Assembly (NCBI GenBank): GCA_024401515.1
Contig: JAKSKY010000004.1
Coordinates: forward strand, 1 to 50,995
DNA length: 50,995 nt
Reading direction: 5' to 3'
From: Paludibacteraceae bacterium
GTDB taxonomy: Bacteria; Bacteroidota; Bacteroidia; Bacteroidales; Paludibacteraceae
A model generated the notes under the pieces. It was not told the origin of the DNA and did not search any database. It saw only the letters and a list, made by a program, of their open reading frames with translations. Position numbers and translations under genes: made by a program. Shown one piece after another: positions 1 to 50,995 of this stretch. Numbering within the stretch: position 1 is the stretch's first letter; each line of letters opens with the position of its first letter.

Positions 1-456
1 GGACTCTGTTTTGGATCAGACATTCCCCTTCTCGCCATCAACACGCTTCAAGTCATGTCACAAGGATATATCAACAAACATGGTAAAGTGACAGACGGGA
101 CATGGATGTGCCCTATGATCGACGCCCGTAGAATGGAGGTATACACGGCGTTCTACGACAACGAATTATCCTTGAAGAGAGAGATTTCCGCAGATATTAT
201 CGACAGCGAATCCTATGCGGACATTTTGGTAAACAACAAGATCGTATGTTTCGGTAACGGTTCCAGCAAATGCAAAACGACGCTTACACATCCTAACGTA
301 ACATTTGTGGATGGCATCACCCCACTCGCTTCAGACATGGCCCCATTAGCAGAAACTGCCTACGCCAAGAAAGAGTTTCAAGACGTTGCCTATTTCGAGC
401 CTTTCTATTTAAAGGAATTCGTGGCAACGGTTAGTAAGAATAAGTTGGGAGTATAA
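1..456 (+). CDS. tsaB: TsaB, tRNA threonylcarbamoyladenosine biosynthesis protein (5' partial)
   Basis: The frame is open from base 1 and codes for the last 151 residues. The gene's start lies outside the window. TsaB is the inactive ASKHA-fold partner of TsaD and is needed with TsaC and TsaE to make the t6A base of tRNAs that read ANN codons. Visible family marks are the N-terminal part GLCFGSDIPLLAINTLQVM, the central D-A-R-R-x-E-V-Y-T-A segment near residues 41-50, and a C-terminal part ending near Y-L-K-E-F-V. The first ATG in the fragment (position 55) is internal, because the protein similarity begins upstream of it. It converges on the polysaccharide locus and is separated from it by a hairpin terminator. 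The assignment is firm; only completeness is lacking. Confidence 0.88.
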   Translation, partial: GLCFGSDIPLLAINTLQVMSQGYINKHGKVTDGTWMCPMIDARRMEVYTAFYDNELSLKREISADIIDSESYADILVNNKIVCFGNGSSKCKTTLTHPNVTFVDGITPLASDMAPLAETAYAKKEFQDVAYFEPFYLKEFVATVSKNKLGV

Positions 457-471
457 ACTTCTCAACTCGAT

Positions 472-514
472 AAAAGAAGAAGCGCTGCTCAGATGAACAG
501 CGCTTCTTCTTTTA
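472..514. terminator. Bidirectional intrinsic terminator between tsaB and the glycosyltransferase gene
   Basis: A perfect 13-bp stem (475-487 with 498-510, arm AGAAGAAGCGCTG) closes a 10-nt loop and can be extended by A-T pairs on both sides. Runs of T follow it on the plus strand and runs of A precede it, giving a U tract in both directions. It lies between convergent genes and touches the stop codon of the minus-strand gene at 512. Confidence 0.85.
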
Positions 515-1621
515 TAATGCTTTATACACTTCACAGACCTGATCCGCAATCTGCGTCCAATGATACTTACTCAAATCGTACGTCACCCTATTCCCTAATC
601 CTTGAGACAATGTTTGATCCAACCGCATCGACAATTGCGCCACGTCTCCAACAGGGAAATATACATCTTGGGGTAAATTCACTTCCAAGTTTGCGGGAAT
701 ATCACTTACAACGACTGGTAGTTTATAACTCATCGCCTCCAACAATGCGATAGGCAATCCCTCGTGTGAAGAAGGTAACACGTAACAGCTTGCATGGGTT
801 AACAATGAATGCAATTTTTCACCCTTAACAAACCCAGTCAGAACCACTCCATTCTTTTGCGCCATTTGTTTGAGGCTTCTCGAATAGTCATCTTCAAAAT
901 CGGTATCACCCGCCAAAACTAGTTTGACTGGACTATCTGGATGTTGAGACTTATATTTCACGAAAGCTTCCACCAAATGATGAAGGTTCTTCTCTGGAAC
1001 GAAGCGACACATTCCTAAAATATACTGTTCAGGCACTATACCCAACTCGGAGAAATATTCAGGGTAATCAACAAAATCAGGATCAGGAACACCATTGTAA
1101 ATTAGATGAACACGTTTGGTCCGATTATATTTGTTGGCGATAAGGTTCTTGATAACATTGGAGATAACGATCACATCATCAGCAAAGAGGCAACCCATCC
1201 TCTCTCCAAATTTCAACATTGTTTTAGCCGCAAAGCCCCATTTATCACGATCATAGTCTGGCCCATGATGAGTGAAAACCACCTTCATGCCTCTCAATTT
1301 AGCGTATGGTGCCAAAATAGCTGGACCGATCGCATGGATATGTAACACTTCCGCTCCCAAACGCTTTGCCTTATTAATCGCTCGGAAAGAATGAATAATC
1401 GCCTCAAAAGATTTCTTCTTCGGAGAGGGAACATTAACTAATTTCACACCGTTCCACAAAGGATCTTCATCCTTTACGTAATTAGAACGGCGAATCACAG
1501 TAACATCATAGCCATGCTTAACAACAAGAGGGAATAGTTCCTCACAATGAGTCTCCACACCTCCCATTATATTGGGAATGCCTCGGGTTCCGGTTACTAC
1601 TACGTTTTTCACACCAGCCAT
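512..1621 (-). CDS. Glycosyltransferase, GT4 family (GT-B fold)
   Basis: A 369-residue cytosolic or membrane-associated sugar transferase. The N-terminal domain opens with VVVTGTRGIPNIMGGVETH, the glycine-rich start typical of GT4 enzymes of the WcaI/RfaG/PimB type. The C-terminal nucleotide-sugar domain holds G-x-C-R-x-V-P-E-K-N near residues 203-212 and the E-G-L-P-I-A-L-L-E-A signature near residues 285-295, whose glutamates are the donor-binding EX7E type. It starts 17 nt after the radical SAM gene and is probably cotranscribed with it. Acceptor and donor cannot be read from sequence. Its base use is closer to the flanking housekeeping genes than to the AT-rich core of the locus. Confidence 0.85.
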   Translation of the reverse strand: MAGVKNVVVTGTRGIPNIMGGVETHCEELFPLVVKHGYDVTVIRRSNYVKDEDPLWNGVKLVNVPSPKKKSFEAIIHSFRAINKAKRLGAEVLHIHAIGPAILAPYAKLRGMKVVFTHHGPDYDRDKWGFAAKTMLKFGERMGCLFADDVIVISNVIKNLIANKYNRTKRVHLIYNGVPDPDFVDYPEYFSELGIVPEQYILGMCRFVPEKNLHHLVEAFVKYKSQHPDSPVKLVLAGDTDFEDDYSRSLKQMAQKNGVVLTGFVKGEKLHSLLTHASCYVLPSSHEGLPIALLEAMSYKLPVVVSDIPANLEVNLPQDVYFPVGDVAQLSMRLDQTLSQGLGNRVTYDLSKYHWTQIADQVCEVYKAL

Positions 1622-1638
1622 CGTTGCGTCACTCCACC

Positions 1639-2850
1639 CTATTTAATCTCAATATCACGGTTTGTCTCCGCAATAGTAGCCTCGTAACCTTGTCCGGCAA
1701 CATCCGCATTCACAATATCCTCACCACGTTTTCCTTTCAGCGCCTCCTTAGAATCGTCCGACAAACCATTGTTGATGACTGCATTCAAATCACAAGTGGA
1801 GCGTTTATCCAAATCCTCTTTAGACACCTTTCCATCACGATAGTCACAGCAAATCTGATTCTCATACATGCTGTACTTCATACCCAACAAACTCTTCGCC
1901 TTGTGCTTCAAGACCCACCATGCTGGTTTATGAATATATTTACGCATTGCTGGCGATACGGATCCGATCATCCAACAATTACGATTACAGCAACGTACTT
2001 TCTTTCTAACAGATTCAGCCTCAGGCGAACTCCATAGTTCCTCCCAAGTTTGGGTATTTAGATTTCCCATCACCTCCTTATCCTTTGTACCGTTGCATGG
2101 CATCACATCGCCATATGGATCGATGAAGAAGGTATCAAAGGACATATCACATGGCAAAAGTCTCTCTTTGCCATAGATATAATTGATTAATCCATGATTA
2201 AAATATGCTCGGAACCATTTCTTAGGGCTATTGCTTTTCAGCAACTCATTCACAAGATTCTCAAAATTTTGAGCAACCATCGGACGATCCTTTATGATAT
2301 TCTTAGCCTCAACAAAATAGAATGAGTTGTGAAGCGACGCAGTGGCGAACTCCATACCCATTTCATCCGAGATTTTATACAAAGGAACCAAATCAGGCGC
2401 ATTCTTATCCTGAACAGTCATACCGAAACCGACATCCTTCATGCCCATTTCACGTAATTTCTTCAAGGTTGAGTATCCTCGCTGATAGCCATCGTTCAGA
2501 CCTCGAATCTCGTTATTGGTCTCTTCCAATCCCTCAATGGAAATGCGGATGCCGATTTGTGGGAATTCCTTGCAAAGGTCAATGATTCTATCGGTGAAAA
2601 AGCCATTGGTGGAGATAACGATACGGTCACTAAGTTTATAAAGTTCCCTAACGATATCCTTCAAATCGGTACGGATGAAGGGCTCACCTCCTGTGATATT
2701 GGTGAAATACATCTTGGGAAGTTTCTTGATGGTCTCAATTGAAATCTCCTCCTCTGCCTTGGAAGGCGCTTTATATCTATTACACATAGAGCAACGAGCG
2801 TTGCATCTATATGTCACGATAACTGTTCCGTTAAGTTTATTATCTGCCAT
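1639..2850 (-). CDS. Radical SAM protein with SPASM-type C-terminal region
   Basis: The protein has 403 residues from the ATG at 2850. The frame stays open further upstream, but that extension crosses a terminator and a promoter and is cysteine- and arginine-rich without domain character, so it is rejected. The [4Fe-4S]-SAM site is C16-x3-C20-x2-C23, followed by an N-I-T-G-G-E-P motif at residues 51-57 and a partial TIM barrel. A later cysteine-rich stretch (C-D-M-S-F-D, M-P-C-N-G, then R-C-C-N-R-N-C) with an F-I-D-P-Y-G-D element matches an auxiliary-cluster SPASM domain. About 80 hydrophilic residues follow with no recognised domain. SPASM enzymes mostly modify peptides, but some act on sugars or cofactors. 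Position inside a polysaccharide locus suggests a sugar or lipid-linked substrate; this is inference. The gene has its own promoter and is followed by a glycosyltransferase gene. Confidence 0.8.
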   Translation of the reverse strand: MADNKLNGTVIVTYRCNARCSMCNRYKAPSKAEEEISIETIKKLPKMYFTNITGGEPFIRTDLKDIVRELYKLSDRIVISTNGFFTDRIIDLCKEFPQIGIRISIEGLEETNNEIRGLNDGYQRGYSTLKKLREMGMKDVGFGMTVQDKNAPDLVPLYKISDEMGMEFATASLHNSFYFVEAKNIIKDRPMVAQNFENLVNELLKSNSPKKWFRAYFNHGLINYIYGKERLLPCDMSFDTFFIDPYGDVMPCNGTKDKEVMGNLNTQTWEELWSSPEAESVRKKVRCCNRNCWMIGSVSPAMRKYIHKPAWWVLKHKAKSLLGMKYSMYENQICCDYRDGKVSKEDLDKRSTCDLNAVINNGLSDDSKEALKGKRGEDIVNADVAGQGYEATIAETNRDIEIK

Positions 2851-2853
2851 AAA

Positions 2854-2881
2854 CAAAGATACTTCTATATATCTTTGCAAA
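2854..2881 (-). promoter_or_regulatory. Bacteroidota-type promoter inside an inverted repeat, upstream of the radical SAM gene
   Basis: Read on the minus strand, TTTG (2881-2878) is followed after 16 nt by TATCTTTG (2861-2854), matching the -33 and TAnnTTTG -7 elements, though the spacer is shorter than the usual 19-21. The -7 box ends only three bases before the ATG, so the transcript would be leaderless or nearly so. The same bases form an inverted repeat (CAAAGATA, 8 nt, TATCTTTG) that places a TAnnTTTG on the plus strand as well. Confidence 0.45.
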
Positions 2882-2888
2882 ACTACAC

Positions 2889-2919
2889 AAAAAAAAAAAG
2901 ACCGCCAACAAAGCGGTCT
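2889..2919 (-). terminator. Strong intrinsic terminator ending the polysaccharide operon
   Basis: On the minus strand a 7-bp stem AGACCGC/GCGGTCT (2919-2913 with 2905-2899) closes a 7-nt loop and is followed by an unbroken run of 11 or more T residues. It lies 22 nt after the stop of the glycosyltransferase gene at 2942 and just before the promoter of the radical SAM gene. It therefore marks the end of the long operon. Confidence 0.9.
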
Positions 2920-2941
2920 CAAAAGATAATAATTGCGTGGA

Positions 2942-4099
2942 TTATTGTTGATACAATCGTAAAATTTCTTCGCAATAATTTTCCGAAGAATAACGTTTCT
3001 GAGCAAGATTCGAAAGAGCATGATAATCAAAGTTTGTTCGCCACATGGTCTCAATTTTTTCTTTCAAATCAACAGAATCACCACTTTTGAAGGTCATACC
3101 GGACTTCCCCACTTCAATCAATTCAGGTATTCCTCCGATATTTGCGCCTAAGACGGGGGTTCCCAAAGCTTGCGCTTCTATGACCGTAAGAGGATTATTC
3201 TCACTCCATTCAGAAGGGATGACCATAAATCGGGCGCCCTCCAAGATAGGACGAAACTCATTCCAATTCTTTTGTCCTAAAAACTCAATAGGAGCATTTT
3301 TGTATTCTTCCCTTAATGACGGCTCCAAATCACCGCCTCCAATCACCACTAACTTATAGGGCAACTGAGCGGCGACTCGACATAGCGTCTCTATGCCCTT
3401 CACCTTTGTAAGTCTGCCTAGATAGACATAATAATCGCCTTTGTCAAAGGATGGATTCTCTACCTTTTTCAAATCAATGAAATTACATAGAACACGGAAC
3501 TTCGCCTTGTCATATCCACCTCTGATGCAAGTGTCAGCCATGAATTGGCTAGGAGGCAGGAATAAATCACACGCATTCTGCAAACGCTCCTTGTTCCATT
3601 TCCTCTGCTCCAAATAACCTATGACAGCTCCAGGAATACTTCCTGGCATACATTTGTGCTTTATCACGGACAGTTTATTCGCAAAACACTCCTCACACCA
3701 TGTACCGTTTCGCATACAAGTATAACAAGGGCAAACCAATTTGGAATCATGCAACGTCCAAACCACACGAATGCCTCGTTGATGCGCCAACTCAGCAATG
3801 ATAGGAGATAATTGGGTATGGATATTATTGAGATGAACAACATCTGGCTTGAAATCATCCAATAAGGCCGTGAACTTCTTTTTAACTTCCGAATCTCCGA
3901 AAGGACGAGTGAAAGCCTTGATTTTACTCATATTCGAAGGCCAATATCGGCTCCATTCAGAAGCATTATTCTCCGGATAGTCCATAGCAAAAATGGCGAC
4001 ATCATGACCACGTTCCTTTAACAAACGCTCCAACTCCATCATATAGATGCAGTCTCCGCCTCGACGATAATAGAATTTATTTGAGAGAAGTATTTTCAT
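2942..4099 (-). CDS. Glycosyltransferase, GT4 family, with cysteine cluster
   Basis: The protein has 385 residues, counted from the ATG at 4099; a longer frame from 4120 would need a TTG codon. It starts MKILLSNKFYYRRGG and has a GT-B fold. The C-terminal domain carries Y-L-G-R-L-T-K-V-K-G-I-E-T-L and then P-S-E-W-S-E-N-N-P-L-T-V-I-E-A, the EX7E donor-binding motif. Six cysteines fall between residues 123 and 150 (C123, C125, C128, C135, C138, C150) after W-T-L-H-D, as in a known subgroup of GT4 enzymes where they may bind a metal. The start lies inside the 3' end of the preceding acyltransferase gene (23-nt overlap), which suggests translational coupling. It is the last gene of the long operon and is followed by a strong terminator. 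Confidence 0.85.
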   Translation of the reverse strand: MKILLSNKFYYRRGGDCIYMMELERLLKERGHDVAIFAMDYPENNASEWSRYWPSNMSKIKAFTRPFGDSEVKKKFTALLDDFKPDVVHLNNIHTQLSPIIAELAHQRGIRVVWTLHDSKLVCPCYTCMRNGTWCEECFANKLSVIKHKCMPGSIPGAVIGYLEQRKWNKERLQNACDLFLPPSQFMADTCIRGGYDKAKFRVLCNFIDLKKVENPSFDKGDYYVYLGRLTKVKGIETLCRVAAQLPYKLVVIGGGDLEPSLREEYKNAPIEFLGQKNWNEFRPILEGARFMVIPSEWSENNPLTVIEAQALGTPVLGANIGGIPELIEVGKSGMTFKSGDSVDLKEKIETMWRTNFDYHALSNLAQKRYSSENYCEEILRLYQQ

Positions 4100-5072
4100 T
4101 GTTTTTTTTCTTATATCCAAACAGAGAACCGATAGTATTACTTTTCGAAATAATATACTCTTGCAATAACAATGGAAACAATATGCCTATCAAGGATACC
4201 GAAACCAAAGTTATCAAAAAATAGCCATTGTTTTCAACGAATAGTGTCTCAGAAAAGCGATGAACCAACGATTTGGCAAATCCCATAAAGGTGGTATGAA
4301 ACAAATAAATAATAAAAGAGGACTTCCCTAAGAAAAGAAGCTTGCTATTCTTTCTTTTTTCAATTAAATTCGACAAAGAAATAACGCCTAATGTTCCAAT
4401 TAATGAAATCGCAAAATTCGGATGCGACCAGCCCTTGAACCACAACAAAGCAAAGACAAACAAAGAAACAATAAACAATACTTGTAAATACACATTTCTA
4501 AATAGGAAATATATGTTTTCTCTGAAAAATAATGCTCCTAACATAAAATAAATCGCACTACTTTTCAACTCATGAAGACAGAATAATCGAGAGAATTCAT
4601 ATGGTAAAAATTTAAATATAAGACTCAAGATCAACAACACATAGAAATAGCATCTGCTATCAGAAATTGAGCATAGAAGATACATCCATAATAACACCCA
4701 TAAATACCACAAAAAATATCCTGCTTCCGGTAAATAGAACATTCGGACAAAAGAATACGCATCCACTCCATTCTCTACATAAGCACCGTTTTGCATAATC
4801 AACTTTAAGCCAATAATCAAAATCGAAACAATCAAATAGGGAACGGCAATACGCTTCATTTTTTTTCGCATAAAAGCTGACCAACTTTCGTTTTTCTTTG
4901 TATATGCATACATGGCTCCAGACAAAAAAAGGAATAATGGCATATGAAAAGCATATACAAATGCTCGAAATGTCTCATAAAAGAGAGGAGAGTTATCTGG
5001 ATAATAATGTCCTATTACTACCAAAACAATACCTATTCCCTTGGCAATGTCAATATAATCCAACTTTTCCAT
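4077..5072 (-). CDS. Membrane acyltransferase, acyltransferase-3 (OafA/YrhL, NodX-like) family
   Basis: A 331-residue integral membrane protein with about ten hydrophobic segments. The N-terminus has D-Y-I-D-I-A-K-G-I-G-I-V-L-V-V-I-G-H, carrying the conserved histidine of the family, and A-F-H-M-P-L-F-L-F-L-S-G near residues 41-52, which is the second family motif. Proteins of this family O-acylate polysaccharides, often O-acetylating them. In this operon it would modify the repeat unit or polymer. It ends inside the following glycosyltransferase gene and starts 2 nt after the stop of the beta-helix gene. A second, different member of the family lies at 17241-18197. The acyl donor and the position modified cannot be read. 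Confidence 0.85.
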   Translation of the reverse strand: MEKLDYIDIAKGIGIVLVVIGHYYPDNSPLFYETFRAFVYAFHMPLFLFLSGAMYAYTKKNESWSAFMRKKMKRIAVPYLIVSILIIGLKLIMQNGAYVENGVDAYSFVRMFYLPEAGYFLWYLWVLLWMYLLCSISDSRCYFYVLLILSLIFKFLPYEFSRLFCLHELKSSAIYFMLGALFFRENIYFLFRNVYLQVLFIVSLFVFALLWFKGWSHPNFAISLIGTLGVISLSNLIEKRKNSKLLFLGKSSFIIYLFHTTFMGFAKSLVHRFSETLFVENNGYFLITLVSVSLIGILFPLLLQEYIISKSNTIGSLFGYKKKNNENTSLK

Positions 5073-5074
5073 TT

Positions 5075-6916
5075 CTATTTCTCCCCCAATTTTATTTTGT
5101 CATCATTCAAATGCTTGGAATATTCAGATGGAGTACATTGAACCATTTTTACATTTAAAATTGAGGCACATTCTTTTCCTAATAATTTACGGTACGAACC
5201 CATCTTGTCATATTGAACACTTTTATTTCCTCTAAAACCTTGATTCCATAAAACAGGTGTTCCGACAAAATAGTAGATGTTATTATTTCCCCAAGCCATA
5301 AGTTCGGGAAACATCGCACTATAAAGGCCATTCCCCCCATAGAAGTGATTATTCTCTATCACCATGGTCGATTTATGGTTTTTCTGATAACTTAAAACAT
5401 GCAAATCTCGCTTTTCTGGTGCACCAAAGCCATTATCACCTGCATTCAGACATAAATTATTCCTAAAGTAACAATTCTTGCAATCCATGGTATTTTTAAC
5501 GTCTCCATCATTCAAAAAGAACTCAAAAGATTGACGGCACCGATCAATGATATTATTCTCCATAATAATATCGCTAGCCACTAATCTGTTAGATGAATTT
5601 CCTTGAATCGTCAATCCGCAGTCAAAAATATTAGATATGTGATTATTGGCTACATAACCCTTCCCCTTATCTTCTGACAAATAAAATTCCACACCGTTTC
5701 CATATCTTGCCCATACCGAATTTGACAAATGCTGAGAACCTCCCACATAAGCTATATCACAATCGGTCACCTTTACATTTGAACCAGCTCCTACGCCATG
5801 ACAACCAAATCCTTCGATTCTCACATGGTTTATATTTGAATTATTCATCACAACACCAGACCCATAGGTTGCGAACTGTAACTTATAAGAAGAAGGATTT
5901 TTTCCACAATAAAGATAGAGATAACGATAATCTTCTTTTGATAATGACTTATGTTTTGAGGTTTGGAAAAAATCGAATGGCTGTTCCATAAATTGGTTAT
6001 GTTGTTCAGACAAATATGAATCATTACATTCAGATTTATACATGAACTCGACTTTCCTTCCATAGGTTTTCCCCGTGGTTCGATCCATAATCAAGGCGAT
6101 ATTATTCAAAAATTTGGAGGCACTTTTCACTCTTCCATCAAAGCAATCAGATTCCAAATCTATACGCCATATATTCGTTCCCTTTTCCGGTATCCATTTA
6201 TCTTTAACCATCTTGCCTTCCTGCCAGGCATTACTATTATCCTTGATTATCTTCCAACCAGAAAGAACCGGTTTCTCTCCCTTGCCATAACTACTCAAGG
6301 TACAATTTGCATCAAGACAATCAATATTTTCGAAAAAAACATCTCCAGACTTCAATAGTATTTTTTTATTCCTCCGAAAAGGCAAAACAGATGAAATCGT
6401 TAACGCAGGAGAATCCTCAGAGAGACCCAAATTATCTTTTTTCCCCTCCGACGAAGAAACGTATAATACAGGAACTGTAATCAATTGATTAATAACCGAT
6501 GAGTTTTGGGCATCAAAATGAATTGGGTCAACTAAATATTTATTCGAATAATCAACAGAGGAGGCCAACGCAACCGCATTCCAATTCACCTTCGCATATC
6601 CATAGAATCCACTATTATTGGCTGAAGTAAGGTAAACTATCGGTGTTTCATCGAAATTGGAGGCAGAAAAAAAAGCTACAACACCATTTCTATCAGAAAC
6701 ATTAATACGCCATACGTTGTTTTCACCTCTTTCAACCCTTGACACATACAAAGTGTCATTCTTCACTTTACCCGAGGTATGACGCATATATATTTCATCC
6801 ACAAATTCCTTCGGAGAGTCATTCTTTGAAGAGAAAACAAACCAGTTTTTTCTGGCGAAAGAATAACAAACTACGAAAAACAGTAAAAGGACAGGTATGA
6901 TAATCCGTTTTCTCAT
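5075..6916 (-). CDS. Exported right-handed parallel beta-helix protein
   Basis: The 613-residue protein starts with MRKR and a hydrophobic segment at about residues 5-20, a signal peptide or membrane anchor. The middle and C-terminal parts (about residues 370-560) show repeated short strands with asparagine ladders such as N-N-H-I-S-N-I, M-E-N-N-I-I-D and R-N-N-L-C-L, as in the pectate-lyase-like beta-helix fold. Folds of this type serve polysaccharide lyases, C5-epimerases and hydrolases. No catalytic triad could be assigned by eye. The start overlaps the stop of the pyruvyl transferase gene by 4 nt, so the two are translationally coupled. Being exported but encoded within a biosynthetic operon, it may trim, epimerise or hold the finished polysaccharide; this is inference. 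Confidence 0.7.
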   Translation of the reverse strand: MRKRIIIPVLLLFFVVCYSFARKNWFVFSSKNDSPKEFVDEIYMRHTSGKVKNDTLYVSRVERGENNVWRINVSDRNGVVAFFSASNFDETPIVYLTSANNSGFYGYAKVNWNAVALASSVDYSNKYLVDPIHFDAQNSSVINQLITVPVLYVSSSEGKKDNLGLSEDSPALTISSVLPFRRNKKILLKSGDVFFENIDCLDANCTLSSYGKGEKPVLSGWKIIKDNSNAWQEGKMVKDKWIPEKGTNIWRIDLESDCFDGRVKSASKFLNNIALIMDRTTGKTYGRKVEFMYKSECNDSYLSEQHNQFMEQPFDFFQTSKHKSLSKEDYRYLYLYCGKNPSSYKLQFATYGSGVVMNNSNINHVRIEGFGCHGVGAGSNVKVTDCDIAYVGGSQHLSNSVWARYGNGVEFYLSEDKGKGYVANNHISNIFDCGLTIQGNSSNRLVASDIIMENNIIDRCRQSFEFFLNDGDVKNTMDCKNCYFRNNLCLNAGDNGFGAPEKRDLHVLSYQKNHKSTMVIENNHFYGGNGLYSAMFPELMAWGNNNIYYFVGTPVLWNQGFRGNKSVQYDKMGSYRKLLGKECASILNVKMVQCTPSEYSKHLNDDKIKLGEK

Positions 6917-8040
6917 TGAAATTGTTTTACAAAACTAACAAACTGATTATTATAATCTTCCAACATAGAAGAAATTAGTTCTTTCCGTTGTCTAAACGAA
7001 ATAATTGAAATCTCCATCATATTAATCAAATCCTCGCTCGGAGATTGCATATAATTGCTTTCCAATAAAGAAAAAGCCTCCAATAGAAGAGTGAATTTAT
7101 TCTTTCCCCCTTTGTCGGATGAAAAACCATTTGGAGTATACAACAACATGGGAGTTTGATTCTTCAAGCAAAATACAGCATCATGAAAACGATGGGTAAC
7201 CACACACTCAAAATAGCGGTATATACCTAATTGCTCCAATGGAGAGAGATCATTTAATACTTCATCAGCCCATGGCACAGGCCGCAAACTGTAAATTCGA
7301 TATCTATGGGTACGATAATAGTCAGCACCTTTTTTCGCCCACGAATCATCTGCCTTTGTCGTATGGAACAACAACGACTTTGGAGGAATCACCAAGCCTT
7401 TCTGCTTTAGATAATTGGTGGTTTCCTCTTCATCAATTTCTAATGAGAAGGTGGGATCAGGAATCAGTTGAACTCGATTTCCCGGGATAAAAGAGGAAAT
7501 AAGAGAGCGTGTATTCTCATCGCGAACGCCATAACCAGAAAAGTCATTTAAAGAGGCTTTCATACATAACTTTTGATCCTCTGTCAAACTTTCATATTGA
7601 ACATTCTTGGAGGATGCCGCCAACAAAATTTTCTTGGCCTTTATCATAGGCGATAACCAATAGAGCGACAACGGAGAGTCACATCCTATCCTATCCAACT
7701 CAAGTATAGTATCGGATCCAATAAATATCATATCATATGAACGAGCAGCGATAAAGGCAGAGGCGAGTTCAACATTCTTTTCAACCTTATCGCTTAGAAC
7801 TCCTAACTGACTCTTTCTAAATGATGTGTATTTTTTTATTCGCATCAAATCATGATACAAAGATTTAATCGTGATATGACTAAAATATGGATGTACACCC
7901 GGCGGATTGAAGCCATGTAAAGGAATAACTTCAACTTTATCTTTAGGAAACACGCTTCGCAGAGTTTTCAAACAAGCCAATGCTTGCAGATTTGTTCCAC
8001 AATTCAAATCCCCATAATATGTTAGCAAACCGATTTTCAT
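6913..8040 (-). CDS. Polysaccharide pyruvyl transferase family protein (CsaB-like)
   Basis: The protein has 375 residues. The N-terminus M-K-I-G-L-L-T-Y-Y-G-D-L-N-C-G-T-N-L-Q-A-L is the diagnostic opening of the PF04230 family, and a T-H-R-F-H-D-A-V element near residue 280 matches the conserved C-terminal histidine motif. Family members add a pyruvate ketal from phosphoenolpyruvate to a sugar, giving a negative charge. Many close relatives in Bacteroidota are annotated only by family, so ketal transfer is probable and not proven. It overlaps the nitroreductase-like gene by 4 nt upstream and the beta-helix gene by 4 nt downstream. Confidence 0.85.
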   Translation of the reverse strand: MKIGLLTYYGDLNCGTNLQALACLKTLRSVFPKDKVEVIPLHGFNPPGVHPYFSHITIKSLYHDLMRIKKYTSFRKSQLGVLSDKVEKNVELASAFIAARSYDMIFIGSDTILELDRIGCDSPLSLYWLSPMIKAKKILLAASSKNVQYESLTEDQKLCMKASLNDFSGYGVRDENTRSLISSFIPGNRVQLIPDPTFSLEIDEEETTNYLKQKGLVIPPKSLLFHTTKADDSWAKKGADYYRTHRYRIYSLRPVPWADEVLNDLSPLEQLGIYRYFECVVTHRFHDAVFCLKNQTPMLLYTPNGFSSDKGGKNKFTLLLEAFSLLESNYMQSPSEDLINMMEISIISFRQRKELISSMLEDYNNQFVSFVKQFQ

Positions 8041-9014
8041 TGAAATGTAGTATATTCACAATAATCGTGGCGCTGAGAAACCGCCACCTTGTATGTCTCA
8101 TCTTTAGGAGTACCCACTCCTATCAATATTACAGGCACTTCACTATTGTCAATCTCCATTCTTTTTTTTATTTGAGAAATTTTATTTGACTTATGCCCCA
8201 TTGTCAAAGGAATCGTAGCCAAACCTTTATGATGCAATGCATACAATAAATTCATGGCATAGAGTCCACCATCAACATATACCTGATGAATCTCATTGAT
8301 ATTATACAACGATATGTCACCACAAATCAAAATGGCACACTGCATGTCCTCTATAAAGCCCTTACATCCTCCTTGTAAATTAAACAATGCCTCACGTTCC
8401 TTTTTATCCGTATAAACATGTACTCTCCATGATTGGCGATTACAAGCAGAAGGGGTTCTTTCGCAAAGCTTTATAGCACTCTTTACTAATTCCAAATTCA
8501 ACGGATTGTTTCCAAAATCTCGAACGGTATAACGACTTTGAGAAAAAACATCGAAAGGAGCGTTTAAACAAGCCTGGACATCTTGACTTGATCGCATCAA
8601 CACACCACCCTTCGGCTTAATCGACAACCCATATTGATGGACACATTGGTCCAATGAATTTCTGACATCTGACATATCAGCGCCTAATAATTCATTATAA
8701 TTGATGTAACTCAAAAGAATTGCACCAATTTCCTCCGCAAATCTATTCGATCCACCAATCGACATATAGTAAATCAAATCATTAATAAGTTGAAGAGACT
8801 TGCTCTTTCCAAAACCAACTTTAACGACTCTTAATGACATCCCTTTTTCTAAAGAATGCGCGGCGATCATCATGTCGGTTTGAAACTTTTTAACGTTCTT
8901 CCTTCTATTGCTATTCGCTATATACTTTACACAAAATATAGTTTCCGCTATCCGGTCCAATAGAATACGGAAGAATAGCACAAACTTAGATTGTTTTAAC
9001 CAAGAGACAATCAT
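8037..9014 (-). CDS. Nitroreductase-family flavoprotein with N-terminal extension
   Basis: The protein has 325 residues. The C-terminal half (from about residue 160) is nitroreductase-like: S-R-Y-T-V-R-D-F near residues 162-169, then E-R-T-P-S-A-C-N-R-Q-S-W-R-V for FMN binding, and a late L-A-T-I-P-L segment. The N-terminal 150 residues form an additional helical region with A-H-S-L-E-K-G-M-S near residues 52-60. This architecture is known from polysaccharide loci, where it often sits beside a pyruvyl-transferase-like gene and a gene for an F420-hydrogenase beta-subunit-like protein. Here the pyruvyl transferase is directly downstream with a 4-nt overlap, and the F420-type partner is not in the window. 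The substrate is unknown. Confidence 0.8.
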   Translation of the reverse strand: MIVSWLKQSKFVLFFRILLDRIAETIFCVKYIANSNRRKNVKKFQTDMMIAAHSLEKGMSLRVVKVGFGKSKSLQLINDLIYYMSIGGSNRFAEEIGAILLSYINYNELLGADMSDVRNSLDQCVHQYGLSIKPKGGVLMRSSQDVQACLNAPFDVFSQSRYTVRDFGNNPLNLELVKSAIKLCERTPSACNRQSWRVHVYTDKKEREALFNLQGGCKGFIEDMQCAILICGDISLYNINEIHQVYVDGGLYAMNLLYALHHKGLATIPLTMGHKSNKISQIKKRMEIDNSEVPVILIGVGTPKDETYKVAVSQRHDYCEYTTFQ

Positions 9015-9017
9015 TCT

Positions 9018-10115
9018 TTACTTTATTATTGATTTAAAAAAATCTAAATATCGAGAAGATACACTAGGCAAACTATATGTCTTCTCAACATATATTTTCA
9101 AATTCTCTTTAATGTCGACATCAGTACTCTTTTTGCTTTGAGAAGCACGGTCAATGGTCTCAATTAAAGATTGAACACTATTCACTTCAAACAAGAAACC
9201 TGTTTCGCCATCAGTTACATGTTCTCTAAAGCCATCAATATCAGAACAAATAACTGGCATTCCGTATGAATAGGCTATCATATGCGGTCCACTTTGCGCA
9301 ACATCAGAATAGGGTAAAACTAGAAAATCATGTTTAACAAACAGTTCTGCCACCTCAGCATCATCTATTCTCTTGAAATATGCAGTGATGTTTTCATTGT
9401 CACCTATCATCAAATTGTAATAATCCACATTGTCGCATTTACCAGCAATTGTAAGATGAACTTTACCTTTCAATCGGGATGGCAAAGAGTTCATTGCCTG
9501 AACCAACAAATCCAACCGTTTATTCTCTTTCACATTACCGAAGAAAAGTAAATTCAATTTTTCCGAATCGACCTGATATCTGTTTGTCGAAGCCTCTCCA
9601 TAACTTTTCACTACCAAAGGACAACTAAAAATCGTCTTTCCAGGATAATGTTTCTCAAAATATGGGATCAAATGTTTACTGAATATCTGAAAATGCTGGT
9701 TTTTATCAAACACATAAGACAAGTACCATTCCATAAGAATTCTATTTGTCCATCCCTTATAAGGAATAATATTATGAGCAGCATGAACCAAAGGAATTTG
9801 GTTGAAATTCTTTAATTGATGAAAAACATAAGGATAATAGAATGGCACACCAACAAAATTTGAATATACCACATCTATTTTCTCCAAATCAACATCTGAA
9901 AATATTTTCTTATAATCCAAGACAACCATAGGACTTAAACTCCTATGTTCCAAGGATACTACATCACACACCAATTCGGATGGAATCTGAATCATTTTCG
10001 ACGTTCTCACAACTTTCCATATGATATTAACACCCAACGTACGGATATATGGTACCAAATGGAAATCACAATCAATAAAATAATCAGCAGTAATCCAAAG
10101 AATATTCATTTTCAT
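9018..10115 (-). CDS. Glycosyltransferase, GT4-like
   Basis: The protein has 365 residues and a GT-B layout. The N-terminus M-N-I-L-W-I-T-A-D-Y-F begins a Rossmann strand. The C-terminal domain has L-L-F-F-G-N-V-K-E-N-K-R-L-D-L-L near residues 188-203 and L-P-Y-S-D-V-A-Q-S-G-P-H-M-I-A-Y-S-Y-G-M-P-V-I near residues 270-290, the donor-binding part of the GT4 fold. An ATG two codons inside is an equally possible start. It is in the middle of the polysaccharide operon, 3 nt before the nitroreductase-like gene. The donor sugar is unknown. Confidence 0.8.
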   Translation of the reverse strand: MKMNILWITADYFIDCDFHLVPYIRTLGVNIIWKVVRTSKMIQIPSELVCDVVSLEHRSLSPMVVLDYKKIFSDVDLEKIDVVYSNFVGVPFYYPYVFHQLKNFNQIPLVHAAHNIIPYKGWTNRILMEWYLSYVFDKNQHFQIFSKHLIPYFEKHYPGKTIFSCPLVVKSYGEASTNRYQVDSEKLNLLFFGNVKENKRLDLLVQAMNSLPSRLKGKVHLTIAGKCDNVDYYNLMIGDNENITAYFKRIDDAEVAELFVKHDFLVLPYSDVAQSGPHMIAYSYGMPVICSDIDGFREHVTDGETGFLFEVNSVQSLIETIDRASQSKKSTDVDIKENLKIYVEKTYSLPSVSSRYLDFFKSIIK

Positions 10116-10147
10116 TTCAACATTAATAATTCACACCCAATCTATTC

Positions 10148-11326
10148 TTATGCATTGGGGAAATCTAGTACACTACGAATATCACATTGATAAGGAGATA
10201 ATTTCTCTGATATTATTCCACATCGATCCACCATATCCCCGTATCTTTTCTCATTAGATAAGTCTTTTAGAACTAAATCCAACTGGTCAACATTATCGAC
10301 AATCAAGCCAAATTCTCCAAATTTTCTTATCAAATAAGAAAAATGATCATTTCTAAAGGCGATAAATGGTTTTTTTTTCGCAATAGATTCGAAAATGGAA
10401 CCACTTACAGAAAAACAGAATCTATCTTTAGGATAAGGGAAAAATAGATAATCCATATCTGAAACAAGTTCATCATATTTCTCTCTAGACAAGAAACATC
10501 CCTGCGGATTCATCAGTTTCACATGTGAATTTTCCCCAATATTGTTTGAAGATGAGACCACCCTACTAATCACACATAACTCCACATTTGTACCATCTAA
10601 AGCAGAAACAAAAGCTTCAAGGTTTTCCAATCCCTTATTGGGTGCAACAGTTCCAACTAGTCCCACTTTAATTACGTCATCACTAAATGTTGCTTTCTCA
10701 TTATCATTCCTTTGTTGGGTTTGAAAATATGGATGATCAACAGAATAAAAATGTGCGATTCGATCGGCAGGAAGCGTCTTACGCAAGTTGTCAATAATGA
10801 AATCTCCCAATACCAAAAACCTAATATTTTTGGACCATTGTGTCTTACGGTAAAAACGATTGATCAAGTAAAACCAATTTGGATTAATAGGATACTTCTC
10901 TTTGACTAATACATCTAATTCATTATGAGCACAAACAACAACATTCCTTTTGAGTAGTCTTGATAAAAAATTGACAACATATAAAGAAAACCTAGAATTT
11001 CCATACGAAAAAATAAACACATCCTTTTTTTTTCCTTTTAACAAAATGAATGCGTCAATTAAAGCTACATATATATCAATTAGAAAATCAGACTTCAAAT
11101 CATATTGAACGCCATGCCAATTGCAATTTGAAAGCGATTCAGATTCACCATTTTGCTTTGCATAGGAGGAACATATATCTGTCAAAATAGCACACCTAGA
11201 AGTTGATAGATAGAGTTCTACCCTATCAAACAGCTTCGCTATCGAGATGATAAGGGATGCATCTATTATCTCATGAGTATTTCCTTTGAGTTTATTATTT
11301 ATTATGAAAGCTCTTCTTTTTACCAT
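10148..11326 (-). CDS. Putative glycosyltransferase (GT-B type)
   Basis: A 392-residue protein with weak but clear GT-B character. A nucleotide-sugar domain begins around K-V-G-L-V-G-T-V-A-P-N-K-G-L-E-N-L (about residues 220-236), continues through M-D-Y-L-F-F-P-Y-P, and reaches S-V-S-G-S-I-F-E-S-I-A-K-K-K-P (about 303-317), which stands where GT4 enzymes carry their donor-binding glutamate. The N-terminal half is divergent. It overlaps the polymerase gene upstream by 7 nt. Codon use is strongly AT-rich, as in the neighbouring polymerase gene. The fold is likely; donor and acceptor are not known. Confidence 0.7.
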   Translation of the reverse strand: MVKRRAFIINNKLKGNTHEIIDASLIISIAKLFDRVELYLSTSRCAILTDICSSYAKQNGESESLSNCNWHGVQYDLKSDFLIDIYVALIDAFILLKGKKKDVFIFSYGNSRFSLYVVNFLSRLLKRNVVVCAHNELDVLVKEKYPINPNWFYLINRFYRKTQWSKNIRFLVLGDFIIDNLRKTLPADRIAHFYSVDHPYFQTQQRNDNEKATFSDDVIKVGLVGTVAPNKGLENLEAFVSALDGTNVELCVISRVVSSSNNIGENSHVKLMNPQGCFLSREKYDELVSDMDYLFFPYPKDRFCFSVSGSIFESIAKKKPFIAFRNDHFSYLIRKFGEFGLIVDNVDQLDLVLKDLSNEKRYGDMVDRCGIISEKLSPYQCDIRSVLDFPNA

Positions 11327-12537
11327 GGTCTAATTCTCGCTTGTGGAACATCTTCAAAAACAGAATAATATGGGAAATAAATTCCACCATACATTGAATA
11401 TATGTCAAATATATTAAATCTAAAGAATTGATACAAATAATATAAAATGAATATACAAATAAAGCCCTTTATTTTTTTAGGATCATTCTCCATTGAAAAA
11501 ACAATCATAAAACAAAAAGGGAATGCGACAAAAAAGAAATTTGCCAACCGTGCGCATCCAGATATGGGCCCACCCAGTGACGCCACCATTAGTATGACAA
11601 AATAACAGATATACCCATTTGTATAGAAATTTAGCGTTCGACACATAAAACTCCGATCTTTCATTACAGATATTAAATCGCCACATAATAAGTGTAACTT
11701 ATTCGCATAAATTCTTTTAGTTTGATTATATGACTTATTATAATAATATTTAAACAATAATATAAAAAAAAGCGTATACAACTTTTTAACCATAGATATT
11801 TTCACAGGATCATTGTTTACATTTTCGAGGTACATTGTTGACATCTCAGACAAAGCACCCATTGATAGGCCTCCCAAACTATCCATTATTTGCATTATGA
11901 ACGTGTCATTTATTACGACAGCACCAATACACCCAACAAACGCATACACAGCCCAACCAATCCTCAAATTAAACAAAAGGCAAACAGGGAAGAATAGTAT
12001 AGACATGTCATGAATTGTACTTGCCACAAAAACAAAAAGCATCGAAAAAAAATATCTTCCTTTTATAGAAAAGTAGCAAGCCCACAATACAAAAATAGTA
12101 GCAATATCTTGTCTAACAGGAAATATGGGAGTAAATAATACGACCAAAGCAAAGGTCATCAAAGGATATTTTGGCACATAAGTTCGACAAAAGTGTGCAT
12201 AATTAAGCAAAATGGCACAATTTGTTATCAATAAAAATGCGCTATAATGTCCGAATATAGTTTTAATGAGCACATTTAAAAAGACGTAACCATACTCCAT
12301 CAACTCTGTATACAATCCATAGCGATAATAAGAGAAAATATTGTCCCAATGTGCATTTTCAAAGCAAGCATAATACTGTGGCCAATCTGTTCCCGTACCC
12401 CATCTAAGTCCTCTAAACAATGTAAATATAAAAACCCATGAATAGAGGATAAATAGATTATATTTCTTCATTTTTTCCGACACTTCACACAAAGATGTCA
12501 GAAAAAGAAGCATATATAAAACGATATAAATCCACAT
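11320..12537 (-). CDS. EpsG/Wzy-type polysaccharide polymerase
   Basis: A 405-residue integral membrane protein with about ten hydrophobic segments. It carries the EpsG-like R-G-L-R-W-G-T-G-T-D-W-P-Q-Y-Y element (about residues 43-57); R-x-x-x-G-x-D-x-x-x-Y is the signature of the family. Such proteins polymerise undecaprenyl-linked repeat units at the periplasmic face in Wzx/Wzy systems. It is the only polymerase candidate in the locus and works with the Wzx flippase at 21267-22772. Genes of this kind are usually the least conserved in a locus and low in GC, as seen here. It overlaps the next gene by 7 nt. Confidence 0.8.
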   Translation of the reverse strand: MWIYIVLYMLLFLTSLCEVSEKMKKYNLFILYSWVFIFTLFRGLRWGTGTDWPQYYACFENAHWDNIFSYYRYGLYTELMEYGYVFLNVLIKTIFGHYSAFLLITNCAILLNYAHFCRTYVPKYPLMTFALVVLFTPIFPVRQDIATIFVLWACYFSIKGRYFFSMLFVFVASTIHDMSILFFPVCLLFNLRIGWAVYAFVGCIGAVVINDTFIMQIMDSLGGLSMGALSEMSTMYLENVNNDPVKISMVKKLYTLFFILLFKYYYNKSYNQTKRIYANKLHLLCGDLISVMKDRSFMCRTLNFYTNGYICYFVILMVASLGGPISGCARLANFFFVAFPFCFMIVFSMENDPKKIKGFICIFILYYLYQFFRFNIFDIYSMYGGIYFPYYSVFEDVPQARIRPW

Positions 12538-12556
12538 ATTAAACCTGTATAGCCTC

Positions 12557-13531
12557 TTATTTTAATCTACTCTTTCTATATCTCACATAGTTGCGAGGAG
12601 AGATAAGGAAACAATTCACATGCAACTGTTCTTTTAAAGGCAATGAACTCTTGATATTCTTCATTGCTTTTTTTATGTCAGCCAAATAGAGATAAAGAAG
12701 CGACCAATCGTTGTTATTATCTATATACTCCGTGTATTTATGGATAAAATGTTGGAACAATTCATATACCTTTTCACGATAGATGGCACGGTATTCCATC
12801 GCAACACACTCCTCGGTGAAATGATTGATGGAAATAACACCTTGCACCAAACCGACTATATTACGTTCGCTGATATTTGCGGTGATACTTCCTGATACTC
12901 TTCTCAGATAATAATACAATGGCTCTTCCACCACATCCACGCCCTTTACATAATAGAGCAATCGGGGAACATATTCCAAATCCTCATGCAAAATCTTCGG
13001 AAAGAAAAAGAGCTGGTTATCGAGGAGAATATTCCGTTTCACAACATATCGCTGAACAGGTGTCAAATGATTCATTTTCTTCATGAAATCAACTCCGGAG
13101 AGCTCTGAAGCGGACAAAGGCCACACACCTACCGCATTTTGTTTCCCATCACTCTCATTTACCCACAAAAGGTTGAGTCCATAACAATCCTTGCGGCTCT
13201 CCATCTTCTGGAATAAAATAGGCAACGCTTGGGGAGCTATGGTATCATCACTATCCACAAACCAGACATATTCACCTTTCGCAGCTCTCAAACCTACATT
13301 TCGAGCCACACTCAATCCAGCATTCTCTTGATTGATTAAAACGACATTGGGCAGTCCAGCAATTATTGGTTGAATCAATTCTACCGAACGATCCTTTGTA
13401 CCATCGTTGACAATGATTAGTTCCACATCTTGGAAGGCAACACCTTGGTTCACAATACTGGATATACATTTTTCAATGTATTTTTCAACATTGTATACTG
13501 GTACGATTATCGATAAGAAAGGAGGTTGCAT
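12557..13531 (-). CDS. Glycosyltransferase, GT2 family (GT-A fold)
   Basis: The protein has 324 residues. The N-terminus L-S-I-I-V-P-V-Y-N-V-E-K-Y-I-E-K-C is the classic GT2 opening. It is followed by I-I-V-N-D-G-T-K-D-R-S (about residues 39-49), N-A-G-L-S-V-A-R-N-V-G-L, and the metal-binding D-S-D-D near residues 94-97. The C-terminal 100 residues are variable and hold no membrane segment. It is likely to add one sugar to the lipid-linked repeat unit at the cytoplasmic face. The stop of the preceding GT2 gene is 9 nt upstream. Confidence 0.88.
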   Translation of the reverse strand: MQPPFLSIIVPVYNVEKYIEKCISSIVNQGVAFQDVELIIVNDGTKDRSVELIQPIIAGLPNVVLINQENAGLSVARNVGLRAAKGEYVWFVDSDDTIAPQALPILFQKMESRKDCYGLNLLWVNESDGKQNAVGVWPLSASELSGVDFMKKMNHLTPVQRYVVKRNILLDNQLFFFPKILHEDLEYVPRLLYYVKGVDVVEEPLYYYLRRVSGSITANISERNIVGLVQGVISINHFTEECVAMEYRAIYREKVYELFQHFIHKYTEYIDNNNDWSLLYLYLADIKKAMKNIKSSLPLKEQLHVNCFLISPRNYVRYRKSRLK

Positions 13532-13540
13532 ATAGCTTAT

Positions 13541-14506
13541 TTAATTCTTACGTCCCACTCTACTGAGGTAAGACATATAACATCTTCCTATGAGATGAAT
13601 CAATCGAATTGGCATCTTTCCATTATAAGACCACTGATTCAATAACTCTTGACGAATGGTTTCATTATCATATTGAAAACGCTCAACATCCAACAAGTAA
13701 ATGTGCCTTGCTCTGATTGATTCCAGCCAATTGAGCCAACCATGTTGTTCCATATAGCGCACAATCCAATAATCCTCACGTCCCGTAATACCCTGTCTCT
13801 TCTTTGCAGGTGAGACCTCATTGCCATGCTGACGGAACCAACTTAGCCGTTTAGGGACATGAACCACATTACCTTTCTTCGCCAAAAGAGCCCAAAACAA
13901 TCTATCTCCAGCCGCCACATAATCCATATAGCATTTATCTATTTCCAAGACATATTCCCTCTTGAAAATAACAGCACTGGCATTCCATACCGCATTGGTA
14001 TAGGACATCGGAGTTCTTACAAAATCGTCTCCCTTGATAATTTTTATTTGTTCAGATTCTGGGATGGGACGTATAAGTTGTCCCTCTTTATCCACAAATT
14101 GAGGAATACAATAGGCGACGGAAACATCGGGATAACTCATCACTTGAGCAACCAAAGTCTCCAAGAAGTTAGGTTCACAGAAATCGTCGCTCTCGGCAAT
14201 CCAGCAATAATCTCCCTTTGAAAGTTCTATACCTTTATTCCACTGGATAAAAGTGCTTCCACTATTGGTTTCATTATAGACAATATGGCTCACATGGGAA
14301 TTTTCCCGGTATTTTTCAATCACCGCCCTACTGGCACCATCATCTGGTGAACAATCGTCTAGAATGATAATCTCAAAATTATCATAAGTCTGATTCAAGA
14401 CAGATTGAATACGTTGATCCAAATATTGTGCATGACAATAATTGGGGATGATGACGGAAATTAATGGGTTACTCATATCTATTCTTTTCACATCCAATTC
14501 AGCCAT
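13541..14506 (-). CDS. Glycosyltransferase, GT2 family (GT-A fold)
   Basis: The protein has 321 residues. It carries L-I-S-V-I-I-P-N-Y-C-H-A-Q-Y-L (about residues 15-29), I-I-L-D-D-C-S-P-D-D-G near residues 47-57, and A-E-S-D-D-F as the metal-binding loop. This is a GT2 subgroup distinct from the neighbouring 12557-13531 enzyme. The ATG at residue 11 is an alternative start and would bring the protein closer to typical family length. It lies in the dense operon, 20 nt after the gene upstream. The sugar donor is unknown. Confidence 0.87.
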   Translation of the reverse strand: MAELDVKRIDMSNPLISVIIPNYCHAQYLDQRIQSVLNQTYDNFEIIILDDCSPDDGASRAVIEKYRENSHVSHIVYNETNSGSTFIQWNKGIELSKGDYCWIAESDDFCEPNFLETLVAQVMSYPDVSVAYCIPQFVDKEGQLIRPIPESEQIKIIKGDDFVRTPMSYTNAVWNASAVIFKREYVLEIDKCYMDYVAAGDRLFWALLAKKGNVVHVPKRLSWFRQHGNEVSPAKKRQGITGREDYWIVRYMEQHGWLNWLESIRARHIYLLDVERFQYDNETIRQELLNQWSYNGKMPIRLIHLIGRCYMSYLSRVGRKN

Positions 14507-14526
14507 TATTTCTCAATATTCAACAA

Positions 14527-16080
14527 TCATTTTTTAACATATCTATTCCAAAAAAGTTTAAGTCTAGATCTCAATGCAATTTTTCCCCTTAAAACATTCA
14601 GATTGCAATCAACAATATCATATAAAACATACATGAATCTTGCAGCCCAATGCGGATAATTTACATAATAATTCAAACACCTCTTTGTTTTAACACTTTT
14701 AGGAGAATTTGCAAACATTCCATAAATACGTTTGTCGGCATCAATTAAAGATGTTGGAGTTTCGTTGAAATCATGAATACTGTGAGTCAACGTCTTTAGT
14801 TCATCCATATAGTTATGAACTTTAGAAGCAAACGCATCTAATCCAGTCATTCTTATCAAACTTATTTTCGTCTGTTCCAGCAATCTAATTCTCTCATTCT
14901 CATCAGACAAACATCGAAGAGAATTTGAAATCATTTCCTCTAAATCTTCACAATACCCAGTACCTTTCTTTATCCAATCGACCCGAGAAACCGTCGTAAG
15001 AATTGGAACATTACACATTACGGCATCTTGCATTGTGGTCATTCCAGAAACAGGCAAACTATCTATCAATAAGTCAGAGGCAACAAGATGAACCATTAAT
15101 TCATCATGAGACATAGAGGGCAACAACCTAAATCTGTCACCATACTTTTCTGACAAATAGTTCCAAGACGGAATCATTCCATTTGTCACACCGATTACAT
15201 AATAGTAACAATTAGTATTTTGTGAAAGAATTGCATCAAACACAGAATTTAAATTAACATCTTCGTTCGGAAAAAACTTAAACGCAGTTCCTACACTTAA
15301 AACTATTTTTGAATTCTCCGAAATTGACAATCTCTCTCGTGCCTGTTTTTTTGAGCAAGAAGGTGTATTATGTTCAGACGGTACCGCTATAGTATGAGAA
15401 GAATATACACCCCTATAATTCTTTGACATTTTTTCTCCCCACTCCCTCATCTCAACCAATGAATCAACCACACTATATCCAACCCCAAACAAATGATCAG
15501 CATGATTATAGAATCCTACTGGTCTACGGAAGTTCTTGTTAGCAAAAGCCACAATCGGCAAAGGATCATTCATATGAACAAATAGCAATACTGATTCAAA
15601 AGAAGAAGCCATTTTTCGCATCATTTTCACTTTTGTTTCATACGAAACTTCCTGATTCAGTATAAATATCTTACCACCACTTGCATCAACGTCATTTCTT
15701 AACCTATCAGAAATTGAGCCATCAGCCATATCGCTAATCAAAACAGAATATCTACGAATTGAATCACTCTCTATCCAACGTTCTACGACACGAGTATGCC
15801 CACCAAATTTGTAAGGAGTCGTAAGCACTATAAGACATGTATCATCGACGTAATCATCATCAACAAACGACTCTATGCGATTAGAATACTCTATATAAAC
15901 CTTTTCAATCGAGGAAGATGAATAATAGCACGAAGCATTGAGCCATACATACTGCAATGCAATGTTCGCTAGTTCTAATCGTTTGTCAAAAGAATCTAAT
16001 ATATTTAGTTTATTCACAGCCTTTGTGAATAAATTCTGATTCTCCTGTATTGTTTTAGTCACAATATCATTACTAGACAT
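14527..16080 (-). CDS. Putative glycosyltransferase, long GT-B-like protein
   Basis: A 517-residue protein, longer than most glycosyltransferases. A Y-K-F-G-G-H-T-R-V-V-E-R segment near residues 90-101 resembles the glycine-rich N-domain loop of GT-B enzymes. S-V-G-T-A-F-K-F-F-P-N-E (about residues 265-276) and L-P-S-M-S-H-D-E-L followed by S-D-L-L-I-D-S-L-P-V-S-G-M-T-T (about 322-350) look like a nucleotide-sugar domain. About 85 N-terminal residues and 110 C-terminal residues, the latter basic and aromatic, are outside the recognisable core. Role in repeat-unit assembly is inferred from context. It lies between the aminotransferase and two GT2 genes. Confidence 0.6.
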   Translation of the reverse strand: MSSNDIVTKTIQENQNLFTKAVNKLNILDSFDKRLELANIALQYVWLNASCYYSSSSIEKVYIEYSNRIESFVDDDYVDDTCLIVLTTPYKFGGHTRVVERWIESDSIRRYSVLISDMADGSISDRLRNDVDASGGKIFILNQEVSYETKVKMMRKMASSFESVLLFVHMNDPLPIVAFANKNFRRPVGFYNHADHLFGVGYSVVDSLVEMREWGEKMSKNYRGVYSSHTIAVPSEHNTPSCSKKQARERLSISENSKIVLSVGTAFKFFPNEDVNLNSVFDAILSQNTNCYYYVIGVTNGMIPSWNYLSEKYGDRFRLLPSMSHDELMVHLVASDLLIDSLPVSGMTTMQDAVMCNVPILTTVSRVDWIKKGTGYCEDLEEMISNSLRCLSDENERIRLLEQTKISLIRMTGLDAFASKVHNYMDELKTLTHSIHDFNETPTSLIDADKRIYGMFANSPKSVKTKRCLNYYVNYPHWAARFMYVLYDIVDCNLNVLRGKIALRSRLKLFWNRYVKK

Positions 16081-16108
16081 AGTCTACTTTCTTTAAAATC
16101 CACATCAA

Positions 16109-17239
16109 TCAGCAGAATTTATTGATTAGAACAACTATCTTAGCTACCTCTTCCATACTAATCGTAGGACCGATAGGTAAACTCAACTCCTCATCCGCCA
16201 ATTTTTCAGTGATAGGCAAAGAAAGTTGCGGTATATTCCACGCCTCCTTTGCATAACACTCCTGTTTATGAGGAGCAATTGGATAATGACAAACTGTGCC
16301 AACACCATTCTGCTCAAGATAATCATGCAAACGATCACGATTAACCTTGCCACCAGAAACTATAATTGGGAAAAGATGATATGCATTTTGATCATCAGGC
16401 AACAAATCTGGAAGCGAAATCAAAGGATTACTAATATGCTCGTAATAGTAATGAGCCACCTCTTTACGGTGTGCATTATCCTGAACAAGATATTTTAATT
16501 TTACATCTAATACAGCAGCCTGAATTTCATCTAATCGACTGTTACGACCAGCATACTTAAAAACATATTTCTTTTGTGAACCATAATTAGCCAATGCTCG
16601 AACAGCAGCAGCCAATTCGGGATCATTAGTAGTTACTGCACCACCATCACCAAGAGCTCCAAGATTCTTTCCTGGATAGAACGAATGACCTGCAGCATCT
16701 CCGATAGAACCTGTAACACGACCATCGTAAGACTTACAGCCATGACTTTGAGCACAATCCTCTACTAATTTTAGTTTATATTTCTTGCATATCTCGCCGA
16801 TTTTATCCGTATAAGCGATGCGTCCATAAAGATGAACAATAGCAATCGCTTTTGTTTTGGGAGTTATGACAGCCTCGATCAAATCATCATTGATCTCAAG
16901 AGTATTTGGTTTGGGCTCAACCAAGACTGGAACCAAGCCATTCTCAGTGATAGCCAAAACAGTAGCAATATATGTATTAGCTGGAACGATTACCTCGTCA
17001 CCTGGCTTCATCACGCCCATTTCTATATAAGCACGGAAGATCCAAATGAGAGCATCAAGGCCATTGGCACATCCAATTGTATGTTTACAACCAATAAAGT
17101 CTGAGTAGTTCTTCTCAAATTGTTCATTCTCCTTTCCTTGGAGATACCAACCATTATTAACTACTCGAGAAACTGCTTCATTTATCTCCGCTCCATGAAG
17201 AGCGGTTACATCACGAAGGGATAGGAATGGTATATTCAT
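16109..17239 (-). CDS. Sugar-nucleotide 3-aminotransferase, DegT/DnrJ/EryC1/StrS family (FdtB/QdtB-like)
   Basis: A 376-residue PLP enzyme. The internal aldimine lysine is K191 in [16 protein letters not shown], and the cofactor aspartate is D161 in V-E-D-C-A-Q. The N-terminal N-N-G-W-Y-L-Q-G-K segment resembles FdtB and QdtB, which aminate dTDP-3-keto-6-deoxyhexoses with glutamate as donor. Two 3,4-ketoisomerase genes and a GNAT acyltransferase gene lie a few genes upstream. The inferred step is dTDP-3-keto-6-deoxyhexose to dTDP-Fuc3N or dTDP-Qui3N. A second family member at 27412-28551 is of the WbpE type. Confidence 0.82.
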
Positions 17240-17240
17240 G

Positions 17241-18197
17241 TCACAATTTATTTTTTAATAAAACGGATTTCATTATGTCATCAATAATTTTTGAAAATAG
17301 AATCACACATAATAACGGAACACATATTAAACAAAAAACAAAATCAAATCGCCCTAAATTATAATAAGAAGAGACGCCATATATCAATGGGAAAATTATA
17401 GACATATGCAGCATATAGACATTCAAAGTACGTGTTCCATACAAACTATACCATCGTTTATCTCTAGGGAAAACCTTTAACAAAGCGACAGAAGCCCCTA
17501 CGCAAAGAACCTGCATCATAACTCTTCTTATAAGCCCGCCAAATGAATCATAACCCTTTGCAAATTTTTGATACAAGTAGAAATCCGAATATCTATACAT
17601 TAAAACCATGCCGATAATCAAAGTCGAAAATAAAATAATATACCATACTATTTTATTTTCAAATCTATTTAAAATCTCTACTTTTCTTAAAACCAAACCA
17701 ATTAAAAAGAATGGATAAAAACAAAATAGTCTAGACAAGGAATATTCATAACCTACACAAGGTACAAATCCAATAATCCATGACACAATAAAACTAATTG
17801 GTATCAAAAACTTCAATGAAACATACTTCGTCAAAAAAGGCGTAATTATAGAGTATATGAACAATACAAACATATACCACATCGAAAATCCAAAACAATT
17901 CCACGGATAGGATGGACCACAGAATATACGCCCCTCAATAAACTCAACCAAACTAAACAACAAACATGGATATAATAATCTTAATGCATTTGTTTTAAAA
18001 TCCTTCTCTTTATACCAATAACCAGAAATAATAGTAAATAAAGGCATTCTAATCATGCATAAACTTCCAAGGAGAAGAAATACAAGACCAGATTTATCAT
18101 AACTCATATAATTTACAAACGAATGAGTTATAAGGACTAAAATCATCAGCCAAAACTTCAGATTATCCCATAAATAAACTCTACTACTATCGTACAT
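17241..18197 (-). CDS. Membrane acyltransferase, acyltransferase-3 family
   Basis: A 318-residue protein with about ten predicted membrane segments. The N-terminal [19 protein letters not shown] contains the family histidine. [13 protein letters not shown] (about residues 49-61) is the second motif. It is placed between the AMP-ligase gene (6 nt upstream) and the aminotransferase gene (1 nt downstream). It may accept an acyl group for transfer to sugar across the membrane, possibly from the locus's own carrier protein, though most of the family use acetyl-CoA. Very AT-rich codon use. Confidence 0.82.
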
Positions 18198-18203
18198 ATA
18201 GAT

Positions 18204-19610
18204 TTATCTTAGATTTTCAAGTGCCTGATAATTAATTTTCCCATTGGACAACAATGGCAACTGATTAATTGTTTTAAATTGAAATGCACGAGGATTAAAC
18301 CCTGTTTTTTCCACCAACATTGAAAGAATATTATCTTTTAAACTATCCTCACAAAGGAAAACGGTTATTAAATCATCAACTCCTACACAAGCACACAACG
18401 ACGTTATTTCCTTACATAATTGCTCTATTGCGTCAAGATTACATCGATTCCCCCATACCTTAACAAAACGTTTCATACGACCAGTTATATAGTAGAATCC
18501 GTCACTATCTCGTTGTGCTATATCACCAGTTCTAAGACATCCGTTATTATCATCTCCTTTTGAGAGATCCATTCGGCATTCGGCATATCCAAGAGAAACA
18601 TTCTTTCCATAGTAAACCAACTCACCGTCTCTACACGGCTCTAAAATTTCTGTTCCATCAGAATCCAGCAAGGCAAATTTTCCTCCAGGTATGCTGATAC
18701 CAATGGAAGAATATTTCTCTAAAGCATTTGACCATGGCAAATAACTCATACGAGCAGTAGCTTCTGTTTGCCCGTACATCACAAAAAATTTTTTTCCCTT
18801 TTCTTGTGAATATTCAATATATTCTTTGGCCAATTCTTTACTTAGTTTTCCACCCGCTTGAGTCATATAACGAAGAGAAGGAAGATCCATTTTGAAAAAA
18901 CGAAGACGTTTTAACATTTCAAATGTATAAGGAACTCCCGCTAAGGATGTAGCTTCATATTCTTTAAAAAACGCCCAGAATTCTCGCTGCAAAACAGCTT
19001 TATCAGTCAATAGAATTGTTGCGCCCTTTATCAAATGACTATTAATTACAGACAAACCATAACTATAATACATAGGAAGAACAGTTATAGGACGTTCATT
19101 ATGATCTATTGAAAGATAATTAGCAATAGACTCGGCATTAGAAAGAAGATTGTTTTCCGAAATTCTTACTAATTTAGGAGATCCCGTACTACCCGATGTG
19201 GTTAAACAAACCAATAACTCCGAATTTACGGGATGAAATCCTTCTGAAATTGCATATGACATCATCACCAAGGAATACGTCTGATATTGATGGACTATCG
19301 TTCCATTTACATCTTTTGATCTTGAAGTAGGCAACCAAATGTATTCCGGTTTGTATATATCTATTAACCTATGTATTAATTCAATATCTTTGCTTCCGTC
19401 TAATAATACCTGAGGTATTTTGTTTCTGATACAAGCGACATAACCAACTAATGAACCCAATAGATTCTCACAAAGTGTAAACACCAATCCTTTTCTAGGA
19501 ATAGATGCTACAAAATCATCTGTGCAATCAATTAACTGAGAATAAGTTAACGTCTCATTACGATCTGAAATAATCGCAATGTTTTCCTTGTATCGTAAGA
19601 AATCAAACAT
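18204..19610 (-). CDS. AMP-forming acyl/aminoacyl ligase (ANL superfamily adenylation enzyme)
   Basis: The 468-residue stand-alone enzyme carries the ANL core motifs in order: T-T-S-G-S-T-G-S-P-K (residues 137-146, phosphate loop), Y-G-Q-T-E-A (279-284), T-G-D (361-363), G-R-M-K-R-F-V-K-V-W-G (377-387, hinge) and L-S-N-G-K-I (454-459) with K458 as the catalytic lysine of the C-terminal lid. It should activate a carboxylic or amino acid as the adenylate and load it on a carrier protein or CoA. An acyl carrier protein gene lies 5 nt upstream, so that protein is the probable acceptor. The N-terminal part is shorter than in acetyl-CoA synthetases and nearer to DltA-like or NRPS-type enzymes. The acid is unknown. 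Confidence 0.85.
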   Translation of the reverse strand: MFDFLRYKENIAIISDRNETLTYSQLIDCTDDFVASIPRKGLVFTLCENLLGSLVGYVACIRNKIPQVLLDGSKDIELIHRLIDIYKPEYIWLPTSRSKDVNGTIVHQYQTYSLVMMSYAISEGFHPVNSELLVCLTTSGSTGSPKLVRISENNLLSNAESIANYLSIDHNERPITVLPMYYSYGLSVINSHLIKGATILLTDKAVLQREFWAFFKEYEATSLAGVPYTFEMLKRLRFFKMDLPSLRYMTQAGGKLSKELAKEYIEYSQEKGKKFFVMYGQTEATARMSYLPWSNALEKYSSIGISIPGGKFALLDSDGTEILEPCRDGELVYYGKNVSLGYAECRMDLSKGDDNNGCLRTGDIAQRDSDGFYYITGRMKRFVKVWGNRCNLDAIEQLCKEITSLCACVGVDDLITVFLCEDSLKDNILSMLVEKTGFNPRAFQFKTINQLPLLSNGKINYQALENLR

Positions 19611-19615
19611 AGAAA

Positions 19616-19855
19616 TTAAAAGATTATATTGTACTTATTTGTCAATATAGTCAAACCCTTTGAATACGAAGTAAAATCCAAAATATCATCTGGGTCTAAT
19701 TCTATCTCAAACATTTCCTCGATGTTAGATGCTAAAATCATATGGCCAACTGAATCCCATAATTCCGTAACCTTATATTCCGCATTTTCAATCTCATCTG
19801 GTTGTAGTTGGAAAGACTCACAAAACAAATTGTTATATTTTTCTATATTTGTCAT
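19616..19855 (-). CDS. Acyl carrier protein, phosphopantetheine-binding
   Basis: A 79-residue acidic protein of ACP size. The attachment serine is S35 in L-W-D-S-V-G-H-M, followed by an amphipathic helix and E-M-F-E-I-E-L-D, as in carrier proteins. It differs from the standard fatty-acid AcpP motif (D-S-L-D), which points to a dedicated carrier. It sits 18 nt after a GNAT acyltransferase gene and 5 nt before the AMP ligase gene, so the ligase likely loads it and the acyltransferases unload it. Confidence 0.85.
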   Translation of the reverse strand: MTNIEKYNNLFCESFQLQPDEIENAEYKVTELWDSVGHMILASNIEEMFEIELDPDDILDFTSYSKGLTILTNKYNIIF

Positions 19856-19873
19856 AATTTTATTGTTTTTTTA

Positions 19874-20422
19874 TTATTTATACAACATTCTAATATATAC
19901 TTGTTTCTTTTTCTCAAAATTTTCCTGGCTTAGAGAATAAAACATATTGTTTTCATCGTCAGTTCTCAAATAAGTTGGATTATATGACAATCTATATCTT
20001 TGAACATTAGTATTATTTGAACGAACATCAAACAAATTTATTGAGCCTGGATTTAGAGAAAAACCTATCTCTCGAGAAATTATGTCAGCCAATATACCAG
20101 CTCCATTTTCAGCAGATTGAGAAAAGACCCAACTTCCCGTAGTAAAATCAGTTTCATGTATATGGTATATTCGAGTCACGCCTTGTTTTACTCCATTTTT
20201 TGAAAATAAAAAATAATACTCTCGGCCTTCTTTCTCTCGATTTTTATACTCTCTAATCCAATCTACCTGTTTGTCAACATCATTATCCGTTCGGTGGATA
20301 ACACTATTGGCCTTATCTGTAGTTCTAATCGAAACTATAAATTCAGCATCACTTTCATCAACAAGTCTTACATCGAGACCATATTTATGCAAAGTGAAAT
20401 TTTCTGGTAATAATTTCAACAT
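19874..20422 (-). CDS. GNAT-fold N-acyltransferase, probable sugar-nucleotide N-acyltransferase
   Basis: A 182-residue protein of GNAT character. It has D-V-R-L-V-D-E-S-D-A-E-F-I-V-S-I-R near residues 16-32 and ends in R-Y-R-L-S-Y-N-P-T-Y, resembling the R-Y-x-x-x-G-F ending of small N-acetyltransferases; the acetyl-CoA pyrophosphate loop is poorly kept. It sits 2 nt after a 3,4-ketoisomerase gene and 18 nt before the acyl carrier protein gene. The inferred role is N-acylation of the 3-amino group of dTDP-Fuc3N or Qui3N, possibly with acyl-ACP in place of acetyl-CoA. Whether it uses CoA or ACP cannot be told from sequence alone. Confidence 0.7.
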   Translation of the reverse strand: MLKLLPENFTLHKYGLDVRLVDESDAEFIVSIRTTDKANSVIHRTDNDVDKQVDWIREYKNREKEGREYYFLFSKNGVKQGVTRIYHIHETDFTTGSWVFSQSAENGAGILADIISREIGFSLNPGSINLFDVRSNNTNVQRYRLSYNPTYLRTDDENNMFYSLSQENFEKKKQVYIRMLYK

Positions 20423-20424
20423 AA

Positions 20425-20844
20425 TTATTCTTCTCTAAACCTTAAAAATTCATCATATTCACGAATATAATCTTCTGGAGTATATAATTCAGAAGCCAAG
20501 ACCATGCATACCGCACCGGATGAAAAATCCTCCAAGTCGCGCCACATACCAGGTTTCACATACAATCCTTGATAAGGACGATTAAGGAAAAAAGATCTTT
20601 TACACTTTCCATCATCCAATGTCACACGAAACGATCCCGATGCGGCAATTATGAGTTGTTCAAGATCACGATGAGCGTGGGAACCTCTGTTTTCACCACC
20701 GGGAACATCATAAAGATAATAGACTCTTTTGACATCAAATGGCAACGTTTTACCATTTTCAACCACACATAGATTTCCTTTTCGGTCACTATGGTGTTTA
20801 TCCAATTCTACTATCGTACAATCAAAAACACTATATTTTGCCAT
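20425..20844 (-). CDS. dTDP-4-keto-6-deoxyhexose 3,4-ketoisomerase, FdtA/QdtA family
   Basis: A 139-residue single-domain cupin. The F-D-V-K-R-V-Y-Y-L-Y-D-V-P-G-G (36-50) and N-R-G-S-H-A-H-R-D-L-E-Q (52-63) segments match FdtA and QdtA, with H56 and H58 forming the H-A-H active-site motif, followed by D-D-G and G-L-Y-V-K-P-G-M-W. Family members move the keto group of dTDP-4-keto-6-deoxyglucose from C4 to C3; FdtA leads to the galacto product and QdtA to the gluco product. Which one this is cannot be decided here. The substrate could come from RmlB at 26222-27364. It overlaps its paralogue upstream by 14 nt. Confidence 0.85.
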   Translation of the reverse strand: MAKYSVFDCTIVELDKHHSDRKGNLCVVENGKTLPFDVKRVYYLYDVPGGENRGSHAHRDLEQLIIAASGSFRVTLDDGKCKRSFFLNRPYQGLYVKPGMWRDLEDFSSGAVCMVLASELYTPEDYIREYDEFLRFREE

Positions 20845-21247
20845 TTTTCTTCAAATTTAAGAACTCATCATAATTCCTCACATAATCTTTGGAATCATAA
20901 TGAGTCGAAGCAAATTCCAAAGCTAACGAATTAGTTGAAAAATTATCTATTTCCCTCCATAATCCCTTTGGAATATACAACCCATAATAAGATCTATTTA
21001 GCGTAAAAGTCTTTTTTTTCACACCATCATCCACAGTCACATCAAAACCACCCGACAAGGCGACGATGAATTCCTCTGTGTTTGAGTATGCGTGACCGCC
21101 ACGACATTCGCCTCCCGGAACATCAAATATCCAATATGTTCTCTTTATATCAAAAGGAATATGATTGGACTGTTCAATAAAGGACAAATTACCTCGAGGA
21201 TCATTGAACTTAGGAAGAGTTATTATATGAACGTCATCTACTGTCAT
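20831..21247 (-). CDS. Second 3,4-ketoisomerase-like cupin (WxcM/FdtA family)
   Basis: A 138-residue paralogue of the next gene. It shows the same I-P-F-D-I-K-R-T-Y-W-I-F-D-V-P-G-G and G-L-Y-I-P-K-G-L-W blocks. The active-site motif reads G-G-H-A-Y, so H52 is kept but the second histidine is tyrosine (Y54). Such variants are found in other Bacteroidota loci and may have different stereochemistry or bind without the same chemistry. The gene overlaps the 20425-20844 gene by 14 nt, so the pair arose in tandem or was inherited as a pair and is likely cotranslated. Confidence 0.8.
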   Translation of the reverse strand: MTVDDVHIITLPKFNDPRGNLSFIEQSNHIPFDIKRTYWIFDVPGGECRGGHAYSNTEEFIVALSGGFDVTVDDGVKKKTFTLNRSYYGLYIPKGLWREIDNFSTNSLALEFASTHYDSKDYVRNYDEFLNLKKNGKI

Positions 21248-21266
21248 ATTAAATACAAAATATGTA

Positions 21267-22772
21267 TTAAACCAATTCTAAATTATTATATATTCTCGTC
21301 ATATATGGTTGTGTAAATTTAGGAAATTTTGAAATAATTCCAGGACCTCCAATACTTAATATTTCACGAATGCCTTTGGTTTTAAAAGCAATCGACAAAA
21401 GAAGATAACCTACAATACCCACAATAACCTGAAGTGTAAACACAACAAGATAATGTATATTCCAAAAAGAAACAAAGTACATAGCAGCACCGATAATGAC
21501 ACAAACGCCCATGGTTGGAAGAATATCAGCTAGCTGTTGAAAAATCGAATACCCAAACAGCTTTCGATTCGGCCAAGAATTAACCATTACACAAAATGGG
21601 CCAATAACGAAAGCCATACAGACCATCAATGTCATAACACTGTAACGAACAGCAACCAATACGACAATAATGGAGAAAATCTTCTTTACAATCTCTAACA
21701 CAAGTGATATATCCGTCCTTCCCAAAGCTGCAATGGCTTGAAGATTCATATTATGCAATGGATAAAGAGCCATTTGAAAACAAGCTAGTTGGACATAGGG
21801 TATACATGACAACCATTGTTCACCAAACATAAGCTTAACTTGCCCATATGCGGTACAGGCCAAAATTGTCATTAAAGGGAAAACGAAAAAGGTAGAACAA
21901 ACTATCATCTTTCGCATGGTTGCCACCATCTTTTCCTTATCATTTTGAAACTTAGACATCGTTGGCAATGCAACCCTTCCCAAAGTTCCCTCAATTGAAC
22001 TCATTATAGTGAGTGGTTGATTTTGACCTTTATTCACAAAGGCAAGATCTTCTTTGGTATAAATTTTTCCAATTAATACACCATAGAAATTTTTATAGAA
22101 TGTGTCCAACAAATTTACAATCACCATTTTCCAACCAAAACCAAACAATGGTTTCAACGCAGAGAAACTGAACATTAACTTAGGACGCCATTTTACGATA
22201 AACCATCTTGATATAGTCGCCACCAATCCAGATATAACTTGACTCCATACCAATGCCCAGACGCCGTAACCTAACAATGCCATACCGATTCCAATAACAG
22301 CTGAGGTTATAGTAGAAATCAAGCTCACCTTAAAACTTAGATTAAATAAAAGATTTCTTGCAATCTCCGCATTCTGAACAGTATTAATACTAGCAAACAA
22401 TAATGTTATGGCCTGAACCCGTAAGATATCCACAAGAATCGAATCATTGTAAAAATCAGCAATATACGGAGCTACAATAAACAATACAATATATAGAACG
22501 CACGACAAACATAGGCTACAATAGAAAACAGAATTAAAATCCATTTCCGAGACCTCCTTTTTTTGAATCAATGCCAGTCCAAGACCACCATCAATCAAAA
22601 CAGAGGCAAAAAGGATAAAAAGGGATAATAATGCTACCGTTCCATAGTCAGTAGGAGACAATATTCGAGCAAGCACCATGCTCACAATAAAGACAATAGC
22701 TTGACTACTGAAACGTTCCAGTAGCGACCATATTGACCCTTTTACAACCTGTTTTTTTAACTCAGAAGCCAT
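21267..22772 (-). CDS. Wzx-type oligosaccharide flippase (WzxC-like, MOP superfamily)
   Basis: A 501-residue polytopic membrane protein with about 12-14 segments. The start V-V-K-G-S-I-W-S-L-L-E-R-F-S-S-Q and A-R-I-L-S-P-T-D-Y-G-T-V-A are typical of the PST2/WzxC branch. It moves undecaprenyl-diphosphate-linked repeat units to the periplasmic face, where the EpsG-type polymerase at 11320-12537 would join them. It lies between ugd and the ketoisomerase pair in the operon. One copy only is visible, so the locus looks like a single Wzx/Wzy system. Confidence 0.88.
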   Translation of the reverse strand: MASELKKQVVKGSIWSLLERFSSQAIVFIVSMVLARILSPTDYGTVALLSLFILFASVLIDGGLGLALIQKKEVSEMDFNSVFYCSLCLSCVLYIVLFIVAPYIADFYNDSILVDILRVQAITLLFASINTVQNAEIARNLLFNLSFKVSLISTITSAVIGIGMALLGYGVWALVWSQVISGLVATISRWFIVKWRPKLMFSFSALKPLFGFGWKMVIVNLLDTFYKNFYGVLIGKIYTKEDLAFVNKGQNQPLTIMSSIEGTLGRVALPTMSKFQNDKEKMVATMRKMIVCSTFFVFPLMTILACTAYGQVKLMFGEQWLSCIPYVQLACFQMALYPLHNMNLQAIAALGRTDISLVLEIVKKIFSIIVVLVAVRYSVMTLMVCMAFVIGPFCVMVNSWPNRKLFGYSIFQQLADILPTMGVCVIIGAAMYFVSFWNIHYLVVFTLQVIVGIVGYLLLSIAFKTKGIREILSIGGPGIISKFPKFTQPYMTRIYNNLELV

Positions 22773-22778
22773 ATACCA

Positions 22779-24101
22779 CTAATCCCTTCTAAAAATATCC
22801 CTCGTATAAACCTTCTCCTCAACATCATCCAAGCAACTGTCATAACGATTGGCGATGATGGCTTGGCTCTGCGCCTTGAACTTCGCCAAATCATTAACAA
22901 CAAGGCTTCCGAAGAAGGTTTCACCATCCTTCAAAGTCGGTTCGTAGATGATGATGGTCGCACCTTTCGCTTTGATACGCTTCATCACACCTTGAATGGA
23001 ACTTTGACGGAAGTTATCCGAATTGGACTTCATGGTCAAACGATAGACACCGATGGTCACCGCCGCCTCATCGCCACCATATTGGTTGTTCTTTGAGTAG
23101 CCATAATAGCCCGCCTTGCTCAACACCTGATCCGCAATAAAATCCTTTCGGGTTCTGTTGCTCTCCACAATGGCTGTCATCATATTTTGAGGCACATCCG
23201 CATAGTTGGCCAACAACTGCTTAGTATCCTTTGGCAAGCAATAACCTCCATATCCGAAAGATGGGTTATTGTAGTGGGTTCCGATTCTCGGATCCAGACC
23301 GACACCTTGGATAATGGCTTGGGCATCCAATCCCTTCACCTCCGCATAGGTATCCAACTCGTTGAAGTAACTAACACGAAGTGCTAAATATGTATTAGCG
23401 AAAAGCTTGACAGCCTCCGCCTCCTTCATACCCATAAAGAGCGTCTCGATATCCTCTTTCAACGCGCCCTCCTTCAAAAGGTCAGCAAATGTTTTGGCAG
23501 CCTTCTCCAAGAATGGGACATCGGCGATTTTCGCGATTGCCTTATTCTCCTCCTCGAACTCCACATTGTCGATCACTTTAGGATAACCCACTATGATACG
23601 GGAAGGATATAGATTATCATACAATGCCTTGCTCTCACGCAAGAATTCAGGAGAGAACAACAAATTGAATTTGTCGACACCCTTTTGCGCATACTTGACA
23701 TAAAGATTACGCGTATAGCCGACCGGGATAGTACTCTTGATAACCATCACTGCAGATGGATTCACCTCCAAAACTAGATCGATTACCTCCTCTACATGGG
23801 TGGTGTCAAAGTAATTTTTTACCGGATCATAGTTGGTAGGCGCCGCAATCACCACAAAATCAGCATCCTTGTAGGCCGAAGCTCCATCTAATGTGGCAGT
23901 TAAGTTCAGCTGCTTTTCCGCCAAATATTTTTCTATATATTCATCTTGAATCGGTGATTGCTTACGATTGATCATCTCAACCTTCTCAGGGACAACGTCC
24001 ACAGCAACCACTTGATGCTTTTGAGCCAACAATGTAGCGATACTCAAACCGACATACCCTGTACCCGCTACGGCAATCTTTAAATCTTCAAAATTTCTCA
24101 T
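22779..24101 (-). CDS. ugd: UDP-glucose 6-dehydrogenase
   Basis: NAD-dependent enzyme making UDP-glucuronate from UDP-glucose. It has the Rossmann start [14 protein letters not shown], the V-I-K-S-T-I-P-V-G segment, the F-S-P-E-F-L-R-E block, and the catalytic cysteine in [11 protein letters not shown]. The whole sequence follows the E. coli Ugd pattern (388 residues), with an insertion of about 30 residues after the R-I-I-V-G-Y segment and a short one near the Y-G-Y-S-K-N-N segment. This argues against UDP-GlcNAc dehydrogenase (WbpA). The start at 24101 avoids overlapping the upstream gene; an ATG at 24122 would add seven residues and overlap by 16 nt. Confidence 0.9.
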
Positions 24102-24106
24102 ATTCA

Positions 24107-25126
24107 CTATTTTTTTGACCATACACCATCACGAACCGCATAGATCCGTTCGATGATATCAACGACCTTCAAACCTTCCAATACGTTTGTTGTAATGCAA
24201 TTATCATTTTGCAGCGTATCGATCACATTTTTTATAACCAAATGATGGTTTTGGGCAGAGCCCTTATAGGCACCATAATCATTCGGCGGATTACTAGGCG
24301 CCAACTCAGGCATCTCATAATCCTGGATATGACAATAGACGACTTCATTCATATATTGTCCCGCCACCTTGATGGTACCCTTCTCACCGATGATCGTTAT
24401 GCTGCTCTCAAGGTTGGTGTCCCAAACGGCTGTTGAGTAATTCAAGCAACCCATACCTCCGTTCATAAAGTCAAATGTCACAACACCACTATCCTCAAAA
24501 TCGGTTAGATCCTTATGGGAGAAATCATTAAAATGCCCCACAATATTGGTGATGTCACCAAATAACCAATACATGATATCGATGAAATGGGAGAATTGGG
24601 TAAAGAGGGTTCCACCATCTAAACGGCCATCACCATGCCAATTGCCTTTCTTGTAGTAACGTTGATCACGGTTCCAGAAACAATTTAATTGAACCATGAA
24701 AATCTTACCCAACTTATTCTCCGTCACCATTTGCTTCAACCAAACGGATGGTGGCGAATAACGGTTTTGCATCACACAGAAAACACGCTTTGAAACCTCC
24801 AAAGACTTATACACCAATTTCTCGGCATCAGCTTTACTCAATGCGATAGGTTTTTCAATTACCACATGATGCTTCGCTTCCAACACTTTCAAGGCATAGG
24901 GTGCATGAAAGAAGTTCGGGGTGCAAATATTCACCACATCAACCTCTACATTGGAATTCAAAAGATCCTCTATGGATGAGAAAAACGGAAGTTCATCCGT
25001 AAATTCGACCTCTTCCTTTGACAAAACATCGCATACCGCCACCAACTCCGCATCCGGATTCCTGCGAATCATCTCAGCATGACGTTTTCCGATGTGTCCA
25101 TATCCTATTACAGCGAATTTCACCAT
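24107..25126 (-). CDS. Gfo/Idh/MocA oxidoreductase, WbpB/WlbA-like sugar 3-dehydrogenase
   Basis: The protein has 339 residues from the ATG at 25126, which puts the Rossmann motif [15 protein letters not shown] at the N-terminus; a longer frame starts at a TTG 39 nt upstream and is less likely. E-K-P-I-A-L-S is the family's second motif. The C-terminal catalytic domain includes [13 protein letters not shown], with the active-site histidine. Placed next to a WbpD-like acetyltransferase gene, it is probably the dehydrogenase that forms a 3-keto UDP-uronate for amination. Its true substrate (UDP-GlcNAcA or another sugar) is not settled, as no WbpA was seen. Confidence 0.8.
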
Positions 25127-25177
25127 TTTCAAAGCTGTTTTTCTATTCGTATATTCCTCGGCCAAACATCCAGTGGA

Positions 25178-25753
25178 TTAGCCTATCTTTTTAACAAAAT
25201 TATCGTTCAATTCGTAAATTGCTTGTGTTTCGGGACAAGTGGCGCGACCTGTTTCATCAAAGCGCAAACGATGGCCATATTCACTCACCCATCCGATTTG
25301 TTTGCCAGGGTTCCCAACTACCAACGCAAAGGGTTTCACATCCTTTGTCACCACGCTACCAGCGCCAATCATCGCATATGCACCAATTTCCACACCACAA
25401 ACCACTGTAGCGTTCGCCCCAATTGAAGCACCCTTTCTGACGATTGTTTGTCGAAACTCATTTTTTCGATTAACAAAACTTCTTGGGTTAATTACATTCG
25501 TGAATACCATAGAGGGCCCCAAAAAGACATCATCCTCGCATATAACACCCGTGTAAACGGAAACATTATTTTGAATTTTCACATTATCACCGATCTTTAC
25601 TTCCGGAGAAATCACCACATTTTGACCAATATTGCAATTTTTTCCAATAACAGATCCCGACATCACATGCGAAAAATGCCATATTTTCACACCATCACCA
25701 ATCACACAATCCTCATCGATGACAGCAGTATTATGTGCAAAAAAAATGCTCAC
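25178..25753 (-). CDS. Left-handed beta-helix N-acetyltransferase, WbpD/WlbB-like
   Basis: A 191-residue hexapeptide-repeat protein. It includes K-I-W-H-F-S-H-V, I-Q-N-N-V-S-V-Y-T-G-V, G-P-S-M-V-F-T-N-V-I-N-P-R-S, R-K-G-A-S-I-G-A-N-A-T-V-V-C-G and L-V-V-G-N-P-G-K-Q-I-G-W, all diagnostic of WbpD/WlbB, which acetylates the 3-amino group of UDP-GlcNAc3NA. The start is GTG at 25753, since the frame closes nine codons upstream and no ATG lies between. It is the first gene of the 22-gene operon, about 200 nt after its promoter. The partner aminotransferase (WbpE-like) is coded in the neighbouring operon at 27412-28551. Confidence 0.85.
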   Translation of the reverse strand: MSIFFAHNTAVIDEDCVIGDGVKIWHFSHVMSGSVIGKNCNIGQNVVISPEVKIGDNVKIQNNVSVYTGVICEDDVFLGPSMVFTNVINPRSFVNRKNEFRQTIVRKGASIGANATVVCGVEIGAYAMIGAGSVVTKDVKPFALVVGNPGKQIGWVSEYGHRLRFDETGRATCPETQAIYELNDNFVKKIG

Positions 25754-25964
25754 TTGTAAGTTTAGGCAAAAACTTCGTTATCGTGAATAACATGGCAGGA
25801 CATACCAAATCACTCACTATCAAATAATTCGAATAAAACATAGATGATTTCCACCCATCAAAGCACCAAATGCCACAACGAGTAAAAGAAAGCATCCTAA
25901 TAAGACACAACCCACGGATTCTCGCACCTTCCAAAAAGGCGCTATTATTCCCATAAGCAGTATG
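25754..25964 (-). other. Transcribed leader of the polysaccharide operon with small open frames
   Basis: About 200 nt lie between the promoter and the first firm start codon. A 44-codon frame (25954-25820) starts with ATG about 5-10 nt after the expected transcription start and codes for a peptide with one hydrophobic stretch (C-V-L-L-G-C-F-L-L-L-V-V-A-F-G-A-L). A second frame from ATG 25895 to 25731 overlaps the first gene. Neither has recognisable family marks, and both may be chance. No clear attenuator hairpin and no UpxY/RfaH-type gene was found. Confidence 0.35.
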
Positions 25965-25995
25965 CAAATATAATAGAAATGGGAATTATTTCAAA
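25965..25995 (-). promoter_or_regulatory. Promoter of the polysaccharide operon (TTTG-N19-TATATTTG)
   Basis: On the minus strand TTTG (25995-25992) is followed by 19 nt and then TATATTTG (25972-25965), an exact match to the Bacteroidota -33/-7 consensus with ideal spacing. Transcription should start near 25958. It is the only full-consensus promoter seen upstream of the 22-gene unit. Confidence 0.75.
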
Positions 25996-26164
25996 ACTTA
26001 TATGTCACTTTTTTCCACATGTTCGAGCCCATCAAAACATAGTAAAATTAGGTGTTTTACAACATGAAAATCGGAACTAGAAAAACACTTTTTTCAACAA
26101 GATTTCACACCCACAAACAATATGATATTTTGGTGAAACTTGTAAGAAGTACGTTTCAAAAGAC
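25996..26164. other. Intergenic spacer between two minus-strand operons
   Basis: An AT-rich stretch of about 170 bases between the rmlB terminator and the polysaccharide promoter. No open frame, tRNA or hairpin of note was seen. It is the natural place for upstream control sites of the locus, but none was recognised. Confidence 0.5.
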
Positions 26165-26166
26165 AA

Positions 26167-26202
26167 AAAAAATACTGCCAATTGGATGTGGCAGTATTTT
26201 TT
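26167..26202 (-). terminator. Intrinsic terminator after rmlB
   Basis: A 14-bp stem (26167-26180 with 26189-26202, core TACTGCCA/TGGCAGTA) closes an 8-nt loop and is followed on the minus strand by a run of T residues. It lies 20 nt beyond the rmlB stop codon. It separates the dapA-rmlB unit from the polysaccharide operon. Confidence 0.88.
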
Positions 26203-26221
26203 AGAATATATTCAAAACCAA

Positions 26222-27364
26222 TTATTTACCCTTGTACATCTCTTCGTAGTACTTTTCATAATCACCACTAGTGATGTTATCCATCCACTCTTGGTTATCC
26301 AAATACCACTTAACAGTCTTCTCTATACCCTCTTCAAACTGAAGGCTTGGTTCCCAACCCAATTCTCTTTGTAATTTAGTTGAATCAATCGCATAACGAG
26401 CATCATGGCCCAAACGATCAGTCACATAGGTGATCAAATCCATGTCCTCGCCTTCCCTACGGCCCAACAAGCGATCAACTGTCTTGATAACCACCTTAAT
26501 GATATCAATGTTTTTCCACTCATTGAATCCTCCGATATTGTAAGTCTCAGCCACCTTACCATTGTGGAAGATCACGTCAATCGCGCGAGCATGATCCTCA
26601 ACAAACAACCAGTCACGGACATTCTCACCCTTACCATACACAGGCAATGGTTTACGATGACGGATGTTATTGATAAACAACGGAATCAACTTCTCAGGGA
26701 ATTGATAAGGGCCATAGTTATTGGAGCAATTCGTCACGATTGTAGGCATACCATATGTGTCATGGAATGCGCGTACAAAGTGATCTGAGCCAGCCTTTGA
26801 AGCTGAATATGGAGAGTGAGGATTGTATTTCGTCGTCTCGTAGAAGAAATCCTCACCATATGCCAAGTGATGCTCACTGCTAGAGGCAGTAGTTGAGAAT
26901 GGAGGCTCAATTCCCTCTGGATGCGTCATGGACAATGCGCCATAGACCTCATCGGTAGAAATATGATAGAATCGCTTGCCCTCATATTTTTCAGGCAATG
27001 ATTCCCAATACAATTTAGCAGCTTGCAACAAAGAGAGTGTTCCCATCACATTGGTCTTCGCGAAAGTGAACGGATCTTTGATGGAACGATCCACGTGGCT
27101 CTCTGCCGCAAGGTGGATAACACCATCAATCTTCTCGTCTTGCATTAATTGATAGAACGCATCGAAATCACAGATATCCATCTTAACAAACTTGTAATTG
27201 GTACGACCCTCTATATCCTTCAAATTCGCCAAATTACCCGCATAAGTAAGTTTGTCTAAGTTAATGATATTGTAATCAGGATATTTGTTTACAAATAATC
27301 TCACCACATGAGAGCCGATAAATCCAGCTCCACCTGTAATCACAATGTTTCTCTTACTAGCCAT
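26222..27364 (-). CDS. rmlB: dTDP-glucose 4,6-dehydratase
   Basis: A 380-residue short-chain dehydrogenase family enzyme. It has the NAD motif G-G-A-G-F-I-G-S-H (residues 11-19), the T-D-E triad at 137-139 used for dehydration, and Y186-x3-K190 in P-Y-S-A-S-K. It converts dTDP-glucose to dTDP-4-keto-6-deoxyglucose. RmlA, RmlC and RmlD are not in the window, so the product is not necessarily meant for rhamnose. The FdtA-like ketoisomerases at 20425-21247 use exactly this intermediate. It is the last gene before a strong terminator, 47 nt after the aminotransferase gene. Confidence 0.93.
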   Translation of the reverse strand: MASKRNIVITGGAGFIGSHVVRLFVNKYPDYNIINLDKLTYAGNLANLKDIEGRTNYKFVKMDICDFDAFYQLMQDEKIDGVIHLAAESHVDRSIKDPFTFAKTNVMGTLSLLQAAKLYWESLPEKYEGKRFYHISTDEVYGALSMTHPEGIEPPFSTTASSSEHHLAYGEDFFYETTKYNPHSPYSASKAGSDHFVRAFHDTYGMPTIVTNCSNNYGPYQFPEKLIPLFINNIRHRKPLPVYGKGENVRDWLFVEDHARAIDVIFHNGKVAETYNIGGFNEWKNIDIIKVVIKTVDRLLGRREGEDMDLITYVTDRLGHDARYAIDSTKLQRELGWEPSLQFEEGIEKTVKWYLDNQEWMDNITSGDYEKYYEEMYKGK

Positions 27365-27411
27365 ATATTTTTCTTATTATGTTTTACTAAATATTAAAAT
27401 CCGATGGGTTA

Positions 27412-28551
27412 TTAGACCTGCGTCCCATCAAAAAAATCAAGTATCTTCTGAGATATAAAATCAACCGTTTCATCCGACAACTCCGAATGCATCGGCAATG
27501 ACAATACCACATTTGACAAGTGCTCAGCCACAGGAAAATCACCCGATTGATATCTGGAATCCTGATAAGCTTTCTGCAAATGTAGTGGAATTGGATAATA
27601 TATCATAGAATTAATGCCATTTCCTTTCAAAAAATGTTGAAGAGAATCACGATTTTCCGTAGGGACTTGAATCGTATATTGGTGAAAGGAATGGGTGGAC
27701 TGGTTATTTTTCGCAGGCAAAACAATTTGCGGAATATCCGCCAATTTTAAATCATAGCGAGCCGCTGCACGCTGTCTATTAGCGATGTATTCGTCCAAAT
27801 ATCGCAATTTGACATCCAAAATGGCCGCTTGCATGCTATCAAGGCGGGAATTAACCCCGACTCTGTCATGATGATAACGCACTGTCATGCCATGGTTAGC
27901 GATGCATTTCGCGGTTTGGGCGATTTCATCATCATCGGTGAAAAGCGCACCGCCGTCTCCATAACAACCCAAATTTTTGGATGGGAAAAAAGAGGTGCAT
28001 CCTATATGTCCCATACATCCTGACTTTTTCACGCTTCCATCGGCGAAACGATATTCTGAACCAGTTGATTGACAAGCATCCTCCACCACAAAAAGATGAT
28101 GATTCCGGGCCAAGGCAAGAATTGCCTCCATATTCGCATTCTGGCCAAACAAATGGACTGGCACAATTGCCTTTGTTTTAGGCGTAATAGCCCTTTCCAC
28201 CGCCTCAACAGAGAGACAAAAAGTACGAGGATCCACATCCACCACAACAGGCGTAAGGCCCAAAAGAGCCACGACTTCAGCCGTAGCTATGAATGTGAAA
28301 GTAGGGGTGATCACCTCATCGCCCGGCTGCAAACCTAACGACATCAAGGCTATCTGCAAGGCGTCGGTTCCATTTCCGACAGGGATGACGTGCTTTACGC
28401 CTAAATAGGTTTCGAAATTGTGTTGGAATCGAGTAACTGCCCCACCCTTCACGAATTCCGTGGAGTTCAACACATCTTGTATGGCAGAATCAATTTCATC
28501 CTTGATTCTAAGATATTGTCCCTTGAGATCCACCATCGGAATTTGTTCCAT
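27412..28551 (-). CDS. Sugar-nucleotide aminotransferase, DegT/DnrJ/EryC1/StrS family (WbpE-like)
   Basis: A 379-residue PLP enzyme, counted from the ATG at 28551; the frame also allows a GTG two codons upstream. K192 in F-F-P-S-K-N-L-G-C-Y-G-D-G-G forms the aldimine and D158 in V-E-D-A-C-Q binds the cofactor nitrogen. P-M-V-D-L-K-G-Q-Y and G-N-G-T-D-A-L-Q match WbpE/WlbC-type enzymes that aminate 3-keto UDP-uronates. The gene stands 11 nt after truA, apart from the WbpB- and WbpD-like genes, which lie in the next operon. It could alternatively act on the dTDP sugar. Confidence 0.82.
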   Translation of the reverse strand: MEQIPMVDLKGQYLRIKDEIDSAIQDVLNSTEFVKGGAVTRFQHNFETYLGVKHVIPVGNGTDALQIALMSLGLQPGDEVITPTFTFIATAEVVALLGLTPVVVDVDPRTFCLSVEAVERAITPKTKAIVPVHLFGQNANMEAILALARNHHLFVVEDACQSTGSEYRFADGSVKKSGCMGHIGCTSFFPSKNLGCYGDGGALFTDDDEIAQTAKCIANHGMTVRYHHDRVGVNSRLDSMQAAILDVKLRYLDEYIANRQRAAARYDLKLADIPQIVLPAKNNQSTHSFHQYTIQVPTENRDSLQHFLKGNGINSMIYYPIPLHLQKAYQDSRYQSGDFPVAEHLSNVVLSLPMHSELSDETVDFISQKILDFFDGTQV

Positions 28552-28562
28552 ACGCACATCTT

Positions 28563-29291
28563 TTAATATTCCACATCACACAAATAAAGTCCCTCCGCAG
28601 GTGCAGATGTTCCAGCCGAACATCGATCTTTCCGTTCTATGACCGCCCGAAATTCCTCAACACTCATCTTACCCTTTCCGACCTCCAACATAGTCCCAAC
28701 AATCGCACGGACCATATTACGAAGGAAACGATCCGCCTTCACCGTAAAAACCAAACAATCCTCCTCCTCGCTCCACTCCGCAAGCATGATTTTACAATTA
28801 TTGGTCTTGGTATCGGTATGGACCTTGCTAAAGCTAGTAAAATCGGTATAATCAAATAATGCGGCAGCCGCTTCATTCATCCTCTCCACATTCAATGGAA
28901 AGGTCATTTTTGCGGCCAAATCGCTCAAAAAAGGACTCTTTTTGCGTGTAATATAATATTTATAAGTTCTTGATTTAGCATCAAAACGGGCATGAAAATC
29001 ATCGGCAACCCTTTTCAAGTCATATACAGCGATGTCCAAAGGGAGCAAACTGTTCAGTTTGTTAGTCAAGGCCTTAAAATCATTGATTTCACCGTCAAAA
29101 TCAAAATGGGCCGCCATTCTTTTGGCATGTACACCGGCATCTGTTCTTCCGGCACCTGTCAATTCCACCTCCTGGCGCAACACCAAAGATAAAGCCGAGG
29201 TGAGTACAGACTGTACGGTCACCTCGTTAGGTTGGACTTGCCAACCATGGTAATTAGTTCCTTTGTATGAGAATCCTATCAAATAACGCAT
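28563..29291 (-). CDS. truA: tRNA pseudouridine(38-40) synthase TruA
   Basis: A 242-residue protein of normal TruA length. The catalytic aspartate is D51 in G-A-G-R-T-D-A-G-V-H-A. The N-terminal R-Y-L-I-G-F-S-Y-K-G-T-N-Y-H-G-W-Q and the C-terminal F-L-R-N-M-V-R-A-I-V-G-T-M-L-E-V-G motif are both present. It makes pseudouridine at positions 38-40 of tRNA anticodon arms. It follows dapA by 21 nt and precedes a sugar aminotransferase gene by 11 nt, so a housekeeping gene pair is fused to polysaccharide genes. Confidence 0.95.
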   Translation of the reverse strand: MRYLIGFSYKGTNYHGWQVQPNEVTVQSVLTSALSLVLRQEVELTGAGRTDAGVHAKRMAAHFDFDGEINDFKALTNKLNSLLPLDIAVYDLKRVADDFHARFDAKSRTYKYYITRKKSPFLSDLAAKMTFPLNVERMNEAAAALFDYTDFTSFSKVHTDTKTNNCKIMLAEWSEEEDCLVFTVKADRFLRNMVRAIVGTMLEVGKGKMSVEEFRAVIERKDRCSAGTSAPAEGLYLCDVEY

Positions 29292-29312
29292 GGAATCGTC
29301 ACTGATGGAGGA

Positions 29313-30206
29313 CTAACACTTTATGTTTAGGCCATTTAAGACCTCTCTAATCTTCTCGTAAGTCGTCATTCTGGTAGGAACGAGAGGCAAACGCAATCTA
29401 TTGTTGATATAACCCATCAAAGAGAGCATACACTTCGCACCGGCAGGGTTTCCATCCACGAATAACAAATCGAATAAATCGGTAAATTTCTGATGAATTT
29501 GTCGAGCGGACTCATAATCACCTTGCAAAGAGAGTCTTACCATTCGACCAAACTCCTTAGGGAATGCGTTTCCGATAACAGAAATCACACCTTGCGCACC
29601 CATAGTAATCAATGGATATGTAATACCATCATCACCAGAAATCACCATGAAATCCTTTGGCTTTCTCTTGATGATATCATTAATTTGGTCCATGTTTCCA
29701 CAAGCCTCCTTAATCGCGATGATATTCTTGAAATCACGGGCCAATCTAACCGTAGTCTCGACCTGCATATTCACACCAGTACGACCTGGCACATTGTACA
29801 AAATGACAGGGACAGGAGAGGCCTCGGCGATCGCCTTATAATGTTGATAGATTCCCTCTTGGGATGGCTTATTATAATAAGGGACAACAGAAAGGATCGC
29901 ATCTATTCCGGTGAAATCATCGTTTTTCAACTTCTCAACGATACCTCTTGTATTGTTACCACCCAATCCAAGTACGATCGGAACTTGTCCTTTAACTTTG
30001 CTTTGAACAAATTGGATAATAGACTTCTTTTCCTCTTCAGACAAGGTCGGCGTTTCGGCCGTCGTGCCCAACACTACTAAATAATCGATACCATTCTGCA
30101 ATTGGTAATCCAATAATCTACCAAGTGCATCGTAATCGACACTCTCATCTTCCTTAAATGGGGTAATCAGAGCGATACCCAATCCTGTAAACTTCGTCTG
30201 TACCAT
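29313..30206 (-). CDS. dapA: 4-hydroxy-tetrahydrodipicolinate synthase
   Basis: A 297-residue TIM-barrel aldolase. The Schiff-base lysine is K166 in I-I-A-I-K-E-A-C-G; Y137 in Y-N-V-P-G-R-T and T48-T49 complete the active site, with Y111 as the partner from the neighbouring subunit. It condenses pyruvate with aspartate semialdehyde in lysine and diaminopimelate synthesis. It seems to be the first gene of an operon with truA, the aminotransferase gene and rmlB. A TATCTTTG box lies about 27-34 nt before the start codon. Confidence 0.94.
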   Translation of the reverse strand: MVQTKFTGLGIALITPFKEDESVDYDALGRLLDYQLQNGIDYLVVLGTTAETPTLSEEEKKSIIQFVQSKVKGQVPIVLGLGGNNTRGIVEKLKNDDFTGIDAILSVVPYYNKPSQEGIYQHYKAIAEASPVPVILYNVPGRTGVNMQVETTVRLARDFKNIIAIKEACGNMDQINDIIKRKPKDFMVISGDDGITYPLITMGAQGVISVIGNAFPKEFGRMVRLSLQGDYESARQIHQKFTDLFDLLFVDGNPAGAKCMLSLMGYINNRLRLPLVPTRMTTYEKIREVLNGLNIKC

Positions 30207-30232
30207 AGACTATCTCCAAATTATCTGGAACG

Positions 30233-30240
30233 CAAAGATA
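30233..30240 (-). promoter_or_regulatory. Candidate -7 element for dapA
   Basis: TATCTTTG on the minus strand fits TAnnTTTG and sits 27 nt before the dapA ATG. No matching TTTG or TTG was found at the proper distance upstream, so only half of the promoter is visible. Confidence 0.45.
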
Positions 30241-30245
30241 TAAAA

Positions 30246-30782
30246 TTATCCCTTTGTTTTGATGGTCCGCAGATAAAATAATATTTGATCTAATATTTGT
30301 TCCGCCGTCGCATTGGAAGGCATAGACATCTTAAAATCGTAAAAATCATAGAATGGTTTATCCATTCCACATTTGCAATGGGCAGAAGAAACCTGCGCCA
30401 AATACTTTAACGGGAGCGACTCCTTCTTCGTCAAATCGATAAGGATATCAAATGGCTGGGAAAGGAATTTGCCTGTAATGATATTGTTCGGTTTCTCCAA
30501 TAAATTCACAGATTTCTTATCGAAAAAGAAAACTTTTTCCGAATCGCCGGTACGAGGATCATACTTGGGAATCATACACCAAATCTTCGCGTTTTTCTTA
30601 TCGGCCACCCTTTGATATAAATTAGAGAAAAGGGTATGATTGATGTGTTCGACATCGATCAATAAAACGACCGATTCGACATCGTCCCAATTCATGAAGC
30701 GTTTGTCACGCACTCTTTTCGATTTCTTCAAAAAAGATTTTGCGCTATTATCAATGTATTTTCTTTTAAACTCCAAAAACAT
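30246..30782 (-). CDS. Conserved Bacteroidota protein, DUF6913-like
   Basis: A 178-residue protein without signal peptide or membrane segment. It has a basic start, a V-V-L-L-I-D-V-E-H segment near residues 38-46, F-D-I-L-I-D-L-T near residues 110-117, and several lysine-rich stretches. The pattern matches a small family usually seen in Bacteroidota near dapA and listed as DUF6913; this is recalled, not searched. No biochemical role is known. It lies 39 nt before dapA and may share transcription with it. A TATATTTG box is found at 30829-30822. Confidence 0.6.
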   Translation of the reverse strand: MFLEFKRKYIDNSAKSFLKKSKRVRDKRFMNWDDVESVVLLIDVEHINHTLFSNLYQRVADKKNAKIWCMIPKYDPRTGDSEKVFFFDKKSVNLLEKPNNIITGKFLSQPFDILIDLTKKESLPLKYLAQVSSAHCKCGMDKPFYDFYDFKMSMPSNATAEQILDQILFYLRTIKTKG

Positions 30783-30821
30783 GATACACTCCTATTTTAC
30801 ATCAGTCACTCAATCAATATG

Positions 30822-30829
30822 CAAATATA
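30822..30829 (-). promoter_or_regulatory. Candidate -7 element for the DUF6913-like gene
   Basis: TATATTTG on the minus strand lies 40 nt before the start codon of the gene at 30782. No -33 element at the usual spacing was found. Confidence 0.4.
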
Positions 30830-30862
30830 GTCATTTTCAAACGAACATCATCATTTTTCGCA

Positions 30863-33046
30863 CTAATGCGCCAACGTTAAGGAGAGGCCAAACTTCAAAT
30901 AGCTTGGATCCATAGCATAACCTCTCATATACAATGAGTTATGTTTGTTTGTCCACAACTTATTCAAATGGTTCATTTCCAAATAGAATCTTGCCCGTTT
31001 CAAATGGAAATTCACAAATGCGTTCATATACAAATATTCGCCATACTTCTGATAAAACTCACTTTCAGGATTCTGCAAGAAGAATTGTCCAGTCGCCGGC
31101 AAATAATTAGGGGCATAATAAGCTGAATTCCAACGGCCATCCACACCAATCTGAAGATTCAAGACCTTGAATAGCTTGTCAAAACGGAAATAGGCCGCAG
31201 AATACCAGTTGATGGACGGCAACGGCAGAATGGAGTTGTTGCTGCACTTCTGTAATACCAAATCATTATCCCAATGGAAACGCCATACGGATGCTCTTTC
31301 CCTTATCGCGAATGAAAGCACTTGAATCGTTCCATCATATTGGGCTGGCAACGCAAAGCGGTCCCAATAGATGTAATTGGACAAATTCTTCATGGTCGCA
31401 GTGGCGGAAAGACCGATTTTATCGTAAAAAGCGAAGGTGGGGAAACGCAAAGTTCCATCTACCGAGAAGGTGTTTTTGTAATCAAAGTCCCTATTCCACT
31501 CTATATGGTTGGAAAAATAGTGTTCCTCAAAATAATCTGGACATTCACGATCGTATGAAACATTCGCTTCAATCTCAACACGTTGTTTTCCCCAGTTGGC
31601 CTTGCTGGATAACGCGCCGCCCAAACTCAAGCTTCCAGCCCTCTCCTTCTCATCCAAGAAGTAGTATTCACCGAAGAAATCATAGGTAAACGCCTCTCCG
31701 CTATGTTTAGACAATTTAGCGCCAATACCCATCTTCTGCTTATAAGTGGAGGTATAGACCGGATTCATCAAATAACCCAAAGAATCGTTGTAATGGGTGA
31801 CAGGTCCGGTAGCCAAAGAGCGTTCCTTATCTAAAGCGGTATACTTCTTCACATCAAGCGTCACATAAGCGGCCAGACCGAACCTCATCAATTTGTTAAA
31901 CTCCTCGTTCAAAGTGATTCCCACCGCATGTTTCATATGCCAGAAACGGGTGGAATCGACCGTTTTCAACGAATCCCACAATGGTTTGTCATTCAATCCA
32001 TAGGCATGATAAAAGCTATCCACATTTATACCGGAAGGGTCCAATGAACGTTCGTAATATCGTCTCCTATCCGCCTCAGATTCAAACGTATAAATAATGG
32101 ATGTCACCGGTACGAATTCATATTTAAATGAATCCTTCGCTACGGAAATCTCCTTCTCAAAACCAAAATGTTTTTTGAGGTTCAAATAAGCATTCCAGTT
32201 GCGCACCTTATTGAACGCGTTTTCATTCGAAAAGACCGGAATATTGGCAGGATCCATATTTCCTGTGTTTTTAGGATCCGAGATGTATCTATCATCAAGG
32301 AATCCACCGCTTTCATAGGATTCAAATCCATTGATGGAGATAGCGGCCATATATTCGAAACTGCCTCCTTGGTAAGAGGAGAAAAAGCCGATATTATGAT
32401 ATTTAGTAGAGGATGACTGATAGGCGCCATAAGCCTTGGTCCAGTTGCCATACATACCAAAATTCAACTTCGCCCCCGCATTCACCGTGAATAAACCATC
32501 TATAAAACGGTTATCACGGTTGTGGGTTCCGCCTCCATAATAATCCACATAAGAAAAGGGATCCTTGGTGTTGTAATACTGTATCTCATCGATTGGACGG
32601 TAGAACAGTTGATAAGGTTGGAAGAAAATAAAATCGGTTTTATTGTAACGGTCGGCAAAAATGGCGGATTGTGATGGAGAACCCAAATTACCAAGCGTCT
32701 GCAAATTGACTGTCTCTTTCAATGCATGGTTGTTAATATAGAATTCAGCCATTGAAGTATCCAACGCACCCTCCGTCTTAAAACCGATAGGGCCTTCCGA
32801 ACGCCAACAATAAATAGATCGGTTGGCCATAATGGAATCACGGACCCTACGTCTCTCCATCTCCTTTTCGGAGAGTTCTTCCCTATGTTTTCTAGATTTC
32901 TTCGACGATAATGTATCAACCGAAAGCGTCACAGAGTCTTTCTTCGCCTCCTGGACAGACAAAGAATCTGAGGTTTCACCGGCACCCATCACGATGGCCG
33001 GCATCCACCATAACAACGCTAAAAATATTTTCGTATAAAGTTTCAT
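30863..33046 (-). CDS. Putative outer-membrane porin (Bacteroidota putative porin family)
   Basis: The protein has 727 residues from the ATG at 33046, which begins a signal peptide (MKLYTKIFLALLWWMPAIVMGA). The frame remains open upstream but that part overlaps the next gene. After a short serine/lysine-rich linker with charged residues, the sequence is dominated by alternating aromatic strands typical of a beta-barrel (for instance F-D-K-L-F-K-V-L-N-L-Q-I-G-V-D-G-R-W near the end) and finishes in Y-L-K-F-G-L-S-L-T-L-A-H. It resembles the PF14121 group, whose cargo is unknown. It follows the DUF2238 gene by 43 nt. Confidence 0.7.
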   Translation of the reverse strand: MKLYTKIFLALLWWMPAIVMGAGETSDSLSVQEAKKDSVTLSVDTLSSKKSRKHREELSEKEMERRRVRDSIMANRSIYCWRSEGPIGFKTEGALDTSMAEFYINNHALKETVNLQTLGNLGSPSQSAIFADRYNKTDFIFFQPYQLFYRPIDEIQYYNTKDPFSYVDYYGGGTHNRDNRFIDGLFTVNAGAKLNFGMYGNWTKAYGAYQSSSTKYHNIGFFSSYQGGSFEYMAAISINGFESYESGGFLDDRYISDPKNTGNMDPANIPVFSNENAFNKVRNWNAYLNLKKHFGFEKEISVAKDSFKYEFVPVTSIIYTFESEADRRRYYERSLDPSGINVDSFYHAYGLNDKPLWDSLKTVDSTRFWHMKHAVGITLNEEFNKLMRFGLAAYVTLDVKKYTALDKERSLATGPVTHYNDSLGYLMNPVYTSTYKQKMGIGAKLSKHSGEAFTYDFFGEYYFLDEKERAGSLSLGGALSSKANWGKQRVEIEANVSYDRECPDYFEEHYFSNHIEWNRDFDYKNTFSVDGTLRFPTFAFYDKIGLSATATMKNLSNYIYWDRFALPAQYDGTIQVLSFAIRERASVWRFHWDNDLVLQKCSNNSILPLPSINWYSAAYFRFDKLFKVLNLQIGVDGRWNSAYYAPNYLPATGQFFLQNPESEFYQKYGEYLYMNAFVNFHLKRARFYLEMNHLNKLWTNKHNSLYMRGYAMDPSYLKFGLSLTLAH

Positions 33047-33089
33047 ACAAATCATTCTGGAGCGATAAACAAGGAATCGCCCACATAGT

Positions 33090-33719
33090 TTATTTACTAT
33101 CAGCTCTCCATTTATGGCGATACCATAAAACCCAAGCGGACAAAGCACCGATCAATGCCCATAAAATATCCTTCTGGGTATCAAAAGGATCACCCTGAGC
33201 TCCCACAAAATCGTCAGCGCCTTCCACTGAATAAAATATGGTGCCATACTCGATCAATTCATATGCCGCACTGACCGCAAGAGAGACACTGATGGCCAAA
33301 AAAGCGGAAAAACCGCCCTTTTGAGTCACGCCACGCACGACAAGCAATTGGCGACAAGCCAAGTAAGGGGTAAAACCTTGCATAAAATGGCCCAATTTAT
33401 CGTAGTTGTTACGACTCCACCCCAATGTTTGACCCAAGAAATCATCCGGATTGAAAAACGGCACCTTAGGATATGAATAGATACCGCCAATCACAAGAAC
33501 AAAAATATGGACAATGATGACCACATTTAAAAAACCTGGCAAATGCACCCCTTTCGCAATTAAAGAAAGGATGAAGAACAAACCAATGAAAGCAGGAGCG
33601 GTCTCCATCACCCAGACAGCGTTATCATACGCCAAAGCGACGGTAAGCGCACTAAGCAGCGTCACTCCCATGTAAAGAAGAAACACATTGTCTTTCAATA
33701 ATTTTGTCTGATCTGTCAT
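33090..33719 (-). CDS. DUF2238 (YjdF-like) inner-membrane protein
   Basis: A 209-residue protein with about six hydrophobic segments. It contains W-S-R-N-N-Y-D-K-L-G-H-F-M-Q-G-F near residues 100-115, A-A-Y-E-L-I-E-Y near residues 150-157 and D-P-F-D-T-Q-K-D-I-L-W-A near residues 177-188. These histidine- and acid-bearing membrane motifs are those of the PF09997 family of E. coli YjdF. The function is unknown. A TATCTTTG box lies at 33758-33751. Confidence 0.78.
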   Translation of the reverse strand: MTDQTKLLKDNVFLLYMGVTLLSALTVALAYDNAVWVMETAPAFIGLFFILSLIAKGVHLPGFLNVVIIVHIFVLVIGGIYSYPKVPFFNPDDFLGQTLGWSRNNYDKLGHFMQGFTPYLACRQLLVVRGVTQKGGFSAFLAISVSLAVSAAYELIEYGTIFYSVEGADDFVGAQGDPFDTQKDILWALIGALSAWVLWYRHKWRADSK

Positions 33720-33750
33720 GCAAATGAAATTTCCTTTTTTTCCTAAAATG

Positions 33751-33758
33751 CAAAGATA
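33751..33758 (-). promoter_or_regulatory. Candidate -7 element for the DUF2238 gene
   Basis: TATCTTTG on the minus strand lies 32 nt before the start at 33719. A CAAA (TTTG on the minus strand) at 33784-33787 is too far away (25 nt) for a standard -33 element. Confidence 0.4.
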
Positions 33759-33928
33759 AGAAAAAAATAAGATTACGCTTTATCAAATCAACTGGAATCG
33801 GAATTTTTGTATTTAAAAATCAGTTAAAACCAAAAGACGTTTCAACTATCTTAACGATAAGGAAGAGGCTCTTCCCGAAGAGTAGATATAAAAACAAAAT
33901 TGTTACCCCTTTTATCCAATATTTTATG

Positions 33929-33936
33929 TAACTTTG
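33929..33936 (+). promoter_or_regulatory. Candidate -7 element for purM
   Basis: TAACTTTG on the plus strand lies 27 nt before the purM ATG. No -33 element at the usual spacing was found. The 244-nt spacer before it holds nothing else I can name. Confidence 0.45.
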
Positions 33937-33963
33937 TAGTCGATTAAGAAAAACAAAAAGATT

Positions 33964-35130
33964 ATGAGTGACCAACGTTACAATCTTCGTGGAGTATCCG
34001 CCAGCAAGGAGGATGTCCATAACGCGATCAAAAACATCGACAAGGGTATTTACCCTAAAGCTTTCTGTAAAATAATCCCTGATATTTTAGGTGGTGACCC
34101 AGACTATTGCAACATCATGCATGCGGATGGCGCCGGAACCAAATCGTCATTGGCTTACCTTTACTGGAAAGAGACTGGTGACCTATCCGTTTGGAAAGGT
34201 ATTGCGCAAGATGCGTTGATCATGAATATCGATGACCTACTCTGCGTAGGAGCGACTGACAATATTTTGGTATCATCCACCATCGGAAGAAACAAACTTC
34301 TAGTTCCAGGAGAGGTGATTTCAGCCATCATCAACGGAACAGACGAATTGTTGGCGGAGCTTCGTGAAATGGGTGTCGGCGTATACGCCACTGGCGGTGA
34401 GACCGCTGATGTGGGTGACTTGGTCCGTACCATCATCGTGGATAGCACAGTAACTTGCAGAATGAAGCGTTCCGATGTCATCGACAACGCCAACATCCAA
34501 CCAGGCGATGTTATCGTAGGTTTGGCATCATATGGACAAGCCACTTACGAGAAGGAGTACAATGGTGGAATGGGTAGCAATGGTTTGACTTCCGCCCGCC
34601 ACGATGTCTTCGCGAAATACTTGGCCAAGAAATATCCTGAGAGTTTTGACGCTGCCGTTCCCGATGAATTGGTATATTCTGGTGGTTTGAAGTTGACAGA
34701 CGCAGTGGAGAACTGTCCAGTCAACGCTGGAAAGATGGTACTTTCCCCTACCCGTACCTACGCACCAGTCATCAAGAAGGTGTTGGACGAACTCCGTCCA
34801 TCCATCCATGGTATGATCCACTGCTCCGGCGGTGCGCAAACCAAGGTGCTTCACTTTGTTGAGAATGTGAAAATCACTAAGAACAATATGTTCCCTGTTC
34901 CTCCATTGTTCAAGACCATCCAAGAGCAATCCGGCACAGATTGGCAAGAGATGTACAAGGTGTTCAACATGGGTCACCGCTTCGAAATCTATTTGCCAAA
35001 AGAGAAGGCGAACGACGTGATCAAGATCTCCAAATCATTCGGAATCGACGCTCAAATTGTTGGTTTTGTGGAGAAAGCGGAGAAGACTCAACTCGTTATC
35101 GAAAGCGAATTCGGACGTTTCGAATACTAA
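33964..35130 (+). CDS. purM: Phosphoribosylformylglycinamidine cyclo-ligase (AIR synthetase)
   Basis: A 388-residue enzyme of de novo purine synthesis that closes FGAM to AIR with ATP. It has H-A-D-G-A-G-T-K-S-S near residues 53-62, D-D-L-L-C-V-G-A near residues 90-97, and A-T-G-G-E-T-A-D near residues 136-143, all part of the PurM/ThiL-type ATP-binding fold. The length is somewhat above the E. coli enzyme (345 residues), as in other Bacteroidota members. It is a single-gene unit ended by a terminator. Confidence 0.93.
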   Translation: MSDQRYNLRGVSASKEDVHNAIKNIDKGIYPKAFCKIIPDILGGDPDYCNIMHADGAGTKSSLAYLYWKETGDLSVWKGIAQDALIMNIDDLLCVGATDNILVSSTIGRNKLLVPGEVISAIINGTDELLAELREMGVGVYATGGETADVGDLVRTIIVDSTVTCRMKRSDVIDNANIQPGDVIVGLASYGQATYEKEYNGGMGSNGLTSARHDVFAKYLAKKYPESFDAAVPDELVYSGGLKLTDAVENCPVNAGKMVLSPTRTYAPVIKKVLDELRPSIHGMIHCSGGAQTKVLHFVENVKITKNNMFPVPPLFKTIQEQSGTDWQEMYKVFNMGHRFEIYLPKEKANDVIKISKSFGIDAQIVGFVEKAEKTQLVIESEFGRFEY

Positions 35131-35150
35131 AAAAACATAGTTTCAAAGCA

Positions 35151-35179
35151 AGGGCATTCCATTATGGGATGCCCTTTTT
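35151..35179 (+). terminator. Intrinsic terminator after purM
   Basis: A 10-bp stem with one G-U pair (35151-35160 with 35166-35175) encloses a 5-nt loop and is followed by TTTTT. It begins 20 nt after the purM stop. Confidence 0.88.
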
Positions 35180-35252
35180 GTTTTAAACGTCCATTCTTTG
35201 AAAGAAATTCGCCAATCATTGAAAAATCTAACCTTCTTCCCTCGCATTCATC

Positions 35253-35260
35253 TATATTTG
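35253..35260 (+). promoter_or_regulatory. Candidate -7 element for the CotH-kinase gene
   Basis: TATATTTG lies 58 nt before the start codon at 35319. No -33 element was found at the normal spacing. Confidence 0.4.
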
Positions 35261-35318
35261 CTTTGAATACTACAGAAAGATTCGTCTTTAAAAACCATAA
35301 ACACAAACACGAAGATTT

Positions 35319-38069
35319 ATGAATAGGGAAAAATTAGCACATACAATCCTCCTTATATGCTTATTCTTGCATTGCGCCGCATTAAGCGCACAAAGACAAG
35401 AGGTGGTAAAACTCAATATCAAAGCGGAGCCAACCATCGGAGGAAACGTATTGAGCGATAAGGAGTCTTATAAAAAGGATGAGACAGGAACATTCGTAGC
35501 CATCGCCAATAAAGGGTACCAATTCACCAAATGGAAGAAGGATGACCGTGATTACGCCACAACGGATACCATCACCATTGAACGACTACCTAGAGATCTA
35601 CGTCTCACAGCCTATTTCGAACTGATTACCAACACAGTAAAGACAAGCGTCAACATACCGAACGGAGGTTCTGTCACGACCAACAGTGCCAACAACCAAT
35701 TCGCCCCAGAAGATACGGCTATCATCGTCGCCACCCCAAACTGTGGCTATCTTTTCTCCCACTGGGAGGGCGACACCCCCGATGAAATGGAGGAAAATAC
35801 TCTAAAATTATTCGGCGTACAAAAGGACTACTCTTTCTCTGCGGTATTCAAGGAGGATCCAGACTACAAACCGATGATCAGTATCAGCGAAATCATGCCT
35901 TGTAACCTCTCCACCTACATGGACAGCGACTACTACAATTTCTCTGGTTACATGGAACTGGCCAACAAGGGCAACTGTAGAGAGAATCTGAAATCGTACA
36001 CCATCACACATTACAAATTGAAGAAAAAAGGTGTATATAAACTTAAATGGGAATGGACGATCGAGCAAGATTACTACATAGAAGGTAATAGCCTCAATCT
36101 CATGTGGATGGACGAACGTTACAGTGAGGCTGACGTGAAAAAAGATAGCAAAAAAAGTGATCATTCGCCTTACAAATTGGATCCTGATGGAGGCTATATC
36201 GTCATCCGGAAGGGAGAGGTTCTCATCGATTCACTCGCCTACTCGCCTACAGACGCACACATCTCCTACGGAAGGTATGGCGGCAAAGAGGGATTCATGG
36301 ATCCGTCTCCTTATCAGAAGAATCTCCCCGCCTACGACAACAATATGGATGATCGTTGCGAAAAGGTTTACTTTAGCGAGTTGGGCGGTCTAAAAGAGAA
36401 GTCATTCACCTTGTCCTTATCGTGCGCAACCAAAAATGCCGACATCTACTACACCACCAATGGTCAAGAGCCGACAAAAAAGAGTGGCACATTGTATCAA
36501 AAACCATTTAACATAGAGGGGAATACGTGCGTCAGGGCTAGAGCTTACCACGAAGAGATGCTCGCCGGAGAAATCGAAACCCACTCCTATCTATTTAACG
36601 ACGACAAGCATCAAAAATGCGGTGGATTCACGGTTCCAATCGTTTCCATCACCGTTGACAACGACTATTTCTACGATAATACGATAGGTATATATATCAC
36701 CGGAAAGAATGGTATACAAGGCGATAAAGATTGTAGCGGAGTCGGTAATTACAACCAAGATTGGCAGCGTCCTGTAAACTTCGAATATATCGTGGATGGT
36801 GAACAAAAGGAGTCAAGAGAGGTGGAATCCGCCATAGTGGGAGGTTGTTCCATCACCGCCACCATCAAATCATTGTCGCTCAAGGCCTCCAAAAAGACGG
36901 GCCACGAGAATTACGATTACCATTACTTCCAATCCAAGCCGGAGGTCACACACAAAACCCTTCATCTAAGAAACGGAGGCAATGATAACACAGGTCTAAG
37001 ATTTAGAGATGGACTCTTGCAGACATTCGCCATCGGCATGAACATCGATTACCAAGCATACCAGCCGGTAGCCTACTATCTGAATGGCAAATATATGGGT
37101 CTAATGAACCTAAACGAAAGAACCAATGCGGATTATGTAACCTCCAACTATGGAGTTGACGAGGATGACATCGACTTGGTAGTCCTTTCCGACCAAAAAG
37201 GCATTTCCGCCTCTAAAGGAACCTTGGAGAACTACAACGAATTGGTGGATTACCTTTCCAACAGCGATCCAAATGATGTGAACTACTTCAAAGGGGCTTG
37301 CGAAAGAATGGATATGGACGAATACATCGATTATCAGATTCTCCAACAATACATGGCCAACGTCGATTGGCCAGGCAACAACACGAAGATTTGGAGGAAA
37401 AAGGAAGATGGTTCACTTTTCCGTTGGATTCTTTACGACATGGATTTTGCGCTTGGTCTATATGGCACCTACAGTTACAAAATCAATATGTTCAATTGGT
37501 GTCAAGGGAAAGAGGTGACCAACTGGGGAAACAAGAAGAGTTGGATGACTACAATTTTCGCCAATCTCTGCAAAAACAAGGAGTTTAAACTTAAATTCTA
37601 CAAGCGTTACAAAGAGGAGTTGGAGACCCGATTCACCCACGAAAACATCAAGATGGTATTCGATAGTATCACAACCCTTGTCGATGCGGAGTTCTGCGCC
37701 ACCAAAGGACAAACAGCTACTAGTGCGGCTAAAAGCATCCGTGAATTCGCATTGAACCGACAAGAGGTAGTGAGCACACAATTGGAAGAATTCATCGGTG
37801 ATTTAAAGCGAGAGTTGACAGGCGAGGCATTGACGGAAGCGGAGAACATCCTCCTCTACCCGAACCCAACGCACGATCGCTTTACCATTGAATCCGAAAG
37901 CGAAATTGAATCTGTCTCACTCTCCGCCAGCGACGGAACACTTGTTTTCTTCGAATCCAGCGGAGAAAAGAGCTACCAAAAAGATATAAGCGGCTTGGCA
38001 CCTGGAGTCTATTATGTAAGAATCGTCTCCGGACAAACAAGCATGACCAAGAAAATTATCAAACAGTAA
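35319..38069 (+). CDS. Secreted CotH-kinase family protein with T9SS sorting domain
   Basis: A 916-residue exported protein. A signal peptide (about residues 1-24, ending in L-S-A-Q) is followed by two InlB-like beta repeats (about 30-105 and 106-180, each ending in a W and A-x-F pattern). An I-S-E-I-M-P segment near 190 resembles a lamin-tail-like start. A chitobiase/hexosaminidase C-terminal-like module (D-I-Y-Y-T-T-N-G-Q-E-P-T near 373-384) comes next. The CotH core (about 440-800) carries the catalytic-type D-M-D motif in L-Y-D-M-D-F-A-L. The tail L-Y-P-N-P-T-H-D to K-K-I-I-K-Q is a type A T9SS sorting domain. CotH proteins phosphorylate other proteins; the role here is unknown. Confidence 0.85.
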   Translation: MNREKLAHTILLICLFLHCAALSAQRQEVVKLNIKAEPTIGGNVLSDKESYKKDETGTFVAIANKGYQFTKWKKDDRDYATTDTITIERLPRDLRLTAYFELITNTVKTSVNIPNGGSVTTNSANNQFAPEDTAIIVATPNCGYLFSHWEGDTPDEMEENTLKLFGVQKDYSFSAVFKEDPDYKPMISISEIMPCNLSTYMDSDYYNFSGYMELANKGNCRENLKSYTITHYKLKKKGVYKLKWEWTIEQDYYIEGNSLNLMWMDERYSEADVKKDSKKSDHSPYKLDPDGGYIVIRKGEVLIDSLAYSPTDAHISYGRYGGKEGFMDPSPYQKNLPAYDNNMDDRCEKVYFSELGGLKEKSFTLSLSCATKNADIYYTTNGQEPTKKSGTLYQKPFNIEGNTCVRARAYHEEMLAGEIETHSYLFNDDKHQKCGGFTVPIVSITVDNDYFYDNTIGIYITGKNGIQGDKDCSGVGNYNQDWQRPVNFEYIVDGEQKESREVESAIVGGCSITATIKSLSLKASKKTGHENYDYHYFQSKPEVTHKTLHLRNGGNDNTGLRFRDGLLQTFAIGMNIDYQAYQPVAYYLNGKYMGLMNLNERTNADYVTSNYGVDEDDIDLVVLSDQKGISASKGTLENYNELVDYLSNSDPNDVNYFKGACERMDMDEYIDYQILQQYMANVDWPGNNTKIWRKKEDGSLFRWILYDMDFALGLYGTYSYKINMFNWCQGKEVTNWGNKKSWMTTIFANLCKNKEFKLKFYKRYKEELETRFTHENIKMVFDSITTLVDAEFCATKGQTATSAAKSIREFALNRQEVVSTQLEEFIGDLKRELTGEALTEAENILLYPNPTHDRFTIESESEIESVSLSASDGTLVFFESSGEKSYQKDISGLAPGVYYVRIVSGQTSMTKKIIKQ

Positions 38070-38088
38070 GTTTCATTCAGTTGTGAAA

Positions 38089-38125
38089 ATGCCCGATACC
38101 ATCTGTGGTACCGGGCATTGCTTTT
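38089..38125. terminator. Intrinsic terminator after the CotH-kinase gene
   Basis: A 14-bp stem with one mismatch (38089-38102 with 38107-38120, core ATGCCCG/CGGGCAT) closes a 4-nt loop and is followed by GCTTTTT. It lies 20 nt after the CotH stop and, on the other strand, 24 nt after the stop of the convergent gene. Confidence 0.85.
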
Positions 38126-38143
38126 TATCATATATAGAAGAGA

Positions 38144-39136
38144 CTACTTCCCTTGGTTCCAATAATTGCATTTAACGCCCTTTACACCGGGGTTTACCAC
38201 AAACATTTTACCAGCCTCCGGATACTTCTCATTTCCCCCTTCGGACATCCACAAGGATGCAGTCGTAATATAGAGTTCATCCAAGTTCTCGCCACCAAAT
38301 GCCAAAGCCGTCACATTCTCGGCTGGCACCTCAATCTTTTGGAGCAACTCTCCAGTAATTGGATTCCAACGCGTCACACAAGCCGCACCCCAATTAGCGA
38401 TCCAAAGCATACCCTCCTCATCGATGGTGTTGCCATCTGGGGTTCCCATATTGGAAGCGAAAGAAATGACCTCCCTACGGTTGGAGATTTCGCCCTTTTC
38501 TTCGTCAAAATCAAAAGCGGAAACCTTGAGCGTCGGTGTATCTTGGTAATACATCGTCTTACCATCCAAAGACCACGCCACACCATTGGAGATGGTAACG
38601 CTATCCAATACCTTTTCGCCCTTTCCATCAGCATCCAGCTTGAAAAAATTGGCCTTCAATGGTGTGCAATCCTTGTCCATGGTACCAATCCACAAACGTC
38701 CTTGCGCATCACACTTTCCATCATTGTAACGGTTTCCTGCCGCTCTACCCTCCGGATCTGCGATGAAATCCAATTTTTCCGTTGAGAGTGTCAAGCGATA
38801 AATACCATCCTCCAAGCCGACAATCACACAATCCTCTTGATAGGGAATCACCGTACCAATCTGCTTCGTTAACTTAATCTCACGGTTTTTACCATCTTTC
38901 GGCGTGAAAATCAAAAGACTACCCTGCGTATCAATCCAAAGCAGACGGTTATATTTATAATCCCAAATCGGACCTTCTCCCACACGCATTACGGTATCCA
39001 CCGCCACTGCGCACTTCACGTTCAAAGAATCATTCATACATGTACCATTTTTTGGATGAGTTCCCTCTGTGGTGTCACAAGAGGAAATGACGCCACTTGC
39101 CATCAGCAAGGAGGCGAAAATTAACGTCTTATTCAT
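38144..39136 (-). CDS. SMP-30/gluconolactonase-like lipoprotein
   Basis: The protein has 330 residues from ATG 39136; an ATG four codons upstream (39148) is the alternative. The start M-N-K-T-L-I-F-A-S-L-L and a lipobox V-I-S-S-C indicate a lipoprotein with its mature cysteine near residue 20. The rest has the six-bladed propeller pattern of the family, with E-G-P-I-W (metal-ligand glutamate), N-D-G-K-C-D-A-Q-G-R-L-W-I-G-T, I-S-N-G-V-A-W-S and P-D-G-N segments. Members include regucalcin, gluconolactonase and other lactonases; the substrate is unknown. It is convergent with the CotH gene and divergent from prfA. Confidence 0.85.
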   Translation of the reverse strand: MNKTLIFASLLMASGVISSCDTTEGTHPKNGTCMNDSLNVKCAVAVDTVMRVGEGPIWDYKYNRLLWIDTQGSLLIFTPKDGKNREIKLTKQIGTVIPYQEDCVIVGLEDGIYRLTLSTEKLDFIADPEGRAAGNRYNDGKCDAQGRLWIGTMDKDCTPLKANFFKLDADGKGEKVLDSVTISNGVAWSLDGKTMYYQDTPTLKVSAFDFDEEKGEISNRREVISFASNMGTPDGNTIDEEGMLWIANWGAACVTRWNPITGELLQKIEVPAENVTALAFGGENLDELYITTASLWMSEGGNEKYPEAGKMFVVNPGVKGVKCNYWNQGK

Positions 39137-39172
39137 ATATCGAAACATCTATACTGCCATTGAATAGCAGGA

Positions 39173-39180
39173 CAAAGATA
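39173..39180 (-). promoter_or_regulatory. Candidate -7 element for the SMP-30-like gene
   Basis: TATCTTTG on the minus strand lies 25 nt before the ATG at 39148 and 37 nt before the one at 39136. No proper -33 element was found. Confidence 0.4.
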
Positions 39181-39218
39181 GACATAAATGTGAAATTGAG
39201 ACTCCCCTTCTATCCTTT

Positions 39219-39250
39219 TTTGCCTATTTCAAGAATTAATCGTAACTTTG
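39219..39250 (+). promoter_or_regulatory. Promoter of prfA (TTTG-N20-TAACTTTG)
   Basis: TTTG at 39219-39222 and TAACTTTG at 39243-39250 are 20 nt apart, a good Bacteroidota promoter. Transcription should begin near 39257, giving a leader of about 40 nt before the prfA ATG at 39296. It also argues against an N-terminal extension from a TTG at 39248. Confidence 0.7.
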
Positions 39251-39295
39251 AACGAATTTTTAAGGAAACAGATAAACAATAATAACATACGTTTT

Positions 39296-40405
39296 ATGGC
39301 TGAAAATTCTTTATTGAGCAAGTTGGACGGATTGGAGCATAAATTTGAAGAGATCTCCACCCTCATAACCGACCCTGCCGTCATCGCGGACATGAAAAGA
39401 TATGTGAAACTCAACAAAGAGTATCACGACTTGGAGTTGATTATGAATGCCAAGAAAGAATACCAAAATACCCTTTCCAATATTCAACAAGCCAAAGAAA
39501 TCCTCGAAACAGAATCGGACAGCGAGATGAGGGAGATGGCCAAGATGGAGTTGGACGAGTTGGAACCTAAAATTCCTGAAATGGAGGAGAGAATCAAGAT
39601 ATTATTGATTCCTTCCGACCCTGAGGATTGCAAGAACGCGATTGTGGAGATCCGTGGCGGAACAGGTGGCGATGAAGCTGCCCTATTCGCTGGTGACCTA
39701 TTCAAAATGTATGCGAAATATTGCGAAATGAAGGGATGGCAAGTGAGCGTATCCAGCTTTAACGAGGGAACAGCAGGTGGTTACAAGGAAATTATCTTCA
39801 ATGTTTCCGGTGACAATGTCTACGGAACCATGAAATATGAGTCTGGCGTTCACCGTGTGCAACGCGTGCCGGCGACTGAAACCCAAGGCCGTGTCCACAC
39901 CTCCGCAGCCACAGTGGCTGTTTTGCCAGAGGCGGATGAATTCGACGTCCAAATCAATGAAGGTGAAATCAAGTGGGATACTTTCCGTTCAGGCGGTGCC
40001 GGTGGACAGAACGTCAACAAGGTGGAATCAGGTGTAAGACTTCGATATATTTGGAAAAACCCTAATACGGGCGTTGCGGAAGAGATTTTGATCGAATGTA
40101 CAGAAACCCGTGACCAACCGAAGAATAAGGAGCGTGCCCTATCACGCCTCCGTACCATGATCTACGACCGAGAGCACCAAAAATATATGGACGACATCGC
40201 GGCACGTAGAAAGACCATGGTCTCAACAGGTGACCGTTCGGCCAAAATCCGCACCTACAACTATCCACAAGGTCGTGTGACGGACCACCGTATCAACCTT
40301 ACCCTTTACAATTTACAAGCGGTAGTGGGCGGTGAAATCCAAGAAATCATAGATAAATTAATCGTGGCGGAGAACGCCGAAAGATTAAAAGAAAGCGAGT
40401 TATAA
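39296..40405 (+). CDS. prfA: Peptide chain release factor 1
   Basis: A 369-residue class I release factor that reads UAA and UAG and releases the finished peptide. The ATG at 39296 begins M-A-E-N-S-L-L-S-K-L and matches the family length; the frame is open further upstream but crosses the promoter. The ribosomal peptidyl-transferase motif G-G-Q is in S-G-G-A-G-G-Q-N-V-N-K, and the anticodon-like P-A-T motif reads V-P-A-T-E-T-Q-G-R-V-H-T-S. It is followed 19 nt later by the cysteine synthase gene, probably in one transcript. Confidence 0.95.
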   Translation: MAENSLLSKLDGLEHKFEEISTLITDPAVIADMKRYVKLNKEYHDLELIMNAKKEYQNTLSNIQQAKEILETESDSEMREMAKMELDELEPKIPEMEERIKILLIPSDPEDCKNAIVEIRGGTGGDEAALFAGDLFKMYAKYCEMKGWQVSVSSFNEGTAGGYKEIIFNVSGDNVYGTMKYESGVHRVQRVPATETQGRVHTSAATVAVLPEADEFDVQINEGEIKWDTFRSGGAGGQNVNKVESGVRLRYIWKNPNTGVAEEILIECTETRDQPKNKERALSRLRTMIYDREHQKYMDDIAARRKTMVSTGDRSAKIRTYNYPQGRVTDHRINLTLYNLQAVVGGEIQEIIDKLIVAENAERLKESEL

Positions 40406-40424
40406 AATTAATGGTATTGTAACA

Positions 40425-41333
40425 ATGATTTGCAATAATGTTTTAGAAGCGATCGGAGAGACGCCGCTGATACGTATCAATAGATTAAATCCAAACCCTA
40501 ACGTAAATATCTACGCTAAAGTTGAGGGTTTCAATCCTACAGGTAGTATCAAGGACCGTATCGCGATCCAAATGATAGAGCAAGCCGAAAAAGAGGGAAA
40601 ACTCACACCTGGTAAAGTCATCATCGAACCTACCTCCGGCAACACGGGTATCGGATTGGCCATTGCGGGCATTGTAAAAGGATACAAAGTGGAGATCGTC
40701 ATGAGTTCCGCCGTATCTGTCGAGAGAAGAAAAATCATCCGTTCATATGGTGGAAAGGTTATTTTGACCGCTGCTAACGAAGGAACGGACGGTGCCATCA
40801 GAATGGCCCATAAAATGGTGGCAGAGAATCCTGATAAATATTTCATGCCAGACCAATTCTCCAATGCGGCCAATTACCAAGCCCACTACGAGGGTACCGC
40901 AACTGAGATCTGGAATCAAACCCAAGGCAATATAGACTACCTTGTATGCGCATTGGGAACCTCCGGTACCATCATGGGTATCTCCAAATTCCTGAAACAA
41001 CACAAGCCAGACATCAAAGTGGTTTGCGCACACCCTATCAAGGGCCACTACATCCAAGGATTGAAGAATATGGAGGAGGCTATCGTACCTGCCATCTACG
41101 ATCCATCCAGAATTGACGAGCAAATCATGGTGGAGAGCGAAGAGGCAATTGAGATGGCCCGAAAAATCATCGCCAACGAAGGTATTTTCGCAGGTATGAG
41201 TAGCGGCGCCGCCCTATTGGCTGCCGTCAGAATGGCTGAAAAAATAGATAAAGGGAACATCGTGGTCGTCTTCCCAGACCGTGCGGAGAAATACCTCAGC
41301 ACCAAGATGTTCGATCAATTCAGCGAAGATTAA
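40425..41333 (+). CDS. cysK: Cysteine synthase (O-acetylserine sulfhydrylase family)
   Basis: A 302-residue PLP enzyme. K43 in N-P-T-G-S-I-K-D-R forms the aldimine, and T70-S-G-N-T-G75 binds the substrate carboxylate. G-T-S-G-T-I near residues 178-183 holds the cofactor phosphate. It makes cysteine from O-acetylserine and sulfide. The sequence is between the CysK and CysM types, so the gene symbol is tentative. Probably cotranscribed with prfA and closed by a terminator. Confidence 0.85.
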   Translation: MICNNVLEAIGETPLIRINRLNPNPNVNIYAKVEGFNPTGSIKDRIAIQMIEQAEKEGKLTPGKVIIEPTSGNTGIGLAIAGIVKGYKVEIVMSSAVSVERRKIIRSYGGKVILTAANEGTDGAIRMAHKMVAENPDKYFMPDQFSNAANYQAHYEGTATEIWNQTQGNIDYLVCALGTSGTIMGISKFLKQHKPDIKVVCAHPIKGHYIQGLKNMEEAIVPAIYDPSRIDEQIMVESEEAIEMARKIIANEGIFAGMSSGAALLAAVRMAEKIDKGNIVVVFPDRAEKYLSTKMFDQFSED

Positions 41334-41355
41334 GACCAACAAACATAAAAAAATT

Positions 41356-41380
41356 AAGGCATCCATATGATGCCTTTTTT
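41356..41380 (+). terminator. Intrinsic terminator after the cysteine synthase gene
   Basis: An 8-bp perfect stem AAGGCATC/GATGCCTT (41356-41363 with 41369-41376) with a 5-nt loop is followed by a T run. It lies 22 nt after the stop. Confidence 0.88.
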
Positions 41381-41415
41381 ATTTGAATATCTAATCCAAC
41401 AATCTTAATCCTTAA

Positions 41416-41429
41416 ATATCTATAGATAT
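41416..41429. repeat. 14-bp perfect palindrome
   Basis: ATATCTATAGATAT reads the same on both strands. It lies 2 nt before another small hairpin in the spacer between convergent genes. No function is assigned. Confidence 0.5.
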
Positions 41430-41431
41430 GG

Positions 41432-41446
41432 AACCCCTACGGGGTT
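41432..41446. repeat. Short GC hairpin AACCCC-TAC-GGGGTT
   Basis: A 6-bp perfect stem with a 3-nt loop, out of keeping with the AT-rich spacer around it. Similar small hairpins are dispersed in some Bacteroidota genomes (recalled, not searched). Confidence 0.5.
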
Positions 41447-41468
41447 AATAATAGACTTAGTTGAACTT

Positions 41469-41540
41469 GTCGATTGCCTTAATTCTTAATTGGTTTCGCC
41501 GAACTCACCGACTGCGTCGATTCGTTTCTTAATTCTTAAT
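41469..41540. repeat. Pair of imperfect direct repeats ending in TTAATTCTTAAT
   Basis: The first copy (41469-41490) reads GTCGATT, then GCC, then TTAATTCTTAAT. The second (41516-41540) reads GTCGATT, CGTTTC, then TTAATTCTTAAT. They lie just after the stop of the CDF gene. No terminator is visible for that gene. Confidence 0.55.
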
Positions 41541-41547
41541 AAAAAAA

Positions 41548-42468
41548 TTATTCCGCCTCCTCATCAGGCTCTATATGAATCGATATCAGCGTCTCCTTGC
41601 CATACTTAGAACGGACCGCATTCTCCGCCAATACAGTAATATGATGCGCTTCGGAAACTGTCATCTTCGGGTCCACGACAATATGGGCGCTGATGATAAT
41701 CGTAGGACCATTTCTACGGGTTTTCAGTTCATGGACATTATCAACGCCCTCTACAGAGGTGATCAAAGAGACCACATCGTTCTCCACTTCCTCCGACAAT
41801 GAACCCTCTGTCAATTCGTGTAAGGCTGGCATAATCATCTTTACCGATATCACAATAATAAAGATACTGATCGCACAGCAGACCAATGGATCCAAGACCG
41901 CCCATTGTCCTCCCAACAACATGGCACCTCCAATACCTAAAGCAGATCCTATGGATGATAACGCATCCGTTCTATGATGCCATGCATTGGATATCATTGC
42001 TGGACTATTCACCCTTTTACCTACCCTTGCTGTCCACTGATAGAGCAACTCCTTCACCAAAATTGAAACCAGGGCAGCCACCAGTGCGATGATGCCAGGA
42101 ACAGCAAGTTCACCACCATCCATCACCACATTGATTTTCTGCAAACCGCTCACCATCAGCTCCGAGCCCACCACTAACAACATAATCGCCACAATAACAG
42201 TCGCCAATGTCTCATATTTTCCATGACCATAATCGTGTCCTTTGTCAGCGGCCTTACTGCTCACCTTCACCATCACCAACACAATCACATCACTGATCAA
42301 ATCGCTAATGGAATGAATCGCATCCGCCATCATGGCTGCACTCTGTCCAAGCAATCCCGCAGCCAATTTAAAGGCAGCCAACAACAAATTGCCGATCGCG
42401 CCACCGATGGTGACACGTGATATGGTTTGCTCTCTATTCATAGAAATAATCCGTAACTTATCAGACAT
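41548..42468 (-). CDS. Cation diffusion facilitator (CDF) metal transporter
   Basis: A 306-residue inner-membrane protein with six membrane segments and a soluble C-terminal domain. The family metal sites are seen as M-M-A-D-A-I-H-S-I-S-D near residues 46-56 and N-A-W-H-H-R-T-D-A-L near residues 161-170, that is, the H-x3-D pattern in segments 2 and 5. It probably exports zinc, iron or manganese in exchange for protons. The start codon overlaps the stop codon of the upstream gene (TAATG). An ATG at residue 10 (42441) is an alternative. Confidence 0.9.
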   Translation of the reverse strand: MSDKLRIISMNREQTISRVTIGGAIGNLLLAAFKLAAGLLGQSAAMMADAIHSISDLISDVIVLVMVKVSSKAADKGHDYGHGKYETLATVIVAIMLLVVGSELMVSGLQKINVVMDGGELAVPGIIALVAALVSILVKELLYQWTARVGKRVNSPAMISNAWHHRTDALSSIGSALGIGGAMLLGGQWAVLDPLVCCAISIFIIVISVKMIMPALHELTEGSLSEEVENDVVSLITSVEGVDNVHELKTRRNGPTIIISAHIVVDPKMTVSEAHHITVLAENAVRSKYGKETLISIHIEPDEEAE

Positions 42469-43088
42469 TAGGAAATTTGGGAAATCTCCTGTTGCAATAA
42501 CTCCAAGAATTTAGCCGCATCACCCCCATCCATTTGCGCATGGTGAAACTGAAACGAAATAGGCAGTGTGGATTTAAAAAATCCTTGACGGATTTTTCCC
42601 CACGACATAAAAGGATTGGTGAAGAGTTCTGTGTACTGATTGACGATGGAATCCAACTCGGTCTGAATCAAGGAAGAGGTTCCCACAACCATAAATTCCT
42701 CTTGAGGATAGTCTTCACAATTACGAGCCACACGATCTGTTAGAATATCATAATCATAACTAAACTGTTGCCAATCCGAATAATATGGAACATCGCAAGA
42801 GTTTAATCCGCCCTTAACATTTTTCACAATCACATTCACCGCCATGCGATCATACATATAAAGTTTTCCTTGGTGGGGCAAAAGATAAAACTCTTCCAAT
42901 TCACTGGCAACCTTTGCGATGCACCAACAAAACAACATATTGAATTTCGCCTTACGTTTCTTCGCTATTTTACGCAAACGAGTCACATCCAGCGTCTTTG
43001 TCAAAGTCACCATAGGCATAGGCGACTTCATCCAAAGCTCAAAGGCTTGCGCACGGTTGGTATCTTGCGGATTAACTTCTTGTCTCAT
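42468..43088 (-). CDS. Chloramphenicol acetyltransferase-like CoA-dependent acyltransferase
   Basis: A 206-residue protein of the trimeric CAT fold. The active-site motif is F-H-H-A-Q-M-D-G-G, with the H-H at 182-183 and D187. M-P-M-V-T-L-T-K-T-L-D-V-T, F-N-M-L-F-C-W-C-I and the Y-Y-S-D-W-Q segment also match the PF00302 layout. Many chromosomal members do not confer resistance and their substrates are unknown, so resistance should not be assumed. The gene is coupled to the CDF transporter gene downstream through a TAATG overlap. Confidence 0.8.
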   Translation of the reverse strand: MRQEVNPQDTNRAQAFELWMKSPMPMVTLTKTLDVTRLRKIAKKRKAKFNMLFCWCIAKVASELEEFYLLPHQGKLYMYDRMAVNVIVKNVKGGLNSCDVPYYSDWQQFSYDYDILTDRVARNCEDYPQEEFMVVGTSSLIQTELDSIVNQYTELFTNPFMSWGKIRQGFFKSTLPISFQFHHAQMDGGDAAKFLELLQQEISQIS

Positions 43089-43100
43089 TCTTTTCAGACA

Positions 43101-45035
43101 CTATTTAGAACCGGCCTTCATAAAACGAACCTTTTTTCCATCGATTATAGCGATGTAGACTCTATTGCTCTGTAGATTGCCCAACGACATCTGATGACCT
43201 TCCATATCGAAAATCAACACATCCTCCGACATCTCCACCTCTTTATAATCCACTAAATCACGAAGACAAGAAGGATCCGACACTTCAAACTTAATCCAAT
43301 CGATATTGATATAACTTGCCGGAATATAAAGTTTCAAAATATGTGTACCCTCACTAAGATGAATGGTACCTACTCGAACCTCCTCATACTGCGACCAATC
43401 ATCGCATATTTTGGCAATCGTATAGGGTTCTGTCAACAAAGTATCGCCCAAATACAATCTAAAACCCTCCACTTCGAAACCATTGGAGACATAAGCAAAT
43501 ACATCGTAATCATTGGTCTCCTGTACATCAATGGTATACTCTAGCCATTCACCTTTTTCAGTGTAACCCAATGCGTAACCATCCTCAGCCGTAACGATAT
43601 CGACCCAATCATCGCGATAACCAGTTGCTCCCTTGTCCGTCTCATCATTGTCATGATAAGAAAAACCTTGTCCAGCCACATCATAATTCTCCGCCTGAAT
43701 CATACCAGGAATACGTGCCGGCTCACCATGAAAAGGGGTTTGAGGCACATCGACAGGTGTCAATGTTAAACGATAGGCATATAACTTACTCTCCAAATCC
43801 AGCGAGAGATTAAGCGTCGAACCACTGATCAACACCTCCTTCTCATAGAGCAAATCAGTAGAGGCAACCGGCTTATCCTTACTCTCCCACTTTACACGTT
43901 CAAGTTTTACCACGACACGTCCATTAAAGAACTCTGGTAATTTTTCAAACATGACGGAGACTTCTCCTTCCGTGTTTCCTCCGACAATCAAAGTAGCCTG
44001 GTTTCTCTTCCTATCCACGCACGCAAAACCATCCACCTTATCACTCTTATCATTAGGAGGCGTCACCATAGCCATGTAACCAGTCATCTCTCCATACCAT
44101 TTGTAGAGCCACCATCCGCCGCCTTTTTCGTTCTTATCCGTCAAAAGACTACCCAAACGACCTGGCAATCCGGTATGCCACCAAGAGATGGTCGCGCTCT
44201 CCACATTGTTACGCTCGAACTTAGCGATGAAGGGAACACAATAACCCGGACACCCCTCAAACTTACGCTTGTCCTCATCCGAACTGCAACTATACTCGTT
44301 GATGCAGTATGGTAATTCATCAATACCTAGATCAGCCTGCAATTGACGCGCCTTTGTCACAGCATCAATAAAACCTTCCGCACCCCACTGATGCCAACAG
44401 AATAGATCAGGCAAACAGTTATTCTCCATGCAATAGGTAAAGAAGGTCTTCATCCAATTAGGATTGTAATAGGCGATGGCAGGACCCGCGATCTTCGCGT
44501 TGGGTTCCAATTTACGGATCAAATCATAGGTAGGTTTCCAAAGGTTCTTGCAGAAATCCTCCACACCTGCGGGCCATGTCTCATTAGGCTCGTTCCAGAT
44601 CACATAACTGTCGATATTGGTCAGACCAGAATTTAATTTCTTCTTCACCAATCGCTCAATTTCGCTCAACCACTTCTCCTTACCAGGGTATTGATAAGGC
44701 CAATAAGGCAACAAATCAGCAAAACTGATCTGTACCGTAGCGGTGGTATTTTTCAAGCGATCCGCCACGATAAAGGCATCACCGAAATTGTGTTGATTGC
44801 CATTCTTTCCCTCTGGGGGTTGGCAATACATCTTGGGTTTTAAAGGTGCTACAAGATTATTGATATCGGCAGGAATCGTCTCTGTCACGCCATACAACGC
44901 ACCGGAAGCACAATGTGTAACAGGGCGGATACTATCAGTCAGATAGACTCTGAGAAGCTCCGCAGCGTAACCATTTCCCCAAGAGAGGAAAAGAAGCGAT
45001 ATTAGAATGACGACATATTTCTTAGAATAGTTCAT
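43101..45035 (-). CDS. Secreted clan-A glycoside hydrolase (GH39-like) with CBM6-type module
   Basis: The protein has 644 residues from the ATG at 45035 (a TTG two codons upstream is dismissed). The signal peptide spans residues 1-24 (I-L-I-S-L-L-F-L-S-W to G-Y-A). The TIM-barrel part carries V-I-W-N-E-P-N-E-T-W (residues 145-154, acid/base E149) and Y-C-I-N-E-Y-S (nucleophile E247), the retaining clan GH-A pattern near GH39 xylosidases. Residues about 445-590 are a CBM6-like module starting I-Q-A-E-N-Y. The C-terminal 50 residues (D-M-E-G-H-Q to G-K-K-V-R-F) resemble a short T9SS-like tail but lack the YPNP start. The CAT-like gene follows 12 nt later. Confidence 0.8.
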   Translation of the reverse strand: MNYSKKYVVILISLLFLSWGNGYAAELLRVYLTDSIRPVTHCASGALYGVTETIPADINNLVAPLKPKMYCQPPEGKNGNQHNFGDAFIVADRLKNTTATVQISFADLLPYWPYQYPGKEKWLSEIERLVKKKLNSGLTNIDSYVIWNEPNETWPAGVEDFCKNLWKPTYDLIRKLEPNAKIAGPAIAYYNPNWMKTFFTYCMENNCLPDLFCWHQWGAEGFIDAVTKARQLQADLGIDELPYCINEYSCSSDEDKRKFEGCPGYCVPFIAKFERNNVESATISWWHTGLPGRLGSLLTDKNEKGGGWWLYKWYGEMTGYMAMVTPPNDKSDKVDGFACVDRKRNQATLIVGGNTEGEVSVMFEKLPEFFNGRVVVKLERVKWESKDKPVASTDLLYEKEVLISGSTLNLSLDLESKLYAYRLTLTPVDVPQTPFHGEPARIPGMIQAENYDVAGQGFSYHDNDETDKGATGYRDDWVDIVTAEDGYALGYTEKGEWLEYTIDVQETNDYDVFAYVSNGFEVEGFRLYLGDTLLTEPYTIAKICDDWSQYEEVRVGTIHLSEGTHILKLYIPASYINIDWIKFEVSDPSCLRDLVDYKEVEMSEDVLIFDMEGHQMSLGNLQSNRVYIAIIDGKKVRFMKAGSK

Positions 45036-45058
45036 GCGCAAAAAAATATACTACGCAA

Positions 45059-45066
45059 CAAATATA
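45059..45066 (-). promoter_or_regulatory. Candidate -7 element for the glycoside hydrolase gene
   Basis: TATATTTG on the minus strand lies 24 nt before the ATG at 45035. No -33 element was found at standard spacing. Confidence 0.4.
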
Positions 45067-45162
45067 AGAAATTCAATTCATAAATAGTCCATCCACCCTT
45101 CAGAAGCTGTTGATTATTTTTATGGGAGATAATTATGTCGCAGTAGAATTTATAAAAAAAGG

Positions 45163-45193
45163 AAGAAGGCCCGCCCATAAGGTAAGCCTTCTT
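45163..45193 (-). terminator. Intrinsic terminator after the C10 protease gene
   Basis: On the minus strand an 8-bp perfect stem AAGAAGGC/GCCTTCTT (45193-45186 with 45170-45163) with a 15-nt loop is followed by CC and then a T run of seven. It lies about 50 nt after the protease stop at 45242. Confidence 0.8.
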
Positions 45194-45241
45194 TAAAACA
45201 TCTCTATAAAACCACCCCAGTGACTCTAAGAAAAAAAAAAT

Positions 45242-47356
45242 TTACTTCAATAATAGTTTCTCCACTTTGGTATCCGAATCAGAGACTATCTTCACACAAT
45301 AGACGCCCCTACTTTGGGCAGAGAGATTCACTACTGTTTCTCCAGAAATGGTTTGATTATAAATCACATCACCTCTCATATCAGAAATAACCACATTCGA
45401 AGGAGTATCACCTACCACAATGGTCACCTGGTCTGAGGCCGGATTAGGATAAACGCTAGAGAGATATCTGACCTCCACATCATCCTCCACTCCGGTAGAT
45501 TGTGACTGTGAACCGCCACCCAATTCGACATTTACAGAACTTGAGCCGCCCACGACATTTTCTCCATGATAATCGCTGATTTGATAGGAATTAGCCCCTA
45601 AAACACCGGAAATCTTTTTAATAATACCATTGTTATTAAACAAAAAGACTTCATATTTATATCCTGTATAATCTATTTCCGTACCAGTCATCAATTCCAC
45701 AACGCCATCCTCCTCAATATAGCCAGCATCTGAATATTGCTCATAGTAAACATTGTATGGCTCCCTGATGATCGAACTATTATATTTAGTATCTAAATAC
45801 CTAATTTTCAATATCCACGAATTGGCGTTTTTCACATCAACAGAAAGCTTTTGGCTTTGAGAAGAAATCAAATTCGCCTCTATCTCATATTCAGAAGGCT
45901 CTTGAATCTCTTCATCCGTGATTTCTACAGAAACATCGGATCCCGCCTCCGCAAAAAATCCACTTCTTAAATTCACCTCTTTTTTAGCCGTCAAAATAAC
46001 CTTTGCGCCATTCTCCACAACAAATTCATTATCACATGGGACAATCAACGATGAGGCGCTATACTTCTGATAAGTCTGATTAGCAGACACCTGCGTAGCG
46101 GTTTCGCAAAAATTTCTTGTATAAGGAGAGACACCGATTACAACACATTGATAAGTATTGTAAATGTTACTTGTATTAGAAATAACGCCGCCAGAGGACA
46201 ACAGCATATTGGTCATATCAATATTATAATAGCCATTGTAACTTCCGTTCCATCCAAAATTGACATAATAATAGAATTGGTTATCCGCCTCTCTGTATTG
46301 ATAGCCACTCAAAACAAAAGCATGTCCTTCGTCCGTATTTTTTGGATTCTGACCACCAATGTAAATGGGACGACCCGCACGAATTTCCGTGGTCAAAAGA
46401 TGATGCCAATTGTCGTTCCGCCAATTTGATCTAAACTGAGTTTCCAATGAATTATATCCAAAATCACGAAAGGCATAGGTCGCATTACGAGCATAGGTCG
46501 TTGTACCGGAACATCCATATTTAGCATATTGGGCCAAACCGCATCTGCTAATAAAACGGCTTATTTCATCATGTTGGTCATCATTCAATCCATAAGCGGT
46601 CATTAGACGCCAATCATAACTATCATCGTATGAGTTACCATACTTATCCACCACATGGGAGAAGGTAGGCCAAGACCATTTCCACATCACCTGGGCCAAA
46701 GCGACAGCGCCACAACCAGCTATGGAGTGTTCACAATTATCGTTTGCATATTCACTCACAGGGCAATAGTCATTAAAACTTTGCCCCCATCTCACATGAC
46801 CTTCCCTATCCCAATCGCAAAGCAGGTCCGTTCCTTCCTCGTAAGAGAGTCCACGCAACGTTGTACCACCCATCAAACCGCTCCACTTATCAGAAACATC
46901 TGTCAAAAGCGTATCTACCGATTCGTCAAACGACCCATCATCCGTATTATCCTTAGATGACAACCAATCCAAATAGGAGATTCCCTCTTTGTAAGCGTCA
47001 AGCCATTGGGAATAGGCTACGTTTTCTTCACTATTCTCTTTCTCATATTTACTGTCTAACGAATAGGCTAAAATTGGATCGGCACGGAAATCCGCGGAGA
47101 CCATTACCCATCCTCCATCCTCAAAATTGCATACATACATAGTGACGAGTCCATCTTTTTCCTCTGTCACAACATCACTCACTTGCATAGACTTATTTCG
47201 GGTAGTCATAAAATTTACCGCCACCCTCTTCGCCAGATCTTCTGAGACTTGCGAACCACCATTATCTGCTGTCATAACCGCGGAATATCCTGAGAAGGAA
47301 ACACTAGATGAAAGCAACAGAACACCCAACACCAATGGTTTGAAATGAATTTTCAT
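45242..47356 (-). CDS. C10-family (streptopain-type) cysteine protease with T9SS sorting domain
   Basis: The protein has 704 residues from the ATG at 47356; a longer frame uses TTG at 47371. The signal peptide is V-L-G-V-L-L-L-S-S-S-V-S-F-S-G. An N-terminal pro-domain follows (about residues 38-105, with G-W-V-M-V-S-A-D). The protease core has the catalytic cysteine C215 in A-G-C-G-A-V-A-L-A-Q, the histidine H345 in G-H-A-F-V-L-S-G, and the supporting N-F-G-W-N-G. A beta-rich middle part of about 200 residues leads to the tail Y-P-N-P-A-S-D to E-K-L-L-L-K, a type A T9SS signal. C10 proteases include streptopain SpeB and PrtT. Host-directed or nutritional function cannot be told apart. Confidence 0.9.
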   Translation of the reverse strand: MKIHFKPLVLGVLLLSSSVSFSGYSAVMTADNGGSQVSEDLAKRVAVNFMTTRNKSMQVSDVVTEEKDGLVTMYVCNFEDGGWVMVSADFRADPILAYSLDSKYEKENSEENVAYSQWLDAYKEGISYLDWLSSKDNTDDGSFDESVDTLLTDVSDKWSGLMGGTTLRGLSYEEGTDLLCDWDREGHVRWGQSFNDYCPVSEYANDNCEHSIAGCGAVALAQVMWKWSWPTFSHVVDKYGNSYDDSYDWRLMTAYGLNDDQHDEISRFISRCGLAQYAKYGCSGTTTYARNATYAFRDFGYNSLETQFRSNWRNDNWHHLLTTEIRAGRPIYIGGQNPKNTDEGHAFVLSGYQYREADNQFYYYVNFGWNGSYNGYYNIDMTNMLLSSGGVISNTSNIYNTYQCVVIGVSPYTRNFCETATQVSANQTYQKYSASSLIVPCDNEFVVENGAKVILTAKKEVNLRSGFFAEAGSDVSVEITDEEIQEPSEYEIEANLISSQSQKLSVDVKNANSWILKIRYLDTKYNSSIIREPYNVYYEQYSDAGYIEEDGVVELMTGTEIDYTGYKYEVFLFNNNGIIKKISGVLGANSYQISDYHGENVVGGSSSVNVELGGGSQSQSTGVEDDVEVRYLSSVYPNPASDQVTIVVGDTPSNVVISDMRGDVIYNQTISGETVVNLSAQSRGVYCVKIVSDSDTKVEKLLLK

Positions 47357-47402
47357 TGATTTAAACTTCAAAGATTATAAAAATAAAACCCTTTCATATA
47401 AC

Positions 47403-47424
47403 CTAACATAGTAACCCATGTTAG
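47403..47424. repeat. Inverted repeat CTAACAT-N8-ATGTTAG
   Basis: Two perfect 7-bp arms (47403-47409 and 47418-47424) lie 47-68 nt before the protease start, near the expected promoter. No typical T tract follows, so it is more likely an operator or chance than a terminator. The spacer 47357-47645 (289 nt) holds nothing else I can assign. Confidence 0.4.
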
Positions 47425-47645
47425 CCTGATAATTCATACGAAAGTCAAAAAAAGTGTAATAATCATCCGCTTAGAAGAAAGGAAACTCTTATTTCCAATT
47501 TCTAAAACAATGCAAAATTAAGAAAAACTTATTTTATGGACAAATGTTTCGCGACAACAGAATAAAATATCCACATCATTCTAACCATATTGCGGAAGGA
47601 GCCCTAAAGCGGACTACTTGATATCCTTAGAGATAAATGGGCTCA

Positions 47646-48428
47646 CTACTCCTCCAAATTCACGGATTCCGGAACCAAGAAATTTCCTATGCGATAATCG
47701 ATATTGGCCTTCTGGGCTTGGCTGACTTGATATTTTCTATCCACATGATACATCTTCCCATCCTTGATGAAATGCGCTCCCGTTTGGTGGAATCTAAAGG
47801 GAATGTCCAGGCGAATGCACTGTTCTCGGACAGATAAGACCCATTCGTAGTCACAAGGACGCGCACAATAGCCGGATTCCCCACCCACGGATACCTCTTG
47901 AATCGTATTATTCAAATAGGGCGATAAATTAATCGGCTCCAACATAGGGGCCACTACAATGGTTTTATGCTTAATCGGCAAAGCATTGAATATAGGCAAT
48001 CTATAATCGGCCATCTTTTGATTCTCGACCGTACAACCCACGACCACATTGTCATAACCATCTCCCCAGTCATCCGGCATGCAAGCCTTCAAACGGTCAA
48101 TTCGTTTGGTGAAAAATATGAAGTGAAGATCGCTCCTCTCCTTCATCATCCGCCAACATTCCGCACGCCACTCATCCGCATCCTGCAACAAAAAATCAGA
48201 GGTAAAACAGGTAAAGACCACCTTGCCAGGCTCGATCTTCCAACTCTTGTCTCTCTTGCGTTTCAATGGGAGGTTAAAGTTCCCTGTTTTACGGGCCATA
48301 CTACTGGAGATTTCGCTACCATACATCTCATCCTGACGATAGACATAGCAATATTTACACCCAGGACTCACTTTGGTGCAACCATGCCACGGGTTCCAGT
48401 TGGTATATATATCGTAATTCTCGCCCAT
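47646..48428 (-). CDS. DUF5131 (Gp37/Gp68-like) family protein
   Basis: A 260-residue protein with cysteines C17, C24 and C27 in T-N-W-N-P-W-H-G-C-T-K-V-S-P-G-C-K-Y-C, a three-cysteine motif that suggests an iron-sulfur cluster in a radical-SAM-like barrel. It also has V-F-T-C-F-T-S-D-F near residues 71-79, H-F-I-F-F-T-K-R near residues 102-109, E-P-I-N-L near residues 164-168 and V-G-G-E-S-G. The family was named from phage proteins but is common in chromosomes, sometimes near TcmP genes. No TcmP gene and no phage genes are next to it here. Its reaction is unknown. Confidence 0.8.
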   Translation of the reverse strand: MGENYDIYTNWNPWHGCTKVSPGCKYCYVYRQDEMYGSEISSSMARKTGNFNLPLKRKRDKSWKIEPGKVVFTCFTSDFLLQDADEWRAECWRMMKERSDLHFIFFTKRIDRLKACMPDDWGDGYDNVVVGCTVENQKMADYRLPIFNALPIKHKTIVVAPMLEPINLSPYLNNTIQEVSVGGESGYCARPCDYEWVLSVREQCIRLDIPFRFHQTGAHFIKDGKMYHVDRKYQVSQAQKANIDYRIGNFLVPESVNLEE

Positions 48429-48444
48429 AAATCAATTAATATTT

Positions 48445-48452
48445 CAAAGGTA
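48445..48452 (-). promoter_or_regulatory. Candidate -7 element for the DUF5131 gene
   Basis: TACCTTTG on the minus strand lies 17 nt before the start codon at 48428. No -33 element at proper spacing was found. Confidence 0.35.
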
Positions 48453-48532
48453 ATCCATTTTTCAGAACATCTATTTAACAAATAGTAATATTCTTAACTC
48501 AAAATTCTATCTACAACAATCATAGAGATGAT

Positions 48533-48553
48533 TATCTTTGTAAAAATACAAAG
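48533..48553 (+). promoter_or_regulatory. Rubrerythrin promoter -7 box with overlapping inverted repeat
   Basis: TATCTTTG (48533-48540) fits the -7 consensus and lies 87 nt before the rbr ATG. The inverted repeat CTTTGTA-N4-TACAAAG (48536-48542 and 48547-48553) overlaps it and the expected start site, as an operator would. No -33 element was found at normal spacing. Confidence 0.45.
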
Positions 48554-48626
48554 TAAAGCTTACACCCTATCCTGAAAGTATTTTAAACAATGAATTTATT
48601 AACTTATAAAATTAAAATTAAGATTT

Positions 48627-49166
48627 ATGGCAACGAAGTATTCAGGCACACAAACTGAAAAGAATTTGGAGGCCGCATTCGCCGGCGAGAGCCAAGCACG
48701 CAACAAGTACACCTACTTCGCCTCTAAGGCAAAGAAGGAAGGTTTCGAACAGATTGCCGACATCTTCCTTAAAACTGCGGAGAACGAGAAAGAACACGCT
48801 AAAATGTGGTTCAAGGAGTTGAACGGCATCGGATCCACAGCAGAGAATCTTGCGGCAGCCGCAGCAGGAGAGAACCATGAGTGGACCGACATGTACGAAG
48901 GATTCGCCAAGACAGCCGAGGCAGAGGGATTTCCCGCATTGGCGAAAAAGTTCCGTTTGGTCGCCGCTATCGAGAAGCGTCATGAGGAGCGTTACCGCGC
49001 ATTGCTTCACAACATCGAGGCACAAGAGGTATTCGCAAAGAGCGAGGTAAAAGTTTGGGAGTGCAGAAACTGCGGTCACATCGTAGTTGGAGAGAAGGCA
49101 CCAGAGGTTTGTCCTACATGCGCTCATCCACAAGCTTACTTCGAGGTTCACGTGGATAATTTCTAA
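48627..49166 (+). CDS. rbr: Rubrerythrin
   Basis: A 179-residue cytosolic non-haem diiron protein that reduces hydrogen peroxide. The N-terminal four-helix part has two iron-binding E-x-x-H motifs, E-N-E-K-E-H-A near residue 53 and E-K-R-H-E-E-R near residue 116, besides the E-S-Q-A-R-N-K-Y-T start. The C-terminal rubredoxin-like part has E-C-R-N-C-G and C-P-T-C-A, the four cysteine ligands of the Fe(SCys)4 site. This fits an anaerobe's oxidative-stress defence. It is a single-gene unit ending in a bidirectional terminator. Confidence 0.95.
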
Positions 49167-49190
49167 CCATTTGAAATATCCTTTCAATAG

Positions 49191-49225
49191 AAAAGGCGAA
49201 ACCCATAATTGAGTTTCGCCTTTTT
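49191..49225. terminator. Bidirectional terminator between rbr and nqrF
   Basis: A 12-bp perfect stem AAAAGGCGAAAC/GTTTCGCCTTTT (49191-49202 with 49213-49224) closes a 10-nt loop, with a T run after it on the plus strand and an A run before it. It serves both convergent genes. Confidence 0.9.
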
Positions 49226-49244
49226 CTTAACACTCCGGGATGTA

Positions 49245-50600
49245 TTATCCGCCGAAGTTATCGAAACGAATCATATCGTCCTCAACGCCCAAGCTATGGA
49301 GCAAATCAAGAACGGTCTTCGCCATCATTGGAGGTCCACACAAGTAGTACTCACAATCCTCTGGATTCTCGTGTTGCTTCAAGTAGGTATCACCCATTAC
49401 TGGAGCGACGAAACCTGGCGTATACTTAACACCTGCCGCATCAGCCTTTGGATCTGGACGGTCCAATGCCAAATGGAAGTGGAAGTTAGGGAAATCCTTC
49501 TCCAATTGCAAGAAGTCATCCAAGAACGGAATCTCTTCCAAAGCACGTGCACCATAGAAGTAGTGCATTGGACGGTTACGATCCTCTGGAGCGATACCAT
49601 TACCCTTCAACATATGCATAATTTGCGCACGAAGAGGAGCCATACCGGCACCACCACCGACCCAAATCATCTCTCGGCCTGAACCATATACAGGACGGAA
49701 CTCTCCGTAAGGACCTGACATGATTACCTTATCACCTGGCTTCAAGTTAAAGATATATGAAGAAGCGATACCTGGGTTCACCTCCACGAATGGGCTCTCA
49801 CCCTCTGCCAATACGTTAGGAATTGGCTTACCATCCTCTCCAAGGATTTGCTTACCTGTCTTAGGATCTGTCTTGAAGCGAGGCTTCATAGGAGGCGTAG
49901 CGATACGTACGTTCAAAGTGATGATATCACCCTCATCTGGGTAGTTAGCCATTGAATAGGCACGGATAGTCTCAGTTGGGTTTACACAACGAAGATCAAA
50001 CATCTTGTTGTTGTTCCAAAAAGGAAGATATACGTCACCGATAAGAGACTTATCAAACTCAGAATAGCTGATATCGAACTTAGGAATACGGATCTGTGCG
50101 TAAGAACCTGGCTCGAAGTTCATGTGCTCGCCCTTAGGCAAAGCCACCTTGTACTCCTTGATAAAGGTTGCGACGTTCTTGTTACCAATAACTGTACACT
50201 CCCACTCCTTTACGCCCATTACAGACTCAGGAACCTTGATTGTCATATCGCCCTTAACCTTAGCTTGACAACCTAGACGCCAGTTAGCTTTTTGCTCCTT
50301 GCGAGAGAAGAATCCCTTCTCGGAATCAAGAATCTCGCCACCACCCTCTGTGATTTGGCACTTACATTGTCCACAAGCACCCTTACCACCACATGCGGAT
50401 GGCAAGTAAACATTATTTGCGGCCAATGTGGCAAGCAATGAAGAACCAGACTCAACCGTATATTCTTGCTCACCGTTAATCGAAATTTTTACTGGACCTG
50501 AAGCAACCAAGAACTTCTTAGCGACAAGAAGGATTGCGACAAGTGACAATACAACTACGAGGAATACTCCAATACTTGCTAATATCAAATTTATGTCCAT
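49245..50600 (-). CDS. nqrF: Na+-translocating NADH:quinone reductase subunit F
   Basis: A 451-residue subunit that takes electrons from NADH. An N-terminal membrane helix (about residues 5-28) anchors it. The [2Fe-2S] ferredoxin-like domain has C70, C76, C79 and C111. The FAD part carries R-A-Y-S-M-A-N-Y (213-220), and the NADH part has G-G-G-A-G-M-A-P-L-R (315-324) and C-G-P-P-M-M near 421-426. The protein is longer than the usual 400-420 residues owing mainly to a charged insertion at about 239-272. The gene is 15 nt after nqrE in the usual nqr order and ends in a shared terminator. Confidence 0.95.
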   Translation of the reverse strand: MDINLILASIGVFLVVVLSLVAILLVAKKFLVASGPVKISINGEQEYTVESGSSLLATLAANNVYLPSACGGKGACGQCKCQITEGGGEILDSEKGFFSRKEQKANWRLGCQAKVKGDMTIKVPESVMGVKEWECTVIGNKNVATFIKEYKVALPKGEHMNFEPGSYAQIRIPKFDISYSEFDKSLIGDVYLPFWNNNKMFDLRCVNPTETIRAYSMANYPDEGDIITLNVRIATPPMKPRFKTDPKTGKQILGEDGKPIPNVLAEGESPFVEVNPGIASSYIFNLKPGDKVIMSGPYGEFRPVYGSGREMIWVGGGAGMAPLRAQIMHMLKGNGIAPEDRNRPMHYFYGARALEEIPFLDDFLQLEKDFPNFHFHLALDRPDPKADAAGVKYTPGFVAPVMGDTYLKQHENPEDCEYYLCGPPMMAKTVLDLLHSLGVEDDMIRFDNFGG

Positions 50601-50615
50601 TATTTATTCCTCCAT

Positions 50616-50995
50616 TTAAATTTTAAGACCAGAGAAACACATGAACGCCATAGCCATAAGTCCTACAGTAATAAATGTAAGACCTAGACCCTTCAACGCT
50701 GCAGGAGCAGCATTGTAGCTCAATTTCTCACGAATAGCAGCCAATCCTACGATTGCCAAAAGCCAACCGATACCTGAACCCAATGCGTAAGCAAGACAGT
50801 CAGACACACCACCGATGTACTGTGTGCTGTCTGGAGACATAGCGATTCTCTGCTGCATAAATAGGGACGCACCCATGATGGCACAGTTCACTGCGATCAA
50901 AGGCAAGAAGATACCAAGAGATGCGTAAAGTGATGGGCTAAACTTCTCCACTACCATCTCCACCAACTGTACGATACCAGCGATAACGGCGATGA
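50616..50995 (-). CDS. nqrE: Na+-translocating NADH:quinone reductase subunit E (5' partial)
   Basis: The frame runs off the right edge; about 125 C-terminal residues are present, beginning [13 protein letters not shown] and ending [21 protein letters not shown] and [10 protein letters not shown] are NqrE motifs; the cysteine of V-N-C-A-I belongs to an intramembrane cysteine site. The TTG at 50966 is an internal codon and not a start. It is a polytopic membrane subunit of the sodium pump, followed by nqrF. Confidence 0.93.

Follow-up and report, generated by a model that had tools for sequence, protein, structure and literature searches.

A block of seven genes in the 50,995-nucleotide stretch of DNA analyzed here (the window) belongs to a gene cluster for a surface sugar in a member of the Bacteroidales. 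We estimate with a probability of roughly 0.65 that this block carries an acyl-supply cassette, made up of an acyl carrier protein (ACP) and a ligase, that is plugged into a dTDP-3-amino-3,6-dideoxyhexose pathway: the ligase would load the ACP, and a GNAT enzyme would acylate the 3-amino group of the sugar. The seven genes are closely packed between positions 16109 and 21247, all on the minus strand. The coordinates agree with the preliminary description of this DNA, and Pfam, PDB and model evidence support its gene assignments, apart from the second ketoisomerase. The order of transcription is FdtA1, FdtA2, GNAT, ACP, ligase, acyltransferase-3 and aminotransferase. As calculated from the coordinates, FdtA1 and FdtA2 share 14 bases, and from FdtA2 onward the genes are separated, in transcription order, by 2, 18, 5, 6 and 1 bases. 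The block and two other genes of the locus are as follows:

16109..17239, minus strand: FdtB/QdtB-type aminotransferase, predicted to aminate C3 (Pfam DegT, 5e-99; PDB 7n63, 1e-112; 5u1z, 2e-111; and 3frk, QdtB)
17241..18197, minus strand: acyltransferase-3 membrane protein (Pfam Acyl_transf_3, 9e-16)
18204..19610, minus strand: stand-alone AMP-forming ligase, putative acid:ACP ligase (Pfam AMP-binding, 2e-40)
19616..19855, minus strand: dedicated ACP with Ser35 in WDSV (Ser35 invariant in 50/50 homologues; model pLDDT 94.8)
19874..20422, minus strand: FdhC-type GNAT, presumed 3-amino N-acyltransferase (PDB 5kta, FdhC, E 7e-28)
20425..20844, minus strand: FdtA2, dTDP-4-keto-6-deoxyglucose 3,4-ketoisomerase with both histidines (Pfam FdtA, 4e-53; best PDB relatives 7n67 and 2pa7)
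20831..21247, minus strand: FdtA1, FdtA paralogue with HAY replacing the HAH active-site motif (Pfam FdtA, 1e-51)
21267..22772, minus strand: Wzx-type flippase, the next gene upstream (Pfam Polysacc_synt_3, 4e-91)
26222..27364, minus strand: RmlB, dTDP-glucose 4,6-dehydratase (NCBIfam TIGR01181, 443.5 bits against a cut-off of 365.1)

With RmlB, an FdtA/QdtA ketoisomerase and an FdtB/QdtB aminotransferase all present in one locus, the proposed link to a dTDP-3-amino-sugar pathway, here that of dTDP-Fuc3N/Qui3N, is borne out. Judging by the enzyme families and the established pathway, RmlB would form dTDP-4-keto-6-deoxyglucose, FdtA2, probably paired with FdtA1, would place the keto function at C3, where FdtB would then add the amino group to give dTDP-Fuc3N or dTDP-Qui3N. 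The ligase is predicted to adenylate a small non-amino carboxylic acid and load it onto the pantetheine at Ser35 of the ACP, a step suggested by the pairing and catalytic residues observed. The FdhC-type GNAT would move the acyl group from the ACP onto the 3-amino group, and the N-acyl sugar would then be taken up by the glycosyltransferases and flippase of the locus. The best solved relative of the GNAT is FdhC (5kta), aligned over residues 8–181 of 182; its Pfam score (0.0022) is below the cut-off, and its identity rests on the FdhC match. We favor a ligase and ACP that feed the GNAT because the gene order is tight, the GNAT is nearest to FdhC, RmlB is in the locus and the ligase is paired with an ACP in 50 of 53 loci, and also because the supply genes vary from one such GNAT to another.

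Judged from sequence, the ligase has the ACP as its dedicated partner. The 53 ligase loci compared comprise the window, 12 loci from genome contigs and 40 of 45 other places listed (G036, G141, G085, G169 and G131 fall outside the set), and the two locus sources may share organisms. For 50 of the 53 ligases an ACP homologue lies no more than 6 kb away on the same strand, which argues against a ligase that acts on CoA beside an ACP of unrelated function, and we therefore dropped that candidate. The pantetheine serine (Ser35 of the WDS motif in the window) is invariant in all 50 ACP homologues and, by their alignment and the predicted model, sits at the start of a helix within an ACP fold. The Pfam PP-binding score (0.0077) is below the cut-off; the assignment is confirmed by the invariant serine and by the predicted structure, for which the PDB entries that match best are ACPs (TM 0.77), although the Foldseek E was 4e-3 and no match reached 1e-3. 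In the ligase, Lys458 and TGD 361–363 are invariant in 53/53, and a structural search found its fold to resemble MenE, oxalyl-CoA ligase and NRPS A domains.

The pair is not confined to 3-amino-sugar loci, since 50 of the 53 ligase loci lack FdtA/FdhC genes within 6 kb. When gene neighborhoods were compared, as had been proposed, the ligase and ACP recurred beside FdtA/FdhC genes at three of the 53 loci. A similarity to FdtA in L013 was weak, at 31% identity with 43% coverage (E 2e-4), and stayed below the threshold, so that it was left out of the count. The three Fdt-linked ligases do not form one clade (AU p 2e-5). Between the window and L089, FdtA2 is 87% and FdtB 77% identical, whereas the ligases share 41%, which suggests that the sugar genes were conserved while the acyl cassette changed.

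Other GNATs of this type have other neighbors. In 13 readable FdhC-type loci, we found an ACP beside the GNAT in five, a ligase without an ACP in one, KASIII with or without an SDR in four and none of these in three (L116, at a contig edge with a broken GNAT, was excluded from this set and from the GNAT tree). L111 has the order GNAT-ACP-ligase, with a ligase from another family, and L118 has the GNAT with an Acyl_transf_1 protein and an ACP; L118 and L114 are short contigs (3.2 and 4.0 kb, respectively) that show no FdtB. In the four KASIII loci the supply genes adjoin the GNAT, and KASIII was confirmed by Pfam in two and by BLAST, at 26–27% identity, in the other two. Taken with the 50/53 pairing and the three ligases beside FdtA/FdhC genes, which are not one clade, these arrangements support the earlier suggestion of a carrier-dependent acyl supply joined to a 3-amino sugar. 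The GNAT tree has poor resolution and does not set the ACP-linked members apart, and in L109 a relative of the GNAT is fused to FdtA2.

Three of the 13 loci (L109, L113 and L119), each containing FdtA1, FdtA2, GNAT and FdtB, have no such supply gene between GNAT and FdtB, an absence that refers to this interval. By gene content, their GNATs can therefore probably accept a general-pool CoA thioester as donor, which the window GNAT may do as well. The window GNAT might accordingly draw on general-pool acetyl-CoA or 3-hydroxybutyryl-CoA while the ACP-ligase pair serves another acylation of the polysaccharide, for example via the acyltransferase-3 protein. This would agree with the 50 ligase loci that have no FdhC, and with the acyltransferase-3 gene found in the block of both the window and L063. 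The pair, however, occupies the slot held by acyl-making genes in other FdhC loci; L089 has the pair and an MBOAT but no acyltransferase-3 among those of its genes that have a BLAST label or a Pfam scan; and a weak, insensitive three-sequence model detects acyltransferase-3 at 2 of the 53 ligase loci. We consider this alternative unlikely and prefer an ACP-fed GNAT; the acyltransferase-3 protein perhaps performs a separate O-acetylation.

The ligase, ACP and membrane acyltransferase had also been likened to DltA, DltC and DltB, a comparison that finds no support beyond its general logic. DltABCD carries out D-alanylation, and DltB is an MBOAT. As in the window, a stand-alone adenylating enzyme is combined with a small carrier protein, but the MBOAT acts on the finished polymer, whereas the window system is predicted to use a non-amino substrate and a GNAT acting on the sugar nucleotide. 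The ligase scores 109.7 bits against the DltA equivalog, whose cut-off is 559.85, and DltA ties with many other enzymes in its structural match list. In the block, the membrane protein belongs to Acyl_transf_3 and is not an MBOAT, and Pfam named no DltD among the window genes scanned. At the position of the Asp that holds the substrate amino group in VinN, the alignment places Ser in the window ligase and Ser or Thr in 53/53 ligases (21 Ser, 32 Thr). An aminoacyl group is therefore unlikely, and we dropped an aminoacyl substrate; of the "unusual acyl or aminoacyl residue" envisaged in the preliminary description, the ACP-dependent acyl supply stands. A Dlt-like machine, in which the ligase loads an amino acid onto the carrier and the membrane acyltransferase transfers it extracytoplasmically to the completed glycan, is on these grounds highly improbable.

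For the acid loaded by the window ligase, our best guess is a short hydroxy acid, by analogy with FdhC (3-hydroxybutanoyl) and RfbL (2,4-dihydroxybutanoate). All of the other 52 ligase loci have at least one SDR, KASIII, transketolase or Lux homologue near the ligase. LuxE/LuxC homologues, the type to which RfbN of the RfbK/RfbL system belongs, occur at 15 of the 53 loci with the window-type ligase. A glycolyl-ACP route like that described for QncN/QncL/QncM in the pertinent part of PMC6335953 is possible for the transketolase-like loci and is not applicable to the window. There, SDR, KASIII, transketolase and Lux homologues are all absent within 6 kb of the ligase, and LuxE had no family match in the genome searched (assembly 88% complete), as might be expected if the ligase and ACP had been acquired without acid-making enzymes and were a non-functional remnant. 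The reading frames are nevertheless intact, the catalytic residues are retained and the genes are closely spaced with their neighbors, and we give such a remnant very little credence.

An ACP-fed GNAT can be set beside several known systems. The donor of FdhC has been taken to be a CoA thioester; in the RfbK/RfbL system the acceptor is perosamine, and RfbN is an acyl reductase of the LuxE/LuxC type. FdhC is a Fuc3N 3-hydroxybutanoyltransferase (PMC4869667) and is described with RmlA/FdtA/FdtB in E. coli O103 and Hafnia PCM1211 and in Fuc3N/Qui3N(R3Hb) gene sets of Acinetobacter (PMC4869667, PMC3726653). These loci hold FdtA, FdtB and FdhC in one block, as does the window with its homologous GNAT, but the relevant passages of the two papers name no ACP and no ligase, whereas the window has both. 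In Vibrio cholerae O1, RfbK and RfbL are a carrier protein and a ligase for 2,4-dihydroxybutanoate, according to the corresponding passages of PMC12208996. The window matches them by gene content, with a polysaccharide-locus ligase that has its own small carrier protein, but the sugar differs and the reductase has no counterpart among genes within 6 kb or, as LuxE, in the 88% complete genome.

The O-polysaccharide locus of Flavobacterium psychrophilum contains the ACP WfpD, the KAS proteins WfpC/E, the reductase WfpF and the acyltransferase WfpG (PMC6519341, in part). As in the window, a locus-specific ACP of a Bacteroidota member is proposed to serve as donor when an amino sugar nucleotide receives an unusual acyl group. 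For Wfp, de novo synthesis is proposed, with a 4-amino sugar and a PglD-type acyltransferase, whereas the window has a ligase, a predicted 3-amino sugar and a GNAT and, within 6 kb, lacks homologues of KASIII and SDR. In Rhodobacteria, as excerpted from PMC9386255, a specialized ACP and a putative acyl-CoA synthetase lie beside serine palmitoyltransferase; here too an enzyme that uses acyl groups has an acid-activating enzyme and a dedicated ACP as neighbors, but the product is a sphingolipid and not a polysaccharide. The arrangement in the window had been called little described and, as far as the literature matches listed go, this is true of the exact combination: no published ACP and ligase with FdtA/FdhC was found among them, and the matching parts of PMC8042644 contain "acyl carrier protein" and "Fuc3N" in unrelated passages. 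It is not true of the principle, as ACP-dependent acylation of O-antigen amino sugars is already proposed in passages of PMC6519341 and PMC12208996.

More tentatively, and at somewhat less than even odds, the FdhC-type enzymes of Bacteroidales may be ACP-dependent and fed by exchangeable cassettes, one pathway thus serving many acids, with FdtA1 and FdtA2 an obligate pair in which one partner lost a histidine. The cassettes concerned are ligase with ACP, KASIII with SDR, Acyl_transf_1 protein with ACP, and transketolase-like protein with ACP and ligase. If true, acid variation in Bacteroidales surface sugars would follow a simple rule of constant sugar genes and a swapped acyl cassette, and gene order would help predict the structures of uncharacterised capsules. 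The ligase, ACP, GNAT and FdtA pair would then form a small, purifiable system for tests of ACP versus CoA donors, which could also be used to make unusual N-acyl sugar nucleotides.

Two ketoisomerases had been proposed for the block. Two FdtA proteins are indeed present, but the pair of active-site histidines (HAH) is intact in FdtA2 alone and reads HAY in FdtA1, so two ketoisomerases are not established and the two-enzyme claim is doubtful. All 11 members of the FdtA1 clade have HAY or HAF (clade support 100/100), in a count for which FdtA domains were picked by the pattern RG.HA., which does not capture the truncated second copy in L116. FdtA1 is likely a partner subunit of FdtA2, and the two are joined as a single fusion in L089 and L114. 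On the choice between Fuc3N and Qui3N, FdtA2 itself scores nearly equally across its PDB relatives, with whole-sequence scores of 130, 128 and 126 bits against 7n67, 2pa7 and 5tpu, respectively.

The block under study is a tightly packed run of seven genes, and all seven genes that the preliminary description had placed in a tight operon were found in it:

16109-21247, minus strand: FdtA1 and FdtA2 (two FdtA-type proteins), GNAT (an FdhC-type acyltransferase), ACP (a small carrier protein), ligase (a stand-alone AMP-forming enzyme), acyltransferase-3 protein, and FdtB (a DegT aminotransferase)

By their coordinates, the FdtA1 and FdtA2 genes share 14 bases, and the intervals that follow measure 2, 18, 5, 6, and 1 bases. 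Upstream lie genes for a Wzx-type flippase, a UDP-glucose dehydrogenase-like protein, a Gfo/Idh oxidoreductase, a hexapeptide transferase, RmlB, and a second DegT enzyme; downstream, a 517-aa protein lacking a Pfam match is followed by glycosyltransferases and an EpsG-type protein. RmlB was identified by TIGR01181 at 443.5 bits, above the cut-off of 365.1, and the same locus can therefore produce a dTDP-3-amino-sugar precursor. The block is real and probably functional, and probably represents a new variant of carrier-protein-dependent sugar N-acylation. The ligase would load an acid onto the neighbouring ACP, the GNAT would accept the acyl group from the ACP, and the 3-amino group of the sugar would be the acceptor. 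An unrelated O-acetylation is a possible role for the acyltransferase-3 protein.

Relatives of the ligase (E ≤ 1e-60) were found in 1 of 16 genus genomes, which is the window's own, in 39 of 358 family genomes, and in 8 of 393 genomes of the order sample, these three sets overlapping, as well as at 12 loci in genome_contigs. The window, those 12 loci, and 40 of 45 further places gave 53 ligase loci for comparison. Ligase and ACP go together: an ACP homologue lies on the same strand within 6 kb of the ligase in 50 of the 53. Among the three misses, L060 has an ACP homologue farther away, whereas the contigs of L059 and L086 break off near the ligase. Two settings recur, SDR-ligase-ACP-KASIII and ACP-SDR-transketolase subunits-ligase-LuxE-LuxC. 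By BLAST matches at E ≤ 1e-4, KASIII homologues are near the ligase in 31 loci, Lux homologues in 15, and transketolase subunits in 12; the window is the sole locus of the 53 with no SDR, KASIII, transketolase, or Lux homologue within 6 kb.

The 15 loci with LuxE/LuxC homologues (L007, L008, L010-L015, L018, L057, L059, L060, L085-L087) also contain the ACP where the contig permits, and often split transketolase subunits; in L010-L013 LuxE and LuxC are fused in one 755-aa protein. These loci may encode an uncharacterised acid-to-aldehyde and two-carbon pathway within polysaccharide loci.

Pfam recognises both small acylation proteins poorly, the GNAT scoring weakly (0.0022) and the ACP falling under the cut-off (0.0077). 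The GNAT has a single significant PDB match, FdhC (5kta; E 7e-28, residues 8-181), named a Fuc3N 3-hydroxybutanoyltransferase in PMC4869667. The serine of the ACP's WDS motif is invariant in all 50 homologues near ligases, the window's included. The predicted ACP structure (pLDDT 94.8) has acyl carrier proteins as its top PDB matches (TM 0.77; Foldseek E 4e-3, none at ≤ 1e-3).

The catalytic residues of the ligase, Lys458 and TGD, are invariant (53/53). We aligned the ligase with 3wvn (VinN), in which an Asp binds the amino group. The window ligase has Ser in this position, and the column is Ser or Thr in all 53 ligases, so an acid without an amino group is expected. Of the unusual acyl or aminoacyl residue suggested earlier, the aminoacyl alternative is unlikely. 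The pocket strips of the window ligase and the Lux/transketolase-type ligases are closely similar, and these enzymes may therefore use a similar acid. Structural matches were tied among substrate classes and single out no acid. Near the window's ligase-ACP pair no gene stands out as a source of the acid, and LuxE had no match in the searched genome (88% complete).

We then compared FdhC-type loci, using a GNAT profile built from the window, L063, and L089. It matched 9 of 358 family and 6 of 393 order genomes (G000 common to both), giving 14 loci. L116 was set aside because a contig edge disrupts it, leaving 13 for comparison of the slot beside the GNAT. The ACP adjoins the GNAT in 5 of 13 (window, L063, L089, L111, L118), a share biased by the profile's own three members.

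Slot contents of the other FdhC-type loci
L063: ACP, SDR, ligase
L089: ACP, SDR, transketolase subunits, ligase
L111: ACP, ligase of another family (9804-11234)
L118: ACP, Acyl_transf_1 protein
L110: ligase (404-aa frame), SDR; no ACP detected
L112, L114, L115: KASIII, SDR
L117: KASIII
L109, L113, L119: no gene of these kinds between GNAT and FdtB

L111 and L118 lie outside the profile and so support the ACP link independently. Since three slots contain no supply genes, FdhC-type enzymes probably do not depend on an ACP encoded nearby. The GNAT tree was poorly resolved. In L109 a single frame joins FdtA2 and GNAT. L089 (10377-15210) and L111 (9804-16208) encode an MBOAT membrane acyltransferase together with an AMP-forming ligase that belongs to another family, and are nearer to Dlt logic than the window.

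Does the combination with 3-amino-sugar genes recur? The proposed comparison of neighbourhoods found FdtA, FdtB, and FdhC-type genes together at 3 of the 53 ligase loci (window, L063, L089); in the other 50 no FdhC lies within 6 kb. This finding, the three slots lacking supply genes, the weak resolution of the GNAT tree, and the missing local acid source weigh against the proposed reading. A single clade of these three ligases was rejected (AU p 2e-5), as was every pair. Between the window and L089, identity is 87% for FdtA2 and 77% for FdtB, against 43% for the GNAT, 45% for the ACP, and 41% for the ligase, as would be expected if the acylation part had been swapped and the sugar part retained. 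In L063 the FdtB homologue (13128-14768), a putative aminotransferase, has a DUF559 domain inserted in frame midway along its sequence.

The FdtA family is indeed present twice in the window, although FdtA1 may not be a second full ketoisomerase as first described. Of 26 FdtA domains, 15 carry the active-site motif HAH and 11 HAY or HAF, and the latter form one clade (100/100) comprising window FdtA1 (20831-21247) and homologues in L089, L109, and L112-L119. Each HAY/HAF copy adjoins or is fused to an HAH copy, except in L116, where the second copy is truncated; in L089 and L114 the halves are one protein. All copies in L063, L110, and L111 are HAH. The two catalytic histidines of HAH align with the positions altered in PDB entries 2pae and 2pak. 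We read FdtA1 as a probable partner or regulatory subunit rather than a second full ketoisomerase.

Published ideas come nearest in three cases: the Vibrio cholerae O1 proteins RfbK/RfbL (PMC12208996), the Flavobacterium psychrophilum Wfp system with its ACP (PMC6519341), and FdhC (PMC4869667, PMC3726653). In the available parts of these accounts, none brings an ACP and a ligase together with an FdhC GNAT for a 3-amino sugar, nor did such a case appear among the open-licence literature matches listed.

Elsewhere in the locus, the UDP-sugar dehydrogenase, Gfo/Idh oxidoreductase, hexapeptide transferase, and second DegT enzyme at 22779-28557 hint at another amino sugar, one of the 2,3-diamino-uronic acid type. 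The downstream part contains four further genes:

1639-3054: radical SAM/SPASM protein
5075-6916: 613-aa protein lacking a Pfam match
6913-8040: polysaccharide pyruvyl transferase family protein
8037-9014: nitroreductase family protein
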